From contig NZ_JAODMP010000011.1 of assembly GCF_025464835.1 (NCBI RefSeq), positions 1 through 54,435 of the forward strand: a DNA stretch of 54,435 bases, written 5' to 3'. The stretch's first letter is position 1, and each line of letters begins with the position of its first letter. Both the position numbers and the translations under genes were made by a program. Source of the DNA: Mycetocola sp. (lineage in GTDB: Bacteria > Actinomycetota > Actinomycetes > Actinomycetales > Microbacteriaceae). Below, in pieces: positions 1 to 54,435 of this stretch. The notes beneath the pieces are model-generated. The model did not search any database, had not been told where the DNA came from, and saw only the letters and a list, made by a program, of their open reading frames with translations.

Positions 1-1
1 G

Positions 2-419
2 CGGTTTCGCTGGCGTGGGCGAGAGCGGTGTGCCAGCGCAGCGTCTCGTCCGTGCCGAAGGTGTTCGAGCGCTCATCGACGACGACGAAGTCCGGCGTGC
101 GTCCAAGCACCCCGGCCAGCTCGACGATGCGCTGGTCGACGGCGTCGAGCTGGAGTACCGGTATCGCCGGCGGCACGGCGAGTCCCACTCGGTCGAGCAG
201 CTGGACCGCGCGCTGTTCCCGTTTCTGCCTGCCCGAGAAGAACCCGCCTGCCTCCTCGGAGCCGAGAAGAACGTTGTCGGCGACACTCTGGAACGGGAGG
301 AGCAGGGATTCCATGCCCAGGACGGGCACACCATCGACAGCAGGCAGGTCGCCGAGCACGGCGATCAGCCGCGCTCCGTCGGGCAGCGCGCCGAGGGGAG
401 ACATCCGTTTCTTGTTCAT
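2..419 (-). CDS. ATPase-dead ABC-like protein of the sugar transporter operon (partial)
   Basis: This reading frame is open from an ATG at 419 to the left edge, so the C-terminus is missing. The visible 139 residues align by eye with the RbsA/MmsA ATPase from the Q-loop region onward: a segment SVADNVLLGSEEAGGFF corresponds to [17 protein letters not shown] in the MmsA encoded at 1738-3267, and QLLDRVGL to LLARVGL. The N-terminal Walker A segment is absent, the ABC signature is replaced by LDAVDQR, and Walker B reads VVVDERS instead of ILDEPT. It starts 45 bases after the permease stop, with GGGGA just upstream, so it is probably cotranscribed. I infer a non-hydrolytic partner or a decaying paralogue. 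It could also be a longer regulatory protein whose end lies outside the window. Confidence 0.6.
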   Translation of the reverse strand, partial: MNKKRMSPLGALPDGARLIAVLGDLPAVDGVPVLGMESLLLPFQSVADNVLLGSEEAGGFFSGRQKREQRAVQLLDRVGLAVPPAIPVLQLDAVDQRIVELAGVLGRTPDFVVVDERSNTFGTDETLRWHTALAHASET

Positions 420-464
420 GGGAATCCCCGGGTCGCCTGAGCAGAGCCGACGACCGCGGCGTCG

Positions 465-1706
465 CTACTTTCCGCCCGAGCGACGCTTGTTGTAGACGTC
501 GAAGGCGACGGCGAGGAGCAGGACCAGGCCCTTGACGGCCTGCTGCCATTCGATTCCGAGGCCCAGGATCGACATCCCGTTGTTGAGTACGCCAATGATC
601 AGACCGCCGATGATTGCACCACCGATGGTGCCGACACCGCCCTGCACCGCGGCCCCACCGATGAACGCGGCTGAGATCGCCTCGAGCTCGAAGCCGTCGC
701 CGGCTTTCGGTCCGGCCAGGTTGAGTCGCGCTGTGAAGATCAGGCCGGCGAGGGCCGCAAGGACTCCCATGTTCACGAAGAGCAGGAAGTCCGTCTTGCG
801 TGTCTTGATGCCCGACAGTTCAGCGGCGTGCCGGTTCCCGCCGATCGCGTAGACGTGGCGGCCGAAGACGCTCCGGTTCATGATGATGCCGTAGATGAGC
901 ACGAGGACCGCGAGCACGATCAGGGTCACCGGGATGCCCTTGTACGATGCGAGCGCGTAGGCGAAGAAGCCGATCGCGACGGCGATGAGCACGAGCTTGG
1001 CGACGAACCAGACGATCGGTTCGACATCCTGGCCGTACTTCTGACGCCCGGTACGGGTACGGAACTGCTGCACGATCAGGGCCACGACCGCGACGCCCGC
1101 GATGATGAGAGTGAGCGGGTCCAGTTCGAGGTCACCGAAGACGTTGCTGAGGAAGCCGTTGCCCAGGGCGCGGTACTCGGTGGGGAACGAACCGATGTTG
1201 GCGTTCCCGAGTACGACGAGCGCGAGCCCTCGGAAGATCAGCATGCCCGCGAGCGTCACAATGAACGCGGGTATGCCCACGTACGCGATCCAGAAACCCT
1301 GCCACACCCCGACGAGCGCACCGATCCCGAGCGACAGCACGACAGCCAGCCACCAGGGCAGGCCCCATGAGACAGCGAAGACGCCGGAGCAGGCGCCGAC
1401 GAACGCGGCGACCGATCCCACCGAAAGGTCGATGTGACCGGCGATGATGATCATCACCATACCGATGGCCAGCACGAGGATGTACCCGTTCTGGACGATC
1501 AGGTTCGAGATGTTCTGCGGGCGCAGCAGGATGCCGTCGGTCACGACGGCGAAGAACAGGACCACCGCGAGAAGCGCGATGAAGATTCCGTTCTTGCCGA
1601 GGTCGGAGACCAGGTGGCTGAGCCAGCTGGTGAATCTGTTCTCGACGAGGCGGACTCCGCCGCCTGCAGCGGTTTCTTCCGTCACCGGGGTCTGGGTGTT
1701 TGTCAT
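465..1706 (-). CDS. mmsB: Multiple-monosaccharide ABC transporter permease (MmsB/GguB)
   Basis: Integral membrane subunit of a CUT2-family sugar importer. The 413-residue protein has a cytoplasmic N-terminus of about 38 residues, then a series of hydrophobic segments typical of RbsC/XylH. The family motif AGHIDLSVGS is at residues 89-98. The insertion around residues 205-235 (RTRTGRQKYGQ onward) and the length above 400 residues fit the MmsB/GguB branch rather than short RbsC. The ATG at 1706 follows AAGGAGAA. It lies 31 bases downstream of mmsA and is third in the chvE-mmsA-mmsB operon. Substrate cannot be read from the permease; ChvE-MmsAB homologues take up several aldoses such as glucose, galactose, xylose and arabinose. 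Confidence 0.92.
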   Translation of the reverse strand: MTNTQTPVTEETAAGGGVRLVENRFTSWLSHLVSDLGKNGIFIALLAVVLFFAVVTDGILLRPQNISNLIVQNGYILVLAIGMVMIIIAGHIDLSVGSVAAFVGACSGVFAVSWGLPWWLAVVLSLGIGALVGVWQGFWIAYVGIPAFIVTLAGMLIFRGLALVVLGNANIGSFPTEYRALGNGFLSNVFGDLELDPLTLIIAGVAVVALIVQQFRTRTGRQKYGQDVEPIVWFVAKLVLIAVAIGFFAYALASYKGIPVTLIVLAVLVLIYGIIMNRSVFGRHVYAIGGNRHAAELSGIKTRKTDFLLFVNMGVLAALAGLIFTARLNLAGPKAGDGFELEAISAAFIGGAAVQGGVGTIGGAIIGGLIIGVLNNGMSILGLGIEWQQAVKGLVLLLAVAFDVYNKRRSGGK

Positions 1707-1737
1707 TGTCGCGGTTCTCCTTGGTGGCGCCGGCGGG

Positions 1738-3267
1738 TCAGCGCGGCTTTTCCATGGTCATGAGCTTGAGAAGGGATTCCGGGTTGGCGTCCTCGATCGG
1801 GAGCTGGCCGGTGATGCGACCCTCGCTGAGGGCGTAGATGCGGTCGCAGATTCCGAGGAGTTCAGGCAGTTCGCTCGAAATGACGATGATGCCCTTCCCC
1901 TCGGCGGCGAGAGCGTTGATGATCGCATAGATCTCGTATTTGGCGCCGACGTCGATGCCGCGGGTGGGCTCGTCAAGGATGAGCACGTCGGGGTCGGCGT
2001 AGATCCACTTCGACAGCACGACCTTCTGCTGGTTGCCGCCGGAGAGTTTGCCGGTCTTCGCGAGCACGTTGGGGGCTTTGATGTTCATGCTTGTGCGGTA
2101 GCCGTTGGCGACCTTGTACTCTTCGTTGTCGTTCACGAGGCCGTTCGACGACAGCTTGTCGAGTGACGCGAGGGCGATGTTCCGTTTGATGTCCTCGAGC
2201 AGGTTCAGGCCGTAGTGTTTGCGGTCTTCCGTGGCGTAGGCCAGGCCGTTCTTGATGGCCTCGGAGACGGTGCGGGTTTTGATTTCGACGCCGCGTTTGA
2301 ACACCTTCCCGGAGATCCGGGAGCCGTAGGAGTGCCCGAACAGGCTCATCGCGAATTCTGTGCGCCCGGCACCCATCAGCCCGGCGATTCCGACGATCTC
2401 CCCGGCGCGGACGTTGATGCTCACCTCGTCGACGATGACCCTGGTGGGGTCCTGCGGGTGGTGGGCTGTCCAGTCCTCGACGCGCAGGATCTCCTCGCCG
2501 ATGTTCGGCGTGTGGTCCGGATAGCGGTGTTCGAGGTCGCGACCGACCATGTCCTTGATGATCCGCTCCTCGGTGACATCCGTTTTCTGGATCGTCTCGA
2601 TCGTCTTGCCGTCGCGGATCACGGTGACCGTGTCTGCGACTTTCTTGATCTCGTTGAGCTTGTGGCTGATGATGATCGACGTGATGCCCTGCTCTTTCAG
2701 GTGCAGGATCAGGTCGAGGAGGTGGTCGGAGTCCTCGTCGTTGAGCGCCGCGGTCGGCTCGTCGAGGATCAGCAGTTTGACCCGTTTCGACAGGGCCTTG
2801 GCGATCTCCACGAGCTGTTGCTTGCCGACACCGATGTCGAGGATCTTGGTGGTCGGGTTTTCCTTCAATCCGACGCGGGCGAGCAGTGTGGCCGCCTCGT
2901 GGTTGGTTTTGTTCCAGTCGATCAGCCCGAATGCCCCGGTCTGCTCGTTGTTGAGGAAGATGTTCTCGGCGATCGACAGGTACGGGCTCAGGGCCAGTTC
3001 CTGGTGGATGATGACGATGCCCTTTGCCTCGGAGTCGCGGATGTCCTTGAACTCGACTGTCTCGTCTTCGAAAACGATGTCTCCGGCGTAGGTGCCGTGC
3101 CCGTACACGCCTGAGAGCACCTTCATGAGCGTCGATTTGCCCGCCCCGTTCTCGCCGCAGATGGCGTGGACGGTGCCCCGCTCGACGTCGAGGGTCACGT
3201 CGGACAGTGCCTTGACACCGGGGAACGTCTTGGTGATGCTGCGCATCTCGAGGATGTTTGTGGTCAC
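1738..3267 (-). CDS. mmsA: Multiple-monosaccharide ABC transporter ATP-binding protein (MmsA/GguA)
   Basis: Double-ABC cytoplasmic ATPase, 509 residues, the usual size for RbsA/XylG/GguA. The N-terminal domain has Walker [10 protein letters not shown] at 38-46 and a Walker [12 protein letters not shown]. The C-terminal domain has a degenerate Walker A (GLMGAGRTE), a good signature LSGGNQQK and Walker [12 protein letters not shown]. This asymmetry, with one weak nucleotide site, is normal for CUT2 transporters. The GTG start at 3267 is preceded by AAAAGG. It sits between the binding protein and the permease, and a strong stem-loop (3314-3344) separates it from chvE, which would allow less ATPase than binding protein to be made. 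Confidence 0.94.
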
Positions 3268-3313
3268 TTTCGCACCTTTTCCATACCGAAAACCTGCTTC
3301 ATTGCACCCGACG

Positions 3314-3344
3314 GCCGGTGGGGAAACACTACTCCCCCACCGGC
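3314..3344 (-). terminator. Intercistronic stem-loop between chvE and mmsA
   Basis: GCCGGTGGGG (3314-3323) pairs perfectly with CCCCACCGGC (3335-3344) around an 11-base loop. There is no T-tract, so it is more likely an mRNA 3'-end stabiliser or partial terminator that raises chvE expression over mmsAB than a full stop. Confidence 0.6.
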
Positions 3345-3366
3345 GTCGAGCTGGGAAATGCGGATG

Positions 3367-4482
3367 TTATCCGATTTCCTCTTCGGTCCAGTAGCCGGAG
3401 TCGACCAGGACGTCGTTGACGTTGTCCTTGACGACGATCTGCGAGTCGAGGAGGTAGGACGGCACGACGAACTCACCGTTGTCGTAGTCCTTCTCGTTGT
3501 TGACCTCTGGCTTCCCGCCGTCCAGAACGGCGACCGTCATCTCGACGGCAGCTGTTGCCAGCTTGCGGGTGTCCTTGAAGATGGTCGCGAACTGCTCGCC
3601 GGAGTTGATGGCCTTGACGGAGTCGAGCTCCGCGTCCTGGCCGGAGATGACCGGCCATTCCTCACCGGTGGTGTATCCAGCGTCGGTCAGTGCCGAGATG
3701 ATGCCTCGAGAGATGCCGTCGTACGGGGACAGCACCCCGTTGACCTTCGTGCCGTCGGAGTAGCTCGACGTCAGGATGTTCTCCATCCGCTTCTGAGCGG
3801 TTTCGCCGTCCCAGCGGAGTGTTGCAGCCTGCTCGAAGTCGGTCTGCCCGCTCTTGACGACGAGCGTGCCTGCCTCGATGAACGGCTTCAGGGCGTCCTG
3901 CGCGCCATCCCAGAAGAAGGTTGCGTTGTTGTCGTCGGGCGAGCCGGCGAACATCTCGATGTTGAACGGTCCGGCGGGTGCCCCGTCGACCGGCTCGCCC
4001 TCGAGGTCGACCAGGCCGAGCCCGTTGAGCACGGAGTTGGCCTGCTGCTGACCGACCTTGTAGTTGTCGAACGAGGCGTAGTAGCTGACGTTCGGGGTGT
4101 CGCGGATCAGGCGGTCGTAGGCGATGACGGGGATTTCGGCGTCCGCAGCATCCTGGAGGACCTGCGTCAGCGTTGTTCCGTCGATCGATGCGATGATCAG
4201 GGCTTCTGCGCCCTTGGTGATCATGTTCTCGATCTGCGAGACCTGGGTCGGGATGTCGTCCTCTGCGTACTGCAGGTCGACCTTGAAGCCCTCGGCTTCG
4301 AGTTGCTCCTTGACGGCCTTGCCGTCCTGGATCCAGCGTTCGCTGGACTTGGTCGGCATGGCGACGCCGACGAGGGCGCCTCCGCCGGCTGCGTCTTCGC
4401 TGGCTGAACCGCCCTGTGAGCACGCTGCGAGCGACACGACCATTGCGCCGGCCGCCAGTGTCGCGATGAGAATCTTCTTCAC
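3367..4482 (-). CDS. chvE: Periplasmic-type sugar-binding lipoprotein (ChvE family)
   Basis: Substrate-binding subunit of the importer, 371 residues. It has a lipoprotein signal with lipobox LAAC and Cys21 as the lipidation site, followed by a Ser/Gly-rich linker. The mature part is a type-I periplasmic binding fold: the start [17 protein letters not shown] resembles ChvE/XylF, and [20 protein letters not shown] is a typical ChvE-family segment. The GTG start at 4482 follows AGAGAGG. It is the first gene of the operon, downstream of a promoter and a palindromic operator at 4710-4727. The most likely role is capture of monosaccharides at the outer face of the membrane; the exact sugar is not determinable here. 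Confidence 0.93.
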
Positions 4483-4709
4483 TGTGTTTACCTCTCTGTA
4501 ATCGGTTCTGTAATCGGTGCCATGGACGTCGTTGTCGTCTGAGGAATCAGACAGGGTGGTGCACCGCGAGAGCAGGCTGCGTCCATGAGAACCTAGCTCG
4601 AGTCGGCAGCCGAAGCGTGCCGGGGCGGGTAACCGCGAAAGTGTGTGGGGACTCCTTCGTCACTGAACTTCGACACGGTCGAATTCGACGCTGTCGATTT
4701 CGGTGGCGC

Positions 4710-4727
4710 AATGTGACCGTTCACATT
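4710..4727. promoter_or_regulatory. LacI-type operator upstream of chvE
   Basis: AATGTGA-CCGT-TCACATT is a perfect inverted repeat (7-bp arms) just downstream of the predicted chvE promoter. The core ATGTG...CACAT with the same spacing recurs at 5911-5926 before the neighbouring lacI gene, which suggests that regulator binds both. Confidence 0.7.
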
Positions 4728-4735
4728 ACTGTCAC

Positions 4736-4766
4736 ATGTTACTCAGATAACCCGCGATCATGTCAA
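4736..4766 (-). promoter_or_regulatory. Predicted chvE operon promoter
   Basis: On the minus strand TTGACA (4766-4761) is followed after 19 bases by TAACAT (4741-4736). The -35 is consensus; the spacing is longer than ideal. The operator at 4710-4727 would lie just past the transcription start. The remainder of the 379-base chvE-lacI interval shows nothing else recognisable. Confidence 0.5.
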
Positions 4767-4861
4767 GCCCGAAGATCTCGATTGCGTAACCGCGACCCGG
4801 GTGCCAGCGATCTGGCCCTCGCACGGGCTCGGGATGTGGGAGTGGCGCAGCAGGTTCCTCG

Positions 4862-5893
4862 TCAAAACGAGGGAGCTGCCGTCGACCGGCGCACGATGAG
4901 TTCAGGCTGGATCGGGCCAGCGTAACCGCTAGGAGCCTTTCCCATCGTCCCGAGCAGCTGGGCGACGCAACGCCGCCCGAGTTCGGGGAAGTCCTGCCGC
5001 ACCGTCGTCAACGGCGGCCAGAAATGTGCGGCCTCGGGGATGTCGTCAAACCCCACGATCGAGACATCGTGCGGCACATCCTGCCCTGCGTCACGGATCG
5101 CGTGAATGAGGCCGAGAGCCATCTGGTCATTCGACGAGAAGATCGCCGTGAAGTCGCGTACCCTCATGAGCTCACGGCCCGCGTAGTAGCCGAAATCGGC
5201 GGACCAGTCGCCGAGGATCGGGGCCGTGGTCGGGACATCCTGCGCGTTCATCTCCTGCAGGAACCCATGCATCCTCGCCTCCGCCTCGATCCAGTCCTGC
5301 GGGCCGGCCAGGTGGTAGATGTCCCGGTGCCCGAGCTCGATCAGGTGCCGGGTGGCGAGCCGCGCCCCGGCGACCTGGTCGACCGCGACGGCATGGTCCT
5401 CCGTCCCGTCCGTTGTGCTCATGGTGACGAAAGGCACCCGGAGGTCGAGATTCGAGATCGCCCTGACCACCCGAACCTGCGGCGCGATGATCACGAGACC
5501 TTCGATGGCCTGCGCGTTGAGGTGGTCGAGCGCCGTGACGATCGAGTCCTCGTCCGTCGCGGTGATGTTCGCGGTCGAGACCAGGTAACCGGCATCCTGC
5601 GCAGCCAGCTCGATGCTCTGGATGATGCTCGATGGGCCGTACTGAGACCGCTGGGAGGCGAGCACGCCGATCGTCCGGGAATGACTGGTGACGAGCGCAC
5701 GGGCTGCCCGGTTCGGCCGGTACTGCAGTTCGGTCATCACCTCGAGCACGCGCTGCTTCGTCGACTCACGGATGCTCGGGTGGTTGTTGAGAACGCGAGA
5801 AACGGTCTGGTGGCTCACCCCGGCGAGGCGTGCGACGTCACGGATGTTCGGCGCGCGTCCCCGGTCTACGCTCTCTGGCACGGACTCTGACAC
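4862..5893 (-). CDS. LacI-family transcriptional regulator of the ChvE-MmsAB operon
   Basis: DNA-binding repressor of 343 residues. The N-terminal helix-turn-helix and hinge are at about residues 17-65 (NIRDVARLAGVSHQTVSRVL), followed by a periplasmic-binding-protein-like effector domain (DNQ-type contacts such as IFSSNDQMALGL and VGFDDIPEA). The GTG start at 5893 follows a very strong AGGAGGAGG. It is transcribed toward the end of its own strand, upstream of and in the same direction as chvE, with 379 bases between them. The shared ATGTG...CACAT palindromes in front of itself and chvE point to sugar-responsive control of the transporter plus autoregulation. The effector is unknown. Confidence 0.9.
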   Translation of the reverse strand: MSESVPESVDRGRAPNIRDVARLAGVSHQTVSRVLNNHPSIRESTKQRVLEVMTELQYRPNRAARALVTSHSRTIGVLASQRSQYGPSSIIQSIELAAQDAGYLVSTANITATDEDSIVTALDHLNAQAIEGLVIIAPQVRVVRAISNLDLRVPFVTMSTTDGTEDHAVAVDQVAGARLATRHLIELGHRDIYHLAGPQDWIEAEARMHGFLQEMNAQDVPTTAPILGDWSADFGYYAGRELMRVRDFTAIFSSNDQMALGLIHAIRDAGQDVPHDVSIVGFDDIPEAAHFWPPLTTVRQDFPELGRRCVAQLLGTMGKAPSGYAGPIQPELIVRRSTAAPSF

Positions 5894-5910
5894 AGGACAC
5901 CTCCTCCTGA

Positions 5911-5926
5911 ATGTGCACGGTCACAT
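5911..5926. promoter_or_regulatory. LacI-type operator upstream of the regulator gene
   Basis: ATGTG-CACGGT-CACAT has the same arms and total spacing as the core of the chvE operator (ATGTG-ACCGTT-CACAT). It lies 18 bases before the lacI start codon, suitable for negative autoregulation. Confidence 0.6.
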
Positions 5927-6064
5927 CCGAGCGATCACGTCAATTATGCACGCATCGGCGGTGGGCAGGGACGGATGTGACAACCGTGTGACGAGCGTCC
6001 CGCGCTGTCACACGCCTGTCACATCGGCGAGCGGCGCTGCGGACGGCGCCACATTCCCGGAAAG

Positions 6065-7492
6065 CTATATGGCTCCGCCGGAGACGGTGCGCCGCCCGTC
6101 GCCCACCCGAGAGCCGATGCCGAGCGACACACAGGAAAGCGCAGCTGCGAGGAGAAAACATCCGGCGAAAGGCCACGAGCCGCCGAGCTCGACGAGCGCG
6201 GCGAAGACGATGCCGGTCGATGCGAGGGCGATCGCGGCGCCGAGCGAGTCAGAGATCGACAGCGCAGAGCTGTTGAACCCCTGGTCGCTGTCGCTCGAGT
6301 AGGAGAGGGTCATGACGCTCAGCCGCGGGTACATCAGCCCCATCCCTGCACCACCGAGAAGCCAGCCGCCGATGATCACCGCGGGTGACAGCCCGGCTGC
6401 GGCGGTCGCCACGGCGAGGACGATCGCAGCAAGCACGAGAACGGTGCCGATCCGCATCGCCCGAATGTGACTGAGGACGCCGTCCAGCCTGCCCTGCAGC
6501 CACGATGCGCTCGCCCAGCTGAGCGCAGCACCCGTCAACGCGAGGCCGGAGAGCGAGGCCGAGAACCCGTAACGCTCGTTCAACAGATAAGGGATGTACA
6601 CCTCGGCACCGAAGAAAGCCGCTGAGACGAGTCCGCGCAGCAGGATGACGGTGGGCAGCCCCCTCGCCGCTCGGAGGCTACCGGCGGGGATCAACGGTCG
6701 CACCGCGAGCAGGGCAACCGCGATCGCCGCACCAGCAACAATGCCAACGACGGCGCCGTCCAGGCGGGCAGAGAGGTTCAGCCCGAGCACCGCGACGGCA
6801 GCGAGCACAGCCCAGGCGATCTTACCGAAGGCCCAGGCCGGGCGCGTGGTGCGGTCGAGCTGCGGGCCGGCCCGCAGCATCCGAATCGCCGGCACGACCA
6901 TGAGCATGGCGAAGAGCACCAGCACGACGACTCCGAGGAACACCCAATGCCAACTTGTGGCCTCAGCGACGACGCCGGCGGCGAACGGTCCGATGAGCGA
7001 CGGCACCACCCAGGCCGCGGCGAAACCGGCGAAGATCCGAGCGTGAAGCGCCGGCGGATAGATACGGGCGACGACGACGTAGAGCGCGACGTTCAGCGCG
7101 CCGGAGCCGAGCCCCTGCACGAGCCGGCCGAGAAGGAACACCGTCATGTCCGTCGCAAGGCCGGCGATGAACAGTCCGACGATGAAGACCACCACCGAGG
7201 TCAGCAGGGGCGTGATGGGGCCGTTGCGGTCAGACCAATTGCCTGCGACGACCATGCCGATGACGCCGGTGGCAAGGGGACCGGCGAACGCCAGCGCGTA
7301 CAGTGCGGCGCCGTCGAGGTCGGCGCTGACCAGCGGCATGATCGTGGTCACCGCGAGCGACTCGAACGCTGCCAGGAACACCAGCGAGCACGCGCCGATC
7401 GTCACCCACAGATAGCGGGACGAGAAGATCCCGGATGGTGCATCCGGTGCCCGATTGCCGGATGCCGCACCGAGCCTGGCGTCGGACGTCAC
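6065..7492 (-). CDS. MFS transporter, probable drug or metabolite exporter
   Basis: Hydrophobic major-facilitator protein of 475 residues with 12 or more predicted membrane segments. The first-loop MFS motif is visible as VVAGNWSDRNGP after the second helix, and a second half begins near the charged stretch RAGPQLDRTTRP. There is no long soluble domain. Substrate is unknown; the layout resembles EmrB/QacA-like exporters. The GTG start at 7492 has no ribosome-binding site but lies six bases after TAGGCT, so the mRNA is probably leaderless. It is 172 bases from the preceding lacI gene and unlikely to belong to that operon. Confidence 0.85.
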   Translation of the reverse strand: MTSDARLGAASGNRAPDAPSGIFSSRYLWVTIGACSLVFLAAFESLAVTTIMPLVSADLDGAALYALAFAGPLATGVIGMVVAGNWSDRNGPITPLLTSVVVFIVGLFIAGLATDMTVFLLGRLVQGLGSGALNVALYVVVARIYPPALHARIFAGFAAAWVVPSLIGPFAAGVVAEATSWHWVFLGVVVLVLFAMLMVVPAIRMLRAGPQLDRTTRPAWAFGKIAWAVLAAVAVLGLNLSARLDGAVVGIVAGAAIAVALLAVRPLIPAGSLRAARGLPTVILLRGLVSAAFFGAEVYIPYLLNERYGFSASLSGLALTGAALSWASASWLQGRLDGVLSHIRAMRIGTVLVLAAIVLAVATAAAGLSPAVIIGGWLLGGAGMGLMYPRLSVMTLSYSSDSDQGFNSSALSISDSLGAAIALASTGIVFAALVELGGSWPFAGCFLLAAALSCVSLGIGSRVGDGRRTVSGGAI

Positions 7493-7568
7493 CCGTCGAG
7501 CCTAGACCTTCGCCGGTGCGTCGGGAACGCCCGGTTGCGCACAACTCCGCCAGAACGACGGGCCGTCG

Positions 7569-7592
7569 GGGCCCGGCCGCCGACCCGGGCCC
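7569..7592 (-). terminator. GC hairpin after metB
   Basis: GGGCCCGG (7569-7576) pairs with CCGGGCCC (7585-7592), loop of eight bases, 46 bases beyond the metB stop. It lacks a T-tract, so termination by it alone is uncertain. Confidence 0.4.
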
Positions 7593-7637
7593 GCCGCCGG
7601 CAACGGACGCCGCCGAGGCGGAGTTATGCGCGCGCGG

Positions 7638-8822
7638 TCAACGTTTCTTGAGCGCCTTGCCGATCGCACGATCCACGTCGGAGAGCAGGTCGTCGACCGT
7701 CTCAAGGCCGACCGAGAGCCGTACGACGTTGGCTGGCACGGCCAGTTCAGTGCCGGCGACGGAGGCGTGCGTCATCTCCGCCGGGTAGTTGACGAGCGAT
7801 TCGATGCCGCCGAGGGACTCGGCCAGCTGGAAGACACGCGTCGATTCGGCGAATCGGCGTGCCATCCGTTCTCCGCCGGCGAAGCCGAGCGCGAGCATCC
7901 CGCCGAATCGCGACATCTGGCTTGCGGCGAGGGTGTGCCCCGGATGCGACTCGAGACCCGGGTAGTACACCGTTTCGACAGCGGAATGTTCGGCGAAGTA
8001 CGCGGCGAGGGCCTCGGCGTTCTCGGTGTGGCGCTGCATGCGCACATCGAGGGTCTTGATGCCACGGCTGGTCAGGAACGCGTCCATCGGTGCGGAGACC
8101 GCTCCAGCGGCGAACTGCATGAACCGGACCTTCTCGTGCATGTCGTCGTCGTTGAGCACGAGGGCTCCACCGATGACGTCGGAGTGTCCGCCGAGGTACT
8201 TGGTGGTCGAGTGCACGACCACGTCGGCGCCGAGAGCGAGCGGATTCTGCAGCGCCGGCGAGGCAAAGGTGTTGTCGACGACGACGGTGAGCCCCGCAGC
8301 GTGGCCGATCTCTGCCAATTCGGCGATGTCTGTGATCTTCATCAGCGGGTTCGACGGCGTCTCCACCCAGAGCACCCGGGTGTTCTCCGTGATCGCCGAC
8401 TGCACCGAACGCAGGTTCGACATGTCGACCACGCTGTGGGTGACGCCCCAGGCGCCGAAGATGCGATTGATCAGCCGATACGTTCCGCCGTATGCGTCGT
8501 TGCCGAGCACGATGTGGTCGCCGGGCTTGAGGATGCCGCGGAGCAGCGCATCCTCGGCGGCGAGGCCTGAGGAGAATGACAGCCCGTGCTTGCCTCCCTC
8601 GAGAGCCGCCAGCTGTTCCTCGAGCGCGTTGCGGGTCGGGTTGCCTCCGCGGCCGTACTCGTAGCCGTTGCGCAGTCCGCCGATGTGCGTCTGCACGAAG
8701 GTCGAGGACTGGTGGATCGGAGGGATCACCGCACCGGTCGTCGGGTCGAAGTCCTGCCCGGCGTGGATTGCGCGGGTGGCGAAGCCGGTGTCCTTTTTCT
8801 TCTTCGTTTCCTGCGAGCTCAT
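7638..8822 (-). CDS. metB: Cystathionine gamma-synthase / gamma-lyase (PLP enzyme)
   Basis: Cys/Met-metabolism PLP enzyme of 394 residues. The Schiff-base lysine is K208 in VVHSTTKYLGGHSD; the upstream VVDNTFASP and YEYGRGGNPTR motifs are those of the MetB/MetC/CGL family. It joins activated homoserine and cysteine to cystathionine, or runs the reverse cleavage. It lies directly downstream of cbs on the same strand, a pairing that in actinobacteria suggests reverse transsulfuration (methionine to cysteine), so gamma-lyase activity is a real alternative to synthase. The ATG at 8822 follows GAGAGA. A 72-base structured element separates it from cbs. Confidence 0.9.
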   Translation of the reverse strand: MSSQETKKKKDTGFATRAIHAGQDFDPTTGAVIPPIHQSSTFVQTHIGGLRNGYEYGRGGNPTRNALEEQLAALEGGKHGLSFSSGLAAEDALLRGILKPGDHIVLGNDAYGGTYRLINRIFGAWGVTHSVVDMSNLRSVQSAITENTRVLWVETPSNPLMKITDIAELAEIGHAAGLTVVVDNTFASPALQNPLALGADVVVHSTTKYLGGHSDVIGGALVLNDDDMHEKVRFMQFAAGAVSAPMDAFLTSRGIKTLDVRMQRHTENAEALAAYFAEHSAVETVYYPGLESHPGHTLAASQMSRFGGMLALGFAGGERMARRFAESTRVFQLAESLGGIESLVNYPAEMTHASVAGTELAVPANVVRLSVGLETVDDLLSDVDRAIGKALKKR

Positions 8823-8860
8823 GCTGTCTCTCTCATGTTCGTCGTGTGCTGCTCGTCCAG

Positions 8861-8932
8861 ATTCAGGAGATCCTTCGCGACACGCCGTGTCGCGACGCGA
8901 CTGGACGGCGTGTCGGCCTCATTCTCCTGAAT
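8861..8932. repeat. Nested palindromic element between cbs and metB
   Basis: Outer arms ATTCAGGAGA (8861-8870) and TCTCCTGAAT (8923-8932) are perfectly complementary and enclose a second perfect hairpin, CGCGACACG (8876-8884) with CGTGTCGCG (8886-8894). The whole fills most of the 135-base cbs-metB gap. It looks like an intergenic palindromic repeat or an mRNA processing structure. No second copy was seen in the window. Confidence 0.65.
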
Positions 8933-8957
8933 TTTGATGGGTCTCATGAATCTGAGG

Positions 8958-10325
8958 TCAGGCGCTGAGGAAGCCCAACAGGTCCTGGCGGGTGAGAACA
9001 GCTAGCGGGTTACCGTTTCGGGCCACTATCAGAGCGTCGGACGCCTTCAACGCTTCCCAAGCCGCCGCCAGCGTCTCCCCGGATCCGATGACCGGCAGTG
9101 GACGCTGATTGACGGTCGCGATGGCATCCGTCATCTTCGCATCCCCTGAGAAGACGCTGTCCAGGAGGGAGCTTTCGGAGACCGCCCCGAGCACTTCGCC
9201 CATGACGACGGGGGGTTCGGCGCTGAGCACGGCCAGCTGGGATACCCCGTGCCTGGTCATCACACTGATCGCGTCGTGCACGGTGTCGGTAGGCCGAACG
9301 TGCAGCAGCGGGGGGAGCTCGCCTGTCCGGGCGCGGACGACGTCTGCGACGGTGCGTTCCTCGGTCGCCTCCTCGAGGAAGCCGTACGAGCGCATCCACT
9401 GGTCATTGAAAATCTTGGCGAGGTAGCCGCGGCCGCCGTCGGGCAGGAGCACGACGACGACGTCGTCCGGGCCAAGCTCACGGGCCGCTTTGAGGGCAGC
9501 AACGACAGCCATACCGCTCGATCCGCCGACGAGGAGACCTTCCTCGAGGGCGAGCCTGCGCGTCATCGCGAAGGACTCGGCATCCGACACCGCGATCACC
9601 TCATGTACGACGCCCGGGTCGTATGCGCCGGGCCACATGTCCTCGCCGACCCCCTCGACCATGTATGGCCGGCCGGTCCCGCCTGAGTAGACCGAACCTT
9701 CGGGGTCTGCGCCGATGATGCGAATGGCCCCATTGGACACCTCACGCAGGTACCGGCCGGTGCCGGTGATCGTTCCGCCGGTGCCGACGCCGGTCACGAA
9801 ATGGGTGATGCGGCCGTCGGTGTCGTTCCAGATTTCGGGACCCGTGGTCTCGTAGTGGCTGAGCGGGCCGTTCTGGTTGAAGTACTGGTCGGGCTTGTAC
9901 CCGCCGGGGATTTCGGCGGCGAGGCGGTCGGAGACGCTGTAATACGATTCCGGGTCCTCGGGGGCGACCGAGGTCGGCGTGACCACGACTTCGGCGCCGT
10001 ACGCGGTCAGCACGTTGCGCTTCTCCTCGCCGACCTTGTCAGGTACGACGAAGATGCAACGGTAGCCGCGCTGCTGGGCGACGAGGGCGAGGCCGACTCC
10101 GGTGTTGCCGCTCGTCGGTTCGACGATGGTTCCTCCCGGTTTCAGCTGGCCGGATGCCTCGGCGGCGTCGAGAATGCGGACGGCGATGCGGTCCTTCACG
10201 CTTCCGCCTGGGTTGAGGTATTCCACCTTCGCCAGCACCGTGGCGCTGATGCCGTCGGTCACCCGGTTGAGTTTGACCAGCGGGGTGTTTCCCACGAGAT
10301 CGACAATGCTCTCTGCGTACTTCAC
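8958..10325 (-). CDS. cbs: Cystathionine beta-synthase
   Basis: PLP-dependent beta-replacement enzyme of 455 residues that condenses serine (or O-acetylserine) with homocysteine. The catalytic domain runs from residue 1 to about 330, with the PLP lysine K44 in NPGGSVKDR, the PTSGNTG substrate loop, and the GVGTGGTITG phosphate-binding loop. The C-terminal part from about 345 carries a tandem CBS-domain pair (LHVRPTDTVHDAISVMTRHGVSQLAVL and a second repeat ending LAVLTRQDLLGFL), absent from plain cysteine synthases and typical of actinobacterial CBS. The GTG start at 10325 is chosen because upstream codons do not continue the fold; its ribosome-binding site is weak. It leads the cbs-metB pair. 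Confidence 0.93.
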   Translation of the reverse strand: MKYAESIVDLVGNTPLVKLNRVTDGISATVLAKVEYLNPGGSVKDRIAVRILDAAEASGQLKPGGTIVEPTSGNTGVGLALVAQQRGYRCIFVVPDKVGEEKRNVLTAYGAEVVVTPTSVAPEDPESYYSVSDRLAAEIPGGYKPDQYFNQNGPLSHYETTGPEIWNDTDGRITHFVTGVGTGGTITGTGRYLREVSNGAIRIIGADPEGSVYSGGTGRPYMVEGVGEDMWPGAYDPGVVHEVIAVSDAESFAMTRRLALEEGLLVGGSSGMAVVAALKAARELGPDDVVVVLLPDGGRGYLAKIFNDQWMRSYGFLEEATEERTVADVVRARTGELPPLLHVRPTDTVHDAISVMTRHGVSQLAVLSAEPPVVMGEVLGAVSESSLLDSVFSGDAKMTDAIATVNQRPLPVIGSGETLAAAWEALKASDALIVARNGNPLAVLTRQDLLGFLSA

Positions 10326-10478
10326 ATGCGTCCGTTCGGTGATGGTGTGGTGTGCGTCGGGCGCGGATCCATGCGGCCCGGGGAGCGGCTCGTGGCCGCC
10401 TGTTCGAGCCTAGCCGCTGGTCCTGTTCTGTTACAGGTTCCGAGCTGAGCTGCTGCCTCGGCGCTCTCGGTCGAAAGC

Positions 10479-10507
10479 GGACGGCGCCCCTTCTGGGGGA
10501 GCCGTCC
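10479..10507. other. Strong hairpin in the cbs / DUF3105 divergent spacer
   Basis: GGACGGC-G-CCCC, loop TTCT, GGGG-GA-GCCGTCC forms a stable stem with a small bulge. It sits in the roughly 300-base spacer between divergently transcribed genes, where a terminator is not expected, so it may structure the DUF3105 leader. Nothing else recognisable lies in this spacer. Confidence 0.45.
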
Positions 10508-10627
10508 CGGGCATCCGTTCACCGCGCTCTCAGCAAACGGGATTTCGGGGTTCTAAGCTGGACGCACACCCGGATTGTCTGCGCGCGTGACGCCATGCCG
10601 GGCTTTCCCGATACACGAGAGGCCACA

Positions 10628-11323
10628 GTGACCCCGCGAAGCGATTCCCCCGGTAGCAAGAGCGGCAACCCTGCGAAGCAGTTGACGATCAAGGAGCAGC
10701 GTGCCGAACAGCGCGCGCAAAAGGTCGAGGCGTTCAAGAGGGAGCAGGCGAAGAAGCGTCGCACCAAGAAGATCGGCATCATCTCGGCCATCGTCGCCGG
10801 TGTCGCGGTGCTGGCTCTTCTGGTCACGTCCCTGATCCTCACGACGCCGAGAAGCGCAAGCTACACCGCGGGCGGTTCAGGAGCCAAGATCGAGGGCGTG
10901 GAGACGTTCCAGAACACGAACAACCACGTGCAGACGAGTGTGGAATACGCGCAGACACCTCCAGCCGGTGGCGACCACAACCCGGCGTGGCTGAACTGTG
11001 GCATCTACACAGAACCGCAGCCAAACGAGAATGCCGTCCACTCGCTTGAGCACGGGGCGATCTGGGTCACCTATGACCCGTCGATCTCCGCCGAAGAGCT
11101 CGACCTGCTCAAGACGAAGCTGCCATCCACCTTCGTGATCCTCTCCCCCTTCGAGGGTCTGCCGTCGCCGATCGTCCTCTCCGTCTGGAACACCCAGCTG
11201 CAGGTCGACAAAGCCTCGGATGAGCGCATCTCTGAGTTCTTCGAGGAGTACTGGAGGAGCGGCGACGTTCCCGAGCCGAACGCACCGTGCACCGGTGCCG
11301 TCGACGGACCAGGCAAGGCGTAA
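10628..11323 (+). CDS. DUF3105 membrane-anchored protein
   Basis: 231-residue protein with a charged, coiled-coil-prone cytoplasmic N-terminus (IKEQRAEQRAQKVEAFKREQ), one membrane helix at about residues 50-72 and an extracytoplasmic DUF3105 domain. Family hallmarks are visible: TPPAGGDHNPAWLNCGIY, NENAVHSLEHGAIWVTY (His/Glu-rich) and the C-terminal CTG motif. Function of the family is unknown; the conserved His residues suggest metal binding. The GTG at 10628 is chosen over the in-frame ATG at 10594 because CGAGAGG lies five bases upstream. The next gene, DUF305, follows without a gap, and the two families are often found together. Confidence 0.85.
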   Translation: MTPRSDSPGSKSGNPAKQLTIKEQRAEQRAQKVEAFKREQAKKRRTKKIGIISAIVAGVAVLALLVTSLILTTPRSASYTAGGSGAKIEGVETFQNTNNHVQTSVEYAQTPPAGGDHNPAWLNCGIYTEPQPNENAVHSLEHGAIWVTYDPSISAEELDLLKTKLPSTFVILSPFEGLPSPIVLSVWNTQLQVDKASDERISEFFEEYWRSGDVPEPNAPCTGAVDGPGKA

Positions 11324-11372
11324 GTTGACTGGCCCCGCCTTCGAGACGGATGCCGTGGCATCCGAGGAGTCG

Positions 11373-12038
11373 ATGGCCCCCGTTTCACGGCGACGGTCAC
11401 CGCTCGCCCTGCTCCTGCTCGCCCTTGCCGTTGTGGTCGTCGTCGGTATCGTCGCGTTCTCCGTCGGCCGCCTGTCGACACTGGGCGATCCGACGCCGAC
11501 GAACACGAGTGCGGAGGCTGGGTTCGCCCGTGACATGCAGACCCACCATGACCAGGGCGTCGAGTTGTCGATGATCATTCGCGACCTGACCGACGACGAA
11601 GCGGTTCGGCTGCTCGCCTACGACATCGCGCTGACCCAGGGTGGGCAATCGGGCAGGATGAGCGGCTGGCTCGACATCTGGCGCCTGCCTGCGCACTCCA
11701 GCGAGCCGCAGATGACCTGGATGATGCGCCCCACCCTCGAAGGCGCCGGGCACGACCACGGCACGGATGAGAGCGCCCATAAGCCGGGCGAACCGATGCC
11801 AGGGCTGGCGACGCCTGAGCAGATCGCGGAGCTCAAGAGCCTCACGGGGGTTGCCGCCGAGCGGATGTTCCTCGAGCTCATGATCGCCCACCACGTCGGC
11901 GCGATCGACATGGCCAACGCCGTGCTCGACCGCAGCACGAACGAGACGGTGCGTACCTTCGCCACCGGAGTGGTGGAGAGCCAGGAATCCGAGATCGACC
12001 TGATGAACGAGATGCTCGCGGAGCGCCCGGCCCCGTAG
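11373..12038 (+). CDS. DUF305 ferritin-like membrane-anchored protein
   Basis: 221-residue protein: short basic N-terminus, one membrane anchor at about residues 9-30, then a DUF305 domain. The two family signatures are present, FARDMQTHHDQGVELS and ELMIAHHVGAIDMAN, each with a His-His pair that in this ferritin-like four-helix fold could bind metal. Role is not established; homologues are often near copper or redox genes. The start is uncertain: ATG 11373 is preceded by GAGGAG, but GTG 11355 and TTG 11325 (one base after the DUF3105 stop) are in frame. It is cotranscribed and probably translationally coupled with DUF3105. Confidence 0.82.
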   Translation: MAPVSRRRSPLALLLLALAVVVVVGIVAFSVGRLSTLGDPTPTNTSAEAGFARDMQTHHDQGVELSMIIRDLTDDEAVRLLAYDIALTQGGQSGRMSGWLDIWRLPAHSSEPQMTWMMRPTLEGAGHDHGTDESAHKPGEPMPGLATPEQIAELKSLTGVAAERMFLELMIAHHVGAIDMANAVLDRSTNETVRTFATGVVESQESEIDLMNEMLAERPAP

Positions 12039-12083
12039 GCGCGTCCGCTCGCGGGGCGGTTGCGGCATCCGATGCGTTGCGTA

Positions 12084-12140
12084 CATCCGTCACAAACGTC
12101 GACTTTCGCACCGCAATTCGGGCATTCGGGACGGACGAAC
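12084..12140. repeat. 57-bp palindromic repeat, copy 1
   Basis: Begins CATCCGTCACAAACG and ends GGCATTCGGGACGGACGAAC. It matches copy 2 (12167-12223) at 48 of 57 positions. The ends CATCCGTC and GACGGACG can pair. Confidence 0.8.
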
Positions 12141-12166
12141 GCCGGGCCACGGGAGCCCGCGAACCC

Positions 12167-12223
12167 CATCCGTCACAAACGCCGGTTTCTGCACCGCGAA
12201 GCCGGCATTCGGGACGGACGAAC
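12167..12223. repeat. 57-bp palindromic repeat, copy 2
   Basis: Same family as copy 1. An inner stem GCCGGTTTC with GAAGCCGGC (one G-T pair) nests inside the outer CATCCGTC/GACGGACG pairing, so the single-stranded form is a long hairpin. Nothing else is recognisable in the 318-base gap before the next gene. Confidence 0.82.
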
Positions 12224-12356
12224 ACCTCCCGCTCGCACTCGGACGGCACCGTGCGCTCCGCCGACATCCCGGATGACCTTTCTCCACAGGGCGCCTGTTG
12301 TCCACAGATTTCGGCGTCCAGCCGCTACCGGACCTGTCTGGTGAAACTGTTGACGG

Positions 12357-13328
12357 ATGCGCATCCCCCGTCGGCTTCCGTCCGAGCTTGCCCCCGCTTT
12401 CACCGTTGCCGAAGCTCGCCAACTCGGCGTCGGGAGATCTCGCCTCGCCGCCGCAGACCTCGAGCGCCCGTTCCACGGTGTCCGTTCGTCACTTCCCGCG
12501 GGCGCGCTCGATGACGTTTCTACGGGACGGGCGCAGCACATACGCGCGGAGGTAGTGCGCCTGACCCACGCCTACGCGTCACGGATGCGGCCGACTGAGT
12601 TTTTCAGTCACACGACGGCTGCGGTTCTCTGGGGCCTGCCGCTTCCGCTTCTCGGCGATCGACTTCTCGACGTGTCGGTATCCCGCCCCAGACGGGCGCC
12701 GCGCGGTGCGAATGTCCGCGGGCACGAGATCGACTCGCGCCTCTTCCATCTCACCGTCCATGACGGCCTGCGACTCACCACGCCGGCATCGACCTGGGCA
12801 ACGCTCGGCACCGTGCTCAGCCCATACGACCTCGTCGCCGTCGGCGACGCCATCGTGTGCATCCGGGGATCAGCGGGCGGCATGCCCGGCCCGGCTCCCC
12901 TGGCGACGCTCGACCAGCTGCGCGCCGCGATCGACGCCGGGCGACGACCCGGCATCGGCGCGCTCCGGAATGCGTTCGGGCGCATCCGGACCGGTTCCTG
13001 GTCGCGGCTCGAAAGCTGGGTGCGGCTCATCCTCATGGACGCAGGACTTCCAGAACCGGAGCTGAACTTCGACGCATATGACGGTGAGGGCCGATTCCTC
13101 GGATGCATCGACCTCGCTTACCCGGACCTCAAGATCGCCATCGAGTACGAGGGCGAGCATCACTGGATGACGGCCGAGCAGTTCCAGCACGACATCGACC
13201 GACTCAACCGGTTGGTCGAAAACGGATGGCGCATCGTGCGGCTCACGAAGCGGCACGTGTTCGCGGATCCGGCCGAGGTCGTGCGGCGTGTATCGCTGGC
13301 GCGCGAACAGCGGGCAGTGTCGTGGTGA
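12357..13328 (+). CDS. DUF559 endonuclease-domain protein with AbiEi-like N-terminus
   Basis: 323-residue protein. The N-terminus (FTVAEARQLGVGRSRLAAADLERPFHGV) is a winged-helix of the AbiEi-antitoxin type, and residues about 80-180 form the usual middle region of such proteins. The C-terminal domain from about 215 has a PD-(D/E)xK-like nuclease core: E in RLESWVR, D in GCIDLAYP, and E-x-E in IAIEYEGEHHW, as in DUF559/Vsr-like enzymes. Many actinobacteria carry several orphan copies and the role is unknown. It has no cognate toxin next to it. It is bracketed closely by two pairs of palindromic repeats, the nearest 9 bases after its stop. Despite the N-terminus, I would not call it an antitoxin. 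Confidence 0.78.
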   Translation: MRIPRRLPSELAPAFTVAEARQLGVGRSRLAAADLERPFHGVRSSLPAGALDDVSTGRAQHIRAEVVRLTHAYASRMRPTEFFSHTTAAVLWGLPLPLLGDRLLDVSVSRPRRAPRGANVRGHEIDSRLFHLTVHDGLRLTTPASTWATLGTVLSPYDLVAVGDAIVCIRGSAGGMPGPAPLATLDQLRAAIDAGRRPGIGALRNAFGRIRTGSWSRLESWVRLILMDAGLPEPELNFDAYDGEGRFLGCIDLAYPDLKIAIEYEGEHHWMTAEQFQHDIDRLNRLVENGWRIVRLTKRHVFADPAEVVRRVSLAREQRAVSW

Positions 13329-13336
13329 CGGCACCC

Positions 13337-13396
13337 GTTCATCCGGCCCACCTGCAGGCTCCCGCCGCCGTTTCCCGGCATTCGCGACGGACGAAC
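13337..13396. repeat. 60-bp palindromic repeat, copy 3
   Basis: Begins GTTCATCCGGCCC and ends GGCATTCGCGACGGACGAAC; 56 of 60 positions match copy 4. The end is shared with copies 1 and 2, so all four belong to one family. Confidence 0.82.
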
Positions 13397-13419
13397 CGTC
13401 GGCACGCACGACGGCATGC

Positions 13420-13479
13420 GTTCATCCGTCCCATCTACAGGCTCCCGCCGCCGTTTCCCGGCATTCGCGCCGGACGAAC
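13420..13479. repeat. 60-bp palindromic repeat, copy 4
   Basis: Begins GTTCATCCGTCCC and ends GGCATTCGCGCCGGACGAAC. The terminal GTTCATCCG pairs with CGGACGAAC. It stands 23 bases after copy 3 in the same orientation. Confidence 0.82.
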
Positions 13480-13560
13480 CGAACCCAGGCCCCTCTCCGC
13501 CCCACCCTCCGATTGCGTCGTCGCGATCCGGCGATGGGCTGCGCCAGCCTCGACTCACGT

Positions 13561-14094
13561 GCGGCGGCGACACCGACGGCGACGGCGACGGCCACTGCCG
13601 CTGCCGCTGCCGCTGCCACTGCCACTGCCACTGCCGCTGCCGCTGCCGCGCTGCCACCCGGAGCATCCATCTCGCCTACGCCGCAATCCACAGTCGCGGT
13701 CCCGGAACTTGAGCCAGGAACGGTAGTCCCAACGGGAACGTTCATCGGCGACGACCACATCTCCGGCGACGTCGAGGTGTCACGTCGGTCGGTACCGTCG
13801 AACTTCGGTTGCTCGACGTCCGCTCGGAATACGAGGGCGAGACGGCCATGCGCTGGTCTGCGATCACGGTGGAACCACACGCGGGATGCAACACCATGAT
13901 GAGCCGATCCCTCCCATATGCCCCCTACGAAGGAACCCGACCAGTCGTTTCCTGTGATGACTCAGATCGTCGAGGGGAATTCCGGTTCTCTTCGGACGCT
14001 GCTGATCATCAACACGGACCACAGAGCTCGCCGAGAGCTCTCGACAGCTGCCATCGACGGGACGCTTCCCGACATGCGACCCGGCTCACGGTGA
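13561..14094 (+). pseudogene. Decayed secreted protein with Ala/Thr linker
   Basis: Protein-like sequence continues only if frames are changed. One frame gives an (Ala-Thr)-rich linker followed by PELEPGTVVPTGTFIGDDHI. From about 13780 a second frame continues with VGTVELRLLDVRSEYEGE. From about 13965 a third frame gives RTLLIINTDHRARRELST and ends at a TGA at 14092-14094. The pieces resemble an actinobacterial surface lipoprotein with a low-complexity linker, but no signal peptide remains; the 5' end is replaced by the palindromic repeats. At least two frameshifts are needed, so this is a pseudogene rather than an expressed gene. I do not recognise the family with confidence. Confidence 0.5.
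13591..13648 (+). repeat. Hexanucleotide tandem repeat (GCCRCT)n
   Basis: About nine consecutive units of GCCGCT or GCCACT, preceded by a short GACGGC run. In the coding frame of the decayed gene it encodes alternating Ala and Thr/Ala. Such runs slip easily and may have caused frameshifts in this gene. Confidence 0.85.
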
Positions 14095-14127
14095 AGGACT
14101 CCGGCGAGACCGGCGGGCGTCTGCGGC

Positions 14128-14313
14128 GTGACTTCCGAGGACAAAGTCCCGCGGAGCTACACCGTCGCCCATGACGACCTCGCGGATGAAGTCGCCGCAC
14201 GGCTGGGTATCTCCGTGAGAGACCTGCGCTATCTCAACCCGATGTGCTTGGACGCGCGGAAACGCATCCTCGAGGTGAATAAGGCGCTCAACCGGAGCAA
14301 AGCGCACAGCTAG
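14128..14313 (+). pseudogene. LysM-like domain fragment
   Basis: 61 codons from a GTG. SYTVAHDDLADEVAARLGIS followed by VRDLRYLNP and a terminal ILEVNKALN is the pattern of a LysM peptidoglycan-binding module (YTV-x-GDTL...A...G-V...L...LN). There is no ribosome-binding site, and the frame is closed at 14094, just upstream. It is best read as the C-terminal end of the decayed protein at 13561-14094. It could in principle be a short independent gene. Confidence 0.5.
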
Positions 14314-14319
14314 CAACGC

Positions 14320-16203
14320 TCAATCGACGAGCGGCCGGCTCCCCAGCTGCTCCTCGAACATCCGCGTGTACGTGCCGTCCAGGGCGAGCAGTTCCGCGTG
14401 CGTGCCCTGTTCGGCGATCCGCCCATCCTGGATCACGAAGATCACGTCGGCCTGCACGATCGTCGAAAGACGGTGCGCGATGGCGATGGTCGTGCGTCCA
14501 GCGGATGCCGCCTCAAGCGCCCGCTGGACCACCCGCTCCGAGAGGGTGTCAAGAGCGCTGGTCGCCTCGTCGAGCACCAGCACCGGCGGGTCCTTCAGCA
14601 GGACGCGGGCGATGGCGATGCGCTGCTTCTCCCCGCCGGACAGGCGGTAACCCCGCTCCCCGACGACCGTCTCGTAGCCCTGCTCGAACGACACGATCGT
14701 GTCGTGGATGTTCGCCGCGCGCGCCGCCTGCTCGAGTTCGAGGTCGGTCGCATCCGGTTTCGCGTACCGGAGGTTGTCGGCGATCGTCGCGTGGAAAAGG
14801 TAGGTCTCCTGGCTGACGATGCCGATGTGAGAGACGAGTGACTCCGCCGTGAGGTCGCGCACATCCGTGCCGGCGAAGAGCACCCGTCCGCCGGTCGCGT
14901 CGTAGAACCGCGGCACGAGGTAGGACACTGTGGTCTTCCCAGCCCCACTCGGCCCGACGAAGGCCGCGAACTGCCCAGGCTGGATCGAGAACGACACACG
15001 GTCGAGGGTGGGCCGGGACCCCTGAGCGGCGTCCGGGTAACGGAAGGAGACCTCGTCGAACGCGACGCTGCCGAGGCGACCCCCGGCATCCGCTACGGGA
15101 ACCGCACCCGGGCGATCAGCGATCGCCGGCTTGAGGTCCAGGTATTCGAAGATACGGGCGAAGAGGGCTCCGGATGTCTGCAGGTCAAGTCCCACCCGCA
15201 TCAGCGCCATCAGCGGGAACAGCAACCGCGACTGCACGGTGGTGAAGGCGACGATGGCGCCGGCCGTGATGTCGGGGGCGCCGCCGGCCATGAGCGATCC
15301 GGCCACCAGGTAGACGATCGCCGGGATCGATGAGAGGAAGATGTTGACCATGGCGAAGAACCATTGGCCGCTCATCGTCTGCTTCACCTGCAGGTGGACC
15401 TGCTCCTCGTTCGCACCTTGGTAACGCTGGATCTCGGCGGGTTGCTGGTTGAAGCTCTTCGACAGCAGCACACCGGAAACACTCAACGTCTCCTGCGTGA
15501 TGGCCGTCATATCGGAGAGGGATTCCTGCGTCTTCGTGGCGATCCTCGCCCGTACCTGCCCGACACGACGCTGCGCGATCACGAGGATGGGCATCAGCAC
15601 GAGCGCAACGACCGTGAGCTGCCAGTTGATCAGCAGCATGGCGACGAACGCCGCGAGCACGGTCACCGTGTTGCCGAGCACGCTGGCGATCGTGTTGCTG
15701 AGCGCACCGGCGACTCCGCCCACGTCGTTCTGCAGCCGCGACTGGATCACCCCGGTCTTGGTCCTGGTGAAGAAGCCCAGTTCCATCGATTGCAGGCGGC
15801 GGAACAGCGCCACCCGGAGTTCCCCCATCACCGTGTTTCCGACCGTCGCGGTGAGCCACGTCTGCCAGACGCCGAGACCCGTGGCAATCACGTAGATCAG
15901 GATCATCACGCCGACGATCTGCCCCAGAGCCGGAAGGTTCGGTCCCCCGCTCTTCGGGAACAGCCCCTCGTCGAACGCCCGCTCGACGAGAAGCGGAGGC
16001 ACGACGCTCAACGCCGCACCGACCAACACGAGTGCGACGGTCAGGGTGATCTTCGCCCGGTGCGGCTGGAACAGCGTCACGATCCGCCGAAAGAGATGGG
16101 GTATCCGCGGCGCTTCGGCGTTGACGGCGCGCTGGGCTTCCTCATCGCCGCCGCCGCGCATGCGTCCACCGCCGCCGCGGCCACCGCTCCCATGCATACT
16201 CAT
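14320..16203 (-). CDS. ABC exporter, fused permease and ATPase
   Basis: 627-residue half-transporter of the MsbA/BmrA/LmrA type. A Gly/Arg-rich N-terminal tail precedes a six-helix membrane domain at about residues 50-345. The nucleotide-binding domain from about 375 has Walker A GPSGAGKTT, signature LSGGEKQR and Walker B VLVLDEATSALD, followed by the H-loop IAHRLST. All catalytic residues are intact, and it would act as a homodimer exporting lipids, drugs or peptides. The ATG at 16203 has no ribosome-binding site but is preceded by TAGGGT six bases upstream, suggesting a leaderless mRNA. It is not linked to the neighbouring sugar importer. Confidence 0.9.
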   Translation of the reverse strand: MSMHGSGGRGGGGRMRGGGDEEAQRAVNAEAPRIPHLFRRIVTLFQPHRAKITLTVALVLVGAALSVVPPLLVERAFDEGLFPKSGGPNLPALGQIVGVMILIYVIATGLGVWQTWLTATVGNTVMGELRVALFRRLQSMELGFFTRTKTGVIQSRLQNDVGGVAGALSNTIASVLGNTVTVLAAFVAMLLINWQLTVVALVLMPILVIAQRRVGQVRARIATKTQESLSDMTAITQETLSVSGVLLSKSFNQQPAEIQRYQGANEEQVHLQVKQTMSGQWFFAMVNIFLSSIPAIVYLVAGSLMAGGAPDITAGAIVAFTTVQSRLLFPLMALMRVGLDLQTSGALFARIFEYLDLKPAIADRPGAVPVADAGGRLGSVAFDEVSFRYPDAAQGSRPTLDRVSFSIQPGQFAAFVGPSGAGKTTVSYLVPRFYDATGGRVLFAGTDVRDLTAESLVSHIGIVSQETYLFHATIADNLRYAKPDATDLELEQAARAANIHDTIVSFEQGYETVVGERGYRLSGGEKQRIAIARVLLKDPPVLVLDEATSALDTLSERVVQRALEAASAGRTTIAIAHRLSTIVQADVIFVIQDGRIAEQGTHAELLALDGTYTRMFEEQLGSRPLVD

Positions 16204-16280
16204 GGATTCACCCTAACCCCGGCATCGGAGGACGGATGCCGGGGTCCGGGAGATCCGGACGTGGACGCTCGCTCGAGCGC

Positions 16281-17273
16281 CTATCCCTTGGTCGAACCGG
16301 CAAGCAGGCCGCGCACGAAGTAACGTTGCAGGCTGAAGAACACGATCAGCGGGATGACGAGCGACACGAACGCCGCAGCCGTCAGCCGTTGCCAGTCCTG
16401 CCCTCGAGTACCGGTCAGTTCAGCCAGCCTCTGAGTCAGTGGCGCGACATCCTGCGTGCCACCGGAGAAGATCAACGCGACAAGCAGGTCGTTCCACACC
16501 CAGAGGAACTGGAAGATGGCGACCGACGCGATGGCCGGGAGGGCAAGCGGCAGGACGATCCGGAAGAAGATCTGCCCGGGGCTGGCCCCGTCGACCCGCG
16601 CCGCCTCGATCACTTCGCCCGGGATCTCCGAGATGAAGTTGTGCAGCAGGAAGATGATGAGCGGAAGACCGAACATCGTGTGCGCGATCCACACCGGCAG
16701 GTAGTTCTGCTCGGGAATCATCGGCAGCACGTCGTGCAACTGGTTCTGCAGCGGGCGCAGGAACGTGGTGAACATCTGCAGCAGGGGCAGCAGTGCCATC
16801 TGGAGCGGCACGATCTGCAGGGCGAAGATCAGGATGAACAGCCAGTTCGATCCCCGGAACTTCATCCAGGCGAAGGAGTAGGCGGCCATCGCCCCGAGAA
16901 TGAGCGGGAAGATCGTTCCTGGGATGGCGATCGCCAGGGAGTTCACGAAGTATGAGCCCAGCTGCGGTGACGACTGGGAGGCGGAAAGAAGCACCTCGGA
17001 ATAGTTCTCGAAGGTGAATCCCGGGTTCTGGAAGATCGTCCACCAGCCGGTCGACTGGATCAGTTCGGCCGGGCGGAACGACGAGATGAACAGGCCGAAG
17101 GTGGGGATGGTCCAGAGAACCGCGATGACGAGGGAGGCAACGGTGGCTGTGCGCGATGTGAGCCGTCTCTTGACCCGTTTTGCTTTCGGGCCGACTTCAG
17201 CGTCGGCGCCCCGGGCGAGTCGGTTGCCGGTGTCAGGATCCGGCGTCGTGGCGGCGATCGGTGTGGTGCTCAT
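16281..17273 (-). CDS. aglG: Oligosaccharide ABC transporter permease (AglG/MalG type)
   Basis: 330-residue CUT1 permease with a long charged N-terminus, a first helix at about 50-70 and five more segments. The ATPase-docking EAA loop is EVIEAARVDGASPGQIFFRI. Its start overlaps the stop of the upstream permease as ATGA (17270-17273), a sign of translational coupling. With the upstream permease and binding protein it forms a three-gene importer of the AglEFG type (alpha-glucosides in rhizobia and streptomycetes). No ATPase gene is present, so it presumably uses a shared MsiK-like ATPase encoded elsewhere. The symbol rests on similarity of the binding protein. Confidence 0.87.
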   Translation of the reverse strand: MSTTPIAATTPDPDTGNRLARGADAEVGPKAKRVKRRLTSRTATVASLVIAVLWTIPTFGLFISSFRPAELIQSTGWWTIFQNPGFTFENYSEVLLSASQSSPQLGSYFVNSLAIAIPGTIFPLILGAMAAYSFAWMKFRGSNWLFILIFALQIVPLQMALLPLLQMFTTFLRPLQNQLHDVLPMIPEQNYLPVWIAHTMFGLPLIIFLLHNFISEIPGEVIEAARVDGASPGQIFFRIVLPLALPAIASVAIFQFLWVWNDLLVALIFSGGTQDVAPLTQRLAELTGTRGQDWQRLTAAAFVSLVIPLIVFFSLQRYFVRGLLAGSTKG

Positions 17274-18241
17274 CGGATTTCCCTCTGCTTCCGCATGACT
17301 CGGATGTTGTAGATGACGATCGGCAGAACGAGGATGAACAGCACCAGGGCGAGGGCGGAGCCACGGCCGGGTTCAGCGGCGCGGAACGCCTGGGTGTACA
17401 TCTCATTCGCGATGACGCTGGTGTCGAAGTTACCGGCGGTCATCGTCCGCACGATGTCGAAGACTTTCAGCGTGGCGATCGAGATCGTGGTGATGACGAC
17501 GACGAGCGAGCCGCGGATGCCCGGGAGGGTCACGTTGGTGAATCTCTGCCACGGGGTGGTGCCGTCGATCTCTGCAGCCTCGAGCTGCTCGACCGGCACG
17601 GCTTTGATGGCGGCGGAAAGCACAACCATCGCGAACCCTGTCTGGATCCAGATCATCACGACGATGAGAAGGAACGTGTTGATCGGTGACGTTTGCAGCC
17701 ACTGGACCGGCTCACCACCGAACCAGATCACGATCTGGTTGAGAAGACCGATCTGCTGGGTACCGGACTGACGGTAGTCGTACACGAACTTCCAGATGAT
17801 GCCTGCGCCGACCATGGAGATGGCCATCGGCATGAAGACGAGCGCCTTGTAGATCTTCTCGCCTCGCGACTTGTCGATGAAGACCGCGTAGGCGAGGCCG
17901 ACCGTCGTGGAGATCGTCGGTACGAGCAGCACCCAGATCACGGTGTTGAGAAGGGTGTTGAGGATGGCCGGCTGGGTGAACATCCAGACGAAGTTGTTCA
18001 GGCCGTTGAAGTCGCCTTGGTTGTTGGTGAAGGCGAGAAGGCTCGTGCGGATCGCCGGATAGATCAGGCCGAGGATGACGAGGATGAGAGCCGGCGCGAG
18101 AAACACGACGAGCTGCCAGTAGTCCTTGCCCCGCCTGGGCGCTTTGTCGAGGAGGAAGAAGAGGAGGCCGACGATGGCGGCGAAAATGGCGAGCCCGCCC
18201 ACCACCTGGATGATTTTGCCGATGAGGTCAGCGGTCGTCAT
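17270..18241 (-). CDS. aglF: Oligosaccharide ABC transporter permease (AglF/MalF type)
   Basis: 323-residue CUT1 permease. It has an extra N-terminal helix (residues about 10-30) before the core, as in many actinobacterial MalF-like proteins. The EAA loop reads EQLEAAEIDGTTPWQRFTNV. Membrane segments alternate with short loops and the C-terminus is basic (RVMRKQREIR). The ATG at 18241 follows AAAGG. A 78-base spacer with a long stem-loop separates it from the binding-protein gene, and it overlaps aglG by four bases. Role: with AglG forms the membrane channel for the sugar carried by the lipoprotein encoded upstream. Confidence 0.87.
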   Translation of the reverse strand: MTTADLIGKIIQVVGGLAIFAAIVGLLFFLLDKAPRRGKDYWQLVVFLAPALILVILGLIYPAIRTSLLAFTNNQGDFNGLNNFVWMFTQPAILNTLLNTVIWVLLVPTISTTVGLAYAVFIDKSRGEKIYKALVFMPMAISMVGAGIIWKFVYDYRQSGTQQIGLLNQIVIWFGGEPVQWLQTSPINTFLLIVVMIWIQTGFAMVVLSAAIKAVPVEQLEAAEIDGTTPWQRFTNVTLPGIRGSLVVVITTISIATLKVFDIVRTMTAGNFDTSVIANEMYTQAFRAAEPGRGSALALVLFILVLPIVIYNIRVMRKQREIR

Positions 18242-18267
18242 TGAACTACGCCTTTCGGAAGAGGGAG

Positions 18268-18306
18268 ATCGAAGGCGGAGCCGCCGTCGGCAACTCCGCC
18301 CTCGAT
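18268..18306 (-). terminator. Intercistronic stem-loop after the binding-protein gene
   Basis: ATCGA-A-GGCGGAG (18268-18280) pairs with CTCCGCC-C-TCGAT (18294-18306) with a single mismatch. There is no T-tract. Like the chvE-mmsA hairpin, it lies between a binding protein and its permease genes and could favour binding-protein expression. Confidence 0.6.
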
Positions 18307-18319
18307 TGGGGAATGTCAG

Positions 18320-19669
18320 CTAGCTCTTTGGCCAGCTGGATTCGATGGCGTCCACCGTCTTCTGTGTGTTGTCGCCGGAGACCCAGGCGACGATGCCCTT
18401 CCAGAAGGAGTCGGAGCCAACAGCGGCCGGCATGAGATCGGAGCCGTCGAAGCGGAACACCGTCTTCGGGTCCTGCAGGATCTCGATGCTCTCCTTGAGC
18501 ACGTCGCTTGACGCGTTCTCCGGGTCGAGGCCCTTGTTGGCGCTGATCACACCGCCGAGCTTGACGCGGTTGTTCGCCCACGTGTCGCTGGACAGGTAAG
18601 CGCGGACGGCGTCGACTTCCGTGCCTTCGCTGAACGCGACGGGGAACTCGCCACCACCGGTGACTGCTTTCTCTCCACCGGCCTCAACCGAGGGGAGGAG
18701 GAACGCGAAGACGTCACCGTCCGGGCTGACGTCCGTGCCCTCTGGCCAGAATCCCTCGTAGAAGGATGCCTGGTGGTGCAGGGAGCACGTGCCGTCGAGG
18801 ATCGGCAGTCCGGCGTCACCGAACTCGGTGGAGATCACGCTGGAAACGTCACCCAGGCCACCGTTGACCATGTCGGGGTTCTTGACGATCTCACCGACGG
18901 CGTCGAAGGCCTCGACGATCTGCGGGTCGTTGAACGGAATCTCGTGCTTGACCCACTGGTCGTAGACATCCGCGCCAGCCTGGCGGAGGACGTAGTCCTC
19001 GATCCAGTCGGTTCCCGGCCATCCGGTGGCGTCACCGGAACCGAGACCGACGCACCACGGCTTGTGGTCGCCTTCAGCTGCGATGGTCTCCGAGAGCTGG
19101 TTCAGCTCGTCGAGGGTCGTCGGGACTTCATAACCCTTGTCCTTGAACTCCTTCGGCGAGTACCAGACGAAGCCCTTGACGCTTGCCATCAGCGGCGCTG
19201 AGTAGAAGGTGCCTTCGTAGCTCCCGTACTGCTTCCAGTCCTCGCCCCAGAACTCGTCGGTGTTCTCCTCGACGGCCTTCGGCGCCGGCTTCAGCCAGCC
19301 GCCTGCGGCCAGCCGGCCCAGAAGACCGGGCTGCGGGACGATCCCGATGTCGGGCGCGTTGCCTGCCTCAGCGAGCACGGCGATCTGCGCCTCGAACTCC
19401 TTGGTGCCCTGGTACGACACGTCGATTCCCGTGCAGGTGGAAAAGTCTTTCCACGACTCGACGAGGCGGTCCGCCTCGATGTCCTGGATGGTGCCGCCGA
19501 TGGTCACTTCGGGGTTGTCGTCGAAGGTTCCGTACGCTTCATAGTCAGAGCAGTCCGTCTCCGCTTTGTTGCCGGCCGCGACATCGCCCGTACAGGCGGT
19601 GAGTGCGAGACCGACGATCCCTGCTGCAGCGAGCGGCAGCAGGATACGACGTTTGGTCGTGAAGCTCAT
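18320..19669 (-). CDS. aglE: Oligosaccharide-binding lipoprotein (AglE-like)
   Basis: 449-residue extracellular solute-binding protein of the CUT1 type. Signal peptide with lipobox LTAC, Cys26. The mature protein begins with a Cys-containing segment (ETDCSDYEAYG) and carries GDATGWPGTDWIEDYVLRQA and WVKHEIPFNDPQIVEAFD, segments that I recognise from AglE-type alpha-glucoside binding proteins. The ATG at 19669 is chosen over an upstream in-frame ATG because GGAGAA precedes it and the signal peptide starts there. Promoter elements and a palindromic operator lie upstream, facing a divergent lacI gene. Substrate is probably an alpha-glucoside such as maltose, trehalose or sucrose, but no glycosidase is linked. 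Confidence 0.85.
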   Translation of the reverse strand: MSFTTKRRILLPLAAAGIVGLALTACTGDVAAGNKAETDCSDYEAYGTFDDNPEVTIGGTIQDIEADRLVESWKDFSTCTGIDVSYQGTKEFEAQIAVLAEAGNAPDIGIVPQPGLLGRLAAGGWLKPAPKAVEENTDEFWGEDWKQYGSYEGTFYSAPLMASVKGFVWYSPKEFKDKGYEVPTTLDELNQLSETIAAEGDHKPWCVGLGSGDATGWPGTDWIEDYVLRQAGADVYDQWVKHEIPFNDPQIVEAFDAVGEIVKNPDMVNGGLGDVSSVISTEFGDAGLPILDGTCSLHHQASFYEGFWPEGTDVSPDGDVFAFLLPSVEAGGEKAVTGGGEFPVAFSEGTEVDAVRAYLSSDTWANNRVKLGGVISANKGLDPENASSDVLKESIEILQDPKTVFRFDGSDLMPAAVGSDSFWKGIVAWVSGDNTQKTVDAIESSWPKS

Positions 19670-19750
19670 CTCTGTTCTCCTCATTGAGTGTGATTGCGGG
19701 TCGAGGTGGGGAGCCTCAGCCCTGCTGGTGCAACTCCGGCTGCCCGTTAG

Positions 19751-19762
19751 GGAACCGGTTCC
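19751..19762. promoter_or_regulatory. LacI operator of the agl operon
   Basis: GGAACCGGTTCC is a perfect 12-bp palindrome with a central CG. It lies directly downstream of the predicted -10 element of aglE. The extended word AACCGGTTCCAT recurs at 19898-19909. Confidence 0.72.
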
Positions 19763-19768
19763 ATGCAA

Positions 19769-19797
19769 AAGTTACGGCACCGCACCCGGATTCACAA
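19769..19797 (-). promoter_or_regulatory. Predicted aglE promoter
   Basis: Minus strand TTGTGA (19797-19792), 17-base spacer, TAACTT (19774-19769). Spacing is optimal for the main sigma factor, and the operator overlaps the start point. Confidence 0.6.
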
Positions 19798-19895
19798 GCA
19801 TCCACGCCGAACGCATTGCAGCGATGATCGCGCTCTCTCGGCGGAAATACGCGGGTGAATGAGAGCCCGGTCGCAGATGGAGCCTCGAGAGATGT

Positions 19896-19907
19896 GTAAC
19901 CGGTTCC
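19896..19907. promoter_or_regulatory. Second LacI operator, in front of the regulator gene
   Basis: GTAACCGGTTCC, a near-perfect palindrome sharing ten central bases with the aglE operator. It would overlap the -35 of a lacI promoter whose -10 may be TATTCT at 19928-19933. Confidence 0.65.
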
Positions 19908-19994
19908 ATAAGGCGGCGCTCTTTTGCTATTCTTCTGTCCTTAGTGCGTTTCGGCCGAGGGGGCCGGGCTCGCCCCCAACGTCGGGAGGCCACC

Positions 19995-21020
19995 GTGGGC
20001 AGTGCGATCGCAGACGTCGCCGCGCGCGCTGGCGTGTCCAAGGCAACCGCTTCCCGAGCGCTGTCCGGCAAGGGCTACGTCGCCGAGTCCACCAGACAAC
20101 GGGTGGTTCTCGCCGCGAAGGAGATCGGCTTCGTCGCCTCGCCGAATGCCGCGAGCCTTGTCACCGGCCAGACCAAGAACATCGGCGTGGTCATCCCTTT
20201 CATCAATCGCTGGTTCTTCGGCGAGATCCTCGAAGGCATCGAGCAAGCACTGCTGAACCGCGGGTACGACATGACCCTGTACAACATCTACCCGGGATCC
20301 GCCGACCGCGACCGGGTGTTCGACTTCTTCCTCGCCCGCAAACGATTCGACGGGGTGATCGCGATCGGCGTCGATTCGACGCCGGAAGAGACGGAACGTT
20401 TGCTGCGGCTGGGTATCCCGCTGCTGAGCGTCGGCGCGCCCGTCGCCGGCGTGCGTTCCCTGACCATCGACGATGCGGCCGCCGGGCGGCTGGCGACCGA
20501 ACACCTTCTGGGACTGGGGCATCGCCGAATCCTGCACATCGGCGGCCCGGTCACCGGGGACGATGATGCGAGTGTGCAGGGAAGACGACTGAGAGGGTAC
20601 GTCGGCGCCATGACCCAGGCGGGCCTCGAGAGCGAGTTGAGCTTCGCGCAAACGGCGATGAGCGTGCCCGGCGGCTACGAGGCTGGCGCGCACTCGCTCA
20701 GCGACCCAAGCTCGCGCCCGACCGCTGTCTTCGCCGCATGTGACGAGATCGCCATCGGAGTGATGATCGCCGCGCGCCGGCTTGGCGTGCGAGTGCCCGC
20801 TGACCTGTCGCTCGTCGGTATCGACGGCCACGAGTATGCGGAGATGTTCTCGCTCACGACGATCGAGCAGAAACCTCGCGCTCAGGGGCAGGCCGCGGTG
20901 GCTGATCTTCTCGCTGCAGTGTCGGGAGAGGCGATGGCCGCCGACGTCGTGGACATGCCTGCCCGGCTGGTTGTGCGGGCAAGCACGGCATACGCGAGGG
21001 CGAACGCAGACGCCGTCTGA
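19995..21020 (+). CDS. LacI-family regulator of the agl operon
   Basis: 341-residue repressor, divergent from aglE. Helix-turn-helix at the N-terminus (AIADVAARAGVSKATASRAL), hinge helix with the residues that insert into a central CG step, then an effector-binding domain (NIGVVIPFINRWFFGEILEG; VGIDGHEYAEMFSLTTI). The GTG at 19995 is chosen because GGGAGG lies five bases upstream and the helix-turn-helix starts right after it; an in-frame ATG at 19944 would add a basic, non-conserved tail. The paired AACCGGTTCC sites suggest it represses both aglEFG and itself until the oligosaccharide is present. Confidence 0.9.
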   Translation: MGSAIADVAARAGVSKATASRALSGKGYVAESTRQRVVLAAKEIGFVASPNAASLVTGQTKNIGVVIPFINRWFFGEILEGIEQALLNRGYDMTLYNIYPGSADRDRVFDFFLARKRFDGVIAIGVDSTPEETERLLRLGIPLLSVGAPVAGVRSLTIDDAAAGRLATEHLLGLGHRRILHIGGPVTGDDDASVQGRRLRGYVGAMTQAGLESELSFAQTAMSVPGGYEAGAHSLSDPSSRPTAVFAACDEIAIGVMIAARRLGVRVPADLSLVGIDGHEYAEMFSLTTIEQKPRAQGQAAVADLLAAVSGEAMAADVVDMPARLVVRASTAYARANADAV

Positions 21021-21057
21021 GCGGCGACCGGATGCCGGCATCCGGTTAAACGCCGAA

Positions 21058-21085
21058 GGGCGCCACCCCGCACGGGGTGACGCCC
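21058..21085. terminator. Bidirectional terminator between lacI and rplL
   Basis: GGGCGCCACCCCG, loop CA, CGGGGTGACGCCC: a 13-bp stem with one mismatch between convergent genes. Additional perfect palindromes lie close by: CCGGATGCCGGCATCCGG at 21028-21045 and CTACCGA-A-TCGGTAG at 21094-21108. T-tracts are weak on both sides. Confidence 0.6.
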
Positions 21086-21146
21086 ACGATCGACTACCGA
21101 ATCGGTAGCGCGTTCCGTTTCACGCTGAAGCCCCGAAGGGCGTCAA

Positions 21147-21530
21147 TTACTTGAGAACGACGGTTGCGCCAGCCTCTTCGAGGACGGTCTTTGCCTTCTC
21201 GGCGGTTTCCTTGTTTGCACCCTCGAGGACGTTGCCCGGAGCGCCATCGACGACGGCCTTGGCCTCGCCGAGACCCAGCGAGGTGAGCTCGCGCACGGCC
21301 TTGATGACCTGGATCTTCTTGTCTCCGACAGACTCGAGAACGACGTCGAAGGAGTCCTTCTCTTCGACCTCTTCGGCCTCGCCACCGGCAGCAGCCGGTC
21401 CGGCAACAGCAACGGGTGCTGCGGCGGTGACCTCGAAGGTCTCCTCGAATGCCTTCACGAACTCGCTGAGTTCGATGAGCGTGAGTCCCTTGAACTGCTC
21501 AAGCAGCTCTTCAGTTGACAGCTTTGCCAT
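21147..21530 (-). CDS. rplL: Large-subunit ribosomal protein L7/L12
   Basis: 127-residue stalk protein of the 50S subunit, which recruits translational GTPases. The N-terminal dimerisation domain ([27 protein letters not shown]) is followed by an Ala/Gly/Glu hinge at about 35-60, and by the C-terminal domain with [21 protein letters not shown]. Length and order are standard. The ATG at 21530 follows GAGGAGAAA. It lies 53 bases downstream of rplJ and is followed by a strong hairpin before the convergent lacI, so the transcript probably ends here; rpoB is not adjacent. Confidence 0.98.
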
Positions 21531-21583
21531 GATTTTCTCCTCTAGATTTTCTTGGTCTACTCACCGCTGTCCCAGGTTGAAAC

Positions 21584-22099
21584 CTAGGAAGCGGACTCCT
21601 GCTTCTCACGCAGCGCGTCGACCGTGCGAACGGCCTTCGAGAGCGGTGCGTTGAACAGATATGCGGCTCCGAACAGCGAGGCCTTGAAGGCGCCGGCAAG
21701 CTTGCCGAGCAGAACTTCGCGGGACTCGAGGTCGGCGAGCTTGCCTACCTCTGCGGCGGTCAGAGGGTTACCGTCAAAGTAACCGCCCTTGATCACCAGG
21801 AGAGGGTTTGCCTTGGAGAAGGCACGCAGGCTCTTTGCAACGGCGACAGGGTCTCCGTGCACGAATGCGACCGCCGACGGACCGACGAGCTCTTCGTCAA
21901 ACGACGAAATGCCCGCGTTGTTCGCGGCAATCTTGGTCAGCGTGTTCTTCACCACGGCGTAGGTTGCGTCTGCACTGATGTCGGTGCGCAGCGTCTTGAG
22001 CTGAGCAACAGTGAGGCCGCGGTACTCGGTCAGCAGAACGGCAGTCGAGCTCTGGAATTTCTCCGTGAGTTCGGCAACCGAGGCTTCCTTGTTCGCCAT
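21584..22099 (-). CDS. rplJ: Large-subunit ribosomal protein L10
   Basis: 171-residue L10, the base of the ribosomal stalk that carries the L7/L12 dimers. It begins [20 protein letters not shown] and contains the conserved [14 protein letters not shown]. The ATG at 22099 is preceded by AAGGAG and is chosen over an upstream in-frame codon at 22195 that would run through the leader hairpins. The gene is headed by a leader of about 215 bases with an attenuator-like hairpin, consistent with autogenous control by the L10-L12 complex known in many bacteria. Confidence 0.97.
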
Positions 22100-22121
22100 A
22101 GCCACTCCTTGATTAGTCTTC

Positions 22122-22145
22122 CTCGTACCGCGGAAGCGGCACGAG
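22122..22145 (-). promoter_or_regulatory. Leader hairpin next to the rplJ ribosome-binding site
   Basis: Minus strand CTCGTGCCGC and GCGGTACGAG pair with one mismatch around TTCC. It ends 11 bases before the AAGGAG of rplJ and could be part of the L10-binding or ribosome-access switch. Confidence 0.5.
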
Positions 22146-22164
22146 CCAAAGAGGCAGTCGGCCC

Positions 22165-22200
22165 AGAAATAAGAAAAGCTCCGGCGCAAGCGCACGGAGC
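22165..22200 (-). terminator. Attenuator in the rplJ leader
   Basis: Minus strand GCTCCG-TGCGC-TT-GCGCC-GGAGC (22200-22178) forms a GC-rich stem followed immediately by TTTTCTTATTT. This is a textbook intrinsic terminator, but it lies between the rplJ promoter and its start codon, so it should act as an attenuator. Confidence 0.7.
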
Positions 22201-22322
22201 AGTCAGAGAGAAAATCTCGGAAATGTTTCGTCCACCTGCGCGGGTCGTCTCAGTTGAGAACCTTCGATCGGATGCTCGCTTGCGCACGCACGCCGAAAAC
22301 CTGCGGTCTTTGGTTTTGTCTC

Positions 22323-22351
22323 AGCTTATGGCATCCGTCGCCTCGGGCCAA
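22323..22351 (-). promoter_or_regulatory. Predicted rplJL promoter
   Basis: Minus strand TTGGCC (22351-22346), 17-base spacer, TAAGCT (22328-22323). It would give a leader of roughly 215 bases before rplJ. Confidence 0.55.
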
Positions 22352-22370
22352 ATCGCGTCGACACGGCCGC

Positions 22371-23033
22371 TCAGGCGAGGGGGCTCAGGTGAATCTCACG
22401 GAGGAGCGCTGAAGGGTCGTCGTAGACGGCGATCGCACCGGCCGACCGGAGTTCGGCGGAGGAAGAGCCGCCGCAGAGCAAGCCGATGGTGCGGACTCCC
22501 GCGCGCGAGGCGGCGACGCAATCCCAGACGGTGTCCCCGACGAAGATGGCGTCGTCCGGGCCGACGCCGGCTTTTTCGAGGGCGACCTCGACGATCGATG
22601 GATCGGGTTTCGCCGTGTCGACGTCATCGGCGTTCGTCGTCGCGTCGAGTACGTCGTCGCTGTCGAGCGTCTCAGTGAGCAGCTGCAGTTCGTCTTCGGG
22701 AGCGGAGGTGGCGAGAACGAGCGTGCGGCCCTGGTTCTTGAGAGCGCTCAGCAACTCCCGCGCCCCGTTGAGCGGTACCAGTCGGGGGGCGAGTTCCTTG
22801 TAGTAGCGGGAGTGGAGTTCCTTCGCGCGTTCGCCGAGCTTGTCCGCGTCATCCCCGAGAAGGGCCCGAAGCAGCCGTGCTGAGTCCTGGCCGATGGCAC
22901 GGTGCACCCGCCAGGCCGACACGTCAGCGCCGACGTCGCTGAAGGCGTGCATCCACGCCTCGACGTGCAGGTAGTTCGAGTCGACAAGAGTGCCGTCGAC
23001 ATCGAACAGGACGGCTCGCGGCGTCTGGGACAT
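22371..23033 (-). CDS. HAD-family hydrolase, probable phosphatase
   Basis: 220-residue haloacid-dehalogenase-like phosphatase. Motif I VLFDVDGTLVDSN holds the nucleophile and acid Asp pair; a helical cap follows at about 20-85; motif II is LVLATSA, motif III K in the region after LLSALKNQG, and motif IV FVGDTVWDCVAASRAG. The fold fits the beta-phosphoglucomutase/Gph subgroup; substrate unknown. The ATG at 23033 is preceded by AAGGAG and, further up, by TAGAGT as a -10. It stands alone between the kinase gene and rplJ. Confidence 0.88.
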   Translation of the reverse strand: MSQTPRAVLFDVDGTLVDSNYLHVEAWMHAFSDVGADVSAWRVHRAIGQDSARLLRALLGDDADKLGERAKELHSRYYKELAPRLVPLNGARELLSALKNQGRTLVLATSAPEDELQLLTETLDSDDVLDATTNADDVDTAKPDPSIVEVALEKAGVGPDDAIFVGDTVWDCVAASRAGVRTIGLLCGGSSSAELRSAGAIAVYDDPSALLREIHLSPLA

Positions 23034-23075
23034 GGCCTCACGCTCCTTCGTGTGCCCGCTACTCTAGACCTTCGG

Positions 23076-24557
23076 TCAGCGGCTCGCCTCAGCAATGGGG
23101 CCCGCCAGCGGAAGCAGGACCCGAAACTCTGTGCGGCCGGGTACCGACTCGACCACGACCGCCCCCGCGTGGGCCTCGGCCACACCGGCCACGATCGCGA
23201 GCCCCAGCCCGGTCCCACCGGAAGCGCGCTGGCGGGAGGCGTCGCCGCGCACGAATCGTTCGAAGACCCGGTTGAGGACCTCAGGGTCGATGCCGGGCCC
23301 GTTGTCGATCACGCTGATCTCTGCGTTGTCGCCGACGACGGACAGCCGGGCCACCACCCGGCTTCCCGGTGGAGTGTGCACACGGGCGTTCCCCAGCAGG
23401 TTGGCCACGACCTGCATCAGTCGTTGTGAGTCCCCGATGACGGTGACCGGCGTCGCCTCGAGAGCGAGGACCCACTCGTGGTCGGCCGACGCCGCGCGCG
23501 CGTCGTTGACGGCGGAGGCGAGGAGCGCGGAAAGTTCGACCGGATCCTTCGCCAGCTCGCGACCCTCGTCGAGCCGCGCGAGAAGGAGCAGGTCCTCGAC
23601 GATCGCCGTCATCCGCATCGCCTCGGACTCGATCCGCCCGAGGGCGTACGTCGCGTCTTCGGGCAAATCTTCGTTTGATCGTCGCGTGAGTTCGGCGTAC
23701 CCGCGGATGGAGGTCAGCGGGGTACGGAGTTCGTGGCTGGCATCCGACACGAACGTCCGGACCTTGTTTTCGGACGCCTGGCGAGCGTGAAGCGCTGCAG
23801 CGACGTGGCCGAGCATCCGGTTGATCGACGCGCCGACCCGCCCCACCTCGGTATGCGGGTCGGCATCGTGATCGGAGACCCGGACGGCCAGGGCCACCTC
23901 GCCGCGGTCGAGCGGAAGCTCCGAGACATCGGACGCGGCTTTCGCAACCCGGTCGAGCGGGCGCAAGGCGAGCCTGACAATGAAGTAGGACGCCGTTCCC
24001 GCGAGGATGAGCACGCCAAGGGCGATCCCGCTGATCCCCGCGATGAGCTGCCCCAGTGTGAATTCCAGGTCGGCGAGAGGCAAACCGACGATCATGGCAC
24101 CGTTGCCGGTTTCGACAGCGACGACACGGTAGGAGCCCAGATCTCCGCCGAGATCGATCGACTCGGGCTCTCCGCCGAGCCCGACGGTGAGCAAGGTCGA
24201 CACCTGGCCGGTTGTCAGGGGCTGCAGGTCGCCGGCGGCGCCGAGGTAGCCGGCATAGCGCACCGCTCCCCCGGCGATGATGGCCCCGAGCGTCCCCGCG
24301 GATTGCCCGGGCACACCGACAAATTCCGGAACCGGGGGCTCCGAGGACGGTGGGAATCCGCCCCGGCCCGGCCGCTCCACAACAGCCCCCGACGACCGGG
24401 TCGTCGCTGCGGTCAACTGCGCGTCGACGCGGCCGAGCAGCACGGTCTGCACGCTAACGACGCTCGCGGACCCGATGATCACAGCGGCGAGTGCTAGCAG
24501 GGCGACTACGGCAACCACGAGTCGCTTGCGCAGCGTCCACCGGGACAAACGGCTCAC
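23076..24557 (-). CDS. Sensor histidine kinase
   Basis: 493-residue membrane kinase. Membrane helix 1 at about 13-33, an extracytoplasmic sensor of about 130 residues rich in Gly and Pro, helix 2 at about 170-194, a HAMP linker, then HisKA with the phosphorylated His275 in SDASHELRTPLTS. The HATPase domain has the N box (LLGNARVHTP), G1 box DNGPGIDPE, F box and G2 box GTGLGLAIV, all intact. The GTG start overlaps the stop of the regulator gene by four bases. Overall layout resembles TrcS-like actinobacterial kinases. Signal unknown. Confidence 0.93.
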   Translation of the reverse strand: MSRLSRWTLRKRLVVAVVALLALAAVIIGSASVVSVQTVLLGRVDAQLTAATTRSSGAVVERPGRGGFPPSSEPPVPEFVGVPGQSAGTLGAIIAGGAVRYAGYLGAAGDLQPLTTGQVSTLLTVGLGGEPESIDLGGDLGSYRVVAVETGNGAMIVGLPLADLEFTLGQLIAGISGIALGVLILAGTASYFIVRLALRPLDRVAKAASDVSELPLDRGEVALAVRVSDHDADPHTEVGRVGASINRMLGHVAAALHARQASENKVRTFVSDASHELRTPLTSIRGYAELTRRSNEDLPEDATYALGRIESEAMRMTAIVEDLLLLARLDEGRELAKDPVELSALLASAVNDARAASADHEWVLALEATPVTVIGDSQRLMQVVANLLGNARVHTPPGSRVVARLSVVGDNAEISVIDNGPGIDPEVLNRVFERFVRGDASRQRASGGTGLGLAIVAGVAEAHAGAVVVESVPGRTEFRVLLPLAGPIAEASR

Positions 24558-25312
24558 CCCGTCGCCTCGGCGACCTTCAGCAGATACCCGGCGCCGCGCA
24601 CCGTGTGAATCATGGGCGAGCGCCCGGCGTCGATCTTCTTGCGCAGATAGGAGATGTAGATCTCCACGACGCTCGGCTTGCCGTCGAACTCGTAACTCCA
24701 GACCCGGTCGAGGATTTGCGCTTTGGAGAGCACCCGGCGGGGATTGCGCATCAGGAAGCGAAGGAGCTCGTATTCGGTCGCGGTCAGTTCGATCGGCACG
24801 CCGCTGCGGGAAACCTCGTGACTGTCCTCGTTGAGGCTGAGATCACCGATCGAGAGGATCGGAGAGTCGGATGCCCCGCTCAGTGATGAACGCCGGATCA
24901 AGCCGCGAAGGCGGGCAACCACCTCCTCCAGGCTGAACGGTTTGGTCACGTAGTCGTCGCCGCCGGCGGTCAGACCGGCGATCCGGTCGTCGAGCGCGTC
25001 CTTGGCAGTGAGGAAAAGCACAGGGACGTCATCCCCGTCGGCCCTCAGCCGGTGAAGCACTGTCATTCCGTCGATATCGGGAAGCATGATGTCCAGCACG
25101 ATGGCGTCCGGGCGGAACTCGCGGGCGGCGTCGAGGGCCTGCCTGCCGGTTTCCGCTGTCCGGATCTCCCAACCCTCGTAGCGAAGGGCCATCTTGAGAA
25201 GGTCGGTGAGGCTTCGTTCGTCGTCGACGACGAGGACCCGCACGGCGCTTCCATCGGCACGCAGGAGGGGAACGGACGCTGCGGGCCGGGACGACGAGAC
25301 AAATGCACTCAC
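24554..25312 (-). CDS. OmpR/PhoB-family response regulator
   Basis: 252-residue transcription factor. Receiver domain at about 24-140 with acidic pocket DDE and phospho-acceptor Asp74 in VLDIMLPD, Thr of LFLTAKD and Lys of VTKPF. The C-terminal winged helix is of the OmpR type (LTATEYELLRFLMRNPRRVLS; SYLRKKID; IHTVRGAGYLL). It precedes and overlaps the kinase gene. The GTG at 25312 sits six bases after GATACT, so the mRNA may be leaderless; GGAAAG between them could also act as a ribosome-binding site. An alternative start near codon 24 is possible. A direct-repeat box lies exactly at the -35 position. Confidence 0.93.
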   Translation of the reverse strand: MSAFVSSSRPAASVPLLRADGSAVRVLVVDDERSLTDLLKMALRYEGWEIRTAETGRQALDAAREFRPDAIVLDIMLPDIDGMTVLHRLRADGDDVPVLFLTAKDALDDRIAGLTAGGDDYVTKPFSLEEVVARLRGLIRRSSLSGASDSPILSIGDLSLNEDSHEVSRSGVPIELTATEYELLRFLMRNPRRVLSKAQILDRVWSYEFDGKPSVVEIYISYLRKKIDAGRSPMIHTVRGAGYLLKVAEATG

Positions 25313-25332
25313 CTTTCCAGTATCGGCATCCG

Positions 25333-25350
25333 CCTATGAGGATCCTATGA
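25333..25350 (-). promoter_or_regulatory. Direct-repeat box, predicted response-regulator site
   Basis: On the minus strand TCATAGG-ATCC-TCATAGG: two identical 7-mers with an 11-bp period, the spacing bound by OmpR/PhoB dimers. It replaces the -35 of the promoter whose -10 is GATACT (25324-25319), as in activator-dependent autoregulated promoters. The rest of the 206-base spacer shows nothing distinctive. Confidence 0.6.
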
Positions 25351-25518
25351 AGATTCTCTCCTCGGCCTGTAAAAGCTCCGTGGTCGCACGCACGGAAGGA
25401 GATCACACGTTCATCAGGACCGAAGTTGCGAAAACATCCTGATAATCGTGCGATCTCCTGCTAACCGTTCCAACCACTTGTCTGAGACACCGGAACAGCG
25501 CCGGATAAGCAACCCCGG

Positions 25519-26700
25519 TCAGGACCCTGCGGCGTCCAGCTTCGCGAACGTGTCGCGTGCTATCCCGAGCGCCGAGTTCGCCGCCGGCAGCCCGGCGTAG
25601 ATCGCCGTGTGCATGATGGCTTCACTGATCTCCATCCGCGTCAGCCCGTTGGTGAGCGCGGCTCGGACATGCATGGCGAGCTCGTGCTCGTGGCCGCCGG
25701 TCACGAGAGCCGCGATGGTCAGGAAGCTTCGGGTGCGCAAATCCAGCCCCTGCCGCGCCCAGATCTCACCCCAGGCGTATCGGGTGATGAAATCCTGGAA
25801 GGCCGCCGTTTCTGGTGTGATGGCAGCGGTTGCCGCGTCGACGTGGGCGTCGCCGAGCACCGCGCGGCGGACGACCATACCCGCCGCATATGCGTCTGCG
25901 GCGGTCCGGGACTCAGGGGCGGCGGCACCGATGTTCTCGAGGAGGAGCGCGGAGAGAACGTCCGGTCGCTCGTACGCCGGAAGATGAGCGACACCGGGGA
26001 TCGTCACCTGGCGGGCACCGGGGATGGCGGCGGCGAGGTCAGCAAGCAGCGTCGGCGGCGTCGGCACGTCGTACTCCCCCGCGACGCACAGGGTCCGCGA
26101 ACGGATGCGGCCGACGGCATCCGTGAGGTCGAAGCCGGCGAGAGCCTGGCAGGCCAGCGCATAGGACTCGTCGTCGACCTCCATCAGAGTTTCGAGCGCC
26201 GTGGATCCGGCGGAGGGGTTGCGGTCGAGGAAGCCTGGCGCGAACCAGCGCTCCGAACTGCCCTGCACCTGCGCGGGTGTGCCGCTTGCGCGAACCTGCG
26301 CTGCCCGCTCCAGCCACTTGTCGGACGTCCCGATTCTGGCGGCGGAACAGACCACGGCCAGGCTGAGCACCCGCTCCGGGTATCGCAGAGCGAGTTCCAG
26401 TCCAATGGCCCCGCCGAGCGAGATGCCTGCGTAGTGGAACGAGCCTCCCCCTGCCGCTTCTACGGCCGCGATCACGGATGCCGCGAGTTCCGTGACCGTG
26501 AAACGCTCGCCGGCTGCGGGGCTGATGCCGTGCCCGGGCAGGTCGAACCGCAACACCCGGTGCTGGGCCGCGAGAGCACCAACGACGCCGTCCCATAGTG
26601 CGGTGGTGGTCCCGAGAGAAGGCCCGAGCACGATCAGCGGACCGTTCGCTTCCCCCGTTGCGGCGGGCTCGACGAGGCAACGGAGGATGGGTTGGGTCAT
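25519..26700 (-). CDS. pcaL: PcaL: 3-oxoadipate enol-lactonase fused to 4-carboxymuconolactone decarboxylase
   Basis: 393-residue fusion. Residues 1 to about 265 form an alpha/beta hydrolase (PcaD): oxyanion region LGPSLGTTTALW, nucleophile Ser94 in AGISLGGA, catalytic His in PGVAHLPAYERP. Residues about 285-390 form the all-helical decarboxylase (PcaC) with WGEIWARQGLDLRTRSF and GGHEHELAMHVRAAL. Together they convert gamma-carboxymuconolactone to 3-oxoadipate, two consecutive steps of the protocatechuate branch. Such PcaL fusions are typical of actinobacteria. The ATG at 26700 overlaps the pcaB stop (ATGA); the apparent open frame continues upstream but is only a shadow of pcaB. Confidence 0.93.
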   Translation of the reverse strand: MTQPILRCLVEPAATGEANGPLIVLGPSLGTTTALWDGVVGALAAQHRVLRFDLPGHGISPAAGERFTVTELAASVIAAVEAAGGGSFHYAGISLGGAIGLELALRYPERVLSLAVVCSAARIGTSDKWLERAAQVRASGTPAQVQGSSERWFAPGFLDRNPSAGSTALETLMEVDDESYALACQALAGFDLTDAVGRIRSRTLCVAGEYDVPTPPTLLADLAAAIPGARQVTIPGVAHLPAYERPDVLSALLLENIGAAAPESRTAADAYAAGMVVRRAVLGDAHVDAATAAITPETAAFQDFITRYAWGEIWARQGLDLRTRSFLTIAALVTGGHEHELAMHVRAALTNGLTRMEISEAIMHTAIYAGLPAANSALGIARDTFAKLDAAGS

Positions 26701-28199
26701 GACGGGTGTCCGCTTTCTGTGTTCTCGGTGCGGGCACGACGCCCGCGGTATTTCTCCAGCACCCGATCGATTCCCGCATCGGCCTGGCCGAGGTCGCCGG
26801 AGTAGTCGAATGCCGCCCAGATCTGGCGGCGGAGATCCTCGGATGCACCGGTCGAGGCCAATGCCCCTGCCAGGACGACCTGCAACGGACGGGACGTGTT
26901 GACCGATTCGGAGGACGCGCGGGTGACGAGGTCGAATGCTGCCGTCTTGCCCAGCGCTTCGGCCAGGATCGTCGTCACCCGTTCGCTGAAGACGAGCCCA
27001 TCGGTGATGTCGAGGTTGGCACGCATCCGGTCGTCGTCGACGATGAGGCGTTCGGCGAGCGAAGCGGCCCCCGTGACGGCGGAGATGGTGAGTCGCTCGA
27101 GTTCCCTCAACGCCTGCCACTCGGCATGCCAGGCCCCGCTCGGGCGCTGGTCTTCGGCGAGCATGCTCCCGTACAGTGTGGCGACCAGCCCGGGGACGCG
27201 GCGTGCTGCAGCGGCGACGAGCACAGCCGTCACCGGGTTGCGCTTGTGCGGCATCGCGCTCGACCCGCCTTGTCCACTGCCCAGGAGTTCACCGACTTCG
27301 GCGATTTCGGTGCGGGCGAGCACAGTGACGTCGAGGGCGAAAGCGCCGGCGACGCTCGTCGCTCCGGCAAGCACTGACGCAAGCTCCGAGATGACCAGAC
27401 GATCGGTGTGCCAGCTGAGCGCCGGTTCCGCGAGACCGAGCCTGGCAGCAAAACCGGCAAGCACGTCGCCCACGACAGCGTTCGGCTCGGTCTCCGCACG
27501 CCGGGCTCTCACGATGTCGGTGAGCACGGCGAGGTTACCGACGGCTCCTCCCAGTTGCACAGGCAGGGCAGCGCGAGCGGCGTCGAGTCGCTCACCGGCA
27601 CGGAGGACGGCATCGAGCCAGCCGGCCGCGAGCAGGCCGAAGCTCGTCGGCGAAGCCTGTTGTCCGAGGGTACGCCCCGCCATCACCGTGCTGCGGTGCG
27701 AATCGGCGAGGCCTGCCAGAGCGTCGGCGAGCGCAGCGAGCTGCCGACGAACCTCCCCGGCTACCCGGGAGGCGATGACCATCGTCGCCGTGTCGAGGAT
27801 GTCCTGGCTGGTCGCGCCGACGTGGATATGGTCTGAAGACCCGGCGCGCACAGACTCAGCCGCGGCGCCCAGGTGCTTGACCAGCGGGATCACCGGGTTC
27901 CCGCCTCCCCGCCCCTCGGCGGCGATGGCGGCAAGGTCTAGCGACGCGGCATCCTTCACCCGGTCAGAGACGTCGCCCATCCACTCCGGCGCGAGTCTCG
28001 CATCGATCAGCGACCGGGTCAGAGCCAGTTCGACGTCGACCATTGCCTGCAGCCAGGCGGCGTCGCTGGTGAGTTCGGTGGCACGCGTGCCGACACCGAG
28101 GGGCTCCAGCAGCCCCGCATCCCACGCCGACCTGGGCAAGGCGGGGGTCGTCGCATGGTGAGTGGACTCCGGAATCGCGCCTTCGCGCCGCTCACTCAT
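26697..28199 (-). CDS. pcaB: 3-carboxy-cis,cis-muconate cycloisomerase
   Basis: 500-residue member of the fumarase/aspartase superfamily. The signature GQGGSSAMPHKRNPVTA is present, as are the family segments HVGATSQDILDTATM and GRTLGQQASPTSFGL. It cyclises 3-carboxymuconate to gamma-carboxymuconolactone. At about 500 residues it is longer than many PcaB proteins (about 450), the extra part being C-terminal. Its ATG overlaps the pcaG stop by eight bases (ATGAGTGA), and its stop overlaps pcaL by four, so the operon is tightly coupled. Confidence 0.93.
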   Translation of the reverse strand: MSERREGAIPESTHHATTPALPRSAWDAGLLEPLGVGTRATELTSDAAWLQAMVDVELALTRSLIDARLAPEWMGDVSDRVKDAASLDLAAIAAEGRGGGNPVIPLVKHLGAAAESVRAGSSDHIHVGATSQDILDTATMVIASRVAGEVRRQLAALADALAGLADSHRSTVMAGRTLGQQASPTSFGLLAAGWLDAVLRAGERLDAARAALPVQLGGAVGNLAVLTDIVRARRAETEPNAVVGDVLAGFAARLGLAEPALSWHTDRLVISELASVLAGATSVAGAFALDVTVLARTEIAEVGELLGSGQGGSSAMPHKRNPVTAVLVAAAARRVPGLVATLYGSMLAEDQRPSGAWHAEWQALRELERLTISAVTGAASLAERLIVDDDRMRANLDITDGLVFSERVTTILAEALGKTAAFDLVTRASSESVNTSRPLQVVLAGALASTGASEDLRRQIWAAFDYSGDLGQADAGIDRVLEKYRGRRARTENTESGHPS

Positions 28200-28749
28200 T
28201 GAACTCCAGGAACACGGTCTCCTGTTCGCCCTGCAGGCGGATGTCGAAGCGGTACGACCCTGGCCCGTCTGGGACGCTCAACAAAGTCGAGCGCCGGTCG
28301 GCCGGCACCGCAGCGAGCACGGTGTCCGTGCTGTGAGCCTGGACGTCCTCGGGGAAATACGCCCGCGTGAACAGATGGTGGGTCAGCCCGCGGGCGAAAA
28401 CCGTGACGAGGACGGACGGGGCCGCGGCGGCGGAGGTGGCTCCCGGCTTCACCGTTGTGAACGCGTAGTGTCCGGCCAGGTCGACGCTGGCTCGACCGAA
28501 ACCGGTGAAGGCGTAACCGTCGGGCTTGAGGCTGCCGCGCTTGCTGCTCATCACGCCGGCCGAGTCGGCCTGCCAGATTTCGAGGATGGCGTCGGGGACG
28601 ACGTCGCCGTTCCCGTCGAACACGGTTCCGTGGACGCGGATGGCCTCCGGGTGGTGCGGTGGGACCAGTTCCCACCCCTTCTCGTATGGCAGGGCGTAGC
28701 CGAAGAACGGCCCGACGGTCTGCGACGGGGTCTGCCTGCCATCACTCAT
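28192..28749 (-). CDS. pcaG: Protocatechuate 3,4-dioxygenase alpha subunit
   Basis: 185-residue intradiol dioxygenase alpha chain, which pairs with PcaH and lacks the iron ligands. It begins QTPSQTVGPFFGYALPY, the usual alpha-chain start, and has the beta-sandwich segments VFDGNGDVVPDAILEIWQAD and LTHHLFTRAYFPED. The ATG at 28749 is chosen because it overlaps the pcaH stop as ATGAGTGA, exactly like the pcaG-pcaB junction; a GTG at 28761 is the alternative. It ends eight bases inside pcaB. Confidence 0.94.
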   Translation of the reverse strand: MSDGRQTPSQTVGPFFGYALPYEKGWELVPPHHPEAIRVHGTVFDGNGDVVPDAILEIWQADSAGVMSSKRGSLKPDGYAFTGFGRASVDLAGHYAFTTVKPGATSAAAAPSVLVTVFARGLTHHLFTRAYFPEDVQAHSTDTVLAAVPADRRSTLLSVPDGPGSYRFDIRLQGEQETVFLEFNE

Positions 28750-29515
28750 GCGCGTCTTCACTTTCCATCCAGGTGGACTTCGGGCCGGTCAGGACGATGT
28801 CCCAGCGGTAGCCGAGGGAGTACTCGGGCACGCTGAGGTCGTGGTCGTACGTCCCGATGAGTCGCTGGCGAGCGGCCGGGTCGGCGATGGACTGGTAGAT
28901 CGGGTCGAGAGCGAACAGCGGGTCGCTGGGGAAGTACATCTGGGTCACCAGACGCTGCGTGAACGCGTTGCCGAACAACGAGAAGTGGATGTGTGCCGGC
29001 CGCCAGGCGTTGAGGTGGTTGCGCCATGGGTATGGGCCCGGTTTGATCGTCCGGAAACTGTATCCACCGTCGTCGCCGGTGATTACGCGGCCGACCCCGG
29101 TGAAGTTCGGGTCGAGCGGCGCCGGATGCTGGTCACGTTTGTGCACGTACCGCCCGGCGGCGTTCGCCTGCCAGATCTCGACCAGCTGGTTGCGGACCGG
29201 GCGACCCTCCCCGTCGAGCACCCGGCCGCTGACCGTGATGCGCTCCCCGAGCGGTTCAGCGGAGTGCGCGATGGTGAGGTCGCTCTCGAGGGGACTCACA
29301 TCGGTGTGCCCGAACGCCGGGGAGACCCGCTCGATCTCCTCAGGGTCCACTCGCACGAGCTCGTGAGTCGGGTGGCGAAGCAGCGAGCTTCGGTACGGGG
29401 CGTAGTCGCGGCGAGGATGCAACTCTGGCGCTCCGCCGGCCTCGACCGCCCTGCGCGCATCCGCTTCGATGGCGAGGATCTCGTCGGTGATCTCGTCTTG
29501 GGTGTTCACTGTCAT
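28742..29515 (-). CDS. pcaH: Protocatechuate 3,4-dioxygenase beta subunit (iron-binding)
   Basis: 257-residue catalytic chain of the ring-cleaving Fe(III) dioxygenase, turning protocatechuate plus O2 into 3-carboxymuconate. The four iron ligands of the family are all visible: Tyr in AAGRYVHKRD, Tyr in KPGPYPWRN, and two His in WRPAHIHFS. Also present are LDPNFTGVGR and TQMYFPSDPLF. The ATG at 29515 is preferred over an in-frame upstream start as conserved sequence begins there. It is the first gene of pcaHGBL and follows a palindromic IclR-type site at 29619-29633. Confidence 0.95.
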   Translation of the reverse strand: MTVNTQDEITDEILAIEADARRAVEAGGAPELHPRRDYAPYRSSLLRHPTHELVRVDPEEIERVSPAFGHTDVSPLESDLTIAHSAEPLGERITVSGRVLDGEGRPVRNQLVEIWQANAAGRYVHKRDQHPAPLDPNFTGVGRVITGDDGGYSFRTIKPGPYPWRNHLNAWRPAHIHFSLFGNAFTQRLVTQMYFPSDPLFALDPIYQSIADPAARQRLIGTYDHDLSVPEYSLGYRWDIVLTGPKSTWMESEDAHE

Positions 29516-29618
29516 GGTGGGTCTTTCGCTGCATAACGGGCGATTCGAGCGCACGGGTGGGCCGCGAACCGGGTGATGGCATCAGTCTGGAAGCCGGGGG
29601 CGCCATTCCCAACGCGTA

Positions 29619-29633
29619 TTCCACTGAGTGGAA
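29619..29633. promoter_or_regulatory. IclR-type operator in front of pcaHGBL
   Basis: TTCCAC-TGA-GTGGAA is a perfect 15-bp interrupted palindrome, similar in form to TGGAA/TTCCA sites of IclR-family proteins. It lies 103 bases before pcaH and only five bases past the iclR stop. TAGTAT overlaps one side and might be part of a promoter. Confidence 0.6.
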
Positions 29634-29638
29634 GAATA

Positions 29639-30475
29639 CTAGGCCTCGGAGCGGCGGTAACCGAGAGCACGGCTGACCCCGTGGGCGGCCGCCCGCACCG
29701 CCTGTTCATGCGCCGGGTGCGGTCCGCGGGGAGCTTGGGGGTTGGTCCGGGTGACGATCGACACGGCAGCCACGACGAGACCGGTGCGATCCCTGATGGG
29801 GGCGGCGAGGGAGCTGGAGCCTGCCGTCATCTCCTCCGACATGACCGCAACACCGTGCGCGCGGATGCCGGCGAGACGCTTGCGCAGTTCGCCCGGCGAG
29901 GTCACGGTGCCCGGCAGGTATTTGTCCAGCGACTCGGACAGGTATGCGTCGATCAGGTCGTTCGGGGCGTAGGCGAGCAGTACCAGGCCGACCCCCGTCG
30001 AGTGCAGGGGCAAGCGGCCTCCGACGCGTGAGATCACGCGAACCGCGTGGTGGCCGGACAGCTTCTCGAGGTAGAGGGCGTCTCGCCCGTCGAGAATCGC
30101 GAGGTGGACATGCTCACGGGAGGACTCGTACAGGTCCTCCAGGTACGGCAGGGCGATGGTGCGCAGATTCCGCGCCGTCGGCGTCTGCACTCCGACCTCC
30201 CACAGCCGCATCCCCAGCGAGTACCGGCCGTCCTCCTGCCGGGCAAGGCCGCCCCATGACACCCATTCGGCAACCATCCTGTGTGTGGTTGAGAGCGGGA
30301 GCCCCGCCCGGTCGGCGATTGCCGTGAGAGTGAGCGATGAGGCCTGGGTGGGTGCGGTAAAGGCGTCGAGGATGGCGAACAGCCGGGCAGCGACGCTGCG
30401 GTCATCGACCGGGGGCGAGAGTTCGCCCTCGGCTTGCTGCTCGGTGAATCTGGCCCGCGCCGGCTTTCCTGACAT
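29639..30475 (-). CDS. IclR-family regulator, likely PcaR-like
   Basis: 278-residue regulator. A disordered N-terminal tail of about 25 residues precedes a winged helix (SVAARLFAILDAF; LTLTAIADRAGLPLSTTHRMV) and an IclR effector domain (LRTIALPYLEDLYESSREHVHLA; LPLHSTGVGLVLLAY; IRDRTGLVVAAVSI). It lies immediately upstream of and in the same direction as pcaHGBL, so the natural assumption is control of protocatechuate catabolism in response to protocatechuate or 3-oxoadipate. Whether it activates or represses cannot be told from sequence. Confidence 0.88.
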   Translation of the reverse strand: MSGKPARARFTEQQAEGELSPPVDDRSVAARLFAILDAFTAPTQASSLTLTAIADRAGLPLSTTHRMVAEWVSWGGLARQEDGRYSLGMRLWEVGVQTPTARNLRTIALPYLEDLYESSREHVHLAILDGRDALYLEKLSGHHAVRVISRVGGRLPLHSTGVGLVLLAYAPNDLIDAYLSESLDKYLPGTVTSPGELRKRLAGIRAHGVAVMSEEMTAGSSSLAAPIRDRTGLVVAAVSIVTRTNPQAPRGPHPAHEQAVRAAAHGVSRALGYRRSEA

Positions 30476-30564
30476 CCGTGCTCACGCTACAACACGCGCG
30501 GGTTACTGACGTTGGGAGGTTGTCGCAGGGGCCCGGATTCCCCGCAGACCCGGCAACTGGTGGC

Positions 30565-31404
30565 TCAGTCCCGCCAGGAATGTTTGGGCGAGTAATCGAG
30601 GATCCGGCGGGCCTTGTCGATCGAGAGCAGGGTTTCATGCGTGCCAACGTCCCTGGTCACCGGCACATCGGGGAACGCTGCGGCGAGGAGCTCGGCGTTC
30701 GGGCGGGCAGACACCGTGTCGGCCGCCGCGATGATGAACCGGTCGAAGCCGACGTCCTCCTGTTCGAGCGCGCGGAGCACCGCCTGCGCGCCGTCACGGG
30801 CGTCGATGTAACTCCACAGGTTCCACTTGCGTTCGTTCGCGTCGGCATCCCACGACGGGAACTGGGCGTAGTCTTCCTCGTCCATGACGTTCGAGAAGCG
30901 GAGCGCGACGATCTTCAGGTCGGGATGCCAGCGCACGAGTTCGATGGCCATCTGCTCCTCGAGGTGCTTGACGAGGGAATATGTGCTCTCCGGGCGAGCC
31001 GGGTACTCCTCATCGACCGGGATGTATGGCGGCGGCACGTCGAACGGGAGACCGAGCACGGTCTCGCTCGACGCGTACACGACATTGCGGATGCCTGCCC
31101 TGATCGCCGCCGCGAAGACGTTGTAGGTCGCCTGCATGTTGTTCGAGAACGTCGCTACGTTGCTCGTGAGACCCGGGGCGGGAATTGCCGCCAGGTGCAC
31201 AACCGCGTCGAACCCGCCGCTCTGGCCGTCCACCCCCAGCAGTGCGTCGAGAGTCTGCCCGTAATCGGTGAGATCGATGCGCACGAAGTTCCGGCCCCTC
31301 TCACCGGCGACGTCGAGGTTGACGACATCATGTTCCGCGTTGCGGAGCTCCCGCACAACGGTCCTGCCGAGCTTGCCTGATCCTCCGGTGACTGCGATTC
31401 TCAT
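30565..31404 (-). CDS. NAD-dependent epimerase/dehydratase family protein (extended SDR)
   Basis: 279-residue Rossmann protein. NAD-binding motif TGGSGKLG at residues 6-13, VVHLAAIP, and the catalytic YxxxK as YSLVK after the Ser of VYASSETV. The substrate domain carries LRFSNVMDEEDYAQF and a WSYID motif. Overall this resembles bacterial UDP-sugar epimerases or uronate dehydrogenases. Function uncertain. The ATG at 31404 lies six bases after CAGACT, with no ribosome-binding site, so it is probably leaderless. It is monocistronic. Confidence 0.8.
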   Translation of the reverse strand: MRIAVTGGSGKLGRTVVRELRNAEHDVVNLDVAGERGRNFVRIDLTDYGQTLDALLGVDGQSGGFDAVVHLAAIPAPGLTSNVATFSNNMQATYNVFAAAIRAGIRNVVYASSETVLGLPFDVPPPYIPVDEEYPARPESTYSLVKHLEEQMAIELVRWHPDLKIVALRFSNVMDEEDYAQFPSWDADANERKWNLWSYIDARDGAQAVLRALEQEDVGFDRFIIAAADTVSARPNAELLAAAFPDVPVTRDVGTHETLLSIDKARRILDYSPKHSWRD

Positions 31405-31472
31405 GGCGCCAGTCTGACCTATACCGCTCGACGAGGGAAATGGGATTGCGCCGGGCGTGGTTGGCTTGAATC

Positions 31473-31733
31473 ATGCAACTTGTTCTTTACACCTCGGCGT
31501 TCTGCGCCCCATGCGCCCAGGCACGATCGGTGCTGTCGGACGCCGCGCGGCTGGTTCCGCAGGCGACGGTGATCGAGCGGGACGTGGCCAGGGAGAACGT
31601 ACTGGCAGCCGATGACGGCATCCGGATGACCCCGACCGTCGTCGTTCTCGATGACGCGGGCATCGAGGTTTTCCGCGCTGTTGGCGTTCCCACCCTGAAC
31701 CAGGTGCTCACCGCGGCGGCGAAGGCACTCTAG
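31473..31733 (+). CDS. Thioredoxin/glutaredoxin-like small protein
   Basis: 86-residue protein with a thioredoxin-fold core: VLYTSAFCAPCAQA holds the redox CxxC (CAPC) near the N-terminus, and the cis-proline motif is MTPTVVVLD. It likely reduces or exchanges disulfides in the cytoplasm; there is no signal peptide. The ATG at 31473 follows TTGGCT by six bases and has no good ribosome-binding site. It is divergent from the epimerase gene. Confidence 0.8.
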   Translation: MQLVLYTSAFCAPCAQARSVLSDAARLVPQATVIERDVARENVLAADDGIRMTPTVVVLDDAGIEVFRAVGVPTLNQVLTAAAKAL

Positions 31734-31808
31734 GACCTTTCCGAGCGCCGGACGCGCCGACGGTCGGCGCTGGCGGGCGTGTCGCTGGTCGCGGGGCAGA
31801 ATAGAGGG

Positions 31809-32438
31809 GTGCCTTCCACCTACCTCGACCGACTCGTCGCCGATTCGACGGATCGGGTCGCCTGGCTGCGTGCGCGTTCACGCGGAATCACCGCAACGGA
31901 TGTGGCACGGCTGTCGGGTCCGGCGGCAATCGACGCGGTCGCTACGGAGAAGCTCGGCGGCGGTTCAGGTTTCTCGGGCAACGCGTACACCGACCATGGG
32001 CGTGTCCGGGAGCCAGAGATCGCCCGGTGGGTGGCCGCGACACACGGCATAGCCCCCTCGTCGGCGTTGTTCCATGCCGAGATCGAGCGACGCCACCTTG
32101 CTACTCCGGACGGTCTTGCGCTGACGTCATCGGGCGCGCTCGTGCTCGCCGAGATCAAGACGACGACGAAAGCGTGGCGCTCCGTCCCTCGCAACTACCT
32201 GCGACAGATCTGGTGGCAGCAGTACGTGCTCGGCGCCGAACGCACCCTCGTCGTGTGGGAGGAACACACGAACTTCGTCCCAGTCGATGATGAGCCGCGC
32301 TGCCGCTGGGTCGACCGGGATGAGAAGGAGATCAGCAAGCTGGTCGGCCTCGCCAACAACCTGATCGACGAGCTGCACCGCAGAACCACCCGCCCGTCGC
32401 GCTACCTCGTCCACGACGACCCGCACGACATCCCCTGA
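31809..32438 (+). CDS. YqaJ-domain nuclease-like protein
   Basis: 209-residue protein with the YqaJ/lambda-exonuclease type PD-(D/E)xK fold. Visible elements: the N-terminal RSRGITATDVARL, G-x-x-x-E region DHGRVREPEIARW, Asp in HLATPDGLAL and E-x-K in LAEIKTTTKAW, followed by Q-rich helix RQIWWQQYVLGAE. Such proteins are often phage recombination exonucleases, but many actinobacteria encode a chromosomal version without phage genes, as here. The GTG at 31809 lies six bases after CAGAAT (leaderless pattern); a GTG at 31779 is the alternative. Confidence 0.78.
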   Translation: MPSTYLDRLVADSTDRVAWLRARSRGITATDVARLSGPAAIDAVATEKLGGGSGFSGNAYTDHGRVREPEIARWVAATHGIAPSSALFHAEIERRHLATPDGLALTSSGALVLAEIKTTTKAWRSVPRNYLRQIWWQQYVLGAERTLVVWEEHTNFVPVDDEPRCRWVDRDEKEISKLVGLANNLIDELHRRTTRPSRYLVHDDPHDIP

Positions 32439-32569
32439 TCTGATTCGTTCCCGACCGGAACGACGCTGTAACACGGACGACGCATTCCGCAGCTTGACTG
32501 GGGCGATGGCATCGGCGATCGGGGGCTCTCATGCGTGAAGGTGTGTGGCTGGCGTGGCAGACTCGGGGT

Positions 32570-33577
32570 ATGACGACGAACGCGTTCTCAGATGATGCAG
32601 ACGACCTCACGGTTCCCGACACGATGCTCGCTGCGGTGATCGACAACCCAGGCGACGCCGACGTGTTCCGGCTGGATACCGTGCCAGTACCTGCCTCGTT
32701 CACCTCCGAGTTCGTTGTCAAGGTGATCGCTGCGGGCGTCAACCCCATCGATGCGAAGACCCGGGCCGGCAAGGGTGTGTCATCGGGACTCCGGTACCCG
32801 GCCATTCTCGGCAGCGACTTCAGCGGCATCGTCGTGAAGTCACCGTACGAAGCGCACCCGCTCTCCCCCGGCACCGAGGTCTACGGGATGGTTCCCGTGC
32901 CCCGCCAGCCAGGGACCTACGCCGAGTACATCGCCGTGTCGAGCCTGTCTCTCGCCCGCAAGCCGTCCAGCCTCTCCCACGTCGAGGCCGCCGGGGTTCC
33001 CCTCGCCGCCCTGACAGCGTGGGGCATGGTCGTCGAGGTCGCGAAGGCGCACCAGGGCCAGCGGATGCTCGTCCACGCAGGAAGCGGCGGGGTCGGCCAC
33101 TTCGCCGTGCAATTCGCGCGCTATTTCGGCGCCCACGTCATCGCCACCGGCTCCACCCTCAACCAGGACTGGCTCCGCAAACTCGGGGCGGCCGAGGTCG
33201 TGGACTACTCGACGACTCGATTCGAGGATGTGGCCACGAACATCGACGTCGTCATCGACCTGATCGGCAACGTGCACGACGAGACCGGGTCCAGGTCACT
33301 GTCCACCCTGAACCCAGGCGGCCTGATCGTGAACGCTCCGACGGGCAGTTGGCCGACCTTCCTCGATGAGGCAGCGGCCGCCGGCGTGCGAGCGACCACC
33401 TACAAGGTTGCGCCGGATGGGGACACGCTTTCGACGATCAGCCGGCTGCTCGAGTCTGGCGACGTGCGGGTGTTCGTCGATCAGGTCTTCGACCTCGCTG
33501 ACGTGTCCGACGCCCACCGCGCGGTCGAGTCAGGACACACGCGGGGCAAGATCGTCCTCACCGTACCTGGCCGCTGA
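32570..33577 (+). CDS. Zinc-independent NADP-dependent MDR oxidoreductase (quinone reductase-like)
   Basis: 335-residue medium-chain dehydrogenase/reductase. GroES-like domain first (VIAAGVNPIDAKTRAG; PAILGSDFSGIV), then a Rossmann domain with AGSGGVGHFAVQFARYFGAHVIAT and DVVIDLIGN. The structural-zinc cysteines and catalytic Cys/His of alcohol dehydrogenases are absent, placing it with quinone oxidoreductases. It probably reduces quinones or enones. The ATG at 32570 is six bases after CAGACT and is favoured; ATG 32531 is an alternative. Confidence 0.85.
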   Translation: MTTNAFSDDADDLTVPDTMLAAVIDNPGDADVFRLDTVPVPASFTSEFVVKVIAAGVNPIDAKTRAGKGVSSGLRYPAILGSDFSGIVVKSPYEAHPLSPGTEVYGMVPVPRQPGTYAEYIAVSSLSLARKPSSLSHVEAAGVPLAALTAWGMVVEVAKAHQGQRMLVHAGSGGVGHFAVQFARYFGAHVIATGSTLNQDWLRKLGAAEVVDYSTTRFEDVATNIDVVIDLIGNVHDETGSRSLSTLNPGGLIVNAPTGSWPTFLDEAAAAGVRATTYKVAPDGDTLSTISRLLESGDVRVFVDQVFDLADVSDAHRAVESGHTRGKIVLTVPGR

Positions 33578-33785
33578 CCGGGCCGCCCAGGAGCGCCTGG
33601 CCGAGTTCGCTCCGCAGGACGGCTTCTCGCTCGGCGCCAGGGCGGCACCGCTCGTCGTGACGTGGACGCTGAGCCTCGGCACGCCCGGTTGGGTACTGCT
33701 CGGGACCATCTTCCTGGCGTCCGCCGTCGGGATCTGGGGGGTCACCGTTCGGCACACCGCAGGAGCTACAGTGCCCGCTCCATGA
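33578..33785 (+). pseudogene. MFS transporter C-terminal remnant
   Basis: Directly after the oxidoreductase stop, a frame without a start gives ARAAPLVVTWTLSLGTPGW then VLLGTIFLASAVGIWGVTV and a short tail. It looks like the last membrane helices of an MFS protein. There is no upstream body, so it is a relic. It overlaps the 3' end of the convergent acetyltransferase gene. Confidence 0.4.
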
Positions 33786-34296
33786 CGAAGTCCGAGTGCA
33801 ACTCAGGCCCGAGCGAGAAGGTCTTCTCGCCGACGATGATGAAGCCGTTCTTCTCGTAGAAACGCACGGCTCGGGCATTCCGCTGGTTCACACCGAGCCA
33901 GATCCCGACCGCTCCGGTGCCATGGGCGGCGTCAAGCGTCGCCAGCATCAGGGGCGCTGCGACTCCCCTACCGTGGGAGCCGGGCAGCACATAGACCTTG
34001 CTGAGCTCGATCGTGGGTCGGATGCCGATGGCTGCGGCCACATCGTTGTCGCTCGGATCCCCCGTGATCAGCATCGTGTAACCGCACAACCCGGTTTCCT
34101 CTTCCGCCACGGTCAGGAGACGGCGTGGATCCGCGAGGTACTCGGTGAACCGTTCCACGCTGAGGTGGGTGGCGATGAACTCGGCGATCGCCTCTGGTGC
34201 GCTTCCGGGCGGGCAGGCCAGCGGGAACGTGACCTCAGCCAGCGCTGCCAGACCTGCGGCATCCGCACTGATGGCCTGTCGCACGGTAGCTGTCAC
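33766..34296 (-). CDS. GNAT-family N-acetyltransferase
   Basis: 176-residue acetyltransferase. The acetyl-CoA loop (motif A) is visible as LPGSHGRGVAAPLM after the strand ELSKVYVL, and motif B as LGVNQRNARAVRFYEKNGFIIVG, with the typical Tyr. The substrate could be a small amine or protein N-terminus; not determinable. The GTG at 34296 is preceded by TAAGCT with six bases between, so the mRNA is likely leaderless. It follows the rplKA terminator on the same strand. Confidence 0.85.
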   Translation of the reverse strand: MTATVRQAISADAAGLAALAEVTFPLACPPGSAPEAIAEFIATHLSVERFTEYLADPRRLLTVAEEETGLCGYTMLITGDPSDNDVAAAIGIRPTIELSKVYVLPGSHGRGVAAPLMLATLDAAHGTGAVGIWLGVNQRNARAVRFYEKNGFIIVGEKTFSLGPELHSDFVMERAL

Positions 34297-34384
34297 AGGC
34301 CCAGCTTATTGGCAGCGGCACCCACGAGATCACCTGTTCCGGTCCAACGGGTGCAGAGATGACGCGTGGAAGCCCCGGCATGCG

Positions 34385-34415
34385 AAAAGGCCCCACGGAG
34401 AACCGCGGGGCCTTT
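34385..34415 (-). terminator. Terminator of the rplK-rplA operon
   Basis: Minus strand AAAGGCCCCGCGG, loop TTCT, CCGTGGGGCCTTTT: a 13-bp stem with one G-T pair and U-rich end, 16 bases beyond the rplA stop. Confidence 0.88.
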
Positions 34416-34430
34416 CGAACGTGCAGAGAA

Positions 34431-35120
34431 CTAGATGGCGTTGATGTCCATCGGGATGCCAGGACCGAACGTCGTCGAGACGGTGCCCTTGAGGATGTAG
34501 CGGCCCTTCGAGGAGGACGGCTTGAGACGGTTGATCTCCTCGAGAGCGGAGTGGATGTTCTCGGTCAGCTGCTCGGGAGCGAACGAGGCCTTGCCGACGA
34601 CGAAGTGCACGTTGGAGTGCTTGTCGACGCGGAACTCGATCTTTCCACCCTTGATCTCGGAGACAGCCTTCGCGACGTCGGGGGTCACGGTGCCGGTCTT
34701 CGGGTTCGGCATGAGGCCGCGGGGTCCGAGGACCTTACCGAGACGACCGACCTTGCCCATGAGCTCCGGGGTCGAGACGGCCGAGTCGAACGAGGTGTAG
34801 CCGGCGGCCACCTTCTCGATGAGCTCGTCGCCACCGACCTCGTCAGCGCCGGCCGCGATAGCGGCTTCTGCTGCCGGGCCCGTTGCGAAGACGATGACGC
34901 GGGCGGTCTTCCCGGTGCCGTGAGGAAGAATCACGGTACCGCGGACCATCTGGTCAGCCTTGCGGGGGTCGACACCGAGCTTGAGGGCGACCTCAACGGT
35001 GGAGTCGAACTTGGCCGAGCCGGTCTCTTTAGCAAGAGAGACGGCTTCCTGTGCCGAGTAAACCTTGTCAGTGCCGATTTTCTCGGCGGCGGCCCGGTAG
35101 GCCTTTGACTTCTGTGCCAT
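34431..35120 (-). CDS. rplA: Large-subunit ribosomal protein L1
   Basis: 229-residue L1, which binds 23S rRNA at the E-site stalk and, in many bacteria, its own mRNA as repressor. It begins [19 protein letters not shown] and has [20 protein letters not shown] and [18 protein letters not shown], the conserved L1 signature. Length is standard. It follows rplK after a 199-base spacer with two strong hairpins and a direct repeat, unusually long for this pair. Confidence 0.98.
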
Positions 35121-35190
35121 GTGAATTTCTCCAATTCGAGAATGTGGTCATCTGCGCCTGGCCGGCGCTGCCACGAATAAATCTGGAAGC

Positions 35191-35246
35191 TGCGAGCGAA
35201 GCTCGCAACTGGAGGAGATTGAGCGATTCGCCACGCTGGGCGAATC
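35191..35246 (-). promoter_or_regulatory. Paired hairpins in the rplK-rplA spacer
   Basis: Two perfect stems: TGCGAGC-GAA-GCTCGCA (35191-35207) and GATTCGCC-ACGCTG-GGCGAATC (35225-35246). No T-tract follows. They could be an L1-binding site, an RNA-processing signal or an attenuator. Confidence 0.5.
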
Positions 35247-35261
35247 AGTCGAAATCCTAAA

Positions 35262-35303
35262 GGCCACGAGCGGTGCTGGTGTCCTGAGGCCGCGAGCGGT
35301 GCT
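35262..35303. repeat. Short direct repeat after rplK
   Basis: GGCCACGAGCGGTGCT (35262-35277) recurs as GGCCGCGAGCGGTGCT (35288-35303), one mismatch, 26-base period, in the rplK-rplA spacer. Confidence 0.6.
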
Positions 35304-35319
35304 CGAGACCGGGAAAGGC

Positions 35320-35751
35320 TTACGCCTCGGTGGTGATTCCCATGGAACGGGCGGTTCCGGCGATGATCTTCGAGGCAGCCTCGATGTCGTTCGCGTTGAG
35401 ATCGGCCATCTTCACTTCGGCGATCTCGCGGACCTGGTCCTTGGTGAGCTTCGCAACCTTGACGGTGTGGGGGGTTCCTGAACCCTTCGCAACGCCTGCG
35501 GCTTTCTTGATGAGCTCAGCGGCCGGTGGGGTCTTGAGGATGAACGTGAACGAACGGTCCTCGTAGACGGTGATCTCCACCGGGATGACGTTTCCGCGCT
35601 GGGCTTCCGTCTGGGCGTTGTACGCCTTGCAGAATTCCATGATGTTCACGCCGTGCTGACCCAGTGCCGGGCCGATGGGCGGGGCGGGGTTGGCGGCGCC
35701 GGCCTTGATCTGAAGTTTGATCAGACCAGTAACCTTCTTCTTCGGTGCCAT
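35320..35751 (-). CDS. rplK: Large-subunit ribosomal protein L11
   Basis: 143-residue L11 of the GTPase-associated centre. N-terminal domain signature [20 protein letters not shown] and the following [16 protein letters not shown] are complete; the C-terminal RNA-binding domain includes [19 protein letters not shown]. The ATG at 35751 has GGAAGAAA upstream. It lies 88 bases downstream of nusG in the usual secE-nusG-rplK-rplA order. Confidence 0.98.
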
Positions 35752-35839
35752 GTTTCTTCCTTCTTATTGGGTTTCGAGCTCCCGCCGAATGACGGATGCT
35801 CTCCCGCCGACCCGGTTGGGCCGCGGTGGGATGGGAAAT

Positions 35840-36826
35840 CTAGAGCTTGGTGACCTGGTCGAAGCTGAGCTCGACGGGGGTCTCGCGCTCGAACAGGGAG
35901 ACGAGCACGGTGAGCTTGCCGCTCTCCGGCTTGATCTCGCTGATCGAACCGGGAAGGCCTGCGAACGAGCCTTCCTTGATGGTGATCGTTTCGCCGATCT
36001 CGAAGTCGACCTCGGCGGGGATGGCACGAGCGGTCTGGCCACCCTTGCCGCCACCGGACTTCGCCGGGGTGGTGTCCTTGACCTCGACGAGGCTCTTCAA
36101 CATGTTGAAGGCCTCTTCGGCACGGAGCGGCGTCGGGTTGTGCGCGTTGCCGACGAACCCGGTGACACCCGGGGTGTGGCGCACGACAGACCAGGAGTCC
36201 TCGTTGAGGTCCATCCGCACGAGAACGTATCCGGGGATGCGTACGCGGGTGACCATCTTGCGCTGGCCGTTCTTGATCTCGACGACATCTTCCATCGGAA
36301 CTTCGACCTGGTAGATGAAGTCGGCGACGTCGAGCGAACCCTTGCGCTGTTCGATGTTGGCCTTGACCTTGCGCTCGAACCCGGCGTACGAGTGGATGAC
36401 GAACCACTTGCCAGGCAGGGTGCGAAGCTCGGCACGGAAAGCGTCGTACGGGTCGACGTCAGCCGCTTCGGGCTCTTCCCCGTCGTACGGGGTGACGTCC
36501 GCCTCGGAGTCGGCTTCTTCCTGCTCTACTTCGTTCTCGTCACCGATGGCGAGCGCTGCGGCTTCGACCTCGGCAGCTTCGTCGATCTCCAGGGCGTCAT
36601 CGACGACCGCGTCCGCCTCGGGGTCGTTGACCTCAGCCAGGGCGTCGAGGACGGCGTCAAGGTCGACGACGTCGTTCGAGTCTTCGACGTGCAGGGCCTC
36701 GTGCTCGGCGGGCTCGACCGAGTGCTCCTCGGCGGCCAGCACGTTGCCTTCCTGTGCTTCGTCGTCCTCGCTGGACTGCTCTGCGGCAGTTGCCCAGTCG
36801 ACGTCGTCCAGATTTCTCTCAGACAC
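35840..36826 (-). CDS. nusG: Transcription termination/antitermination factor NusG
   Basis: 328-residue NusG. The first 130 residues or so are an acidic, low-complexity extension rich in Asp, Glu and Ala, characteristic of actinobacteria. The NGN domain follows (KWFVIHSYAGFERKVKANIE; PGYVLVRMDLNEDSWSVVRH; GFVGN), and the KOW domain closes the protein (FEIGETITIKEGSFAGLPGS; LVSLFERETPVELSFDQV). It binds RNA polymerase and couples transcription to translation or termination. The GTG at 36826 is preceded by GAGA. Confidence 0.97.
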   Translation of the reverse strand: MSERNLDDVDWATAAEQSSEDDEAQEGNVLAAEEHSVEPAEHEALHVEDSNDVVDLDAVLDALAEVNDPEADAVVDDALEIDEAAEVEAAALAIGDENEVEQEEADSEADVTPYDGEEPEAADVDPYDAFRAELRTLPGKWFVIHSYAGFERKVKANIEQRKGSLDVADFIYQVEVPMEDVVEIKNGQRKMVTRVRIPGYVLVRMDLNEDSWSVVRHTPGVTGFVGNAHNPTPLRAEEAFNMLKSLVEVKDTTPAKSGGGKGGQTARAIPAEVDFEIGETITIKEGSFAGLPGSISEIKPESGKLTVLVSLFERETPVELSFDQVTKL

Positions 36827-36909
36827 CTAAATCTCATTCCTTTTGCTTGTGGTGTGGCCGTGGAGGCCACCGTTCGTGTTGTCGATCCTCAGATCGGATG
36901 CCAGAGCCG

Positions 36910-37185
36910 TTAGGCGGCGGGCGTCCCGAAGACGAAGACGACGATCCAGCCGAACAACTGGTCAAGGCCGTACACCAGAGCCATCATGATCACGACGAAC
37001 ACGAGAACGACGCCGGTGTAGCTGAACAGCTCTTTTCGGGTCGGTGTGACGACCTTCTTGAGCTCAGCGATGACCTGCTTCAGGAACAGGATGATCCCGG
37101 CAAAGGGTCCGCGCTTGGCCGCACGGTCCTTCTTTGCTGCTGCGACGATCTCCTCGTTCGGTTCGTCGATCACGTTTCGGGCCAC
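36910..37185 (-). CDS. secE: Preprotein translocase subunit SecE
   Basis: 91-residue single-span SecE of the SecYEG channel. A charged cytoplasmic N-terminus is followed by the amphipathic helix FLKQVIAELKKVVTPTRKEL, which is the family signature, and one membrane helix (YTGVVLVFVVIMMALVYGLD). The GTG at 37185 is taken as the start because the next residues match actinobacterial SecE; an in-frame start at 37212 would run close to the tRNA gene. It lies 51 bases downstream of tRNA-Trp. Confidence 0.95.
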   Translation of the reverse strand: MARNVIDEPNEEIVAAAKKDRAAKRGPFAGIILFLKQVIAELKKVVTPTRKELFSYTGVVLVFVVIMMALVYGLDQLFGWIVVFVFGTPAA

Positions 37186-37235
37186 CTGGTTACACCTTTC
37201 GTGTGTCGGCACTTCATGAATTCACTACCGACGCG

Positions 37236-37308
37236 CAGGGCGGACAGGACTCGAACCTGCAACCTGCGGTTTTGGAGACCGCTGCTCTACCAATTGAGCC
37301 ACCGCCCT
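37236..37308 (-). tRNA. tRNA-Trp (CCA anticodon)
   Basis: 73-base cloverleaf. Acceptor stem AGGGCGG pairs with CCGCCCT, discriminator G; D arm with GGCTCAATTGGTAGAGC; anticodon stem GCGGT with loop containing CCA; T arm GCAGGTTCGAGTCCTGT. The 3' CCA is not encoded. It precedes secE, as in other actinobacteria. Confidence 0.96.
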
Positions 37309-37579
37309 AGGACCGGACATTCCCCGGTCAGGACACTGAAATCTGACGCGCTCCATCTCGCTTGCAAATCGAAAATCCGGGAAGGATCGAAGAAAATAGG
37401 CGCAAAAAAGCTTGGCAGACTTCAACTACCTGGACAAGTGTACAGGGCGATCATGGCTCCGCCAAGCCGACGACATCCGGGCCGCGGGTCATCCATTTCC
37501 TGCGGCGACTGGCCACCAGGATACCCGCGACATATGGTCGAGTCAGCGGGCGAATGCAGCGAACCGAAAGGCGGCACGA

Positions 37580-39004
37580 ATGACCTCCACCGAATACGAC
37601 CTCATCGTCCTTGGCGGGGGCGCCACCGGCGAGAACCTTGCTGACCGTGCCGTGCAGGGCGGGCTGACCACCGTGATCGTCGAGGACGAACTGGTTGGCG
37701 GGGAGTGCTCCTACTGGGCCTGCATGCCGTCGAAGGCCCTCCTTCGCTCTGCCCAGGCGCTCCTGGGTGCCCAGCGTGTCCCTGGCGCTGCGGAGGCCGT
37801 GACTGGCACGCTGGACGTCCCCGCCGTCCTGGCGCGCCGCGACTCATTCACTTCCCACTGGTCGGATGTCGGCCAGGTCAAGTGGCTCGACAGCGCCGGC
37901 ATCAACCTCGTGCGGGGCCACGGCCGCATCACCGCTCCCCGCGAGGTGACCGTGACCGGTGAGGACGGCAACACGAGCGTGTTGACCGCGAGGCATGCTG
38001 TAGCCATCGCCACCGGGTCGAACGCACTCGTCCCCCACATCGACGGGCTCCGTGATGCTGCACCGTGGACGAGCCGGGAGGCTACCAGCACGAAAACGAT
38101 CCCAGCGAGCCTGGTGATTCTCGGCGGAGGCGTGGTCGCCGCAGAGATGGCAACGGCGTTTGCAGGGTTCGGGGCCGCGGTGACGGTGATCGCGCGAAGC
38201 GGGTTGCTCGGCGGCATGGAGCCGTTCGCCGGTGAACTCGTCGCAGACGCACTCCGCAAGCAGGGAGTAACCGTGTTGCTCCACACCGAAACCGCGAGGG
38301 TGAATCGCTCGGCTTCGTGCGTGACGGTCGAGACGGGCGATGGGCAGTCGATCACCGCCGAGCAAGTGCTCGTCGCAACGGGGCGCATCCCGCGCACCAC
38401 AGATCTCGGCCTCGAGACCGTCGGCCTCACACCGGGCGACTGGATCGACACGGACGACACCATGCTCGTCCGCGGCTTCGACTGGCTCTATGCGGCAGGT
38501 GATGTCACCCACCGCGCTCTCCTCACCCATCAGGGGAAATACCAGGGGAGGGCTGCCGGCGACGTGATCGCCGCACGTGCGGCAGGGGCGACGGTCCTGG
38601 ATGAGCCGTGGGGCGCCCACGTCGCCACGGCAGACCACGAAGCCGTCCCGCAGGTGACCTTCACCGAGCCCGAGGTGGCGTCGGTCGGACTGACGGATGC
38701 CTCGGCACGCGCGGCCGGCTACAAGGTGCGCTCGGTGGACTACCAGATCGGTCAGGTCGCTGGGGCGAGTCTTCGCGCTGACCGGTACGAGGGAAGAGCG
38801 CGCATGGTCGTCGACGAACAACGGAAGGTTGTCCTCGGCGTGACCTTCGTCGGCCCGGACGTCAGCGAACTGCTGCAGGCGGCAACGATCGCCGTCGTTG
38901 GAGAAGTGCCGCTCGACCGTCTGTGGCATGCCGTGCCCGCCTACCCGACGGTGAATGAGATCTGGCTGCGACTTCTCGAGGAATACGGTCGCCCGCTCGG
39001 CTGA
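37580..39004 (+). CDS. FAD-dependent pyridine nucleotide-disulfide oxidoreductase, atypical
   Basis: 474-residue flavoprotein of the mercuric/dihydrolipoyl reductase fold. FAD motif LGGGATGENLA at 11-21, redox-active Cys43 and Cys48 in GECSYWACMPSK (C-x4-C as in the family), NAD(P) motif LVILGGGVVAAEM, FAD motif LYAAGDVTHRALLTH and a dimerisation domain from about 345. The usual C-terminal HAHPT-x-x-E catalytic pair reads PAYPTVNE, so Tyr stands where the catalytic His is expected. The substrate is thus not predictable; glutathione, lipoamide and mercury are less likely. The ATG at 37580 follows AAAGGCGG. First intact gene after tRNA-Trp on the opposite strand. Confidence 0.87.
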   Translation: MTSTEYDLIVLGGGATGENLADRAVQGGLTTVIVEDELVGGECSYWACMPSKALLRSAQALLGAQRVPGAAEAVTGTLDVPAVLARRDSFTSHWSDVGQVKWLDSAGINLVRGHGRITAPREVTVTGEDGNTSVLTARHAVAIATGSNALVPHIDGLRDAAPWTSREATSTKTIPASLVILGGGVVAAEMATAFAGFGAAVTVIARSGLLGGMEPFAGELVADALRKQGVTVLLHTETARVNRSASCVTVETGDGQSITAEQVLVATGRIPRTTDLGLETVGLTPGDWIDTDDTMLVRGFDWLYAAGDVTHRALLTHQGKYQGRAAGDVIAARAAGATVLDEPWGAHVATADHEAVPQVTFTEPEVASVGLTDASARAAGYKVRSVDYQIGQVAGASLRADRYEGRARMVVDEQRKVVLGVTFVGPDVSELLQAATIAVVGEVPLDRLWHAVPAYPTVNEIWLRLLEEYGRPLG

Positions 39005-39259
39005 ACGCCAGGCCTGGCCGATCGCCACGTGTCTTCACGCTTTCCCGCCGGTGGACAAGCAGGGCCAGGCCATGCACGACGCTCCGGCCGAGGGACGACA
39101 TGTTCGCCCAGGTCGCCGACGTCAGCTTCTCACTCGAGGAACTCGCCGCCAGCCACGTCCGTCCCGCCGATCTCGAACCCTCCCGCCGGGCGAGTTCCCT
39201 TTCCATCGCCAAGCCGCACGGTGTCGGTCCCCTCCGTTCACCTGCAGCGCAAGAGCGTC

Positions 39260-39531
39260 ATGCCGCCCGGCCGCAACCACCCCTCCTGTGAAACCCTGGC
39301 GGAGGTGATGGCCAGGGAAGACAAGGTCCGCACAGAGGACGACCCACCGGCGTGTGGAAGGTCATGGGCAGCTGGAAGATCTGGTACCTCACCCTCATCT
39401 GCTTCTGCCTCCAGATCGCGGTTCACGGCACCACCTTCTACCTGCCGGAGCAGGCCTCCGGCCTGATCGGGCAGGACGTCGGCTGCCAGGTCGGACTCAT
39501 CTCCGCCGTCCCGTGGCTCGTTGGCCTGTTC
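39260..39531 (+). pseudogene. MFS transporter fragment with frameshift
   Basis: ETLAEVMAREDKVRTEDDPP in one frame continues, after a shift near 39350, as VWKVMGSWKIWYLTLICFCL and IAVHGTTFYLPEQASGL, a membrane segment typical of MFS anion:cation symporters. The reading stops resembling MFS after LVGLF near 39531. Both N- and C-terminal parts are missing. The surrounding bases from 39005 to 39674 contain only short frames with no recognisable product. The fragment abuts the glucan locus and may mark a recombination junction. Confidence 0.55.
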
Positions 39532-39674
39532 AACGGTCCGCGTTCGCTCGGAAGGGAGCGCGTTGAACGTGGCTGGGAGCATACTTCCACCATGAGCGAT
39601 GACGCTGCTTCGTTCGACACACTGAATTGCTCGGAGTGTCCCTGCGAGTTGACGTCGCGGCACAGAGGAACACC

Positions 39675-42197
39675 CTAACTTCGTGAGTCCGCTCTGCCAC
39701 ACGGGCTCCTCTCCCGCGAGTTCCTGAGAATCTCCCCTTTCAGTGCGGGCAGCGCCAGGACGAGCTGCAAGACGGTTCGGGCAGTGCGCTGGACCTCACC
39801 GAGGGTGATGCCGTCCGGGCGGGCGAGCGAATCTAGCAGGGACGATGCCGCTGAGGCGTCAAAATCGCCGTTGACGTGGTCGAACCATCCGCCAGGCATG
39901 AAGACGTCGACCTGCGCGCGGACCCGGTAGGCGTCGTCGGCCAAAGCCGGAAAGTCCGGGTCGCCGGCACGCTGCATCCACCAGTCGGTGATCACCGTTC
40001 CCTCAAAGCCCCACTCCTCGCGAAGGATCGTCGTGCATAGTTCGTCGTTATAGTGCGACCACACGCCGTTGATCTTGTTGTACGACGTCATGAGGGTGTA
40101 CGGGCGCGCCTGGGCGAGGCAGATCTGAAACCCTCGCAGGTAGATCTCTCGCAGAGCCCGCTCCGAGACCCTCGAGTCGTTGACATTCCGGTTGGTCTCC
40201 TGGTTGTTACACGCGAAGTGTTTCGGACAGGCCGCCACTCCCGCTTCCTGGACGCCAGCCACGATTGCGGCCGCGACGAGCCCGGTGACCAGCGGGTCCT
40301 CGGAGAAGTACTCGAAGTTCCGCCCGCACAGAGGGTCACGATGGATGTTCATCCCCGGGCTGAGCAGCACGTGGGTGCCTTTGCGGACCATCTCCGCACC
40401 ATGGCGCGCCGCAAGTCGACGCACAAGCGGGGTGTTCCAGGTCGAGGCGAGTGCCGCCCCGCACGGTAGGAGCGAAGCATAAGCCGACAGCCGAATACCT
40501 GAGGGGCCGTCCGTCGTCGTAATGGGAGGCACACCCTTGGCGCGCAGCGACGCGGTGATGCCGCCGAACACGCCAGCGTTTCCCGGCGTCCCGAGCGGGC
40601 TGTTCATGATTACGTCACCTCGGGTTAGCGCTTCCAGTTCCTCATGGGAGAGCTGGGCTACGAACTCGTTGAGCGTCGCTGTTCCTTCGGACACGTCGAC
40701 CAGAGTGACGCCCTGGCCACCGGTCGGCTCCAGCGCCGGAACCCGGCGCGCCTGGAGCCGCTCGCGACGCGAGACCTCACGCGTGGGCACGTCCTGCCAA
40801 CCGATGACGGCGCGACCGGCGTCATCGCGGTCGAGAATCATCCGTTGGAAGGGGTGAGCGGCGGCCGGTGCGCACGCCTCGGTCAGCTGTTCGACGACGC
40901 GCAGTTCGCGGAGCGTGAACGTGGCGACCTCGGTCGCCGCGCGCACGTCGGTGCCTGCGAAGACCGTGTAAACACCCGCCTCAAGGACGTAGGCGGACCG
41001 GTGGCCGGTCACCCCCGAGTCGTCGTAAGAGGCCAGAGAGGCGATCGGGAAGGTCAAGTGCAAGGACTCGTTCTCGCCCGGGGCCAGCCGTCGCGACTTC
41101 GCGAAGGACGCCAGCGTCCGGGCAGGCTTGCCGAGCTTGCCGTCCGGTGCCTGGACGTACACCTGGATGACCTCAGCGCCCGGGTGCTCCGTCCCGGCGT
41201 TGCTCACGCGAGCGGTCACCGTGACCTCCTCGCCGTCGACGTGGGCCGTGGGCACCATATCGAGCTTGGAGTACCCGAGGCCGAACCCGAAGGGGAAGAG
41301 TACCGTGTCGGGGGCGAAGGTTTCGAAGTACCGGTAGCCGACGTAAATGTCCTCCGCGTAGTTGTTGTGCTCGAGTCCGCCGAAGTTCACCGCGCTCGGG
41401 TAGTCGGTGTAGTGGCGTGCGATGGTGTCGGTGAGCCGGCCACCAGGCACCTGCGCCCCGGTCAGCACGTCCGCGATGGCGCGCGCGCCCTCCATGCCGC
41501 CCTGCCAGGCGTAGAGCACCGAGGAGATTGCTTCGCCGTACTCGTCCAGCCACGCGAGATCGATGATGTTCCCGCAGTCGAGCACGATGACGGTGCTCGT
41601 GAAGGTTGAGGTGACCGCGTCCAGCAGGCCCTTCTCGGCGTCCGTGAGGTAGTAGCTGCCTTGGGTCAGGGTGTTCTCTCGCGCCTCCCCTGCGGCGCGC
41701 CCCAGGACGATTACGGCGACGTCCGCCCGGGTTGCGGCGGCCCGAGCGGTGCCGGCGTCCAGGGGCATCTCCTCGAAGTAGCGCGGCCAGTTACCCCAGG
41801 TGCCCTCGTCGGGCGAGTTCTCCTCGCACCAGCGGGTGTAGGTCGCGGCGAGTTCTGCGTCGACCGAGACCTGACCGCCGTCGCGCAGTGCGTCGAGAAG
41901 ATTCCAGGAGTACGGGGCGTTGACGTCCCCACCTGAGCCGTAGCCGACCGCGAAGTAATCGATCTGGACCCGTCCGAAGAGCGCGACGCGCGATCCTCCG
42001 CGCAGCGGCAGGGTCCCGTCGTTGCGGAGCAGGACCGCCCCATCGGCTGCGGACTCACGGCACAGCGCGGCGAGCTCCGGATCAACGAAGGTGTCTGTGT
42101 CGATCAGGCTCGTGGACGCCTGCGCCAGCTCCTGCTCACCTGCCGCAAGCGACGGGGCGGGGCTGGCCGACGGCGAATTCACCAGACGATTTTCCAT
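39675..42197 (-). CDS. GH3 beta-glucosidase with circularly permuted domains
   Basis: 840-residue glycoside hydrolase family 3. The domain order is reversed: the alpha/beta sandwich (VALFGRVQIDYFAVGYGSGG to LDCGNIIDLAWLDEY) and the Fn3-like domain (VTVTARVSNAGTEHPGAEVI) come first, and the TIM barrel comes last (GIRLSAYAS; CPKHFACNNQETNRN; the KHF-x(5)-N motif). The nucleophile is Asp738 in GTVITDWW. No signal peptide, hence cytoplasmic. In Listeria a GH3 next to 1,2-beta-oligoglucan phosphorylase is sophorose-specific, so sophorose is the best guess. The ATG at 42197 stands two bases after the stop of the GH94 gene. It is the last gene of the operon. Confidence 0.9.
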   Translation of the reverse strand: MENRLVNSPSASPAPSLAAGEQELAQASTSLIDTDTFVDPELAALCRESAADGAVLLRNDGTLPLRGGSRVALFGRVQIDYFAVGYGSGGDVNAPYSWNLLDALRDGGQVSVDAELAATYTRWCEENSPDEGTWGNWPRYFEEMPLDAGTARAAATRADVAVIVLGRAAGEARENTLTQGSYYLTDAEKGLLDAVTSTFTSTVIVLDCGNIIDLAWLDEYGEAISSVLYAWQGGMEGARAIADVLTGAQVPGGRLTDTIARHYTDYPSAVNFGGLEHNNYAEDIYVGYRYFETFAPDTVLFPFGFGLGYSKLDMVPTAHVDGEEVTVTARVSNAGTEHPGAEVIQVYVQAPDGKLGKPARTLASFAKSRRLAPGENESLHLTFPIASLASYDDSGVTGHRSAYVLEAGVYTVFAGTDVRAATEVATFTLRELRVVEQLTEACAPAAAHPFQRMILDRDDAGRAVIGWQDVPTREVSRRERLQARRVPALEPTGGQGVTLVDVSEGTATLNEFVAQLSHEELEALTRGDVIMNSPLGTPGNAGVFGGITASLRAKGVPPITTTDGPSGIRLSAYASLLPCGAALASTWNTPLVRRLAARHGAEMVRKGTHVLLSPGMNIHRDPLCGRNFEYFSEDPLVTGLVAAAIVAGVQEAGVAACPKHFACNNQETNRNVNDSRVSERALREIYLRGFQICLAQARPYTLMTSYNKINGVWSHYNDELCTTILREEWGFEGTVITDWWMQRAGDPDFPALADDAYRVRAQVDVFMPGGWFDHVNGDFDASAASSLLDSLARPDGITLGEVQRTARTVLQLVLALPALKGEILRNSRERSPCGRADSRS

Positions 42198-42199
42198 GG

Positions 42200-45100
42200 T
42201 CAGGCGTCGAGCGTGCTGCGGTCGACGCCGACGTGGACATCGAGTACCGAAATGCCGACAAGGTCGGCGACCGCGAGGGACAGACCGCCACGGCGGTAGT
42301 GCGCCGTCGTCTCGACCCCGGCGAGGGGCGCTCCGTCGGCCATCACGTGGACGCCCGAACTGCCGGGCTCGACGTGAAAACGCACCGTGCGACGCTCGCC
42401 GGCAAGGTCGATGGTGATCGTGAGGCCGTCGTCCTCGAGGGCGAGGACCGGGTCGATGACCACCGCGCCGGCCTGCTCGACGAGGCCGAGCGCTCCCTGC
42501 ACCAGCTGGCGCAGGTAGATGCCCGGGCCGCTCGAGTAAACGCGCCATCCGCCCTTGACCCCGACCGTGCCGTCCCGCAGCCGGTCGAAATTGGCGGCAG
42601 CGTCGTATCGGTCGCTGAAGGCCGCGTCGGAGGAAGAGTAGTAGCAGTTGCGCTGGCGCGGAATGCTCGTGCTCAGTCGCTCGAACTGGCCGACCGGGCT
42701 GATCCTGAGCAGCTCGGTGACGAGCCGCTCACGGCCCAGCGTCGCGAGGGCCTGCGTGTAGCGGATGTGGGCATGGGTGTACATGAGCCCAACCTCACGG
42801 CCGAAATTCGCCGCCTGTTCCCCACGCCGAAAGAATCGCGTCTGTCCGTCGTGGAAGGGCGCGGGCCGGTCCATGAGGCGGACGCCGTCGGGGAAGTGCA
42901 GGTGCTCCTCGACGAGGTTTTCGTGACGCTGCACCTGCTCCGGGGTGAACAGCCCGGCGATGATCGACCGGGTCATCGGAATGAGCCGGTACGACAGTCC
43001 GGTCCGGTCGTCGCTGGGATGCAGCACGGGCCACGGCCCCTCGGGGGTGAAGACGACGTAGCCGGCGAGCACATCGTCGATGACGAGACGCTCGGTGAAC
43101 TCGGCCGCGATCGTCGTCGCCTCGGCCAGGAGGTCGGCTGCGAGCGCGTCGTGCGCGGTCCCGCGCAGCGCAGCACCGAGGGTGCTGGCCGCCTGGAACA
43201 GCAGGGCGATGGTCCAGGCGGAGGCCATCTCACGGCTCATCGAGGCCTGGGCAGGCTGGAGGGTGTCGTCCCAGTCGCCCTCACCGTAGGAGAGCAGCTC
43301 GGTCCCGGGGGCGCGGTGGCTGCGGATGTAATCCAGGGAGGCGCGCACGTGGTCAGCGATGGGCACCGCCACGGTGCCCGGGCGGCGCAGCTCGCCGTCC
43401 CAGAACGGCACCTCCACGTCGAGAATCGTCGCGTCGCCGGTCGCAGCCAGGTACTCCCCGAGCGCCATGAGGGGCCAGACGACGACGTCGCCGTGGGCCT
43501 CGTCGGAATACCGCTCGCGGTAGGCGTCGAACATGAACCACTGCGGCAGCGTGCCGTCGGGGATCTGCTGGGCGAACACCCGGCGGACGATGTCGCCCGC
43601 CGTGTCGAAGTGACCGAACGCGAGGTTGAGCTCGAGCGGTCCCTGGCAGACATCACGCGTGCCCCAGGCTGCGCCTGAGTACTGCTCGAGGCCGTGCGGC
43701 ACGAGAAAGTGCACCAGTGCGTTCTGCGTGAACCACGGCAGCAGAAGGTTGGCCTCGGCGAGGCGACCATCACCCTCGACCCGCAGGTTGCGCGTGAAGT
43801 CGGCGATGTAACCTCGGTGCGCCGCGAGCTCGGCGTCGACGTCAAGCGGGCTGATAAGCACGGCCTCGGCGCTGGCGAGGGCGTCCGCCGCGCCGCCGAG
43901 ATCACCCGAGAGCACGAGCGAGGCCGATGTGGTCGCGTCGAAAGCGACCGTCGTCAGGCTCGTGCCGCGGGAGCGGCCATCGGCGAAAAGAATCGCGTCG
44001 TCGCCGAGGCGCCCTGCGGCGCTTGCGAGCACGTAGACGAGATCGGGACAGTGCTCGGCGACGTCGGTCCCGGCGTCCGCGGCATAGACAAGCCCGCGGC
44101 CGCCGAGGGCTCGGCTAGCGGTCCAGGACTGCTCGCCGAGCTCGATGTCCGCCGTGAAGATGATGTCGAGCGGCTGCTCGGAATGGATACGAACCTCGAT
44201 GGCACGGCCGTCGTGGCTCGCCGTCGTGCGCACCTCGATACGACCGTCCTCGGTCGCGTAGATCCAGCGGACGCCGCCCAGGTCAAGGACGAGGGCCGAG
44301 GGCACGCCGAGCAGCTGCCACCGGTCACCCGTGCGCACGAGCGCCCGCACCCCTGAGGAACGCAGCAGGTTGAGGTGGTTGCGCTGGACGGAGATGAAGC
44401 GGTTGGCGGTCGTGTTCCCGACGACGACGTGCGAGGCGAAGACCCCATAGGCGTAGGCCGTCGCGGAGAGGATGTTATCGTTCGGGGTTACGTCGGAGCC
44501 GGCTTTGAGGACGTGCCCGTGCGGTCGCTCAACAACGAGCTCCTTCGCGCGGCTGACGACGTGAGTGGCCTCAGGCGTGAAGAAGGACAATAGGCGCCCG
44601 GCATCGTCGCGCTCGGGCTGGAGGACCCGGGACGACGCATCGGATCTCGCCGACGCAGTCCCGAGCTCAGTGAGCTCGGGTTCCGAGAGGTCGCGGCCAG
44701 ACAGCAGCGGGGCCGATACCAGCAGGGAGCGCGCCGACGCGGGTGACTCGGCAGCCGGGGCAGCATCGACTGTGGCTGAGCGTGCGCTATCGGTGGCGAG
44801 CCGAAGCGCGCGATCGAACAGCCCGGGCACCGCGTCGAGGGCGTCACCGAGTTCTCCGCGGTAGTCCGCGACGACGGCTGTCACCGCGTGCACGGTGCGC
44901 GGGGCGGCGAGATCGAGCTCGGGGCCGAGCAGCACCGGCAAAGCGAACTCGTACTGATAGGTGAGCGAGTCCCAGTCAGGCACGTCCAGGCTGTGGGCGC
45001 GGCCGTCGACCTTCGCGTCGAGCCCGTAGAAGGAGAACCCGTCGGTGAGGTGCGCGCGTGCCCCCTCGACGAGAGCGGTCACCGCGAGTGGCAGCACTGG

Positions 45101-45709
45101 CGCGGTCGCCATGGTTTGCCGGCTCGCGATGACGGCCCCCGCCCGTGCGTCGTTGAGCACGTGGTGCACGACGTACTGACTCACGTATGGCTCGTTGTTG
45201 ACGGCCGTCGAGACCGGTACAAGGGCCAGGTCCTGGGCGAAGACGACGTCGTAGACGGCGTCCGCCGACGCGGGCCCAACGGCCTCGAGGTCCACCCGCC
45301 ACACCCAGACGTCACCGTGCGGGTCGAGGGTCAGGGTCACCGCGTAGCGAGCCCCGAGCGTCTGACCTGACCAGCGGGCGCCGGCCGGCTCCGCAGTGAA
45401 GTCCCCGGCCGAGCGTCCGCCGACGAGCGGCACCCCCTCGACCATGCGAACACCCGAGGCGTCCAGGCCGTGACGGCGTAGGAAGACGCCGCCGACCATG
45501 GCGTCGTGCCCGCTCGGCACATACTGGTTGACCAGCATCGACTCCCCGTGAGTGATGGCGCGCACGTCACCGGCCGCCGACAGCTCGATACGGGTGGTCC
45601 CCGCCTCGAGCACCGCCGCCGGCGAAAGTCTCATGGGGCGGCGCTCGGCAGGCAGGACAGTGGCTACCGCAGGATCAGTGGCGGACGGATGGGCGGTGTG
45701 CGTAATCAC
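42200..45709 (-). CDS. GH94 glycoside phosphorylase, probably 1,2-beta-oligoglucan phosphorylase
   Basis: 1169-residue, leaderless-signal-free cytoplasmic protein. N-terminal beta-sandwich domains to about residue 690 and an (alpha/alpha)6 barrel after it. The segments IPDGTLPQWFMFDAYRERYS, HGDVVVWPLMALGEYLAATG and LSYGEGDWDDTLQP are those I associate with 1,2-beta-oligoglucan phosphorylases; the acid residue would be Asp812 of DWDD. The size (over 1100 residues) also fits that group and exceeds cellobiose and chitobiose phosphorylases (about 800). It would split sophoro-oligosaccharides with phosphate into alpha-glucose 1-phosphate. The GTG at 45709 follows GAGGAA. Alternative: another GH94 specificity. 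Confidence 0.78.
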   Translation of the reverse strand: MITHTAHPSATDPAVATVLPAERRPMRLSPAAVLEAGTTRIELSAAGDVRAITHGESMLVNQYVPSGHDAMVGGVFLRRHGLDASGVRMVEGVPLVGGRSAGDFTAEPAGARWSGQTLGARYAVTLTLDPHGDVWVWRVDLEAVGPASADAVYDVVFAQDLALVPVSTAVNNEPYVSQYVVHHVLNDARAGAVIASRQTMATAPVLPLAVTALVEGARAHLTDGFSFYGLDAKVDGRAHSLDVPDWDSLTYQYEFALPVLLGPELDLAAPRTVHAVTAVVADYRGELGDALDAVPGLFDRALRLATDSARSATVDAAPAAESPASARSLLVSAPLLSGRDLSEPELTELGTASARSDASSRVLQPERDDAGRLLSFFTPEATHVVSRAKELVVERPHGHVLKAGSDVTPNDNILSATAYAYGVFASHVVVGNTTANRFISVQRNHLNLLRSSGVRALVRTGDRWQLLGVPSALVLDLGGVRWIYATEDGRIEVRTTASHDGRAIEVRIHSEQPLDIIFTADIELGEQSWTASRALGGRGLVYAADAGTDVAEHCPDLVYVLASAAGRLGDDAILFADGRSRGTSLTTVAFDATTSASLVLSGDLGGAADALASAEAVLISPLDVDAELAAHRGYIADFTRNLRVEGDGRLAEANLLLPWFTQNALVHFLVPHGLEQYSGAAWGTRDVCQGPLELNLAFGHFDTAGDIVRRVFAQQIPDGTLPQWFMFDAYRERYSDEAHGDVVVWPLMALGEYLAATGDATILDVEVPFWDGELRRPGTVAVPIADHVRASLDYIRSHRAPGTELLSYGEGDWDDTLQPAQASMSREMASAWTIALLFQAASTLGAALRGTAHDALAADLLAEATTIAAEFTERLVIDDVLAGYVVFTPEGPWPVLHPSDDRTGLSYRLIPMTRSIIAGLFTPEQVQRHENLVEEHLHFPDGVRLMDRPAPFHDGQTRFFRRGEQAANFGREVGLMYTHAHIRYTQALATLGRERLVTELLRISPVGQFERLSTSIPRQRNCYYSSSDAAFSDRYDAAANFDRLRDGTVGVKGGWRVYSSGPGIYLRQLVQGALGLVEQAGAVVIDPVLALEDDGLTITIDLAGERRTVRFHVEPGSSGVHVMADGAPLAGVETTAHYRRGGLSLAVADLVGISVLDVHVGVDRSTLDA

Positions 45710-45769
45710 GGTTATTTCCTCAGTACAGGCAGGTGCGGGTCGAGCGGGGACGGACGCGAGCGGGCAGGC

Positions 45770-46939
45770 TCAGACGGCGAGCGCATTGGCCCGCGCGACG
45801 TCGCCGAGCCAACGAGCGCTGGGCTTGACGGTCCGCACGAAGGTGGTGCGGTTCACGCTGACGAGCCCGAAGGTCGGTCTGTAGGAACCCCACTCGTAGT
45901 TGTCGAGCAGGCTCCAGTACAGGAAGCCCTCCACCTGGATCCCATCGCTGATCGCCCGGTGCAGGCCCTCGAGCGCGCCCTGTATGTAGGCCACCCGGCG
46001 CGTGTCGTCGTCGGTCGCGATGCCGTTCTCCGTGACGAAGACGGGCACCCCCGGTGCCATCTCGTGAGACAGGCGGATACCGTCCTCGAGGGCACGCGGA
46101 TAGAACTCCCATCCGGTGAGGGTCCGCTCGGCACCGTCGGCGATCGGGAGCGGCCCCTTGGGGCCGATTCTGGTGCGGGTGTAGGCCTGCACACCGACCC
46201 AGTCGTCGCCAGCGGCCATCTCGAGGTACCAGGCGTCACGGTGGTAGCCGTACGCGCGGGCGATGTCCTCGCACCCGGGCTCAGGCTGGAAGTCCTGGGT
46301 GGCGACCGTCCAGCCCGTGCGGAAGTCCCCCGCCTCAGCGAGCACTGCTCGGCTGGCGCGGTGGGCCTCGAGCAGGGTCTGGGCCACGTTGACGTCGGGG
46401 CCTGGCTGGCCGAAGGCCTGCAAAGTCGTGCCCTGACCGTCGCCGCCCGCCATCATCGCGACCATGTTCGGCTCGTTGATGGTGCACACCCACTCCACGC
46501 CCTCGAGGACGGGAAGCACGGTCTTCGTGTAGAAAACGAAACGCTCGACGGCGTCGGGCGCACGCCACCCGCCCTCGTCCTCGAACCACTGCGGGATGGT
46601 GAAGTGGTGCAGCGTGATCATCGGCTCAAGGCCGAATTCCCGGGCCGTGAGGACCATGCGGCGGTAGTGGGCGAGCTCTGCCTGGGAGACGAAGCCTTTC
46701 TCGGGCTCGATGCGAGCCCACTCGATCGAGAAACGGTACATGCTCAGGCCCGCGTCGACGAGCACCTGCATGTCCTCACGGAAGCGGTGGTAGCTGTCGC
46801 AGGCGTCGAGGCTCGGCTCAGAGATCGTGGAGTCGACGAGGTGCTCCCGGCGCCACCAGTCGGAATTGACGTTGTTGCCCTCGATCTGATGGGCGGCGGT
46901 CGCGGATCCCCAACGGAATCCTTCGGGGAAGTGCAGCAT
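45770..46939 (-). CDS. GH1 beta-glucosidase
   Basis: 389-residue family 1 hydrolase with an intact active site: acid/base Glu156 in CTINEPNMV and nucleophile Glu304 in VFVTENGIA, sugar-binding WGSATAAHQIEG at the N-terminus and ITLHHFTIPQW. It is shorter than the common 440-480 residues, lacking some loops. No signal peptide. It would hydrolyse short beta-glucosides inside the cell, complementing GH94 and GH3. The ATG at 46939 is preceded by GAGG at five bases; the open frame upstream is not conserved. 132 bases separate it from the ATPase gene. Confidence 0.9.
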   Translation of the reverse strand: MLHFPEGFRWGSATAAHQIEGNNVNSDWWRREHLVDSTISEPSLDACDSYHRFREDMQVLVDAGLSMYRFSIEWARIEPEKGFVSQAELAHYRRMVLTAREFGLEPMITLHHFTIPQWFEDEGGWRAPDAVERFVFYTKTVLPVLEGVEWVCTINEPNMVAMMAGGDGQGTTLQAFGQPGPDVNVAQTLLEAHRASRAVLAEAGDFRTGWTVATQDFQPEPGCEDIARAYGYHRDAWYLEMAAGDDWVGVQAYTRTRIGPKGPLPIADGAERTLTGWEFYPRALEDGIRLSHEMAPGVPVFVTENGIATDDDTRRVAYIQGALEGLHRAISDGIQVEGFLYWSLLDNYEWGSYRPTFGLVSVNRTTFVRTVKPSARWLGDVARANALAV

Positions 46940-47071
46940 GGGTACCTCGCTTGGTTGTTGGGGATGGGTGTGGTCAGGACGTGGTGTGCGCGGCGCGCCC
47001 GGCGACCGTGGCCCGGAAGGAGCCGAGCAGGTAGCGGACACGGTCGCGCGTCCCGCCCTTTCCGGTGCCGG

Positions 47072-48805
47072 TCATCGCCTGGCCCCGGCGCGATGCGGCT
47101 GCGGGATCGCATCTAGCAGCTCCATCGTGTAGGGGTCCTCGGGGAACCGGAGCACCTGGGCGGTCAGTCCTGACTCCACGACCCGGCCCTGGTTGAGGAC
47201 CATGATCTGGTCGGTCACCAGCCGGGCGGAGAGCAGGTCATGGGTGATGTAAAGCATTGAGACGCCGAACGTGACCCGCAGATCATCCAGCAGCGCGAGC
47301 ACGCCGGCACGCAAGGACACGTCGAGCATCGAGACGGGCTCGTCCGCGATGATCACCTGCGGGTCACAGGCGAGCGCCCGCGCGATGACCACGCGCTGAC
47401 GCTGCCCGCCGGAGAGCTCGTGCGGGAGCTTCGCCGCGAACTGCTCGACGGGCGTCAGGCCGACGGTCTCAAGGAGCTCGAGGACGCGGGTGCGAGCCGC
47501 GCCGCCGTGCAGTCCGGTGTAGTTGAGGACGGGGCGCATGAGCGCATACTCGACCGTATGCAGCGGGTTCAGCGCGGAGTACGGGTCCTGGAAGACCATC
47601 TGCACCTCCCGGCGCAGCCCCCGCAGCCCCTTGCGCCGCAGCGTGTCGACTCGGGCCTCACCGAAGTGGATCGTGCCGGACGTCGGACGCTCGATGCCGG
47701 TGACCAGCTTGGCGAGGGTCGACTTGCCCGAGCCGCTCGCTCCGACCAGGGCCATGGACTGGCCCTGCTCGAGCGTGAAGGAAACGCCGTCGACGGCCGT
47801 TACCGCGTCCTGGCCGCGGCGCGGTCGCGGGTAGACCTTGGTGACGCCGTCGACCACGATCGCCGACGCCTCGGGCCGCCCCGCCCGACGCCGGGCTGGT
47901 GCGGATGGCGTACCGGTCGCCGTCTCGCCGCGCTCCGGCGAGACGGCGGCGACGACGGAGCTGTGCCCGGTGGTCGAGATTGTCGAGCCACGCACGACGA
48001 GCCCCGGCACTTGGACGACCTCAGCGCGTGGGTCGGCGTAGTGGCCGAGCAACATCTGCGTGTACTGGTGCTGCGGGGCCTGCAGGATCTGCTGCGAGGT
48101 CCCGTCCTCGACGATGACGCCCTCGCTCATGACCATGACCCGTGACGTCGACTCCAGCACGATGCCGAGGTCGTGGCTGATCAGTAGTGCGGTGAAGTTC
48201 TCGGACTTCTGCAGGTCCCGAATGGTTCCCATGACGGCGTGCTGGACGAGGACGTCGAGCGCGGTGGTCGGCTCGTCGAAGACCATGAGCTGGGGCTCGA
48301 GCGACAGTGCAAGGGCGATCGAGACGCGTTGTCGCATGCCGCCCGAGAGTTCACCCGGGAAGCGGTCGAGGACAGTGCGAGGCAGCTCGACCTTCTCGAG
48401 GAGATCGTAGGCTCGCGCCAGCCGCTTGGTCTTGGGTACGTGCCCGTGCGCGGCGAAGATGTCGCCGAAGTGCTTGCGAATTGAGCGCACTGGGTTGAGC
48501 GCGTTCATGCCCGACTGCAGCACCATCGCGAAGCCGCCGCGGCGCTGCTTGCGTAGCTCCTCCTCTTCCATGCTCGCGATGTCGCGACCGTCGAAGAGGA
48601 TCGTGCCCTCTGAGATGCGCGCCGGCGCCTTGGCGAGGCGGGTGACCGCGAAGCCGAGGGTCGACTTGCCGGAGCCGGACTCCCCCACGAGGCCGACGAA
48701 CTCGCCACGCTCGAGGGAGAAGGAGGCTTTCCTGACCGCGTAGGTCGGCTCGGCGCCGCGCGGTTCGTAGACGACCGACAGGCCGTTGACTTCGAGCAGG
48801 CTCAT
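47072..48805 (-). CDS. Fused double ATPase of an oligopeptide/oligosaccharide ABC transporter (DppD-DppF)
   Basis: 577 residues containing two full nucleotide-binding domains. First: Walker A GESGSGKST, signature LSGGMRQR, Walker B LMVFDEPTTALD. Second (from about residue 285): Walker A GASGSGKST, signature LSGGQRQR, Walker B VIIADEPVSMLD. Both are intact. In most Opp/Dpp systems these are two proteins, so one chain replaces DppD and DppF, a fusion that is common in actinobacteria. The ATG at 48805 overlaps the permease stop as ATGA. It powers uptake by the adjacent permeases. Confidence 0.9.
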   Translation of the reverse strand: MSLLEVNGLSVVYEPRGAEPTYAVRKASFSLERGEFVGLVGESGSGKSTLGFAVTRLAKAPARISEGTILFDGRDIASMEEEELRKQRRGGFAMVLQSGMNALNPVRSIRKHFGDIFAAHGHVPKTKRLARAYDLLEKVELPRTVLDRFPGELSGGMRQRVSIALALSLEPQLMVFDEPTTALDVLVQHAVMGTIRDLQKSENFTALLISHDLGIVLESTSRVMVMSEGVIVEDGTSQQILQAPQHQYTQMLLGHYADPRAEVVQVPGLVVRGSTISTTGHSSVVAAVSPERGETATGTPSAPARRRAGRPEASAIVVDGVTKVYPRPRRGQDAVTAVDGVSFTLEQGQSMALVGASGSGKSTLAKLVTGIERPTSGTIHFGEARVDTLRRKGLRGLRREVQMVFQDPYSALNPLHTVEYALMRPVLNYTGLHGGAARTRVLELLETVGLTPVEQFAAKLPHELSGGQRQRVVIARALACDPQVIIADEPVSMLDVSLRAGVLALLDDLRVTFGVSMLYITHDLLSARLVTDQIMVLNQGRVVESGLTAQVLRFPEDPYTMELLDAIPQPHRAGARR

Positions 48806-49767
48806 CGTCCCGATCCTTCCCGTAGGCGCGGGTTGGACAGGCCGTCCACCCCGAAATTGATGAGGGTGAGCGAGGTGGCGAGCAGCGCGATGCACAGGCC
48901 GGGTGCGAAAAGCAGCACCCACTGGCCGGTGAGCAGTGCGTTGGAGTTCGACGCCCAGAAAAGCATGGATCCCCAGCTCACGGTCGTCGTGTCGCCGATC
49001 CCGAGGAAGGACAAACCCGACTCGGCAAGGATCGCGGACGTCGCCGCACCGAAGAAGCTGCCGGTGATGAGCGAGGTCATGTTTGGCAGGATCTCGTGGA
49101 AGACGATGCGTGCCGCGCCGTCTCCGGCGAACTGCGCCGCAGTGATGAAGTCACGACCGCGGATGGACTGCGTCTGGGAGCGGAGCACACGGGCCCCGTA
49201 CGCCCAGCCGGTGAGCACGACGACGAAGATGATCATCGTCATGCCGCCGTTCTGCAGGTAGGCCGCAATGACGATCATGAGCGGCAGTCCCGGGATGACG
49301 AGCACCAGGTTGACGACGAAGTTGATGACATCGGCGATCGGGCCACGGATATAGCCCCACGAAAGACCGACGACGACGGCGATGAGCGTCGAGAGGAACC
49401 CAGCGATGAAACCGACGAGCACCGAGATCCGGGCGCCGAAGACGATCTGCGAGAAGACGTCCTCGCCGGCGGCCGTGGTGCCGAACCAGTGGCTGCCGGA
49501 GGGAGCCTCGTTGCGGCCGAAGCCGTTCTCGCTCGCACCGTAGGGCGCGATGAGCGGCGCGAAAATTGCGAGAGCCACGAAGGCGAGGAGCAGGACCACG
49601 CCGATACGGGCCTTCTTATTGCTCCAGATCGTCGCGGCACCACGCGAAAGGACCCGCAGCGACGAGGCGGGCCCGTGCGGCTCGGGCACCACGGTGTCAG
49701 CTCCGCGCGGGGGCTGGTGGGGCGGGGTCGAGCCTGTGGGCTCGGGGAGGTTCACTGCAACAGTCAT
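48802..49767 (-). CDS. Dpp/Opp-type ABC transporter permease (DppC type)
   Basis: 321-residue permease. A Pro-rich cytoplasmic tail of about 40 residues precedes helix 1 (IGVVLLLAFVALAIFAPLIAPY), followed by the DppC-typical GSHWFGTTAAGEDVFSQIVFGA and a core of five helices. The EAA-like loop reads RDFITAAQFAGDGAARIVFHEILPN. Its start overlaps the upstream permease stop (ATGA) and its stop overlaps the ATPase start (ATGA), so the three membrane-complex genes are coupled. Confidence 0.92.
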   Translation of the reverse strand: MTVAVNLPEPTGSTPPHQPPRGADTVVPEPHGPASSLRVLSRGAATIWSNKKARIGVVLLLAFVALAIFAPLIAPYGASENGFGRNEAPSGSHWFGTTAAGEDVFSQIVFGARISVLVGFIAGFLSTLIAVVVGLSWGYIRGPIADVINFVVNLVLVIPGLPLMIVIAAYLQNGGMTMIIFVVVLTGWAYGARVLRSQTQSIRGRDFITAAQFAGDGAARIVFHEILPNMTSLITGSFFGAATSAILAESGLSFLGIGDTTTVSWGSMLFWASNSNALLTGQWVLLFAPGLCIALLATSLTLINFGVDGLSNPRLREGSGR

Positions 49768-50744
49768 CGGCGGGTCCTCGGATCCAAGAGTCCGTATAAG
49801 AGGTCAACCAGGAAGTTCGCGAGCAGCATGCTGATCGTGAGCATGAGGAAGAGCGCCTGCATGAGCGGGAAGTCCTGGTTCGTGACGGCGTTGTAGAGCA
49901 GATAGCCGACACCGGGGTAGTTGAAGACCTGCTCGACGAGCAGCGAGCCACCGACCACACCACCGAGCGACAAGCCGAAGCCCGTGAGATTCGGGAGGAT
50001 CGCGTTGCGGGCCGCGTACTTGACGGCCACGGTGCGGCTGCGCAAACCGTTCGCCTCGGCGAATGTCACGTAGTCGTCGCCGAGGGTATTGATCATGTTG
50101 TTGCGCATCCCGAGTATCCAGCCACCGACCGAGGTGATGAGGATGGTCAGGGCGGGTAGCCAGGCGTGCCCGATCACGTCGCTGATGAAGGCGAGGCTGA
50201 GGTTGGGGGTCGACTCGAGGCCGTAGGCGCCCGACGTCGGGAACCACTTGAGCTGGTAGCCGAGGAAGAAGACGACCAGCAGGGCGGTCCAGAAGTATGG
50301 GAACGCCGAGGTGAACGTACCACCGAGCGTGGGTAGCGTGTCGAGCCACGTACCGCGCTTCCAGGCGGCGAGGACACCGAGCAGGGTTCCGACGACGAAC
50401 GCGATGATCGTCACGAGACCGACCATGACGAGTGTCCACGGGAGCGCATTCATGACGAGCGTGGAAACGCTCTGCGGGAAGAACGTGTAGGAGACCCCGA
50501 AGTCGAGGCGCGACACGTTGCCGAGGTACTGGACGTACTGCGACCAGGCGTCGCCAGTCGGCACGCCGAGCTGAGCCTCGATGGCTGCTCGGGTCGCGGG
50601 GTCAACGGGGCCGTTCTGCGCCAGCTTCGCGATGGCTGCGTCAGCCGGTGTGCCGGGCATGAGCCGCGGCAGCAGGAAGTTCAGTGTGATCGCGGCCCAC
50701 GCGGTCAGGAGCAGCAAGCCAAGCTTGCGCAGGAGATACCACAC
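49764..50744 (-). CDS. Dpp/Opp-type ABC transporter permease (DppB type)
   Basis: 326-residue permease beginning with helix LLRKLGLLLLTAWAAITLNF and the DppB-typical LPRLMPGTPADA. The core helices follow, and the docking loop reads DDYVTFAEANGLRSRTVAVKYAARNAILPN. In Opp-family transporters that serve oligosaccharides (for example cellobiose systems of Thermotoga) the same architecture is used, consistent with its place beside three glycosidase/phosphorylase genes. The GTG at 50744 has only a weak ribosome-binding site; 95 bases separate it from the binding-protein gene. Confidence 0.92.
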   Translation of the reverse strand: MWYLLRKLGLLLLTAWAAITLNFLLPRLMPGTPADAAIAKLAQNGPVDPATRAAIEAQLGVPTGDAWSQYVQYLGNVSRLDFGVSYTFFPQSVSTLVMNALPWTLVMVGLVTIIAFVVGTLLGVLAAWKRGTWLDTLPTLGGTFTSAFPYFWTALLVVFFLGYQLKWFPTSGAYGLESTPNLSLAFISDVIGHAWLPALTILITSVGGWILGMRNNMINTLGDDYVTFAEANGLRSRTVAVKYAARNAILPNLTGFGLSLGGVVGGSLLVEQVFNYPGVGYLLYNAVTNQDFPLMQALFLMLTISMLLANFLVDLLYGLLDPRTRR

Positions 50745-50839
50745 AGGGTGCTCGCCTTCGTCGGGAGATTGCGGATAGGGCGGAGCTGAGCGAGGTGCGC
50801 GGGCTGACGGGCACCTCGCTCAGCCGGAGGGGAAACCTC

Positions 50840-52501
50840 TCAGCCGTCCGCCTTCGTGATGGTGGTCAGGATGACGAGCGCTGCCGAGGTGTACGGCGTC
50901 GGCGTCATGTAGGGGTTGTCGGCGTCGGGCCACCCGGTGAAGCTCTTATCGGAGAAGAGACCCCAGAGGCCTGCGTAGTAAACCGAGATGACCGGAACGT
51001 CGTTGTACATGACCTCCTGGAGCTCGCCGGCGAGCTCCTTCTGGCGGGCTTCGTCGACGGTCGTGCGGAACTCGGTGAGCATCGCGTCGACCTCCGGGTT
51101 GGAGTACCGCTGGTAGTTCGACGACGCAGAGGTGCCGACCGGCTGAAGGAAGTCGGAGCTCAGCAGGTTGTAGTAGCCCTGGTAGACCGAGCCATTGCCG
51201 CCGAAGGACGTCATCGCGACGTCGAAATCGCCGTTCTGGACCGCCTGGAAGTAGGCGGCGGGCTGCGGCTGATTGATCTTCACGTCGATGCCGATTGCGG
51301 TGTACTGCTTCTGGATCTCCTGGACTGCGCGCAGCCAGTCGGTCCAGCCGTTCGGCGTGGTGATCGTCATCGTGGCCTGGTTGCCGTCCGCATCGACGAG
51401 CTTGCCGTCCTGGATGGTGTAGCCGGCCTCGGCGAAGGCCGCCTCGGCGGCGGCGGTGTCCTGCGTGACCATGCCCTCGTCGGGGATCGCGTCGGTGAGC
51501 CACTCGGCCTGCGTCGGCAGCAGGAGACCCTGCTGCCCGGCGGCATCGACGGTGCCCTCCGAGGCGTTGTCAGCGATGCTGTCGCGCTCGAGCGCGAGGG
51601 ACATGCCCTTGCGGAAGTTCGGGTCGTCGTATGGAGCCTTTGTGAGGTTCGGCGCGATGGCGACCGTGCCACCCGCGGGGAACCAGAACTGGTTGCCCTC
51701 ATCGGCGGCGACCCAGGTGTTCTCGACGTCCGACATGAAGGCGTAGGCCCAGTCATAACCGTTGTTGACGATGTCCAGTTGCGAGTTCGCGGCGGGGAGC
51801 ACGAGCTGCTCGGCGGCGACCTTGTCGGCCTGCCAGTAGTCCGGGTTCTTCTCGAGCTTGTACTGGTTCGCGTTGAAGTCACCGAGCGTATACGGCCCGG
51901 TGCCGATCGGGCTCTCGTTGGTGAAGGTGGCCGGGTCCGCGACGTCGGCCCAGAGGTGCTCCGCGACGATCGGGACGGCGAGCACGATGATCGGCGCGGA
52001 AGAGTCCTCGGCGTGGAGGGTGAAGGTGACCTTCTGGCCCTCGGCATTCACGGACTCGAGACGCGACCAGACACCGGTGCTGTCGAGGGCAGGGAACTCC
52101 TTGAGGAGGTTGTATGTGAAGACGACGTCGTCAGCGGTGAACTCTTCGCCGTCGCTCCAGGTGACTCCCTCGCGGATGTCCGAGACGATCGTCTTGGCGT
52201 CGGGCTGCGTGTAGTTCGTCTGCAGGAAGTTCGTCGACTTGCCGTCGAGCGCGTTCACGACCATGAGGGGCTCGTTGATGATGGTCGCGGTGGTGCGCTT
52301 CTCGATCACAAACGGGTTGAAGTTCTTGACGAACGTCGGCGAACCGTTGTCTGCGGCGAGCATGAGTGAGCTCGATCCTGCCGTTCCGGTCTTGGATCCG
52401 GGCTCGGGAGCCGCACAGGCGCTGAGCGACAGGACTGCGACGAGCCCCAGCCCCAGAGCGGAAGTCAGGCGCGTGCGCGTCCGACGGGTGCCATCGATCA
52501 T
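50840..52501 (-). CDS. Family-5 substrate-binding lipoprotein, predicted sophoro-oligosaccharide binder
   Basis: 553-residue SBP_bac_5 protein (DppA/OppA fold). Signal peptide ends in lipobox LSAC with Cys29. Family segments: IREGVTWSDGEEFTADDVVF, SPIGTGPYTLGDFNANQYKL and NPDYWQADKVAAEQL. Such proteins bind peptides, nickel or oligosaccharides; only the operon context argues for glucan oligosaccharides. The ATG at 52501 follows AAGGAGAAG. It is the first structural gene after the regulator and lies downstream of a perfect palindromic operator. Confidence 0.88.
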   Translation of the reverse strand: MIDGTRRTRTRLTSALGLGLVAVLSLSACAAPEPGSKTGTAGSSSLMLAADNGSPTFVKNFNPFVIEKRTTATIINEPLMVVNALDGKSTNFLQTNYTQPDAKTIVSDIREGVTWSDGEEFTADDVVFTYNLLKEFPALDSTGVWSRLESVNAEGQKVTFTLHAEDSSAPIIVLAVPIVAEHLWADVADPATFTNESPIGTGPYTLGDFNANQYKLEKNPDYWQADKVAAEQLVLPAANSQLDIVNNGYDWAYAFMSDVENTWVAADEGNQFWFPAGGTVAIAPNLTKAPYDDPNFRKGMSLALERDSIADNASEGTVDAAGQQGLLLPTQAEWLTDAIPDEGMVTQDTAAAEAAFAEAGYTIQDGKLVDADGNQATMTITTPNGWTDWLRAVQEIQKQYTAIGIDVKINQPQPAAYFQAVQNGDFDVAMTSFGGNGSVYQGYYNLLSSDFLQPVGTSASSNYQRYSNPEVDAMLTEFRTTVDEARQKELAGELQEVMYNDVPVISVYYAGLWGLFSDKSFTGWPDADNPYMTPTPYTSAALVILTTITKADG

Positions 52502-52591
52502 GGACGTCTTCTCCTTAGTGTCATCTTCGTCACCTCGGCCGGGCGGTGCGCATCCATGCGAATCACGTCGGCAAGTTGTGTTGTCTAGCTT

Positions 52592-52609
52592 AATGTATGC
52601 GCATACATT
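52592..52609. promoter_or_regulatory. LacI operator of the glucan locus
   Basis: AATGTATGCGCATACATT is a perfect 18-bp palindrome with a central CG, the form preferred by LacI proteins. It covers the -10 element and part of the spacer of the predicted promoter. Confidence 0.78.
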
Positions 52610-52620
52610 CCATTGCGCAA
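52592..52620 (-). promoter_or_regulatory. Predicted promoter of the glucan-transporter operon
   Basis: Minus strand TTGCGC (52620-52615), 17-base spacer, TACATT (52597-52592). The operator lies inside it, so repressor and polymerase would compete directly. Confidence 0.55.
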
Positions 52621-52679
52621 CTCCTGATTCGACACCAGGCGGGAGCCGGCGGGATGGACGGTGACGATGACTGCCTGGG

Positions 52680-53771
52680 TCAGGGGAGGCAACCACAGCT
52701 CTCGCGCAGCAGAACCGTGACCGGCAAGGTCCTGGTCTGCGGTGGCATCAGCGGGTCGCCCAGTCTGCGCAGCAGGGTGTCCACCGCCGCGCGCCCCAGC
52801 TCACGCATGGGCTGACGCACGGTCGTGATCCGCGGTCGTGACATCTCCGAGGCGTCGATGCCGTCGAAGCCGGTGATGATGACGTCCTCGGGCACCCGCA
52901 GCTCTGCGGCAAGCAGGGCGTCGAGGATTCCAAGGGCGGTCTGGTCGTTCGAACACATGAGCGCCCGCGGGACCGGACCCGCCTCGACCAAACGACGGCC
53001 GAGCATCCGGCCGTGACCACGGGTGAAGTCACCTCGCAGGAGCGGCTCCGACGGCGCCTCAATCCCCTCGGCCAGCAGCCCCATTCGGAACCCCTCGAAG
53101 CGGTCGCGATCGTCCGGGGAGTCGGCCGGGCCTCCGACGAAGGCCACGTCGCGGACTCCGTGCACGTCGACGACGTGCTTGGTCATCGCCTCCATCCCGG
53201 CGACGTTGTCGGTGCCGATGTGATCGTAGTCGTCCCCTGCGCGCGGACCGGCGATGACCACAACCGGGATGCGCCGGGCGATGTGCGCGAGCAGCCCCTC
53301 GGGCACCGTCTGCGAGAGCGTGACCATGCCATCGACACGACCAGCGAGGTTGTCGAAGATCTCATTGCCCCGTTCCCCCCGCGCCACCGCGATAGTCACA
53401 GCCATGCCGTGCCGCCACGCCTCGATCTCCGTGCCAAGCATTACCTCGCTGATGTAGAGGTTCCCGCTCGGTTCGACGTCCTCGGGCGGGTCGAGTCGCG
53501 CGATTACCTTGCCATCCGCATACGCGATCGGGGCCGGCCCACCGTCGATCCCGTCGAAGTCGGGAAAGCACAACCCGATCGCACCGGCCCGTCGCGCTGC
53601 CAAGCTGCGAGCGCTTCCGCTCGGCACATAGCCCAAATCCAGGACGGCAGCGTCCACGCGGTCCTTGGTCGCCTGCGACACCTTGTGCGGCTTACGGAAC
53701 ACACGTGACACGGTCGCGATCGACACCCCAGCGAGATCCGCGACGTCGTAGACAGTGGGCGCCTTCGGCAT
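52680..53771 (-). CDS. LacI-family regulator of the glucan locus
   Basis: 363-residue repressor. Helix-turn-helix TVYDVADLAGVSIATVSRVF at residues 6-25, hinge ending SARSLAARRAG, then an effector domain with an insert around residues 75-105 (DGIDGGPAPIAYADGKVIARL) not usual for the family. It ends with LLRESCGCLP. The ATG at 53771 follows GGAGG. It is upstream of and co-directional with the binding-protein gene, with the palindromic operator at 52592-52609 in between. Likely induced by an imported oligosaccharide or a breakdown product. Confidence 0.9.
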   Translation of the reverse strand: MPKAPTVYDVADLAGVSIATVSRVFRKPHKVSQATKDRVDAAVLDLGYVPSGSARSLAARRAGAIGLCFPDFDGIDGGPAPIAYADGKVIARLDPPEDVEPSGNLYISEVMLGTEIEAWRHGMAVTIAVARGERGNEIFDNLAGRVDGMVTLSQTVPEGLLAHIARRIPVVVIAGPRAGDDYDHIGTDNVAGMEAMTKHVVDVHGVRDVAFVGGPADSPDDRDRFEGFRMGLLAEGIEAPSEPLLRGDFTRGHGRMLGRRLVEAGPVPRALMCSNDQTALGILDALLAAELRVPEDVIITGFDGIDASEMSRPRITTVRQPMRELGRAAVDTLLRRLGDPLMPPQTRTLPVTVLLRESCGCLP

Positions 53772-54111
53772 CAGATCCTCCGTCTCATCACGGCTCCGAT
53801 ATTACGACACGCCTGCGCGCCCCGACTGCCTGCGTGCTCGTTCGTGGCAGACATGCTCTCAGAACGGGTCATGGATCTTACGGCACGGGATGGCGCATCG
53901 GAAGAGGAGTTTGCGCTTTCTCGGCAACGTGTTCCGCCTCAACTTCGGGGCCAATACGGTTGCGCGTCGACAGGCAGATCCTCGGGCGTCCATGGAACAA
54001 GGCGGCCGAACCTAGGCCTTACTTTCCTCTCTGACGCGTCCGGCGACGAGCGGCCCCGCTCGGTTTTTCGGTCACACATCATCATCGACTGAGGCCGCTA
54101 CATGTGCGTTC
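53772..54111. other. Non-coding or decayed stretch left of the VOC remnant
   Basis: Short overlapping frames only (for example one starting MADMLSERVMDLTARDGASE), without ribosome-binding sites or recognisable families. Together with the following remnant it looks like decayed DNA at the right end of the insertion. Confidence 0.4.
54047..54068 (+). terminator. Intrinsic terminator, plus strand
   Basis: CGAGCGG-CC-CCGCTCG followed by GTTTTT. It would end a plus-strand transcript, but no intact plus-strand gene precedes it, so it is probably left from a lost gene. Confidence 0.6.
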
Positions 54112-54264
54112 CTGCGCCGAGCCTGTCGACTTGCTGCGGACCTTCAGCGCCTTGCTGGGTTGGACCACGGCTTCATGTACTCCCGTGACCTCGAGGATCC
54201 GGGCGGGAACATCCTCGAGCTCGGCCACATGGATCCGGTCGCTGCGGAGAAAGGCCAGACGTCT
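54112..54264 (+). pseudogene. VOC/glyoxalase-family remnant
   Basis: The frame gives LDHGFMYSRDLEDPGGNILE then LGHMDPVAAEKG. FMYSRDLEDPGGN followed by DPVAA is the C-terminal signature of actinobacterial glyoxalase/bleomycin-resistance-like VOC proteins. The N-terminal half is absent and the frame runs on to the next gene without a stop. A truncated relic at the edge of the insertion. Confidence 0.55.
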
Positions 54265-54339
54265 ATCTGGCCGAGCAGGGCACGCAATCCTGACGCCCGC
54301 CTTCGGTTCGGCGCATACGGCACGCGATACCCTTTCAGG

Positions 54340-54435
54340 GTGAGCACTACACCGAAACTTTCCACGAAGATTTCCGCCATCGCCGAGTCGGCCACACTGA
54401 AAGTGGATGCCAAAGCAAAAGCGCTGCAGGCACAG
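54340..54435 (+). CDS. Aspartate aminotransferase family protein, N-terminus (partial)
   Basis: The last 32 codons of the window: VSTTPKLSTKISAIAESATL then KVDAKAKALQAQ. KISAIAESATL-x-VDAKAKALQA is the start of actinobacterial PLP-dependent aspartate aminotransferases (class I, AspC/AspB). The GTG at 54340 is six bases after TACCCT and has no ribosome-binding site, so it is probably leaderless. In streptomycetes and related bacteria this gene lies divergently next to tRNA-Trp and secE; here 17 kb intervenes. Confidence 0.75.
   Translation, partial: MSTTPKLSTKISAIAESATLKVDAKAKALQAQ

Follow-up and report, generated by a model that had tools for sequence, protein, structure and literature searches.

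A predicted operon for short beta-1,2-glucans that places an Opp/Dpp-family importer beside 1,2-beta-oligoglucan phosphorylase in Mycetocola sp.

Introduction

Symbiosis, infection and osmotic control all involve beta-1,2-glucans (PMC12369401). In Listeria innocua, the cluster lin1838-lin1843 shares with the locus analyzed here a LacI regulator, an ABC importer, a 1,2-beta-oligoglucan phosphorylase (SOGP) and a GH3 enzyme (PMC3960220; PMC12369401). The Listeria GH3 (Lin1840) differs from ours, which is domain-permuted and accompanied by an additional GH1. The Listeria binding protein, Lin1841, is of the sugar type and presumably belongs to the CUT1 class, whereas the locus studied here carries an Opp/Dpp-family importer. 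An earlier sequence-only reading of this DNA had drawn the same comparison, and it agrees with the published descriptions of an SOGP cluster with GH3 and a sugar-type binding protein (PMC3960220; PMC12369401).

Two further systems from Actinobacteria come close. The Streptomyces griseus cluster SGR_2422-2427 encodes SGR_2426, a GH1 of the same type as ours with Gln229 and Trp291, an importer whose binding protein is a Lin1841 homologue, and a GH193 endo-glucanase; the excerpted text names no SOGP for this cluster (PMC12369401). SOGP loci of Cellulosimicrobium and Oerskovia (L018 and its kin) combine SOGP with a GH1 of that type, 50-53% identical to ours, but have a CUT1-type importer on the strand opposite to GH94 (SBP_bac_1 by Pfam in L018, by tblastn in the kin). 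For the binding protein, the top solved match is the Vibrio chitin-oligosaccharide binding protein, an SBP_bac_5-like glycan binder that takes GlcNAc oligomers (PMC10667598) and several of whose ligand contacts are not kept in our protein. Few binding proteins or importers for beta-1,2-glucans have been described, and the locus offers a candidate importer that can be tested and that comes from a family not expected in this role.

Results and discussion

A co-directional cluster of eight genes

The window, that is, the whole stretch of 54,435 nucleotides analyzed, contains a minus-strand cluster of eight genes at about 39675-53771. Open reading frames and Pfam order bear out the eight co-directional genes of the sequence-only reading, all of them where it had placed them: LacI regulator, SBP_bac_5 lipoprotein, DppB, DppC, fused DppDF, GH1, GH94 and GH3. 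By homology and overlap, the probable starts of the binding protein (52501), DppDF (48805), GH1 (46939) and GH3 (42197) differ from those of the longest open reading frames. The arrangement is not due to chance, since genes in this order are found in other genera as well. Taken together, gene identities, residue conservation, gene order, an operator-like site and an empty site in a sister genome, all read from the sequence, make it very probable that the cluster is an operon complete in itself and moved by horizontal transfer, which serves the catabolism of sophoro-oligosaccharides, the short linear beta-1,2-glucans.

Substrate, enzyme activities, transport and repression are inferred as follows. 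The lipoprotein would capture oligosaccharides produced extracellularly and the DppBC-DppDF importer would take them into the cell, where cytoplasmic SOGP would use phosphate to remove glucose units as glucose 1-phosphate from chains of at least three. Sophorose, which SOGP cannot use, would be hydrolyzed by GH1 and/or the permuted GH3, while glucose 1-phosphate would enter metabolism via a phosphohexomutase, a family with three PF02878 matches in the genome. Cyclic glucans would have to be opened first. In a simple hydropathy check GH1, GH94 and GH3 are without a signal-like stretch and the lipobox is on the binding protein.

The LacI-family regulator (52680..53771, minus strand; Pfam LacI and Peripla_BP_3) would repress the operon at one palindrome over the promoter and would presumably be released on binding a beta-1,2-linked sugar. 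The candidate operator, recognized by its sequence pattern, is the 18-bp palindrome AATGTATGCGCATACATT (52592..52609). It overlaps a promoter-like site of the binding-protein gene, TTGCGC - 17 - TACATT (52592..52620, minus strand, a consensus match), whose -10 box lies inside the operator. At up to three mismatches it is the sole such site in the whole genome, and it was found in 0 of 100 shuffles of the window. Both the operator core and a TTG-17/18-TACA pattern occur in 18/18 LacI-SBP gaps examined, and a LacI relative adjoins the operon in all 17 fetched Opp-type loci that are long enough. The predicted operator thus offers a handle for finding further members.

The enzymes point to beta-1,2-linked oligosaccharides

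The GH94 gene (42200..45709, minus strand) has a GTG start and encodes 1169 residues. SOGP_N and SOGP_2nd match above their Pfam cut-offs, and SOGP_4th (E 0.00038) and Glyco_hydro_94 (E 0.00053) fall short of them; PF21958 scores 174.5 bits against a cut-off of 27, and an NCBIfam search with the protein gave zero matches. Its top solved match is LpSOGP (5h3z, 601 bits), followed by a cyclic glucan synthase at 51 bits. Of 16 ligand-binding and catalytic positions listed in PMC5309861 and mapped onto LpSOGP by eye, 15 are identical to LpSOGP, including D815, the equivalent of the catalytic Asp; the exception is G623 (Ser). Thirteen of these positions are invariant in all 52 rows of the GH94 alignment, Y141 is Tyr in 48, Phe in three and a gap in one, and N138 and G623 are variable. 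The enzyme had been proposed to be SOGP-type, and its SOGP-only domains, the lead of LpSOGP over any other solved match and the conserved subsite residues all argue for this assignment. Nothing in domains, solved matches or residues places it with cellobiose, laminaribiose or cellodextrin phosphorylases, the characterized cellobiose-type enzymes being outside the set of sequences in the tree. SOGP requires at least three beta-1,2-linked glucose units and is inactive on sophorose (PMC5309861). If it leaves sophorose (PMC4757417), a beta-glucosidase is expected beside it, and one is present in 19/19 Opp-type loci (GH1 in 12, a canonical-order GH3 in six, a permuted GH3 alone in one).

The additional GH1 claimed for this locus is indeed present (45770..46939, minus strand; Glyco_hydro_1). 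Its best solved match is 8kap with 479 bits, the next different enzyme reaching 342 bits, and its nearest relative is SGR_2426, before which no GH1 had been reported as beta-1,2-specific (PMC12369401). Q249 and W311 take the places of Gln229 and Trp291 in subsite +1 and are kept in 23/23 aligned GH1 sequences, and M193 corresponds to the hydrophobic residue at position 171 of SGR_2426. Judged by these matches, the GH1 is not a generic beta-glucosidase but of the type first reported as beta-1,2-specific (PMC12369401). The GH3 (39675..42197, minus strand, 840 residues) is permuted, with Glyco_hydro_3_C ahead of Glyco_hydro_3 and a long single alignment to 5k6l; its solved matches are 5wug (697 bits), 5k6l (601 bits) and Lin1840 (about 120 bits). 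Because GlyA1, a solved permuted GH3, is broad and acts on cello- and xylo-oligosaccharides, sophorose and gentiobiose (PMC5104943), the GH3 indicates no single linkage.

This breadth would also suit an operon for plant sophorosides (flavonoids, saponins) or mixed short beta-glucosides, in which GH1 and GH3 were the main workers and SOGP an accessory. Sophoro-oligosaccharides are reported mainly as sophorosides (PMC12369401), and BGL167 (4r27), the next different solved relative of our GH1, acts on a saponin. We nevertheless regard such a role as unlikely: SOGP is the largest enzyme of the operon and, given its requirement for three or more units and its inactivity on sophorose, a sophoroside pathway would have no need of it. 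The constancy of SOGP across the loci is no argument here because they were fetched by SOGP.

No endo-beta-1,2-glucanase was found in the whole genome by PF10091 or PF04349 (MdoG, GH186). PF10091 covers GH144/GH189-type enzymes. The proposed absence of a secreted endo-glucanase therefore stands for the families of PF10091 and PF04349, while GH162 and GH192-194, including the actinobacterial GH193, lay outside the search. In Sanguibacter inulinus, GH94 is flanked by a 770-residue protein (L008:5984-8296) that was considered as an endo-glucanase and rejected, as it has no Pfam match, its solved matches are weak ones to flavoproteins, and the present genome contains no counterpart to it.

Probable transfer of the whole operon

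In the sister genome G002 the segment 38996..54166 is missing from the same place, where 539 bp are present instead (blastn, window against L077). GH94 is 88% and 83% identical to its counterparts in two Sanguibacter, whose NusG proteins are 54% and 56% identical to ours. On account of the empty site and this contrast in identity the operon looks horizontally acquired, apparently as one block, with this genome as the presumed recipient. An ancestral cluster lost from other members of the genus would leave the same empty site, which by itself cannot separate gain from loss. Such a history is very unlikely, however, in view of the rarity of true SOGP (1/6 genus and 2/398 family genomes, our own included in each, with weak partial matches in four others of the family), the GH94 identities far above those of NusG, albeit a single gene, and the pieces of neighbouring genes at both segment edges. 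Positions 39401-39700 and 53701-54200 of the window share no direct repeat of at least 10 bases, so that the edges indicate no mobile-element cause; one 10-base inverted match connects them.

An Opp/Dpp-family importer in place of CUT1

The importer comprises the binding lipoprotein (50840..52501, 553 residues, lipobox LSAC; assigned by Pfam, solved relatives and N-terminus), a DppB/OppB permease (49764..50744; BPD_transp_1, with the NCBIfam Opp/Nik B families below cut-offs), a DppC/OppC permease (48802..49767; BPD_transp_1 and OppC_N) and a fused DppD-DppF ATPase (47072..48805; ABC_tran matching in two stretches, plus oligo_HPY). The four genes share the minus strand. With SBP_bac_5, OppC_N and oligo_HPY it is by Pfam an Opp/Dpp-family ABC importer standing in the place of CUT1, as had been described. 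The binding protein is SBP_bac_5 and not the CUT1-type SBP_bac_1, which Pfam finds in L018, L019 and L034; the CUT1 binding protein of L018 has as its best match in this genome 29% identity over residues 55-223 of 431. Top solved matches of our protein are a chitin-oligosaccharide binder (279 bits) and Vibrio relatives, followed by a mannoside binder (169 bits) and the oligopeptide binder AppA (79 bits). Its nearest solved relatives thus include proven glycan binders, and many others bear peptide-binder names given by their depositors. A comparison by eye with sugar contacts of VcCBP shows that our protein shares W362 and D364, that W512 is replaced by Tyr, and that N408, F410, R435 and F436 are not retained. 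The AlphaFold model (mean pLDDT 51.3) was too poor for use.

Import of peptides or another solute, with an accidental neighbourhood to SOGP, is suggested by the Opp/Dpp subunit names and the many peptide-named relatives but is very unlikely in view of those scores, the operator and promoter-like site in 18/18 gaps and a linkage to SOGP that spans several genera.

Among 56 loci fetched with GH94 as bait, so that the counts cover importers beside SOGP, 19 have an Opp-type importer, 18 CUT1 only and 19 no clear type; the last group, several of them short contigs, was left out of the Opp/CUT1 comparison. Weak CUT1-like permease matches occur in L046, L050, L055 and L056. An Opp-type importer also adjoins GH94 in L061 and the window. 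The search in other genomes proposed by the sequence-only reading has thus yielded further importer-SOGP pairs, and the suggestion that the combination may be undescribed holds in part: the literature searched contains no Opp-type importer with SOGP, but the pair itself recurs in these 19/56 loci. Among the fetched loci, the complete eight-gene set of the window is found in L003 only.

From 58 GH94 rows (the 56 loci, L061 and the window) the too short L033, L038, L047, L048, L053 and L058 were dropped, and the weak matches L062-L066 were excluded from the trees; a second tree was built from 39 of the remaining 52 rows under the simpler model LG+G4. With rows lacking a clear importer uncounted, Opp versus CUT1 requires one change on both trees, and on the first tree the Opp label needs three when these rows count as other groups. 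The branch separating Opp from CUT1 loci has a support of 90 in the first and 80/68 in the second tree and is unstarred in both, and a single change was recovered in 82% of 200 bootstrap trees of the second. A single change with moderate support suggests a single swap, in which an Opp/Dpp-family importer would have replaced CUT1 in one clade of actinobacterial SOGP. We lean, with some reserve, towards the wider view that on one occasion in Actinobacteria an Opp/Dpp importer became dedicated to beta-1,2-glucans, within a plug-in operon spread by horizontal transfer that has its own LacI operator and is completed in each lineage by GH1, canonical GH3 or permuted GH3. The distribution further suggests that several Actinobacteria, bifidobacteria included, may take up beta-1,2-gluco-oligosaccharides that others release. 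Some of these bifidobacterial species live in the honey-bee gut.

Operon architecture and phosphorylase

The eight genes named in the sequence-only reading are indeed co-directional, running on the minus strand from 53771 down to 39675 of the window, which is the entire contig, in the order LacI regulator, SBP_bac_5 lipoprotein, DppB, DppC, fused DppDF, GH1, GH94 and GH3. DppB overlaps DppC, and DppC overlaps DppDF, by only a few bases, while the GH3 start lies two bases past the GH94 stop, an operon-like arrangement. The binding protein carries a lipobox; a simple hydropathy check revealed no signal-like stretch in GH1, GH94 or GH3.

The N-terminal and second domains of 1,2-β-oligoglucan phosphorylase (SOGP) are present in GH94 with Pfam scores well above the cut-offs. 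Its top solved match is 5h3z (601 bits), named 'uncharacterized protein' in the database and taken here to be the characterised enzyme LpSOGP, followed by a cyclic glucan synthase with 51 bits. Residues given in PMC5309861 match the letters of the 5h3z chain after a shift by one, and these LpSOGP positions were transferred to the window by eye via pairwise alignment with 5h3z. Fifteen of 16 are identical, the exception being G623 (Ser); the mapping of Y1004 and S1005 presumes a gap-free alignment beyond LpSOGP residue ~1000. Across 52 GH94 rows, LpSOGP itself not among them, 13 of the 16 positions are invariant, Y141 is occupied by Tyr (48), Phe (3) or a gap (1), and N138 and G623 vary. Domains, best structural match and residues together support the proposed SOGP assignment.

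An Opp/Dpp-type importer in place of CUT1

Pfam and NCBIfam markers place the importer subunits in the Opp/Dpp group, as had been claimed. The top solved matches of the binding protein are the Vibrio chitin-oligosaccharide binder entries 8i5j and 1zty (279 bits), followed by Vibrio relatives bearing peptide names (258-265 bits), presumably chitooligosaccharide binders, by 4pft and 1vr5, named generally or as peptide binders (190 bits), the mannoside binder 4pfu (169 bits), the peptide-named 4jsd/2o7i, which we assume to be sugar binders (114 bits), and the oligopeptide binder AppA (79 bits). When the sugar contacts of the Vibrio protein VcCBP listed in PMC10667598 were aligned by eye, Trp362 and Asp364 proved to be retained, Trp512 is replaced by Tyr, and Asn408, Phe410, Arg435 and Phe436 are lost. 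This pattern of kept and lost contacts makes a glycan that is not a chitin oligomer the candidate ligand. The Bifidobacterium binding proteins have Tyr at the Trp362 and Trp at the Trp512 position.

The sequence-only reading had proposed searching other genomes for the same operon. With GH94 as bait and one genome per species, 56 loci were obtained, and SOGP recurs with an Opp-type importer in 19 of them (L003-L007, L009-L015, L017, L026, L032, L035, L042, L044 and L051; partial at the contig ends in L009 and L011), 18 have solely a CUT1 importer and 19 no clear importer type. Pfam confirmed the CUT1 binding proteins of L018, L019 and L034; those of the other loci were detected by tblastn. Loci of the Opp type come from Cryobacterium, Sanguibacter, Cellulomonas MAGs, an uncultured Pseudokineococcus, an unplaced actinomycete MAG and Bifidobacterium. 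When rows with a clear importer are considered, the GH94 tree shows a single change of importer label, with distant rows in or out; support for the separating branch, 90 in a first tree and 80/68 in a second, favours a single origin of the Opp-type state, short of proof. The CUT1 importers of all three Firmicutes outgroup rows in the second tree point to Opp as the derived state. An exchange of CUT1 for an Opp/Dpp importer is thus likely.

L015 is the sole one of the 19 Opp-type loci that also contains a CUT1 importer: in Bifidobacterium polysaccharolyticum (L015:15065-19380) the Opp-type operon is followed, after GH94, by a CUT1 importer and a GH1, possibly an intermediate or a double uptake system. 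In Sanguibacter gelidistatuariae (L005:13606-22582) a second Opp-type operon lies immediately behind the SOGP operon and comprises LacI, SBP_bac_5, DppB-like and DppC-like proteins, two separate ATPase matches and a GH3 that also matches PA14 weakly.

SOGP, the GH1 type, permuted GH3 enzymes and sugar-binding SBP_bac_5 members are individually known. No description of SOGP joined with an Opp/Dpp-family importer was found among the matches listed in text searches of a collection of open-access papers, in line with the suggestion that the combination may be undescribed; the one paper that came up for the enzyme together with oligopeptides, PMC10714334, deals with streptococcal quorum sensing.

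β-Glucosidases and source of substrate

Because SOGP is inactive on sophorose, as stated in PMC5309861 and PMC4757417, a finishing enzyme is expected. A β-glucosidase is present in 19/19 Opp-type loci: GH1 in 12, canonical-order GH3 in six and a permuted GH3 alone in L004. GH1 and permuted GH3 occur together in L003 and the window. In L004 (Cryobacterium sp. N22) and L061 (genome G391), the permuted GH3 is kept and the GH1 between DppDF and GH94 is missing.

Among solved structures, GH1 is closest to 8kap (479 bits), which is SGR_2426 of Streptomyces griseus, an enzyme reported to be β-1,2-specific; 4r27 follows as the next different enzyme (342 bits). Both catalytic Glu and the equivalents of the subsite +1 residues Gln229 and Trp291 are kept in all 23 GH1 sequences (22 from fetched loci plus the window). 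At position 171, 13 of them have Met and 10 have Ile, and Asn228 is replaced by Thr, Cys or Pro. According to PMC12369401, Asn228 is likewise unconserved among SGR_2426 homologues, and in several species, including some Bifidobacterium, genes of this type cluster with the importer genes.

The GH3 has the permuted domain order (Pfam). Of the solved structures, 5wug scores highest (697 bits), followed by 5k6l (601 bits), presumably GlyA1. As GlyA1 accepts a broad range of substrates, namely cello- and xylo-oligosaccharides as well as gentiobiose and sophorose (PMC5104943), a role of GH3 in the pathway is plausible yet not linkage-specific.

The claimed absence of a secreted endo-β-1,2-glucanase holds genome-wide for the two families searched, PF10091 and PF04349, neither of which gave a match. 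Since SOGP and the β-glucosidases require a chain end, cyclic β-1,2-glucans need prior opening by an endo-enzyme. Uptake of linear oligomers produced by other organisms would be the likeliest way of life.

Regulation

A palindromic putative operator, AATGTATGCGCATACATT, is located at window 52592-52609. It occurs at one place genome-wide with up to three mismatches allowed and in none of 100 shuffled windows. Its core was found in the window and in 17/17 fetched Opp-type loci with a complete LacI-SBP gap (L009, L011 and L061 are truncated before it), overlaps a TTG-17/18-TACA promoter-like site in 18/18 gaps, and has no exact counterpart in loci without this gap. From position and conservation we infer that LacI binds the palindrome. 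In L003-L007 and L010 the lacI-type gene is co-directional with the operon; in the Bifidobacterium loci it has the opposite orientation.

By eye, the Bifidobacterium gaps (L012-L015, L017, L026, L035, L042, L044, L051) contain, beside the common operator, a further palindrome-like site (around TAGCGCTA) as well as a CATACAT motif close to the LacI gene. Just upstream of LacI, two Sanguibacter loci (L005:1011-1703, L006:1221-1877) encode a small GDSIT-motif protein that, by eye, resembles an SGNH esterase; an acetyl-esterase-like gene is also reported for the S. griseus cluster in PMC12369401.

Origin of the operon in Mycetocola

True SOGP occurs in one of six genomes of the genus and two of 398 of the family, this genome included in both counts; four more of the family have weak partial matches. 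In G002, a sister genome, 539 bp separate the neighbours of window 38995 and 54167, so that ~15.2 kb are absent; in G003 the same flanks enclose ~5.6 kb of different DNA, and in the stretch fetched from G001 the right flank was not found. Fragments of neighbouring genes remain on either side in the window: the end of a VOC-like gene near 54162, complete in G002 (L077:7458-7934), and part of an MFS-like gene at 39294-39531, complete in G001 (L078:7999-9369), both named by eye. DNA similarity to Cryobacterium L003/L004 (87-89%) is limited to window 39704-53786. The GH94 shares 87% identity with Cryobacterium and 88% and 83% with two Sanguibacter; the corresponding NusG values are 79-80% for Cryobacterium and 54-56% for Sanguibacter. 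The empty site in G002, the confined similarity and the GH94 versus NusG identities therefore make it seem that the operon moved as one unit. No direct repeats were seen at its ends.

Close to the insertion, at window 35840-37308, are NusG and tRNA-Trp, in a flank conserved in the sister genomes. Elsewhere on the contig, window 28742-30475 encodes a dioxygenase of the protocatechuate type and an IclR regulator, which suggests a pathway for aromatic acids.
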